In this document: in pieces, positions 1 through 21,316 of the stretch
Position numbering within the stretch: position 1 is the first letter of the stretch
How the letters are laid out: each line of letters begins with the position of its first letter
IMG/VR virus record: IMGVR_UViG_3300046785_000110
Coordinates: 1-21,316 of that record
DNA: 21,316 nucleotides
Reading direction: 5' to 3' (one strand)
Source of the DNA: a virus
Notes under the pieces: model-generated
What the model saw: the letters and a program-made list of their open reading frames with translations, nothing else
Databases searched by the model: none
What the model was told of the DNA's origin: nothing
Program-made: the position numbers and the translations under genes

Positions 1-33
1 AACTAGTTTACGGTTTTGGTTTTGGTTTTTCAT
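1..33 (-). CDS. Start of an unidentified small gene (partial, cut by window edge)
   Basis: An ATG at 33-31 on the minus strand opens a frame that reads MKNQNQNRKLV up to the window edge without a stop. It lies 47 bases downstream of the stop of the preceding 78-residue gene on the same strand, a normal spacing for this early-type cluster. The GGTTTTGG-type repeats visible on the plus strand at 12-29 are simply the Asn-Gln codons of this frame. No Shine-Dalgarno sequence is seen. Eleven residues are too few to assign a family, and the frame could be spurious. Confidence 0.4.
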   Translation of the reverse strand, partial: MKNQNQNRKLV

Positions 34-80
34 GTGTGTAAAAGTGCGGTTTTGGTCAGGTCCGCAAACTGGTTGAGGAT

Positions 81-317
81 TTAAGCTTTTCCGAGGAGAG
101 TAGGACGAACAACACCATCTTTGCCTGTGATGTCGCCAACGATGATAGTGTCACCGATGTCGAACTGTGGGTGCGAACGGCTGTTGTGCCAGAGAGTAGG
201 CATCGAGAAGAACTCACCGTCAATTTCGGCGACAGCTTCGACAGCGTAGGCAGTTGGTTCAGAAGCGTTACCGTTGATGGAGATAACGCGAGCGGATTTA
301 GTAGTTAGTTTTTGCAT
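81..317 (-). CDS. Small hypothetical protein, probably all-beta
   Basis: This 78-residue frame starts at ATG 317-315 after an AU-rich leader without a Shine-Dalgarno sequence. I do not recognise the family. The sequence alternates short hydrophobic strands (ARVISI, AYAVEAVAEI, EFFSMPTLW, DTIIVGDI) with polar turns, and a DIGDTIIVGDI segment recalls the end of small beta-barrel or OB-like proteins, so a compact beta fold is likely. That is an impression, not an identification. There are no cysteines, membrane segments or signal peptide. It is the third of at least four closely packed small minus-strand genes beyond the terminase and gene desert, the place where T7-like phages keep early host-takeover genes. 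Its codon use looks like that of its neighbours. Confidence 0.75.
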   Translation of the reverse strand: MQKLTTKSARVISINGNASEPTAYAVEAVAEIDGEFFSMPTLWHNSRSHPQFDIGDTIIVGDITGKDGVVRPTLLGKA

Positions 318-360
318 TTTGTATATGTATGTATTGGTTATTATTTATTACGAGAGAAAA

Positions 361-684
361 TTAGTCGTGTGAGTTGATGAACTGAGCAATTGTTTCGCAG
401 TGACAACGCCGTGGAGCGCAGTAGCACTCTAAGTAAACTGTTCCGTGTGCTTTGCCTAGCTTCCAGATAAGTCGCAGTTGTTTCATAAATTCGTTGTTTT
501 CTTTTGCTTGTAACTTTTGATTGAAGTATGTTTCGTAAACGTCACAAACTCTGTTGCGTTCTTTTTCTGAAGCATTTTGCATGACGTAAGGATTACCGAG
601 AGCGGAACCTCTGCCGCAGTATACGGTGTTTTGCTTAACGCGGGACAAGTTGTGAGTGTGTTTATTTATTATTTCGATATTCAT
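361..684 (-). CDS. DUF4326 family protein
   Basis: This 107-residue protein matches the DUF4326 pattern from memory. It has an N-terminal strand and basic segment (MNIEIINKHTHN), then VYCGRGSALGNPYVM at about residues 21-35 (the GRGSxLGNP signature), a helical middle with conserved-looking acidic and aromatic residues, and a Cys-rich end, LECYCAPRRCHCETIAQFI, at about 85-103. Cysteines at 87, 89, 94 and 96 could bind metal. The biochemical role of DUF4326 is not established as far as I know. It is common in phages and may act on a nucleotide-like ligand. The stop lies at 361 and the start at 684, 18 bases after the preceding gene. The leader has no Shine-Dalgarno sequence. Context suggests an early gene. 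Confidence 0.82.
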   Translation of the reverse strand: MNIEIINKHTHNLSRVKQNTVYCGRGSALGNPYVMQNASEKERNRVCDVYETYFNQKLQAKENNEFMKQLRLIWKLGKAHGTVYLECYCAPRRCHCETIAQFINSHD

Positions 685-702
685 GTTGTGTAGATAGCAA
701 AG

Positions 703-1173
703 TTATAGAGATTTCCAGAAGAGACGAGCGTCAGCAAGAGACATAACGCCATAGATAAGGAAGTCGTCGTCTTGAAGAAGTAGATTGACTTGGACAGTGC
801 CGTCTGCACGAACACGGAACTCATAGTCACCACGCTCGTATTTGCAGACAAGGTCAAGTTCTTCATCGATAGCGTCGAAAACTTTGAAGGCTTCGGTTTG
901 GTCAGAGAATGTTTTAAGTGCAGTGATACCTGTGTCGTCGTCACGGATAAGTTGGGAAGTGCCATCGCTCCAGTCGAGGAGAGCTAGCGGATTAGGCCAA
1001 GCTTTGTTGTGGCGTTGAGTAACGAAGGGACCACGAGAGCTTTCGCCTTGGATAGTGCCAGAGCCGTCACATTCGAAGCATACACCTTCGTCTACGTGTG
1101 AGTAATAAGGGAGAAAGCCGAGGCCGCCGCATACAGTGCAGACTTTGACGAGAGGTTGTTCAGTAATGTTCAT
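703..1173 (-). CDS. DnaJ-type zinc-finger protein, probable first early gene
   Basis: The frame is open from 1215, but I place the start at ATG 1173-1171, giving 156 residues beginning MNITEQPLVK. The upstream 14 codons (MVWGFILILYIIN) are AT-rich leader sequence and unlike the rest. Residues 12-38 contain CTVCGGLG and CFECDGSG, two CxxCxGxG motifs, i.e. one four-cysteine zinc site (Cys 12, 15, 32, 35) of the kind found in the DnaJ central domain. The remaining ~110 residues (acidic, mixed alpha/beta, ending ADARLFWKSL) match nothing I know. There is no J domain, so this is not a DnaJ chaperone. A role in protein or nucleic-acid binding is inference. It is the first gene after the ~975-base gap, the position of T7 early genes such as 0.3. 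Confidence 0.78.
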   Translation of the reverse strand: MNITEQPLVKVCTVCGGLGFLPYYSHVDEGVCFECDGSGTIQGESSRGPFVTQRHNKAWPNPLALLDWSDGTSQLIRDDDTGITALKTFSDQTEAFKVFDAIDEELDLVCKYERGDYEFRVRADGTVQVNLLLQDDDFLIYGVMSLADARLFWKSL

Positions 1174-1240
1174 AGTATTTATAATATATAGAATTAAGAT
1201 GAAGCCCCACACCATGCAGGACTCTGTGTTTTTTTATAAA

Positions 1241-1259
1241 AGGGGAGCTTGCGACCCCT
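1241..1259 (-). terminator. Weak hairpin followed by TTTT upstream of the early genes
   Basis: On the minus strand AGGGG (1259-1255) can pair with CCCCT (1245-1241), followed by TTTATAAAAAAA. The stem is only 5 bp with a 9-nt loop, so it could be an attenuator, a processing site or chance. It lies 68 bases before the start of the zinc-finger gene and so would sit in its leader transcript. Confidence 0.3.
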
Positions 1260-1323
1260 AAAAACACATAGTCCGACTGGAGGGACGGTAGTCCCACGCT
1301 GCACACGCTAAGCACCCTGAGCT

Positions 1324-1499
1324 GCACCCTTAGCTACCAGAGAGCGAGGAACGAGCGGAGAAAAAAATTTTTGAAAACACACTATTAAGCACCTTTGGCT
1401 ACCCAAGAGCGAGGAACGAGCGGAGAAAAATTTTTTAGAAGCATGGTGTGTCGCTGTGGTTACCCAAGAGCGAGGAACGAGCGGAGAAAAATTTTTTTT
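1324..1499. repeat. Three direct copies of a ~48 bp repeat with A-tract/T-tract ends
   Basis: Copies lie at about 1324-1372, 1389-1436 and 1454-1499. The core AGAGCGAGGAACGAGCGGAG is identical in all three (starting at 1341, 1406 and 1467; periods 65 and 61 bp) and is followed each time by 5-7 A and 5-8 T. The upstream part, of the form GCACCyTTrGCTACCm, is conserved in the first two and partly in the third. The core is not self-complementary, which argues for a protein-binding or DNA-bending site, not a hairpin. Periods near six helical turns and the A/T tracts suggest phased curvature. Possible roles are replication origin, packaging or terminal recognition, or early promoter control. None is proved. 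Confidence 0.85.
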
Positions 1500-1641
1500 G
1501 AGGGTGCCTGTGTGATAGTAGAGCGCAACTAGCGGTGAACTCGTGGTGAACTGAAGGCGGAAAAAAACCCATGCAAACAAAAACAGACGCGAACAAAGCA
1601 TTCGGCGTGCTCAAACGTGTCGCTTGGTTGAAAAGGCATGT

Positions 1642-1755
1642 GTTATGCGAATTGAACCCTTTGTTTTCAAGGGGCGGGACGTGATAGTTGCCAATTCGCT
1701 GACAATTTGAGCTTTCGAGGGGGGCTTGGGGGTAATTGTCAGCCGTTCACATAAC
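1642..1755. other. Nested inverted repeats (structured element)
   Basis: Three overlapping pairings are visible. GTTATGCGAA (1642-1651) faces TTCACATAAC (1746-1755), 9 of 10 matched. GCGAATTG (1647-1654) is a perfect inverted copy of CAATTCGC (1692-1699). GCTGACAATT (1698-1707) is a perfect 10-base inverted copy of AATTGTCAGC (1734-1743), around a G-rich loop. A small CCCTT/AAGGG hairpin (1657-1672) lies inside. The outer pair encloses the others, so the whole can be drawn as a branched structure, and the second and third pairings compete at 1698-1699. No tRNA fits. It sits just downstream of the late terminator on the minus strand, in the presumed genome-end region, so an origin, concatemer-processing or packaging signal is the best guess. 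Confidence 0.6.
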
Positions 1756-1797
1756 GAAAGGGTCTCAGATTTTCTCAACAAAACCTAGGGGTTCACA

Positions 1798-1839
1798 AAG
1801 AAAAGACCCCCAGAGGCAAACTAAGGCTCTCTGAGGGTC
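1798..1839 (-). terminator. Strong rho-independent terminator at the end of the late operon
   Basis: Read on the minus strand, GACCCTCAGAG (1839-1829) pairs with CTCTGGGGGTC (1815-1805) over 11 positions with one U-G wobble, around a 13-nt loop, followed by TTTTCTTT. The variable pair is a wobble on minus-strand RNA but a C-A mismatch on plus-strand RNA, and only the minus side has a T tract, so the direction is clear. It lies about 310 bases beyond the last late gene and would stop late transcripts before the early genes. Confidence 0.85.
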
Positions 1840-1869
1840 ACACACACACGTATAACACACATACACGTA
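1838..1869. other. Alternating purine-pyrimidine tract
   Basis: The plus strand runs as CACACACACACGTATA and then ACACACATACACGTA, almost unbroken alternating pyrimidine-purine, next to the terminator stem. Such tracts can adopt Z-DNA or be slippage-prone. No function can be read from it. Confidence 0.4.
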
Positions 1870-1942
1870 ACAAAACTTTATACTGGGTAGTCTGTGTCTT
1901 CTGTTGAACAGGTCAACAACAAAACACCTAAAATTTATAAGC

Positions 1943-1970
1943 TTGACAGGTATACTACCCCGACTACAAT
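1943..1970 (+). promoter_or_regulatory. Sigma70-like promoter pointing against all genes
   Basis: The plus strand has TTGACA (1943-1948), a 16-nt spacer and TACAAT (1965-1970), i.e. 6/6 and 5/6 of the bacterial consensus. A transcript would start near 1977 and run antisense to the small acidic gene and terminase. No plus-strand gene follows within the window, so if active it makes an untranslated or antisense RNA. With no experimental support, a chance match remains possible, although this is the best -35/-10 pair I found in the gap on either strand. Confidence 0.4.
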
Positions 1971-2022
1971 CGAGCCATAGGCGTAACACCTTAAGTATAC
2001 TAATAGTGAACGATGTCTCTGA

Positions 2023-2122
2023 CTATGGGTAAGATTACCATCAGACATAACCCATAGGAATAAGATTCTTAGTAGTTTAAGAGTTCACTCATTTCATTGT
2101 TCACTCTTAGTTACACTAAGAA
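2023..2122. repeat. Cluster of small inverted and direct repeats downstream of the last late gene
   Basis: CTATGGGT (2023-2030) is a perfect inverted copy of ACCCATAG (2050-2057). TCTTAGT (2105-2111) faces ACTAAGA (2115-2121) across a 3-nt loop. TTCTTAGT (2066-2073) is an equally good partner for ACTAAGAA (2115-2122), so two mutually exclusive hairpins exist. GTTCACTC is repeated at 2083-2090 and 2099-2106. A transcript from the plus-strand promoter at 1943-1970 would carry all of these. Alternatively they could structure the 3' end of late minus-strand mRNA. No T tract follows on either strand. Confidence 0.5.
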
Positions 2123-2149
2123 GGGGCTCCCTCTCTATATTTCCCCATA

Positions 2150-2401
2150 TTAGTCCCACTCCTGTTCGTCTTCATCCTCATCTTCCCAAACCCACTCTTC
2201 TTCAAGGTCTTCTAAACCTGCATTAAGATATTGTTCGTGGTAGGTGTTTGCTGATGAAAGTAGACCGTGAGCAGCAAAGGGGTCACTAAATAACACATCA
2301 AAGGATGTTGGGTTATCATAGTCCTGAACAACGACTACATAGTTCCTGTAGTGTTCGCCCAGAATGGCTCTTGCTTGTTCTATTGGGGTCATGGGTCTCA
2401 T
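2150..2401 (-). CDS. Small protein with very acidic C-terminal tail
   Basis: This 83-residue protein starts at ATG 2401-2399, overlapping the terminase stop as ATGA, so translation is probably coupled. Residues 1-60 look like a small alpha/beta domain (a helix after MTPIEQARAILGEHY, a strand YVVVVQDYD, then FDVLFSDPFAAHGLL). Residues 64-83 are almost a polyanion, 14 of 20 being Asp or Glu, with three Trp. I believe similar small genes follow terminase in other marine T7-like phages but cannot name a family. The acidic tail could contact basic packaging or capsid proteins or imitate DNA. Both ideas are inference. It is the last gene of the late operon. Confidence 0.8.
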   Translation of the reverse strand: MRPMTPIEQARAILGEHYRNYVVVVQDYDNPTSFDVLFSDPFAAHGLLSSANTYHEQYLNAGLEDLEEEWVWEDEDEDEQEWD

Positions 2402-4059
2402 ATCCAGCTCTCGGCACTATTTGACCCCCTAGAACGCTTGTAATAGGCATCTGTGAAGGCTTGTAGTTCCTTGTTGAGTAGTTCTGCTTTTCTGTTGGCT
2501 ATATTGTCCTCTGCATCTTGAGCCATCTGTTCGGTCCAGTAGTTCACAGCGATACTAAGGGCATCTAGGCGGTCATCATGTGTTATTGCACCCCTGTCTC
2601 TGGTTATACGGGACATCTGGTACATCAGTTGGTATCTGAGCTGTAGCTCTGGGGGATACCCTTGGGCTGTCTCAAAGTCCTTTTTGATGACCTCTGGGGA
2701 TATAATGAGCCTGTGTTGGTTCATTATGGGCTCAAGGGTGTCAATGATACGTCGTTCCTTCTGGATGTTGTGTCTGACCTCCTCCATAGTACACGGGTGT
2801 ACCTTGGTGAGCACTGGCTTAAAGATTTCGTTGAACATACCGTCACCAAAGTTACTTTCTACAACAATGGCGTTGACCTGATGGTTCTTAGCAATCATTG
2901 CGAGTGTCTTCAGGGTCTCCTCACTGTATCCCCCTTGTAGACCCCCAGCGTCAGGGACGAACAACATTCCGTTAAGCATTTTGACCACAGCGTAGCCTGT
3001 TTCGTCCTTACCGCGACCACTGGGGTCAATCGCAAGAACACTCCCTGTGAACGGTATGTGCTCTCCAACAGCCTTAAAGGGGCGGTAGTATCTGTCTCCG
3101 CTGAAGCCCACATTGGGGACACTCCCGTCCCACACTAGGTCAGGAGCTTGAGCCCACACGAGTTTCTCTGGGGCTATATCGTTGTCGATGTCTGCTACAA
3201 TCAGGTCGTTGAGCTTTAATGGGTGTCTGTCGGTGTCACTCAGGCGTGTATCCAGCATGAACTGCATGGCGAACCCAGAGCGACCATAGGACAGCTCTCG
3301 TTCTAACAGGTCAATATCTGAGAACCGAGTAGGCTCTGTAGCCTTACCTACCTTCTCAGAATCCACACAGATGCCCTTAACAGCCCCGTTATAGCCCTTT
3401 TCGTTCGTCTGAGGGGCAACATACTTAGCAGGCCATATACGGGCTTTATAGCCCCGTTCTTGTAGCTTGTTGTAGATACTGTCCTCAGTCTGGGGTGTTC
3501 CAAGAAATATAATCTTAGAGGACTCCTCGGGCTTCAGGATAGCATCAAACTCTTTTACTTGTTCGCTAAGCTTCTCACGCATAGCCTGCGTAGCAGAGTT
3601 GTTCGCTACCTCGATGTCATCGGCAATGATGATGTCCGCACGGGACCCTGTTAATTGTGAAGTTACACCTAAAGATTTCACAGACGGGGCGTGCGACGCA
3701 GGAGCAGGACCTACATCAAAAGATATTTTTGAGAAGCGTTGCTTATCGTTGGGCTTCAGGTGAGCCAGAAAGGGAACCTCGTGGATAAGACGCAAGGTGA
3801 ACGTGCTGAAGTCATCAGAACGAGTCTTGGACGCCGAGACCACTAGGAAATTTAACGAGGGATTCAGGAACAACTGGTGAACTACATAAGCCGAACAAAT
3901 CCACGACTTACCAACACCACGGAACGCCTCAATAATGACACGTTTATCCTCACCTTGCATAAAGTCTGCAATGTTATACTGGATGGGTGTTGGCTCTGGA
4001 AGGTTTAGGTGCTTCCAAATCAGGAACAAAAAGTTCCTAAAGTCTTTGAGTTCTTCCAT
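2398..4059 (-). CDS. terL: Terminase large subunit (T7 gp19-like DNA packaging ATPase/nuclease)
   Basis: This 553-residue protein is of normal length for the T7 gp19 family. It docks on the portal, pumps DNA with its N-terminal ATPase and cuts concatemers with its C-terminal RNase H-fold nuclease. Visible motifs: Walker A FRGVGKS at 46-52; Walker B IIIADDIE at 143-150 with Asp147/Asp148; motif III FLGTPQTED at 185-192; nuclease acidic residues in AIDPSGRGKDETG (Asp345), VVESNFGDG (Glu401) and THDDRLDAL (Asp495, Asp496, Asp499). The start lies two bases after the HNH gene and the stop overlaps the next start by ATGA. No Shine-Dalgarno sequence is seen, so translation is likely coupled to upstream genes. 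The domain set is intact, with nothing missing. Confidence 0.97.
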   Translation of the reverse strand: MEELKDFRNFLFLIWKHLNLPEPTPIQYNIADFMQGEDKRVIIEAFRGVGKSWICSAYVVHQLFLNPSLNFLVVSASKTRSDDFSTFTLRLIHEVPFLAHLKPNDKQRFSKISFDVGPAPASHAPSVKSLGVTSQLTGSRADIIIADDIEVANNSATQAMREKLSEQVKEFDAILKPEESSKIIFLGTPQTEDSIYNKLQERGYKARIWPAKYVAPQTNEKGYNGAVKGICVDSEKVGKATEPTRFSDIDLLERELSYGRSGFAMQFMLDTRLSDTDRHPLKLNDLIVADIDNDIAPEKLVWAQAPDLVWDGSVPNVGFSGDRYYRPFKAVGEHIPFTGSVLAIDPSGRGKDETGYAVVKMLNGMLFVPDAGGLQGGYSEETLKTLAMIAKNHQVNAIVVESNFGDGMFNEIFKPVLTKVHPCTMEEVRHNIQKERRIIDTLEPIMNQHRLIISPEVIKKDFETAQGYPPELQLRYQLMYQMSRITRDRGAITHDDRLDALSIAVNYWTEQMAQDAEDNIANRKAELLNKELQAFTDAYYKRSRGSNSAESWI

Positions 4060-4061
4060 GT

Positions 4062-4286
4062 TTACTTGTTGCGAGCTCGGTTCTGCGATTTACTCTGGAT
4101 ACGCAAGTTACCACGGGAGTTATTGTGGGGATTACGGTCCCTGTGGTCAACATCTTTACCCGCTAGAGCAGCTTTGCCGTGTTTCTTGACGGCTAACCGT
4201 CGAGCTTTGTTCCTAGAAGAGCGTCTCGCTCGTTGCTCAGGTTTGGAGTGGTAGTTTGCGTATTCTTTTTTATAATTTCTGGCCAT
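4062..4286 (-). CDS. Small HNH-type protein between the terminase genes
   Basis: This 74-residue, very basic protein has the pattern VDHRDRNPHNNSRGNLRI followed by QSKSQNRARN at about residues 46-73. This is the DH-x-D-x-N-x3-5-N-L-R core and trailing Gln-Asn-Arg of small phage HNH endonucleases (His48, Asn60). No zinc-binding cysteines are present. The start overlaps the small-terminase gene by 17 bases and the stop is two bases before large terminase, so it belongs to the packaging operon. In other tailed phages, HNH proteins next to terminase are needed for cleavage during packaging (established for HK97-type systems). A similar role here is inference. A homing-endonuclease origin is possible but it is not free-standing. 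T7 has its Rz/Rz1 lysis genes at this location. Confidence 0.8.
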   Translation of the reverse strand: MARNYKKEYANYHSKPEQRARRSSRNKARRLAVKKHGKAALAGKDVDHRDRNPHNNSRGNLRIQSKSQNRARNK

Positions 4287-4512
4287 TTGCTGCTATTACT
4301 ATATGTTCTGAGTCGTCTTGGAAGGGAAGCATGTCTACTAGGTTACCCAACGGGTTTTCGTTGGTCACCTGAGCGTGGATGCCATTGTCTTTAAGGAGTT
4401 GTCGGGCGGCATTTAGGTCACTAGGTGACGCTTCGCCACTCTGGATACGCTGGATGAACTCACTGATTAAAAGGTCTTGAAGGCTGTAGAGCTTTTCTGT
4501 TTTATCACTCAT
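4270..4512 (-). CDS. terS: Terminase small subunit (T7 gp18-like)
   Basis: This 80-residue protein resembles T7 gp18 (DNA maturase A) in size, position and sequence style. An N-terminal helix YSLQDLLISEFIQRIQSGEAS is followed by PSDLNAARQLLKDNGI, the compact SDLNAARQxLKDNxI segment typical of this family, and then a C-terminal region with PLGNLVDMLPF. It recognises concatemer DNA and activates the large subunit. It starts two bases after the holin-like gene. An AAGGAG lies 14 bases upstream of the ATG, inside the end of the holin gene, further away than usual. The end overlaps the HNH start by 17 bases. Confidence 0.9.
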   Translation of the reverse strand: MSDKTEKLYSLQDLLISEFIQRIQSGEASPSDLNAARQLLKDNGIHAQVTNENPLGNLVDMLPFQDDSEHIVIAANGQKL

Positions 4513-4514
4513 TA

Positions 4515-4673
4515 TTACTTTGTAATCTCCTTGTAGATTTTGATGCCCAGATAGAACATCGTTAAGACACCTACGCCTATAGCTACGGTAGTGTTAATAT
4601 GGTCTAGGGTTAGGGTTCCGAGGATTCCACTGGTGGCTATAAACGGGGTCACGTAAGGGTTTTCAGGTATCAT
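4515..4673 (-). CDS. Holin-like small membrane protein
   Basis: A 52-residue frame from ATG 4673-4671 to TAA 4517-4515 begins MIPENPYVTP and ends KIYKEITK. It has a moderately hydrophobic stretch at about 9-23 (TPFIATSGILGTLTL) and a clear membrane segment at about 28-44 (TTVAIGVGVLTMFYLGI), with a lysine-rich tail. Its place between tail fibre and small terminase is that of the T7 class II holin gp17.5 (67 residues), which permeabilises the membrane at the end of infection. The sequence itself is not conserved enough for me to prove homology, so the call rests on size, topology and synteny. No Shine-Dalgarno sequence precedes the ATG. The gap to the fibre gene is 32 bases. Confidence 0.72.
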   Translation of the reverse strand: MIPENPYVTPFIATSGILGTLTLDHINTTVAIGVGVLTMFYLGIKIYKEITK

Positions 4674-4705
4674 TTTGGGTTAAGGTATTGAGGAGGTTAA
4701 TTATA

Positions 4706-5449
4706 TTATGCGAAAGCGCGGAAGACTAGCTTCCAGTTGGAATTGGTTATGGTAGAGCCGTAAACACCAGTTGTTTTATTGTACAGGGTAACGGATGCGT
4801 TGCCACGGACACTAACATCGGTTGATGTTCTGTAAGCATTAGCAATCCCTAGATTCACTTCATCTCCTACAGCGTATCCATGCTCTGCCGTCTTACATCG
4901 CAAACAAACCGAATATAGCTTCGGAACAGCTCCCAATCCATGTGTAACTGTTACGAATCCGTCTGAGCTTGGTATAGCAATTTCAGAGCTCTCAAAGGAC
5001 GCCGTAAGAGCCACTGTAGATGTAACACCCTCAACACCGTCAGCTCCATCATTACCAGCAACTCCTTGGATACCTTGGATACCTTGAGGGCCTTGTGGGC
5101 CGATACCTGCGATGTTTGTAGAAGCTCCCTCAGAAACCTCTTGAGCCACAAACAGACCTTGTTGGTAAGCTGTGTCGAGGTCACTCTCAGACAACCGTGA
5201 GCCGTTCTGGAAGTCCACTAGCTGTGTAGCGGATGTGTTACGCCATACACGTATCTTTTGGTAGGCACTGGGTGCTCCGTCGAGTTTTACTGTTTTTGCT
5301 ACTGCGTCACGCTCAGAGACTGTTAGGTCGCTCCAAGTTGTTCCGTCATAGCCCTTCACGTTAACGTCATCAATCGATAACACGTTAAAGGGAACGCTGT
5401 AGGTGGTTTCTGATAGGTTCTGATTATATTCAATGTAGCTGTTAGCCAT
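4706..5449 (-). CDS. Short tail fibre protein with T7 gp17-type N-terminus and collagen-like stalk
   Basis: The 247-residue protein begins with the phage_T7_tail anchor: about residues 1-110 (SYIEYNQNLSETTYSVPF, then VKGYDGTTWSDLT, IRVWRNTSATQLVDFQNGSRLSESDLDTAYQQGLFVAQEV in two parts). T7 fibres use this part to bind the tail. Residues 117-141 are eight Gly-X-Y triplets (GPQGPQGIQGIQG and on), a collagen-like trimer stalk. The last ~100 residues are beta-rich (VTHGLGAVPKLYSVCLRCK, then AYRTSTDVSVRG) and probably form a small C-terminal knob. T7 gp17 is 553 residues, so this is a minimal fibre, either itself receptor-binding or an adaptor for a second fibre encoded outside the window. It starts 12 bases after the gp16 analogue. 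Confidence 0.88.
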   Translation of the reverse strand: MANSYIEYNQNLSETTYSVPFNVLSIDDVNVKGYDGTTWSDLTVSERDAVAKTVKLDGAPSAYQKIRVWRNTSATQLVDFQNGSRLSESDLDTAYQQGLFVAQEVSEGASTNIAGIGPQGPQGIQGIQGVAGNDGADGVEGVTSTVALTASFESSEIAIPSSDGFVTVTHGLGAVPKLYSVCLRCKTAEHGYAVGDEVNLGIANAYRTSTDVSVRGNASVTLYNKTTGVYGSTITNSNWKLVFRAFA

Positions 5450-5461
5450 AATTAGAGGGGG

Positions 5462-8400
5462 TTATTGGATTAAACGGTATTGTTGTTTTTCTTGAGTTAG
5501 TTGAGTGAGCGACTGTTGTAACTCTGGAAACTCCTCAAGCATCTCTTGACGAGCTTGCTTACGGAAACGTCTGAGCCAGTTATTAACTGCACGAATACGA
5601 GGAGACTTCTCTCCAATCGAACGGTCACTCTCAGGCGACAGAGCTTGATACTCCTTGCTCTTGATTAGGCGTGCCAGAGTTTGACGAAGGGTCTTTCCAC
5701 CAATCTTTGTGGTTGAAGTCTTTTCAAGCCACACGTCATACGCTTGGCGTCCATCGTCGTTGTAGATGTCCTTAGTTTGAAGAGTTCCACCAATCTTACT
5801 ATTCTGCTTGTTAAACCCGTGAGCAAGACTTCCTAACTCTTGGTCTACCATATTGTCACTTTCAGTGCTGAAGTAGATGGGGTTAAGGATGCCAGCACCC
5901 ATTGGAAGATTCTCATACTTGACGGCTTCACCAAGGAAGTTTCGTTTCTTAGGTAGAATACCAGACGCAGGAGACTTCTTGAGCATATAGTCAAAGACTG
6001 TGCGTGTCTCACGGATTACCCGTTCGTCACTGTAGTTTTGTCCTTGAGAGAACAATGTTGGAACAAATCCACCAGCAATGTTCCCTGCTAGTGCCTTTGA
6101 GTTAGCCGCAGGGTCACGAAGCATATTCAGCATCGAGTCCAAACCTTTAACGTAAGACTTGTTAGTAACATTGTTACTGAAGGATAGAGCTACCGCTGAG
6201 AACATATTGCCCATCGCAGTGTCATCTAGGTCATAGTATTCCTCTGCTTCCACTAGGTCAGCAAAGAGACCAATCACAGTAGCCATAGGGTCTACACGTT
6301 GGTAGCTAACATACTTATTACCAATCTTGAACGAGTAAGGTTGCCACCCTGTTAATTGTAGGGCTTCCTTTTCCTCTTGTGTTCGTGGACCACCGCCTGT
6401 GATGAACTCCTTGTTTGAAAGAGTGTACCACATACCAACGGCAACCGCAGATGCACCTGTAGCAAGACGTCCCGCTGTTTGTGCGCGTACCATTGGGTCT
6501 TCATTCTTTAGACCTTCAGTAAGCTTCTTACGGCGATAGATTAAGTCTGCTCCCATACCTAAAGGTGTACGGTCGAGTGCGAACTTCAAGATGTTTGTTG
6601 GGGTGTTAATGAACGGAACAACAAAGTTTAGCATTGGTATCTTTGTCTTCAGCTTACCAAGACTTTCACCAAGAATACCAACAACAGAGTCTTGAGCTAG
6701 GTCGTTGGTAAAGGTATTTACTTTAGCATACTCTAACGCCGCATCCGCAATACCACCTCGTGAGGGGTCATAAGGTTGACGAGCCAGCTCAGCTTGAATA
6801 ACCGCTCTTTGCTCCCCACCATACTCAAGTCCGTTCAGGGTCTTAGATGTTTCTACAGCATCCAAGTAGACGTTAGCTTCATTGTAAGCACGGCCACCCT
6901 TGGTAACGTAGTTGTTAAACCTCTCATGGACGAACTCAGCGAGCTCCTTGCCATCAGTTTTACCTGATTGAAGTCCTTCTAAGGCGAGGTTAGTGCGAAC
7001 ATACATACGGTAGTTGAGTTGCTTAAAGAACTCATCCACAGTCATAAGACCGCGGCTTGGTAGTCGCACGCCTGTTCCGAGTGCATCCACAGCTTTTTCA
7101 ATGGAGTCACGCTGTCCTTCGGGAAGGCTCTTACCCTTTTCGTTGAACATCTTAGAGACGTTCTGTCCTGTGATGGCATCAGACGGTTTATTAGCATCGT
7201 TGAAAGCTACGGAACCTTTAGTCAGCACGGCGTCTTGAGTGTCCCAAGCTTTACGGGCAAAGGTAGCGGCTTCTCTAAAGTTCTCCATCTTAAAGGCAAA
7301 CCCAAGGAGTGCTCTTGCAATGTCTGGGTCTCCTTGAAGAAGCCCTCCAAAAGCCAGCTCTCCCATCCGTAGCGCGGTGGTTAACCCACTACCAAGGGTA
7401 TTAACGACCTGAGTTGCAGGACCAGAGAGCAAGGAGTTCATCCAATACTCAGTGACCATGTTCATCATTCGGCCACCTTTCATCTCACTGGTGAGACCTC
7501 CAACAGCTTTCATTCTAGCGTTAGCGGCGTCATCTGCCCCTGTCGCGTTGATAGCTCGTGCTACGTCCTCGTCACTACCAGCCATAATAAGCTTGTTGAT
7601 GACGTCTTGGACATCCATCGTTCCTGTGGTTTCCGTAGTGTACTTAGCGTAGTCTGAGGGGTCACGAGCAATAAAGTCAAAGCCCACGTCTTTGTTCAGA
7701 CGGTATCCACCTTTGGAACCATCAAGGAACTTACGTTGAACCAAGGACAGACCTGCTTCTTTACCCATTAACGACCAGATGCGTTGAACTTCGGTAAGTT
7801 GGTCAACACCTGAGATAACCCTTGCCTCTAGTTCCGCTAGGTTCTTTGTTGGGTCTTTGCGAGCGGCACTTGCTTCCTTTGCTAGGTCAACAAGGTCACG
7901 GCTCATAATGTCAATTAGGGTTTTAGCGGCACGCTGTTGTGTCCTGAAGTCAGCTAGGCTTGTTCCACCAGCGGCTTTAAGACGCTCTACTGCGCCTAAC
8001 CAAGTGTTTTCGTTGCCTCCTAGAAGGTCAACCATCTCTTTGGTTTCAGCGGCGAGTGACTCAGCGGTTACCTTCTCTCCCTTAACGCCTGTAGTATTGA
8101 GGTGCTCAGCAATAGCCGAGATAACACCAACAGCACCACGGCTGGAATTGATGTTTCGAGCGGCACTCAGAATAGCCTTTTCGCCACCTGTAGTGAGTTG
8201 TTTTGCAAGACGGGTGATTGCCGCGGCTACTTCTTGGTCAACGGCTGCGTCGGCTTGTCCGAAGGTTTTTGCATCGTCCCTACGTATCGTCTTACTAGCT
8301 TGAAACGAGTGGGGGTTTTTAAGAACATGTTCATCAGACTTTCTCCCATCCTTGATGATGGTGTTGTCCATGCTTGTTTGTTTACCTGCCCCATCTGTTT

Positions 8401-11239
8401 CAGTAGTATAAGGATTTGTATCACCCTCATCACGGAACTGGTCAGGAACCTCCTTTCTCTTAACCATCGGCGACGTCTTGTCTAAGAAACGGTTACCAAC
8501 ATACTCCTTAAAGCTCTCTACACGTTGATTAGCTAAACCTCCCTCCTTGTTACGGCGGTATCTACGATAGGCTTCCTGAAGGGTAGGATTGATTACTGTG
8601 CCTTTAAGAGGATTGACCTCTGCATTCACAAGAGTGTTTGGTGCGTCTTTGGCAGGCTGTGCTGTTTTTAGACTTTCGATTTTACTTTCTAAGTAAGCGA
8701 AGGTTTTAGGAGCTTTTTGGGGTAAGGCCGCTAAACCTGTTCCAAGGCCATCTTTGGGTATAACAATCGTCGCATCAGCGGGTAATTTAGCAAAGGCTTT
8801 GTCTATCGCGGCTTTATTAGATGCGAGTTCATCATCTGTAAAATAAGCAGAATCGTCTCTTCTTGGAGCCTTTTTCGTTGGAATTCCTATTGCATTAGGC
8901 TCGTCACGAACAACAGCTTGGCCCCCTTTTCCTCTTCCTTCAAGATTATCTCCAAATAAGTAGAATTTATCTGGGTTCTCTCTTAATAGTTCTGGAGAAA
9001 TTCTGTCTACTGTTTCAATAGTTTTTTGCGCTTGGTTACCTTTAGACGCAAGGATGAACTCATTCTCAGCTTTAATTTCCTTGGGGGTCTTTCCACCCAT
9101 AGCCTTCTCGATGTTAGCCAGACGCTTTTCACCTGTTGCTATATTCTTCTCAACCTCTTTAATCTTCGCCTCTAGCTTCTGACGTTTGTCAGGGCTGATG
9201 TCCTTTGGATTCTTAGGGTCAGCAAGGTCAGACGAAGGTGTGTTCTCTAGTTGCTTTTTGTAAGTCTCTAGGATTGCCTTCAGTCCCTTTTTAGGTTGGT
9301 TAATAGAGCGTTCTAGCTGTTCGTATTCGGTAATACGCTTGAGCTTATCAGCAGCAACCTGTCTTTGCTTGTTGGTATATTTGGTCTCACGCTCCTTGTT
9401 AAATTCATATAGTTCCTCTCCGTTCTCTTTGCGGTCTAGGAGCTCACGGTCTATCTTCTCTTTCATGTAAGGTTTAACGCTGTCCCACTCTAAGGCTTTC
9501 TTGAGATACTCGGAGGGAACTTCGGATACTCTCTTGCCTCTCCATTGCTTACCACCGAAGTTGAGTTTCCAGTCTTCACGGACATATGTTTCCTTCAGAA
9601 GGTCATCCGACTGCATCTCGCTTATTCTTTCGATGACTTCGCCATCTTCATTAAGAGCTTCACCCTTTTCATTACGAATTTCTAATCCGTCTTCATCAAG
9701 AGCTGTAGTGAAGTCCGACCCACGGTCATCTAGTGTACGGTGGTTTTGTCCGTGTAGCTGGTCAACGTCTTTAAGGAAGGCAAATTTCTCGTCGAACATA
9801 CGGTTCTGCTGAGATACAATGTCGCCTGTGTATTTGAAGACGTCATCCAACAGGGAACCATCAGTAGCTTGTAGTCCTAACAGACCTTTAACAGCCATTA
9901 GAAGTTCATCAAAGACAGACTTCTTAGGCATGTCACCTTCCATCGCACTAAGAACCAAACGGAACTCTTCATTAGAGAAGGCTTCTGAGACAAACTCAGC
10001 AAGGTTAGTGAAAGCGTAAGGCGTATCTGAAGCACGTGTGGCTGACCCGTGTACTTGGTCAACTCCTGCAACACCATTGGAACCAAAGACCTTCTCGTCC
10101 ATGCCTAGTTTTTCAATAGCCTTTAGGTATGTGCGAGCTAATCCAGACGTAGCCGTGTTACCCTGAGAAGCCTTCAACATCATTTCTTTGAACGCGGCGG
10201 GGCTCTCTGCTACGTGCTGAATGTCTACGTTGAGTTTATGAAGCGTTGTTGCGTGCATCAGCTCGTGAGCCAATGTACGAACGCCTCCTTCTCCCATTGT
10301 AATCAGTCCAGACGCTTGTCCTGTTGCGTTGTCTACAGAGGACTTGAAGGTGGATAAACGGTCACCACTAAAGTTCACCATAGTGGTCTTTAGGCTTTCT
10401 GGTGCGTTAGAAAGTAAAGCTTTAAACAGAGGAGCAAGCTCCCCATCGTAGCCCTGCGAGAAGCCCTGTAGGAGTTCAAAAGCATTTGTGGGCTCACCTG
10501 TTACATCACGACCCATAGCCTTCGATAAGGTAGCTCGGAAGGTCTGTGTGCTGTCAAAGTCTTCTTGGAGAAGCTTAGCATCCCTCTGACCAGAGAAAAC
10601 TGCACTTTGATACTCTTCAAGGACTGCCCTTGGGTCATCTCCATTACGTGCCTTCTTGATTGCTCTTACGCCAGCAATAAGTCCGTCTACAACACCACCA
10701 AGAGCCAAGCCCTCAAGGGTGTTCTTTAGTCGTCCTTCAATCTCTCCGTCGTCTGCATCTGCGGCAAGGTATTCGGATATAGGGTTGTTGAGTGACGGAA
10801 AGGTTTCGATAAGGTTACTGAGGCGTTCTTCTTGTGCTTGGAACATTGAGAAGTCAGCAATGGCCCCTGCCGCCATGTTACCCTTTACGTTTAGCCTGCG
10901 AACTCCACGGGCTCCTTTAAGACCCTTGGCTGCTGTGCTGAGCTTACCTACTTTACTAAGCTGTCCTGCGACAGGAATGAAGCCTGTCATAAATTGACTA
11001 ACACCTTCAACCATACCACCCGCAAAGGTCTTAGAGCGACCAAGGAAACGAGTGTCATAATCAGGCAGGAGGTCGTCGCCTGTAGCGAAGTCAGCAAGGT
11101 CATAGAGACTTTGAACTGCTCCTTCTACACCACGGAAGGGAGCCGCCAATATGTCCGTAAACATATTAGCATCTTCTTGTGGATTAGGGGTGTTTTGGGT
11201 GCTACGAGGAGTAGCGTTAAGGAAGTCGTCTATTGCCAT
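5462..11239 (-). CDS. Giant internal virion/ejection protein (T7 gp16 position) with polyvalent-protein domains
   Basis: 1925 residues, against 1318 in T7 gp16. By position it is the last internal core protein, expected to be ejected and help form the DNA channel across the envelope. T7 gp16 starts with a lytic transglycosylase domain; I see none here. Instead: residues 325-334 HELMHATTLH, a zincin HExxH, with NLAEFVSEAFSNEEF (411-425) offering the third ligand Glu; 559-605 a DUF3820-like stretch (FGGKQWRGKRVSEVPSEYL); 610-735 charged, probably coiled coil; 745-860 a domain with FYLFGDNLEGRGKGGQAVV and PKDGLGTGLAALP, of the DUF7831 kind; 1260-1790 an LPD38-like region (NSLLSGPATQVVNTLGSGL, VPFINTPTNILKFALDRTPL). 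These are typical of phage polyvalent proteins. Family names are from memory. The start is two bases after the gp15 stop. Confidence 0.85.
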   Translation of the reverse strand: MAIDDFLNATPRSTQNTPNPQEDANMFTDILAAPFRGVEGAVQSLYDLADFATGDDLLPDYDTRFLGRSKTFAGGMVEGVSQFMTGFIPVAGQLSKVGKLSTAAKGLKGARGVRRLNVKGNMAAGAIADFSMFQAQEERLSNLIETFPSLNNPISEYLAADADDGEIEGRLKNTLEGLALGGVVDGLIAGVRAIKKARNGDDPRAVLEEYQSAVFSGQRDAKLLQEDFDSTQTFRATLSKAMGRDVTGEPTNAFELLQGFSQGYDGELAPLFKALLSNAPESLKTTMVNFSGDRLSTFKSSVDNATGQASGLITMGEGGVRTLAHELMHATTLHKLNVDIQHVAESPAAFKEMMLKASQGNTATSGLARTYLKAIEKLGMDEKVFGSNGVAGVDQVHGSATRASDTPYAFTNLAEFVSEAFSNEEFRLVLSAMEGDMPKKSVFDELLMAVKGLLGLQATDGSLLDDVFKYTGDIVSQQNRMFDEKFAFLKDVDQLHGQNHRTLDDRGSDFTTALDEDGLEIRNEKGEALNEDGEVIERISEMQSDDLLKETYVREDWKLNFGGKQWRGKRVSEVPSEYLKKALEWDSVKPYMKEKIDRELLDRKENGEELYEFNKERETKYTNKQRQVAADKLKRITEYEQLERSINQPKKGLKAILETYKKQLENTPSSDLADPKNPKDISPDKRQKLEAKIKEVEKNIATGEKRLANIEKAMGGKTPKEIKAENEFILASKGNQAQKTIETVDRISPELLRENPDKFYLFGDNLEGRGKGGQAVVRDEPNAIGIPTKKAPRRDDSAYFTDDELASNKAAIDKAFAKLPADATIVIPKDGLGTGLAALPQKAPKTFAYLESKIESLKTAQPAKDAPNTLVNAEVNPLKGTVINPTLQEAYRRYRRNKEGGLANQRVESFKEYVGNRFLDKTSPMVKRKEVPDQFRDEGDTNPYTTETDGAGKQTSMDNTIIKDGRKSDEHVLKNPHSFQASKTIRRDDAKTFGQADAAVDQEVAAAITRLAKQLTTGGEKAILSAARNINSSRGAVGVISAIAEHLNTTGVKGEKVTAESLAAETKEMVDLLGGNENTWLGAVERLKAAGGTSLADFRTQQRAAKTLIDIMSRDLVDLAKEASAARKDPTKNLAELEARVISGVDQLTEVQRIWSLMGKEAGLSLVQRKFLDGSKGGYRLNKDVGFDFIARDPSDYAKYTTETTGTMDVQDVINKLIMAGSDEDVARAINATGADDAANARMKAVGGLTSEMKGGRMMNMVTEYWMNSLLSGPATQVVNTLGSGLTTALRMGELAFGGLLQGDPDIARALLGFAFKMENFREAATFARKAWDTQDAVLTKGSVAFNDANKPSDAITGQNVSKMFNEKGKSLPEGQRDSIEKAVDALGTGVRLPSRGLMTVDEFFKQLNYRMYVRTNLALEGLQSGKTDGKELAEFVHERFNNYVTKGGRAYNEANVYLDAVETSKTLNGLEYGGEQRAVIQAELARQPYDPSRGGIADAALEYAKVNTFTNDLAQDSVVGILGESLGKLKTKIPMLNFVVPFINTPTNILKFALDRTPLGMGADLIYRRKKLTEGLKNEDPMVRAQTAGRLATGASAVAVGMWYTLSNKEFITGGGPRTQEEKEALQLTGWQPYSFKIGNKYVSYQRVDPMATVIGLFADLVEAEEYYDLDDTAMGNMFSAVALSFSNNVTNKSYVKGLDSMLNMLRDPAANSKALAGNIAGGFVPTLFSQGQNYSDERVIRETRTVFDYMLKKSPASGILPKKRNFLGEAVKYENLPMGAGILNPIYFSTESDNMVDQELGSLAHGFNKQNSKIGGTLQTKDIYNDDGRQAYDVWLEKTSTTKIGGKTLRQTLARLIKSKEYQALSPESDRSIGEKSPRIRAVNNWLRRFRKQARQEMLEEFPELQQSLTQLTQEKQQYRLIQ

Positions 11240-11241
11240 AA

Positions 11242-13539
11242 TTATAATTTAATGTAGCCGTTTGTTGTTAGGTAAAGGTTTTGGAACGTCATAAGCTGTT
11301 GGACGCTCATTTCGTATTTTTCTGCAATTTTATTAAGGGTTCCACGGTGCTGAGGGTTAACATTTTCAAGGGTCATTCCTCCATCTTTCCAAGCTTGGAC
11401 AGCCGTCACAGTGTTTTTGATGTTACCACCAATTGTTATAGGAATTTGTGTGAAGTCTATAAAATTGAACTTCATCATAAAATCCATAGAGACCCTGCCT
11501 GTTTGACTATATCCACCCCCTATACTGAATCCCCCTTCAATTATTTTTTCCGCAGGAACTCCTCCAATTTTCATTAGGTTAGCGAGTTGCTGTGCTTTAA
11601 CTAACTGGACCTCTAAAGAGGGTTTAACGGTCTTGGTCACACCACGGTAGGTACGTGTCACAGGAACCATACCTATAAGTAGTTTATCTGCTTCTGAGGG
11701 CATCACGGACGATACGCTTGCTCCTCCCAATCGACGGGTTTTATTCGTCCAGAGGTCTTCATGAATAACCTCAAAGGAGGCAAAGGCATCCTCCTCACTC
11801 AGTGTCCCCATCTTTACGAGCCGCGCAAAGTTTTCTACCCGTTTCTCTGGCGTATGCCCAGCAGGAACTAGCCGCCCTTCGACGGTTTCAGAGGTTGCCC
11901 TGTCGGTTGCATCTGCCGCCAGCGCCTCAGCCTCAGCCTTAATAACCGCAGGAGCATTCTCTCCTACCAAGGCTTTTATTTCAGCAACACGCTCAGGACC
12001 GACCGCAGCTTCATTCTGTTTTGCCTCTAACGCTTGGGCGTCTATAGCAACAGCAGAAGAAGAATTAAGAGTTTTATCCAGCCAAGCCTCTATGCGGGGA
12101 ACAGTTACATCCTTTTCACCTTCTTTAAAGGCAAGCCGACGTTCCTCTGGGTCCGTAATGTCTGTAACGGACGCTAACAAATCAGCATACGCCCTGTCCT
12201 TCTCTAGCATGTATTGTCTTTGAAACTCTTGCCCAGCCTCATTAAGTTCCTTCACATTTCCGTTTACTCCAGTTCTAATGGTAAACATCGACTCTGGTAT
12301 TCGGGCTTCTGCACGGTTATCTAACAAGTCCGCTGAGTTGTTATGGACACTTATATAGCTCGCCCCTTGTTCCTGATTGAATAACTGGGGGTTAGCTTTT
12401 GCTTGGTTGATACCAATGATTAGTAAATCTCGTGTGTAAGAGTTCTCAACTAGGTTCCCCTCATACATTTTATTTTCATTCAGCTCTTTCTCGGTAGCCT
12501 CCAGAAAGGCTAGGGTATCGGACTCCGTAGTTTGTCCATAGGCATCAGCTAGAATAGAGGCCGACAGCGTGGTCGCTTCTTTTTTACCTGCCTCAATGTT
12601 TCTTAAACGGCTTCTTTCTAATTGAGCGTCTAACTCCACAAGTTTAGCCTGACGTGCTGGCGTAGCAAACAGCTCTTGGCCTGCAACCAAACTGTCCTCG
12701 CCTTTGCCGTCGTTGATGGTATCAAGAAAAGCTTCAGCAAGGTCATGGTCGTCGGAGTTTTTGCTGTTGATGAGCCCTCCGATATGAGTAACCGTTGAAG
12801 CGTAGACTGCCTCCGCCGTCGCCCGTGAACCTAGCGTGCCTTCTTGAGTGTTGAAGACGTCGGTAGCAGTAGTAAAGAATGACTCCATGTTCTCTTCGCT
12901 TATAGCCGCAAAGTTACGAGCCATCGACTCCATAGCCATCGTCTTATTGCGCTCTGGGAGCTCACGACTAAACTTGGCAACCTCATTGCTTATGAAGCTA
13001 GCACGGGTAGCAGACTTTAGAGCGTTGTTGGCTTGCTCACCAAATACATTACCGCCGAGGAGTTGGTCAGCTTCTTCATAAACAGAACCTATTCGTTCCT
13101 CCAGAGCTGTCTCAAAGGAGGCGACGTCTTTGTAGTCGTAGTAACTCTTAAACATCTCGTTAGACAACGCTTGGAGCTTTGTGGGTATCTCTGTGGCGTA
13201 ATACTTCTCAGATAACTTACGGTTGTAAGCCTTGGTGTACCCGAACAAACTCTTGGCTTCTGGGTCGAGCCCTTCCTGTATAAACTTATCATACTCAGCG
13301 TCCGACATGTTATCGGCGTCAATTTCCCCTTGTTTTGTAGCGATGCCTACGGCTTGACCGTATAAACCAACGCCTTGCTTTAACGCATTGCTCAACTGCA
13401 TCGCTGAGTTCGTTAGCGGGGTCTGTTGCACGGCTACACGGTAGTTGCCCCCAGCGCGTACTGTGGGTCTTAGGGCTACTGGGTTCAGGTTAAGTTCTAC
13501 CTGCTTGCGTCCGTCGTTTTGAGTTTGTCTAGATGCCAT
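11242..13539 (-). CDS. Internal virion protein, T7 gp15-like
   Basis: This 765-residue protein is close in length to T7 gp15 (747) and occupies its position, between gp14- and gp16-like genes. In T7, gp15 forms part of the inner core and, after ejection, of the periplasmic tunnel. It is largely helical and charged, without membrane segments or signal peptide. The first ~45 residues (ELNLNPVALRPTVRAGGNYR) look like an extended arm. The middle is long amphipathic helices. The end, ITIGGNIKNTVTAVQAWKDGGMT to LMTFQNLYLTTNGYIKL, is a small helical domain. I recognise the gene by synteny and overall character, not by a diagnostic motif. It starts three bases after the gp14 stop and ends two bases before the gp16 start, so translation is probably coupled. 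Confidence 0.85.
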   Translation of the reverse strand: MASRQTQNDGRKQVELNLNPVALRPTVRAGGNYRVAVQQTPLTNSAMQLSNALKQGVGLYGQAVGIATKQGEIDADNMSDAEYDKFIQEGLDPEAKSLFGYTKAYNRKLSEKYYATEIPTKLQALSNEMFKSYYDYKDVASFETALEERIGSVYEEADQLLGGNVFGEQANNALKSATRASFISNEVAKFSRELPERNKTMAMESMARNFAAISEENMESFFTTATDVFNTQEGTLGSRATAEAVYASTVTHIGGLINSKNSDDHDLAEAFLDTINDGKGEDSLVAGQELFATPARQAKLVELDAQLERSRLRNIEAGKKEATTLSASILADAYGQTTESDTLAFLEATEKELNENKMYEGNLVENSYTRDLLIIGINQAKANPQLFNQEQGASYISVHNNSADLLDNRAEARIPESMFTIRTGVNGNVKELNEAGQEFQRQYMLEKDRAYADLLASVTDITDPEERRLAFKEGEKDVTVPRIEAWLDKTLNSSSAVAIDAQALEAKQNEAAVGPERVAEIKALVGENAPAVIKAEAEALAADATDRATSETVEGRLVPAGHTPEKRVENFARLVKMGTLSEEDAFASFEVIHEDLWTNKTRRLGGASVSSVMPSEADKLLIGMVPVTRTYRGVTKTVKPSLEVQLVKAQQLANLMKIGGVPAEKIIEGGFSIGGGYSQTGRVSMDFMMKFNFIDFTQIPITIGGNIKNTVTAVQAWKDGGMTLENVNPQHRGTLNKIAEKYEMSVQQLMTFQNLYLTTNGYIKL

Positions 13540-13542
13540 TTG

Positions 13543-14097
13543 TTATGAGAATTGTTTGTTTATAGCGTCGTTAAGTCCAGAGTCCGAACCGAACGAGTAA
13601 GCACTCATACCTGTTTGGGCTCCATCAAGAACAGCACCAAGGTAGTTTGGTTGTGCTATTGGTTTGTTAATAGAAAGAAGGTTCATACGTGACTGCATCG
13701 CTCCATCTTGGAACGCTAGGTCACGGTTGATTGCTTGGAACTGCTGTTGCTGTTGAACAGAGAAACTATATTCAGCTTCCTTACGTGTCATATCATTAAG
13801 AAGAGCATCAACACTCAATCCCGCTACTCCAGCCTCCCCAGCACTCACACGTCCTGTTGCACGTGCTTCACGGGCTTTCTTGGTGGACTCTTGGATAGCT
13901 TGTGCCGCTGATGTCATCTCTTGGCGTTCCCGTAGGCGTGACGCTGACATCTCTTGTAGGTGACGCTGTTGCTCCGCTAGAGAGGCATTCTTTTGCATCT
14001 TCTCTTGGGTCTTGGCTTGCTGCTGTTGCCCAATGATGGACATACCCGCTTGGGCTGCGCCAAGGGCTACTGATGCGATTATTGCTGGAGGACACAT
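13543..14097 (-). CDS. Internal virion protein, T7 gp14-like
   Basis: This 184-residue protein (T7 gp14 is 196) begins MCPPAIIASVALGAAQAG, much like the MC-start and Ala/Ile-rich beginning of T7 gp14. It continues with a long Gln-rich helix (QQQQAKTQEKMQKNASLAEQ) and a second one with RKEAEYSFSVQQQQQFQAINR. T7 gp14 inserts in the outer membrane during ejection, and the hydrophobic N-terminus fits that role. It lies one base after the gp13-like stop and three before the gp15-like start. No Shine-Dalgarno sequence is seen; the leader is AAATAAT. Confidence 0.88.
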   Translation of the reverse strand: MCPPAIIASVALGAAQAGMSIIGQQQQAKTQEKMQKNASLAEQQRHLQEMSASRLRERQEMTSAAQAIQESTKKAREARATGRVSAGEAGVAGLSVDALLNDMTRKEAEYSFSVQQQQQFQAINRDLAFQDGAMQSRMNLLSINKPIAQPNYLGAVLDGAQTGMSAYSFGSDSGLNDAINKQFS

Positions 14098-14098
14098 A

Positions 14099-14569
14099 TT
14101 ATTTAGAAGGGATTATAAATTCAAAGAAGGGTTGATTGCTGAAGGTAAGTTTACGAATGAAGGAAGCTCCACAGAATTTGAGCCACTTAATGGCATCATG
14201 GTTATCCTCATGGACGAAGTTGAAGGTCGCTCCATAAGGCTTGGTTAATCGTTGAGTCCACTCACGGGACGCTTTTAGAAAGTCGTAGGCGTTGTCAGAA
14301 ACACCATCAGTGCCGAGACACCAGATGTAGGCCACCGCACCTACCTGCCCGACACCGAACATTGCAAAGGGAACGTCATCGGCATCTAAGGCCGTTAGGG
14401 TAACGTCATCCATTTCAAGTGCTCTTAGTAACGTCTGACAGGGCTCATGTCCCATACAGGCTACCTCTATCTTGTCTGCTTTACGCATGAATGGATAGAT
14501 ACGTGCTACGTGGGCGGTGGTAGCTTCTACTACCTTACAAGACCCGTGGGTACTTATGACTTTATCCAT
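14099..14569 (-). CDS. T7 gp13-like internal virion protein (acetyltransferase-like fold)
   Basis: The frame is open from 14701, but the likely start is ATG 14569-14567, giving 156 residues from MDKVISTHGSCKVVEATTAHV. This overlaps the gp12-like stop by only 8 bases and matches the family length (T7 gp13 is 138). The longer form would overlap gp12 by 140 bases with an unconvincing Arg/Ser-rich extension. The protein has the layout of T7 gp13/DUF2833, which resembles GNAT acetyltransferases: ARIYPFMRKADKIEVACMG, PFAMFGVGQVGAVAYIWCLG, and AIKWLKFCGASFIRKLTF near the end (the 'GF' signature of GNAT-like folds). In T7, gp13 is needed for assembly of the ejection proteins. Catalysis has not been shown and is not claimed. 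Confidence 0.85.
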   Translation of the reverse strand: MDKVISTHGSCKVVEATTAHVARIYPFMRKADKIEVACMGHEPCQTLLRALEMDDVTLTALDADDVPFAMFGVGQVGAVAYIWCLGTDGVSDNAYDFLKASREWTQRLTKPYGATFNFVHEDNHDAIKWLKFCGASFIRKLTFSNQPFFEFIIPSK

Positions 14570-17500
14570 ATCTATTCGAGCGGGTATGAACAAAGGATTC
14601 AAACTCGGCACTCTGGAATGTACTCGGAAGAGCACTCTCGTTTTCAATGGTGATAGTCGTGTCCTGTGGTTTGGTGAACACAGGGAAGCGATAGAAGCCA
14701 CTGTCGAGGCTTAGAGCTCCTAGGGTAGAAGAACCAACAACGTCAGGAGTAAAGACATTCTCGTAGGTGTCACGGTACTTAGGAGTAACCTTAACTTTGA
14801 AGTAAGCTGAGTCTGCGTAGTAGAGGGAACCATTCCGTATCATCATCTTGGCGGCATTAGAGGGACTCTTACCGTTGCCTGCTTTGGCTTTGAAGAGTTG
14901 CTCAGAGAACGTATACTTCATTGTGTAGGGGATACCTACCCAGACGTCTGTATCGGCGGACACCGCTTGCGCAAGAGTAACAGTAGCTCCAGAGTTAGTG
15001 CAATTAAGCTTGAGTCCGTCAGTCGTGTAGACTTGCACCGAGTTGTCCTCTGGAGTGTACGGTAGGGTGATTGTATTATCGCCAATGTCTACTGTGGTAG
15101 ACACTCGACTGTCTAAGTGTGTAACATAACCAGCATTATCCTTTAAGCCAGACTCTAAGGGCATCTCAACTAGGTTGGTCTCTCCGTTGTTGGTGATGAC
15201 TGCGTAGAGGGTAGACTCGATGAACTCGATGCCTCGTATCTCACCCGTGAAGGTAAACTTAGACCAAGCACTCAGGACTTTCTGATTGTTGTTCCAGAAG
15301 TAATTGTAGATGTATAGAGAGCCCTTCTCGTTAGCACTGAGTAGAGCAATCATGTCCTCTGAGGTAGTCCCAGCCATAGCAATGACATCCTTATAAATAT
15401 AAGATGGAACGTGTTGCGTAATTTCTACAGAGTCATAGGTGTCTGTTGTAATATTCACGTTAAATTCTCTGACTCCCGCAAAGTTGCCGCGATTAAATGG
15501 AAAGTAGATATACGAGCCAAGTGATAATGGGTTTACTTTAGCGTCAAAACTGAAATTGGTAACCGCTGTGATACTCACCGTTTTTGGTGTAAGAACGTCA
15601 CCTCCTTTAAGAACAAACTGCTCATTGTCGGAAAACAAGAGAAGATTACCCTGAAAAGGCGTGGACGCTTTAAGGTTAGTTACTTTGCTGCTTCCTACCT
15701 CAACATCAATCGGTGCAGAATCAAGGAGTGTTGATACAGTTGTTCGATAAAAATTGAAAAACTGACCAGATTCAGAAAGTACTACTGAGCTTTCTGTTAT
15801 AAACCCAACTCTGTTTTTAAAGAATAATAGGTTTGATATTGGTTTTTCGACAAACGAGGGAGAGGGATTGGTTTCATTATCTCCTGCGTTTTTGTTTTCC
15901 CATTTATTAAAAGTAAAGGAATCACCCTCGGCTGTTGTTACAGTGCTTCCGTCTGCTGCCGATAACTTAAACTCATCGGGAGATATAGAAACTAACAGGT
16001 GAGGCATTGTAGAGCTGTCTAATTCATAAGGTTGATTAAAGCCTACCGTCTCTGTCCACACACCTCTACCAAATGCAGAGCCATCGTTAGTTTGAAATTT
16101 AACGTAGTAATCATCCACAAATTCGTTCTGTTCTCCCGCCACTTTTATTATGAAATCATTTTTACAATAAAGAGGTAGGTCGGAGATAGAACCTACTTCT
16201 TTATAAAGAACACCTAGACCAGTATCCGCAAGACCGTCAGAAGCGGAGATAGTGTAACCAATCATGCTAGAGGCGTTAGCAGAAATTACGACTAAATTGT
16301 TACTATTTGTAACTTGGAAATTTGCCGTTTGACTAGCTGATGAAATCTCGCTCTGAAGTTTTTTTCTTAAATTATTTGCTATTACAGATGTATCAATTTC
16401 TTGCCTGTCATTTCTACTTCCGTTCCCTGAAAGACCTCCCGTAGAATTAAAATCCTCGTCGTTGCTTCCATCGGGGGTCGTTATATCAGCATCAATTCTA
16501 GCTGTATTTACGCTTGTTGTAGGAGAACTTATACTTAGCGTGACTGCAGGTGCGCCATACGTGGGCTGTTGGCTTGTGAAAGATGCGACATTGGTAGATG
16601 TCCCTGAATTAAATGAGAGACCTGTATCATGCGAAAATCTCTGACCCCTGTATTTACTTCCACTACTTAGCCTCCAAACAGTATAGGCATAAGTTTCGGT
16701 GATTCTTACCGTATTAGAGTTTATCAAAGTACCAGTAAATGTGTTTATATCCTGTTCGGTAAATTGATTATAATTTACAAACGAACTTCCAAAATTATCA
16801 ACCGTTAGGTAATTACTGTTATTAGTGATAACGGTCACTGTTTGACCTGCGGTAAGGTGTGCAGTGCTTCCCGAGGTAATACTTAAATCAAAAGAGACGG
16901 TCTTTCTAAATGTCTGAGTATTTCCATAAGGGTCATCATTGCGTGTTTCCGTATAATTATTTACCGTGCAGTTGTGGCTTATTGCTTGGGTTCCTGTTTG
17001 ATTAGGACCAAATGAGCCTGCGTTTAACAGATTTATATTACTAATGCCTCCTTGAGCATTAACAATAACATTAAAGGTGGGCTGGGATATAATTTGCCCC
17101 GTTGAACTTGCTGTAATACTGACAAAACCCTGCTCATAACCTGAACCAGCTTGTTGTATTGAGGGGTTCGCATTAATATAATAATTTGAACCGCTCTGTG
17201 ATAGAGAAACAGATGCTGTAGCTTGGCTGCCCGAAGTTGGAGTGAAGTTTCCTTGTAAACTTACACCATATTTAGTCCCGTAGTCTCCTTGTTTTACAAA
17301 GATTAAAGCTTCTGAAGATACAACAGGAGTTCGGTTTGTCGTCTCTCTTGTAATTCTGCTGGTGTTTAACAGTATAGTATTATCCCCAAGCGTTAGGGCT
17401 TTAAAAAGTTTTGGATTGGAATCTAAATATGTACCGCTAATAGGAAATGCTGATAAACCATTAATGGTTGCACTATTTCCAGTTAGTATATTAAACGCAC

Positions 17501-17756
17501 GTAAGTTGCTCCCGTCGTGAATAACCACGTACTTCTCAGAGTCACTTCGATTGATAAAGTGAACAAAGCTATCAGCATCAATAGCCTCCCCAAGCAACCT
17601 AGCAACGTGCCGAGTGTTAGGACGTTTCTTCAGTCCCTCCGCAACAGAGCTAAGAGCGTTTTCCTGCTCCTCACATTGGCCATCGAAACGAGTGGCATCA
17701 GGTTGTTGAGAGACACCTTGAATAAGGTTAGGAACCGAAGTGTTAATTAAAGCCAT
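14562..17756 (-). CDS. Tail tubular protein B (T7 gp12-like nozzle) with a large insertion
   Basis: 1064 residues, against 794 in T7 gp12. The start MALINTSVPNLIQGVSQQPD and AEGLKKRPNTRHVARL is the classic gp12 N-terminus. Residues to ~170 (VKQGDYGTKYGVSLQG) and from ~423 (ITTPDGS, RQEIDTSVIANNLRKKL) match consecutive parts of T7 gp12, so residues ~171-420 are an insertion, Ser/Thr/Asn-rich and beta-like (YYINANPSIQQAGSGYEQG, TYAYTVWRLSSGSKYRGQR). The C-terminal half (MPHLLVSISPDEFKL, FFKNRVGFITESSVVLSESG, LLLFSDNEQFVL) is the conserved nozzle body. Six copies form the lower tail in T7. The start shares one base with the tail tubular A stop (TAATG). DNA of the insertion and the following ~800 bases appears AT-richer than the ends of the gene. 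Confidence 0.94.
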   Translation of the reverse strand: MALINTSVPNLIQGVSQQPDATRFDGQCEEQENALSSVAEGLKKRPNTRHVARLLGEAIDADSFVHFINRSDSEKYVVIHDGSNLRAFNILTGNSATINGLSAFPISGTYLDSNPKLFKALTLGDNTILLNTSRITRETTNRTPVVSSEALIFVKQGDYGTKYGVSLQGNFTPTSGSQATASVSLSQSGSNYYINANPSIQQAGSGYEQGFVSITASSTGQIISQPTFNVIVNAQGGISNINLLNAGSFGPNQTGTQAISHNCTVNNYTETRNDDPYGNTQTFRKTVSFDLSITSGSTAHLTAGQTVTVITNNSNYLTVDNFGSSFVNYNQFTEQDINTFTGTLINSNTVRITETYAYTVWRLSSGSKYRGQRFSHDTGLSFNSGTSTNVASFTSQQPTYGAPAVTLSISSPTTSVNTARIDADITTPDGSNDEDFNSTGGLSGNGSRNDRQEIDTSVIANNLRKKLQSEISSASQTANFQVTNSNNLVVISANASSMIGYTISASDGLADTGLGVLYKEVGSISDLPLYCKNDFIIKVAGEQNEFVDDYYVKFQTNDGSAFGRGVWTETVGFNQPYELDSSTMPHLLVSISPDEFKLSAADGSTVTTAEGDSFTFNKWENKNAGDNETNPSPSFVEKPISNLLFFKNRVGFITESSVVLSESGQFFNFYRTTVSTLLDSAPIDVEVGSSKVTNLKASTPFQGNLLLFSDNEQFVLKGGDVLTPKTVSITAVTNFSFDAKVNPLSLGSYIYFPFNRGNFAGVREFNVNITTDTYDSVEITQHVPSYIYKDVIAMAGTTSEDMIALLSANEKGSLYIYNYFWNNNQKVLSAWSKFTFTGEIRGIEFIESTLYAVITNNGETNLVEMPLESGLKDNAGYVTHLDSRVSTTVDIGDNTITLPYTPEDNSVQVYTTDGLKLNCTNSGATVTLAQAVSADTDVWVGIPYTMKYTFSEQLFKAKAGNGKSPSNAAKMMIRNGSLYYADSAYFKVKVTPKYRDTYENVFTPDVVGSSTLGALSLDSGFYRFPVFTKPQDTTITIENESALPSTFQSAEFESFVHTRSNRYG

Positions 17757-19534
17757 TATGTAAGGTCGTAGTTACGGTTAATACCAATTCTGGAGGCTAC
17801 GTCGTAGCTGTCAAATATGGAGTAGTTAGCATCATCAAACTCACGGTCTTTAAAGTAAGCCCGTAGCTCTGCTTCCATCTTAGGAAGACGCTGAATGTCT
17901 ACACCACTCTGTGGGTATAGCTCGGTCAGAAGGATGGCCACACGAACACTGAGGTACTCACGGTACTTCTGTGGGGTGTCACCGAGTGACTTAGGAACAA
18001 TAACATCCTCATCGTCTACTTCTTCTATGTTGAAATACCACCCACGGCCTTGTAGCTCTGTGTCTGTGTCACGCAGTAGGCGAACACACTCAGAGGCTAA
18101 TGAGTTGTCGTTAAGAGCTGTCACTGGAGGCTCACCAATAAAGCGCATCACCTTGTTGACCTCTAGGAGTTCTGTGGCGTCTGTGCTTGTCTCTGTGGCC
18201 GTCACTATGCGTAGCTTCGCGGCGTCCTTGAGTAGCTCTACCTTCTTGTAAGCAGGAGTCTGTTGGAACGTGGACTCTTGGACACCCATGATACGCATTT
18301 CAGCAGCGTAGTCTCGGTAGGTATCCTGAGTGCCAGCTACAACACCGTCATAGAAGGCTTTCTCGGCTGTAGCTTCAATAGCCGTCTGGGCGTCTAGTTG
18401 GGTCTTTTGGGAAGCTACGAGGGAACTTTGGTTAGACGTGAGTGTGGTCTCTGCATCCGTCTTGAGTTCCTGAGCGTCTACAAGTGCGCCTTGTTTACCT
18501 TTAAGCACAGTATCAGCTCCTACATCAGTAGTCTGAGCATCTACCAAAGAGCCTTGTTTACCTTTTAGGGTGGTATCCGCAGCGACATCTAAAGCTTGAG
18601 CTTCTACTAGGTCTTCCTGCTCACCTATTAGGGAAGTTTCAGCAACAATCTTTAACGCATTCTGAACCTCGGTAAGAGCCTGCTTGTCAATTAAAGCACC
18701 TTGTTTACCTTTGATGGTAGTATCGGCTCCGATGTCTATCGCCTTAGCTACCTCCGTCAACGCTTGTTTAACAACAAGGGCTTCTTGGTCGTTTATCAGG
18801 GATGTCTCTGCAATGACCTTTAAAGCATTCTGGACTTCTGTGAGTGCCTGTTTAGCAACTAACGCTTCTTGGTCGTTAATTAAGGAAGTCTCAGCAACAA
18901 CCTTTAGGGCGTTCTGAACCTCGGTTAGTGTTTGTTTAGCAACCAACGCCTCTTGGTCGGCTATGAGGTCTGTCTCAGCTTTAGTCTTAGCGATGTTAGC
19001 TAGTTCACCACCGAGACGTAGGGTTCCAATCTTCTCTTCAACATTCCCTTGTAGGAACATCACCTCGTCCATCCCAAGACCTCTGAGTTCCGCTGGGAAC
19101 GAGTTAAAGTCTAGAACGCCGTTAGAGTTGCGGACGTGAGCTTGTTGGAGGATTGCTAGACTGACTAGCTCCTCATTGTAACTAAATTTCTGTAGCTCTT
19201 CTGAGCCAATTAAGCGTGTTTGTGCGATGCGAGAGGAACGGATTGTAATGTACCGTCTTGCTTCCTCTGGGATGTTGGAGCTCCAAGCGTTCGCTGTGTT
19301 GCTCGGATAGATAACAATGTTTGCTGTGGTGCTGTAGTTGCCGCCAGTTTGTTGATTGAACCACCAGCCTTTAGACTGAATATCGGTACTGACCTCATCA
19401 ATCGTGTTTAACGCCAGCGATACTTGCTGAGGCAAGGCACTAGCAGATAAAGTATTAACTGGTGCTTCACCTAAGTTCGCAAGCACGATATTTACGGACT
19501 CAAGGAGAGTAGTCGAGATGTCAGTTGTTGGCAT
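17756..19534 (-). CDS. Tandem tail tubular protein A: two gp11-like halves joined by a heptad-repeat rod
   Basis: 592 residues, three times T7 gp11 (196). Residues ~8-170 form one gp11-like unit: LLESVNIVLANLGEAPVNTL, DIQSKGWWFN, ARRYITIRSSRIAQTRLIGS. Residues ~448-592 form another: LLEVNKVMRFIGEPPVTALN, ELQGRGWYFNIEE, KYREYLSVRVAILLTELYP. Both carry the GExPV and (I/L)Q(S/G)(K/R)GW(W/Y)FN signatures. The helix segments AELRGLGMDEVMFLQG (148-163) and AEMRIMGVQESTFQQT (411-426) also correspond. Between them, residues 188-383 are eight repeats, four of 28 and four of 21 residues, all whole heptads. T7 gp11 forms the dodecameric adaptor ring under the portal. Here one chain may fill two positions, with a protruding coiled coil. 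Start ATG at 19534, 24 bases after the capsid terminator T-tract; no Shine-Dalgarno sequence. Confidence 0.92.
   Translation of the reverse strand: MPTTDISTTLLESVNIVLANLGEAPVNTLSASALPQQVSLALNTIDEVSTDIQSKGWWFNQQTGGNYSTTANIVIYPSNTANAWSSNIPEEARRYITIRSSRIAQTRLIGSEELQKFSYNEELVSLAILQQAHVRNSNGVLDFNSFPAELRGLGMDEVMFLQGNVEEKIGTLRLGGELANIAKTKAETDLIADQEALVAKQTLTEVQNALKVVAETSLINDQEALVAKQALTEVQNALKVIAETSLINDQEALVVKQALTEVAKAIDIGADTTIKGKQGALIDKQALTEVQNALKIVAETSLIGEQEDLVEAQALDVAADTTLKGKQGSLVDAQTTDVGADTVLKGKQGALVDAQELKTDAETTLTSNQSSLVASQKTQLDAQTAIEATAEKAFYDGVVAGTQDTYRDYAAEMRIMGVQESTFQQTPAYKKVELLKDAAKLRIVTATETSTDATELLEVNKVMRFIGEPPVTALNDNSLASECVRLLRDTDTELQGRGWYFNIEEVDDEDVIVPKSLGDTPQKYREYLSVRVAILLTELYPQSGVDIQRLPKMEAELRAYFKDREFDDANYSIFDSYDVASRIGINRNYDLT
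18386..18973 (-). repeat. 84-bp and 63-bp coding tandem repeats in tail tubular protein A
   Basis: Translated units start at residues 188, 216, 244 and 272 (28 residues each, pattern TSLINDQEALVAKQALTEVQ plus NALKVIAE) and at 300, 321, 342 and 363 (21 residues each, pattern TTLKGKQGALVDAQ plus variable end). The 21-residue units look like 28-residue units lacking the LTEVQNA heptad. Leu/Ile/Val/Ala spacing supports a coiled coil. The DNA copies have diverged at third positions, so the repeats are not all recent. Confidence 0.92.
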
Positions 19535-19557
19535 ATTATTTCAATAAAGTTAAAGAT

Positions 19558-19594
19558 AAAAAAGAGCCCCCAAAGGGATTACCAATGGGGGCTC
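19558..19594 (-). terminator. Rho-independent terminator after the capsid gene (T7 T-phi position)
   Basis: On the minus strand GAGCCCCCA (19594-19586) pairs perfectly with TGGGGGCTC (19572-19564), a 9-bp stem with a 13-nt loop, followed by TTTTTT. It lies 12 bases after the capsid stop and before tail tubular protein A, exactly where T7 has T-phi between genes 10 and 11. In T7 this terminator is leaky for phage polymerase and raises capsid mRNA relative to downstream tail genes. The same is expected here. Confidence 0.93.
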
Positions 19595-19606
19595 AGAATT
19601 AAGGGT

Positions 19607-20629
19607 TTACTGTACTTCTACAGCACACTCAGGACGCAAGACACCGTGTCCCATTGCATACTTTGCAACGAACAATGTACCTTGGCGTTCGATTTGGTAC
19701 TCGGACTCTGTAGCGAGGTCGAGAAGCTTAACAGTACCGATAGCTTCCTTAGTACCAGCGAGGATACGAGTAGCAGATAGGTCACCGTTGTAGCCAGCAC
19801 CATTAGCACCGAACACGTCATTCTTGACAGCAGAGCTACCGTCACCAGTAGTGACCGCAGAGTTGTCAACAGCGATAGTGCTGAGGTGGTTGCTCTTGAC
19901 TAGCTTGATGCCAGCAACTTGAGCAATAGTACCAGTTGCGATGTTACCAACACCACCAGCGTCACGGTTAGCAGCGAGAGAAATCGCGCTGTTGTCCGCA
20001 GTGATGAGGGTGTAGTAGTCAGCAGGGCTGAGGATAGCGAAGCGACCTTCATCAGTCACGTCTTTACCGTCGAGAGTCTCAGCGATACCATAGAGGGCAT
20101 CAATAAGCTCAGCAGCGGTAGCATTAGCACCAGCGAATAGGCCAGTGAGTTGCGAACCAGCTTCACCACCAGAGACAGTTGCCGAGGAGCGAGCTGCACC
20201 AGCAAGGGTCTTCATTGTGGCTACGTCGAAGCGTTTAGCAAGGGCTTTACCAAGCTCCTTAGCGTAGATGCTACGAACGTCGTAGTGGTTCTTCAATTCA
20301 TCAATGTTGGCGATGAATGTAGACGAGATGAGGACGTCATCAATCGAGATGACACGCTCAGCATGTTTAATTGCAGACAGGTAACCATTACCAGAGTCAG
20401 CGATATTCTCGCCAGCTGTGTGGTATCCTGCGGTTGCGATTCCTGTTGCTGGGAACTGTGCAGACTTGCCGCTCTGAATAGTGCGCACCATGTGCAAATC
20501 CTTCATCACGTTCTGTTCTTCGAACGTAGTTAGGATTTCACCAGAGAACACCTTCAGGAACAACGCATTTGCATCACCAGCAGCATTTACTTGTCCCAAA
20601 CGGGACGGGGATGTATTGCCATTAGCCAT
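19607..20629 (-). CDS. Major capsid protein (T7 gp10A-like, HK97 fold)
   Basis: 340 residues, against 345 in T7 gp10A. Shared sequence is easily seen: AAGDANALFLKVFSGEILT (about 16-34), HMVRTIQSGKSAQFPATG (46-63), AGENIAD, IKHAERVISIDDVLISSTFI and NHYDVRSIYAKELGKALA. The C-terminal third has the typical domain-A pattern (RFAILSPADYYTLI, GTIAQVAGIKLVKSNHL) and ends GHGVLRPECAVEVQ. It forms the icosahedral head shell. I see no slippery heptamer near the stop that would give a gp10B-type frameshift product. The leader has AAGGA 12 bases before the ATG, better than most genes here but still distant. High expression is expected from its own leader and the following terminator. Confidence 0.97.
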   Translation of the reverse strand: MANGNTSPSRLGQVNAAGDANALFLKVFSGEILTTFEEQNVMKDLHMVRTIQSGKSAQFPATGIATAGYHTAGENIADSGNGYLSAIKHAERVISIDDVLISSTFIANIDELKNHYDVRSIYAKELGKALAKRFDVATMKTLAGAARSSATVSGGEAGSQLTGLFAGANATAAELIDALYGIAETLDGKDVTDEGRFAILSPADYYTLITADNSAISLAANRDAGGVGNIATGTIAQVAGIKLVKSNHLSTIAVDNSAVTTGDGSSAVKNDVFGANGAGYNGDLSATRILAGTKEAIGTVKLLDLATESEYQIERQGTLFVAKYAMGHGVLRPECAVEVQ

Positions 20630-20753
20630 AGTTTTTTGTTTTCCTTAGTATTGGATTATTGTTGGGGGTTTAGGTGTCCGTGGGCTTGGTTTGCTAGTCT
20701 AAGATTATCCTCCTCAAAGGGTCTTACGCTACTTCTTGCTTAGGGACGGAAAG
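20630..20753 (-). promoter_or_regulatory. Capsid leader region, candidate phage promoter
   Basis: This 124-base gap is the largest inside the late operon and precedes the most highly expressed gene, so a phage-polymerase promoter is expected. On the minus strand TAATCTTAGACTAG (from 20707) is preceded by GAGGAGGA. The octamer TAATCTTA recurs once in the gene-free region, at 2037-2030, there followed by CCCATAG. This could be a shared promoter core, but two copies are weak evidence and no promoter consensus is known to me for this phage. Confidence 0.35.
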
Positions 20754-20879
20754 TTATTTCTTCTTTTTTGGAAAGCCCTTCTTCATATTTGAATAGGCTT
20801 TATCGCTCACAGTAGATTTATTCTTACTGCGGGAGATGCCGAGTTTACGGCGACGATTGATATTTCTGTATAGGCTCAT
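20754..20879 (-). CDS. Very small basic protein upstream of capsid
   Basis: A 41-residue frame starts at ATG 20879-20877, one base after the stop of the DUF6321-like gene, and ends at TAA 20756-20754. The product begins MSLYRNINRRRKLGISRSKN and ends MKKGFPKKKK. About 16 of 41 residues are Lys or Arg, with no hydrophobic core. The close packing and the conserved-looking KKGFPKKKK end, which I associate with small proteins near capsid genes in marine podoviruses, support it as real. The role is unknown. Nucleic-acid binding or association with the head interior is plausible for so basic a peptide. Confidence 0.6.
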   Translation of the reverse strand: MSLYRNINRRRKLGISRSKNKSTVSDKAYSNMKKGFPKKKK

Positions 20880-20880
20880 A

Positions 20881-21123
20881 TTAACATTTCCATTTACGAA
20901 GGGCGAGAGCTTTACGGGTAGGTCTACCTTTGGAATCCTTCATAGGCCCCTTCACACCGCTCATACGAGCACAGAAGGAACGCTTCCTTGCACCGCCTTT
21001 GGGCTGTGGGGCTTTGAGGTTAGAACCTGTCTTACGATTGTAGTAGTCTCTGCCTTTTTTGGAGAGACCTCCACTCTTAGACTTATGTTCTTTCCGTAGG
21101 CTTACGCCTTTTCTCTTTGCCAT
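20881..21123 (-). CDS. Small basic protein, DUF6321-like
   Basis: 80 residues beginning MAKRKGVSLRKEHKSKSGGL, continuing SKKGRDYYNRKTGSNLKAPQ and ending MKDSKGRPTRKALALRKWKC. This matches from memory a family of short Lys/Arg-rich phage proteins (DUF6321) with KGRxYYNRKTGSNLK and RPTRKALALRKW motifs, frequent in marine phages, function unknown. Two cysteines (Cys51 in SFCARM and the C-terminal Cys80) are the only metal or disulfide candidates. The gene overlaps the end of the upstream frame by 41 bases, and the start at 21123 is kept because the family begins with this sequence. It precedes the capsid gene, so it may be a minor virion or head-maturation component. That is inference. Confidence 0.75.
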   Translation of the reverse strand: MAKRKGVSLRKEHKSKSGGLSKKGRDYYNRKTGSNLKAPQPKGGARKRSFCARMSGVKGPMKDSKGRPTRKALALRKWKC

Positions 21124-21316
21124 TTATGTAATTATTTATGATTGGGGTTGCCCTACTTCTGTAGGTATTAAGATTGATTTGCTTCTGGTCAGCTTGGGGA
21201 TTCTCTACGCGCTTCCATGCACCACCTCCACCATTCCAGATGAACAGCATGTGGTCAGCCGTAGGTGTAACCCCAGTGGACGCTATGTGCTTCGCATAGT
21301 GGCTCAGAACGGCATA
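21083..21316 (-). CDS. C-terminal part of an upstream gene, possibly lytic-transglycosylase-like
   Basis: A minus-strand frame enters the window open and runs 77 residues to TAA 21085-21083. Its sequence (YAVLSHYAKHIASTGVTPTA, DHMLFIWNGGGGAWKRV, NLNTYRSRATPIINNYI) has the character of the end of phage transglycosylase/muramidase domains, where a helix, a G-x-x-PT turn and a WNGG motif are common. The catalytic part would be outside the window, so this is tentative. A separate hydrolase here would fit with the gp16 analogue lacking the T7 transglycosylase domain. The last ~13 residues overlap the start of the DUF6321-like gene. Confidence 0.5.
   Translation of the reverse strand, partial: YAVLSHYAKHIASTGVTPTADHMLFIWNGGGGAWKRVENPQADQKQINLNTYRSRATPIINNYINGKEKRRKPTERT

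Follow-up and report, generated by a model that had tools for sequence, protein, structure and literature searches.

Gene order at the locus

The window, by which we mean the whole 21,316-base stretch of DNA analysed here, is the record of an uncultured virus whose minus strand carries genes in T7 order: capsid, gp11, gp12, gp13, gp14, a gp15-slot gene, the gene for a 1925-aa protein, a gp17-type fibre and the large terminase (TerL).

19607-20629, minus strand: major capsid protein
17756-19534, minus strand: gp11-type tail tubular protein, 592 aa
14562-17756, minus strand: gp12-type nozzle, 1064 aa
14099 upwards, minus strand: gp13-type protein
13543..14097, minus strand: gp14-type internal virion protein (PF24072, E 4.6e-27)
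11242..13539, minus strand: gp15-slot internal virion protein, 765 aa
5462..11239, minus strand: gp16-slot internal virion (ejection) protein, 1925 aa (open-reading frame, phrog_6651 and T7 gene order)
4706-5449, minus strand: start of the gp17-type fibre
2398-4059, minus strand: T7-type large terminase (TerL)

The preliminary description of this DNA had put the 1925-aa open-reading frame in the slot of the T7 ejection protein gp16. The frame is real and lies on the minus strand, and the slot is confirmed by synteny and by a match to phrog_6651 ('internal virion protein', E 1.1e-51). The protein is matched by 173 phage records, many of them annotated 'internal virion protein D', and it is this homology, together with the gene slot, that makes it a member of the gp16 type. 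In T7 the ejection protein is stored in the core of the capsid and leaves together with the first DNA; going by the slot and by what is known of the family, the 1925-aa protein would likewise be injected with the phage DNA. Among the ejection proteins of this uncultured T7-like podophage it may be the largest, an identification which forms part of a wider explanation that we hold, as a whole, at about an even chance.

Other regions of the window showed peculiarities of their own. The gp11-type gene (17756-19534, minus strand) is interrupted by a large repeat-rich insertion, an 84-base tandem repeat is found at 18762-18979, and the gp12-type nozzle, at 1064 aa, compares with open frames of 899-937 aa in relatives L002-L006, which suggests an insertion in its N-terminal half. 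Downstream of the terminase, where coding is poor, a 61-base tandem repeat (2.8 copies) occupies 1324-1498. A free-standing DUF4326 protein of 107 aa is encoded at 361-684 on the minus strand (PF14216, E 1.8e-15); domains related to it have been inserted into the gp16-slot proteins of L035 and L039.

Architecture of the 1925-aa protein

Within the gene the following parts were distinguished, all on the minus strand.

10550..11239: N block, residues 1-230 (homology of residues ~44-230)
9830..10549: zincin-like metallopeptidase domain, residues ~231-470 (alignment, AlphaFold, PDB-profile, Foldseek and hhalign)
10253..10267: HELMH, residues 325-329, two predicted zinc ligands and predicted catalytic Glu326 (alignment)
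9977..10006: NLAEFVSEAF, residues 412-421, with E415 (9995-9997) as predicted third zinc ligand
8594..9049: exchangeable module, residues ~731-882 (unrelated DNA in L002, blastn)
8687..9007: DUF7831 domain, residues 745-851 (Pfam PF25176, E 2.8e-35; model pLDDT 86.5)
5465..7522: C block, residues 1240-1925, the gp16-family C-terminal region, including a PFxxTPxNI motif (1542-1560)

In cultured T7-like phages of Pelagibacter, Roseobacter and Desulfovibrio, homology to the protein is limited to the N block (~44-230) and the C block (~1180-1910), and a motif scan of their proteins found no HExxH. Around 950 residues, including the zincin, sit between the two blocks in the window lineage. The protein may be pictured as a gp16-type scaffold, with the zincin (231-470) placed between the N block (1-230) and the C block (~1204-1925) and followed by a variable region which holds the DUF7831 module.

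A C-terminal segment had been described as LPD38-like, a reading that we abandon. The sequence PFINTPTNILKFALDRTPL, found at residue 1542 of the 1925-aa protein, belongs to the gp16-family C block, throughout which the PFxxTPxN motif is kept. The LPD38 model PF18857 gave no match to the protein at E 1 and two hhalign comparisons returned probabilities <1%, while the same library recovers LPD38 at 4.3e-44 in the zincin protein of Vibrio phage 1.205.O (L027).

A probable zincin whose catalytic residues are all in place

The sequence HELMHATTLH occupies residues 325-334, and HELMH is the sole HExxH of the 1925-aa protein, which contains 12 His in its entire length; NLAEFVSEAFSNEEF begins at residue 412, the numbering of E415 and E419 is thus correct. 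Homologues were gathered from viral contigs and annotated phages, and HExxH was intact in all zincin-bearing homologues collected. In a domain alignment of 16 sequences (23-80% identical to the window domain) the only invariant columns are T322, H325, E326, H329, T332, E415, F416 and L430. The HExxH...E motif proposed as a zinc site in the gp16-slot protein thus holds, with H325, E326, H329 and E415 invariant in all 16. The original proposal had left the third ligand between Glu415 and Glu419, and here the alignment decides: E419 is variable, reading DEFLVAAF in L040, L042 and L043, and was rejected, so that E415 is the better candidate. By analogy of sequence, H325, H329 and E415 would bind zinc, with E326 in catalysis.

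The motif is short, which on its own would allow it to be a chance occurrence in a helical protein. Such an occurrence is expected only 0.0055 times from the composition, the motif is invariant in all homologues, and independent profiles match the domain to known zincin-bearing proteins; we regard this reading as refuted. The domain diverges faster than the blocks that flank it (dN/dS of ~0.17, against 0.10-0.12 in the N and C blocks, window vs. L003/L004), yet its catalytic residues are fixed.

The Pfam MPTase-PolyVal model reached E 0.059 at best, in three of five members and under the cut-off; it is one published model of this kind and does not define the fold, and the homology is drawn instead from matches to PHROG and PDB profiles and from comparison of profile with profile. 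Among solved ejection proteins in the PDB, the domain profile matched 9sfn chain G (1337 aa, 1.4e-7), 23sg gp10 (1.2e-5) and PhiM1 gp48 (8vb2, 7.3e-5); N4-type virion RNA polymerases followed (2.4e-4, others weaker). Among the 16 domain members, 14 matched phrog_2206 'virion RNA polymerase' (best 3.8e-15), and hhalign aligned the window family with the phiKMV-type gp37 family at 98.7% probability (E 2.5e-16).

An AlphaFold model of residues 1-512, built on eight sequences, had a mean pLDDT of 55, rising to ~75-90 over most of 231-470. It places a helix at 280-284, a three-stranded sheet (286-290, 297-302, 309-315) ahead of the HExxH helix (320-339), which contains H325, E326 and H329, and a second, C-terminal helix at 413-422 which contains E415, the predicted third ligand. 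This succession of a helix, three strands, the HExxH helix and then the Glu helix matches the metallopeptidase core given for polyvalent proteins in Iyer et al. 2017 (PMC5512222). Foldseek of the model against the PDB returned nothing significant (best E 0.37, with ACE, MATCAP and M3/M32 peptidases among the highest-placed entries), as half of the model is of low confidence. Against predicted viral structures it matched a Bordetella phage internal protein D, an ART-PolyVal-like protein and a phiKMV-like internal core protein at a probability of 1.00, and a virion RNA polymerase at 0.90. Residues 231-470 are thus very probably a zincin.

Search for a transglycosylase

The T7 transglycosylase had been thought missing from the first 280 residues, and by sequence (Pfam, PDB-profile) this stands; the AlphaFold model of residues 1-230, which is of low confidence, is too poor to decide on an SLT fold. 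Pfam, NCBIfam and PDB-profile searches detected no transglycosylase in the gp16-slot protein, including an N-terminal SLT domain of the T7 gp16 kind, in the N block or in the gp15-slot family; the NCBIfam search gave no matches, and neither lysozyme nor SLT was detected in the gp15-slot protein (10 homologues). The SLT profile PF01464 found nothing in 14 whole records, among them phiKMV with its annotated gp36 lysozyme, which indicates that divergent lysozymes can escape it.

These results bear on the possibility that the zincin, working in the periplasm on envelope proteins or on the peptides of peptidoglycan, stands in for the T7 transglycosylase, as SLT or lysozyme went undetected in the gp14-, gp15- and gp16-slot proteins of the window or tested relatives. 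However, phiKMV has both enzymes, the zincin of gp37 and an annotated lysozyme domain in gp36, which makes cleavage of peptidoglycan less likely; the SLT profile is negative in phiKMV too and hence misses divergent lysozymes, and in pelagiphage gp16 neither SLT nor zincin was detected. We consider this replacement improbable.

DUF7831 and exchangeable modules

The preliminary description overlooked DUF7831 (745-851), a domain that is exchanged between relatives close to identical otherwise. PF25176 scores 121 bits against a cut-off of 27, and a GDN...GGQA...RDEPNAIGI motif is conserved in the alignment of this domain. In blastn comparison, the genes of L002 and the window share 99.4% identity across nt 1-2192 and 99.3% across nt 2980-5778, whilst L002 lacks a counterpart to nt 2193-2647 of the window gene (residues ~731-882) and carries other DNA there. 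Neither DUF7831 nor the L002-type replacement was found in L003-L006. The domain recurs elsewhere in relatives, at 916-1055 in L013 and at 547-668, directly behind the zincin, in L014. It is also found in many other phages (e.g. Caulobacter phiCbK), in short open-reading frames (L019-L022) and within other proteins of >2000 aa (L016-L018, L023).

Other gp16-slot proteins carry other modules. L035 and L039 have DUF4326-like domains (E about 1e-3, below the curated cut-off), L033 a DprA/SLOG-like domain (E 1.8e-14), L014 a weak nucleoside-deoxyribosyltransferase match and L040 an ART-PolyVal domain (E 8.6e-11). The last is among inserts which in L040-L042 separate the N block from the zincin (seen in a comparison of L040 7249-10083 with L041-L043), showing that cargo can be added ahead of the zincin as well as behind it.

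Further modules were noted in passing. In the L016 protein (1-6741, >2240 aa) a weak NADAR match comes after DUF7831, the variable region of L032 holds a phrog_9995 module (9691-11373, E 2.9e-29), and a recurrent VGDMSGVDSQFIDWLDELGADYTIYHTGDRPRIG module of the variable region, listed with L013, L035 and L039, is possibly SLOG-like.

The cargo modules look like nucleotide- or ADP-ribose-handling domains, and DUF4326, SLOG, NADAR and ART belong to an NAD/ADP-ribose conflict network (PMC9503650). To add DUF7831 to this network on the company it keeps would be guesswork. A search of the literature outside subscription papers and bioRxiv did not find DUF7831, and as a relative of DUF4326 it was rejected (hhalign probability 0.2%); as a macro domain it was rejected too, Foldseek of its model giving weak matches of dual-specificity phosphatase (DUSP) type instead (E 0.017). 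The weak fold match and the lack of profile similarity to DUF4326 count against the cargo idea.

The protein had also been called polyvalent, and this part of the description survives without LPD38: it is multidomain, with exchangeable enzyme-like modules, and the predicted zincin and DUF7831, together with the DprA/SLOG-like, ART and DUF4326-like modules of relatives, amount to several unlike, putatively enzymatic domains within a single virion-associated polypeptide.

Proposed role of the zincin

Building on the gene slot, the exchange of modules and the homologous zincin with its intact catalytic set, we infer zinc binding, catalysis, timing, substrate and cargo function as follows. Going by T7, the 1925-aa protein would wait in the core of the capsid and be expelled along with the first DNA. 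On reaching the envelope or cytoplasm, its zincin, with His325, His329 and Glu415 binding zinc and Glu326 serving as general base, could cut ejection proteins in cis or in trans, thereby remodelling the ejectosome. Where a cargo module is present, cleavage by the zincin may free it, and a freed domain handling nucleotides or ADP-ribose would suit the countering of the host's immune signals as infection begins. We put the processing of ejected proteins after entry at slightly under even, and the even chance stated above applies to scaffold, zincin, ejectosome processing and cargo jointly.

The zincin is kept without a recognisable cargo domain in L002-L006, L030, L037 and phiKMV gp37, which implies that release of cargo is not its only job; nor is it a universal ejectosome-processing enzyme, as T7 and pelagiphages eject without it. 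Against a processing role counts that the N4 virion RNA polymerase, which has a homologous domain, is packaged unprocessed (PMC5512222).

Retention without recognisable cargo would equally suit an injected effector whose early substrate is a host protein, for example one involved in defence or regulation. This is the main rival, and it agrees with the patchy spread of the domain (present in the window clade, phiKMV-type, PhiM1 and N4-type proteins, absent in the pelagiphages tested) and with its evolving faster than the structural blocks around fixed catalytic residues; such a role is allowed by PMC5512222. Conservation over phages of very different hosts, however, is a better fit to a phage-protein substrate, and we think a host target unlikely, albeit a stronger contender than the other rivals. 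A former peptidase retained for folding or packing would accord with the N4 region that contains the metallopeptidase domain being needed for encapsidation (PMC5512222), but a structural remnant would not need a catalytic Glu and three ligands which are invariant in very diverged homologues, and it is about as improbable as peptidoglycan cleavage.

Returning to the processing of ejected proteins, a broader and rather doubtful version would make the zincin a general catalytic component of the ejectosome in podophages of non-T7 type (the phiKMV, PhiM1, N4 and window lineages), acting post-ejection, with the window-lineage protein additionally a carrier of swappable cargo, ADP-ribose or nucleotide counter-defence domains which the zincin would release. 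The intact homologous zincin of phiKMV-type gp37, PhiM1 gp48 and N4-type virion RNA polymerases, as well as the window clade, makes an enzymatic role testable in cultured phages. The near-identical window and L002 pair, differing by one module, shows that an ejection protein tolerates the exchange of a whole domain and can hence serve as a delivery scaffold. The pair also connects T7-like phages with a predicted counter-defence by way of ADP-ribose or nucleotides as the phage enters.

Comparison with known systems

T7 gp16 shares slot and gene order with the window protein but has an N-terminal lytic transglycosylase (PMC8954989); none was detected in the window protein, which carries a zincin instead. 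The internal virion protein D of Pelagibacter and Roseobacter phages (HTVC119P, CRP-227) has homologous N and C blocks (25-40% identity), but is shorter (1210-1303 aa) and has neither HExxH nor DUF7831. Polyvalent proteins (Iyer et al. 2017, PMC5512222) likewise combine the metallopeptidase with other enzyme-like modules in a very large virion-associated protein, for example in Vibrio phage 1.205.O, which has a related zincin together with a true LPD38; in the window the scaffold is instead a gp16-type ejection protein in which LPD38 was not found, and the text of PMC5512222 does not mention gp16, T7-like or phiKMV proteins.

Judging from these searches the zincin domain is not peculiar to one phage, it is also found in phiKMV/LUZ19 gp37-type proteins, PhiM1 gp48 and N4-type virion RNA polymerases. 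The phiNV3 gp38 protein bears the same HExxH...E signature, and tblastn with its domain returned 147 records, among them phiKMV gp37, LUZ19 gp37 and N4-type polymerases; the signature is intact in phiKMV gp37, LIMElight gp47, Paidla, Xanthomonas F5 and the Presley virion RNA polymerase. In Paidla (vB_PpuP-Paidla), which infects P. putida KT2440, the motif reads HEITH and lies at 512 of the internal virion protein. In the N4-type (Schitoviridae) polymerases the MPTase/C1 domain is similarly an HExxH zincin in a giant ejected protein, but fused to an RNA polymerase and in another phage family. A preprint on the N4 enzyme (PMC12633501) places C1 at 2124-2375 and remarks on its HExxH, and within the literature searched (again without subscription papers or bioRxiv) only this preprint joined 'ejection proteins' and 'zincin'. 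The gp48 of Pectobacterium phage PhiM1 (8vb2), a tetrameric, solved ejectosome component, has LHEAAH and THEF in the aligned region and differs in length (1263 aa); the PhiM1 ejectosome paper (PMC11440229) and a 2022 review of ejection proteins (PMC8954989) mention no peptidase. The sequence aligned from 9sfn is nearly identical to phiKMV gp37 and, like it, 1337 aa long, 9sfn is therefore probably from a phiKMV-like phage. Besides its length, phiKMV gp37 differs from the window protein in that the phiKMV record has no DUF7831 and a lysozyme is annotated in the adjacent gp36; the homology demonstrated between the two is that of the zincin, the N and C blocks lying outside it. Both phiKMV and LUZ19 gp37 nevertheless occupy the gp16 position and carry the homologous zincin with HEAVH and NVKEL intact.
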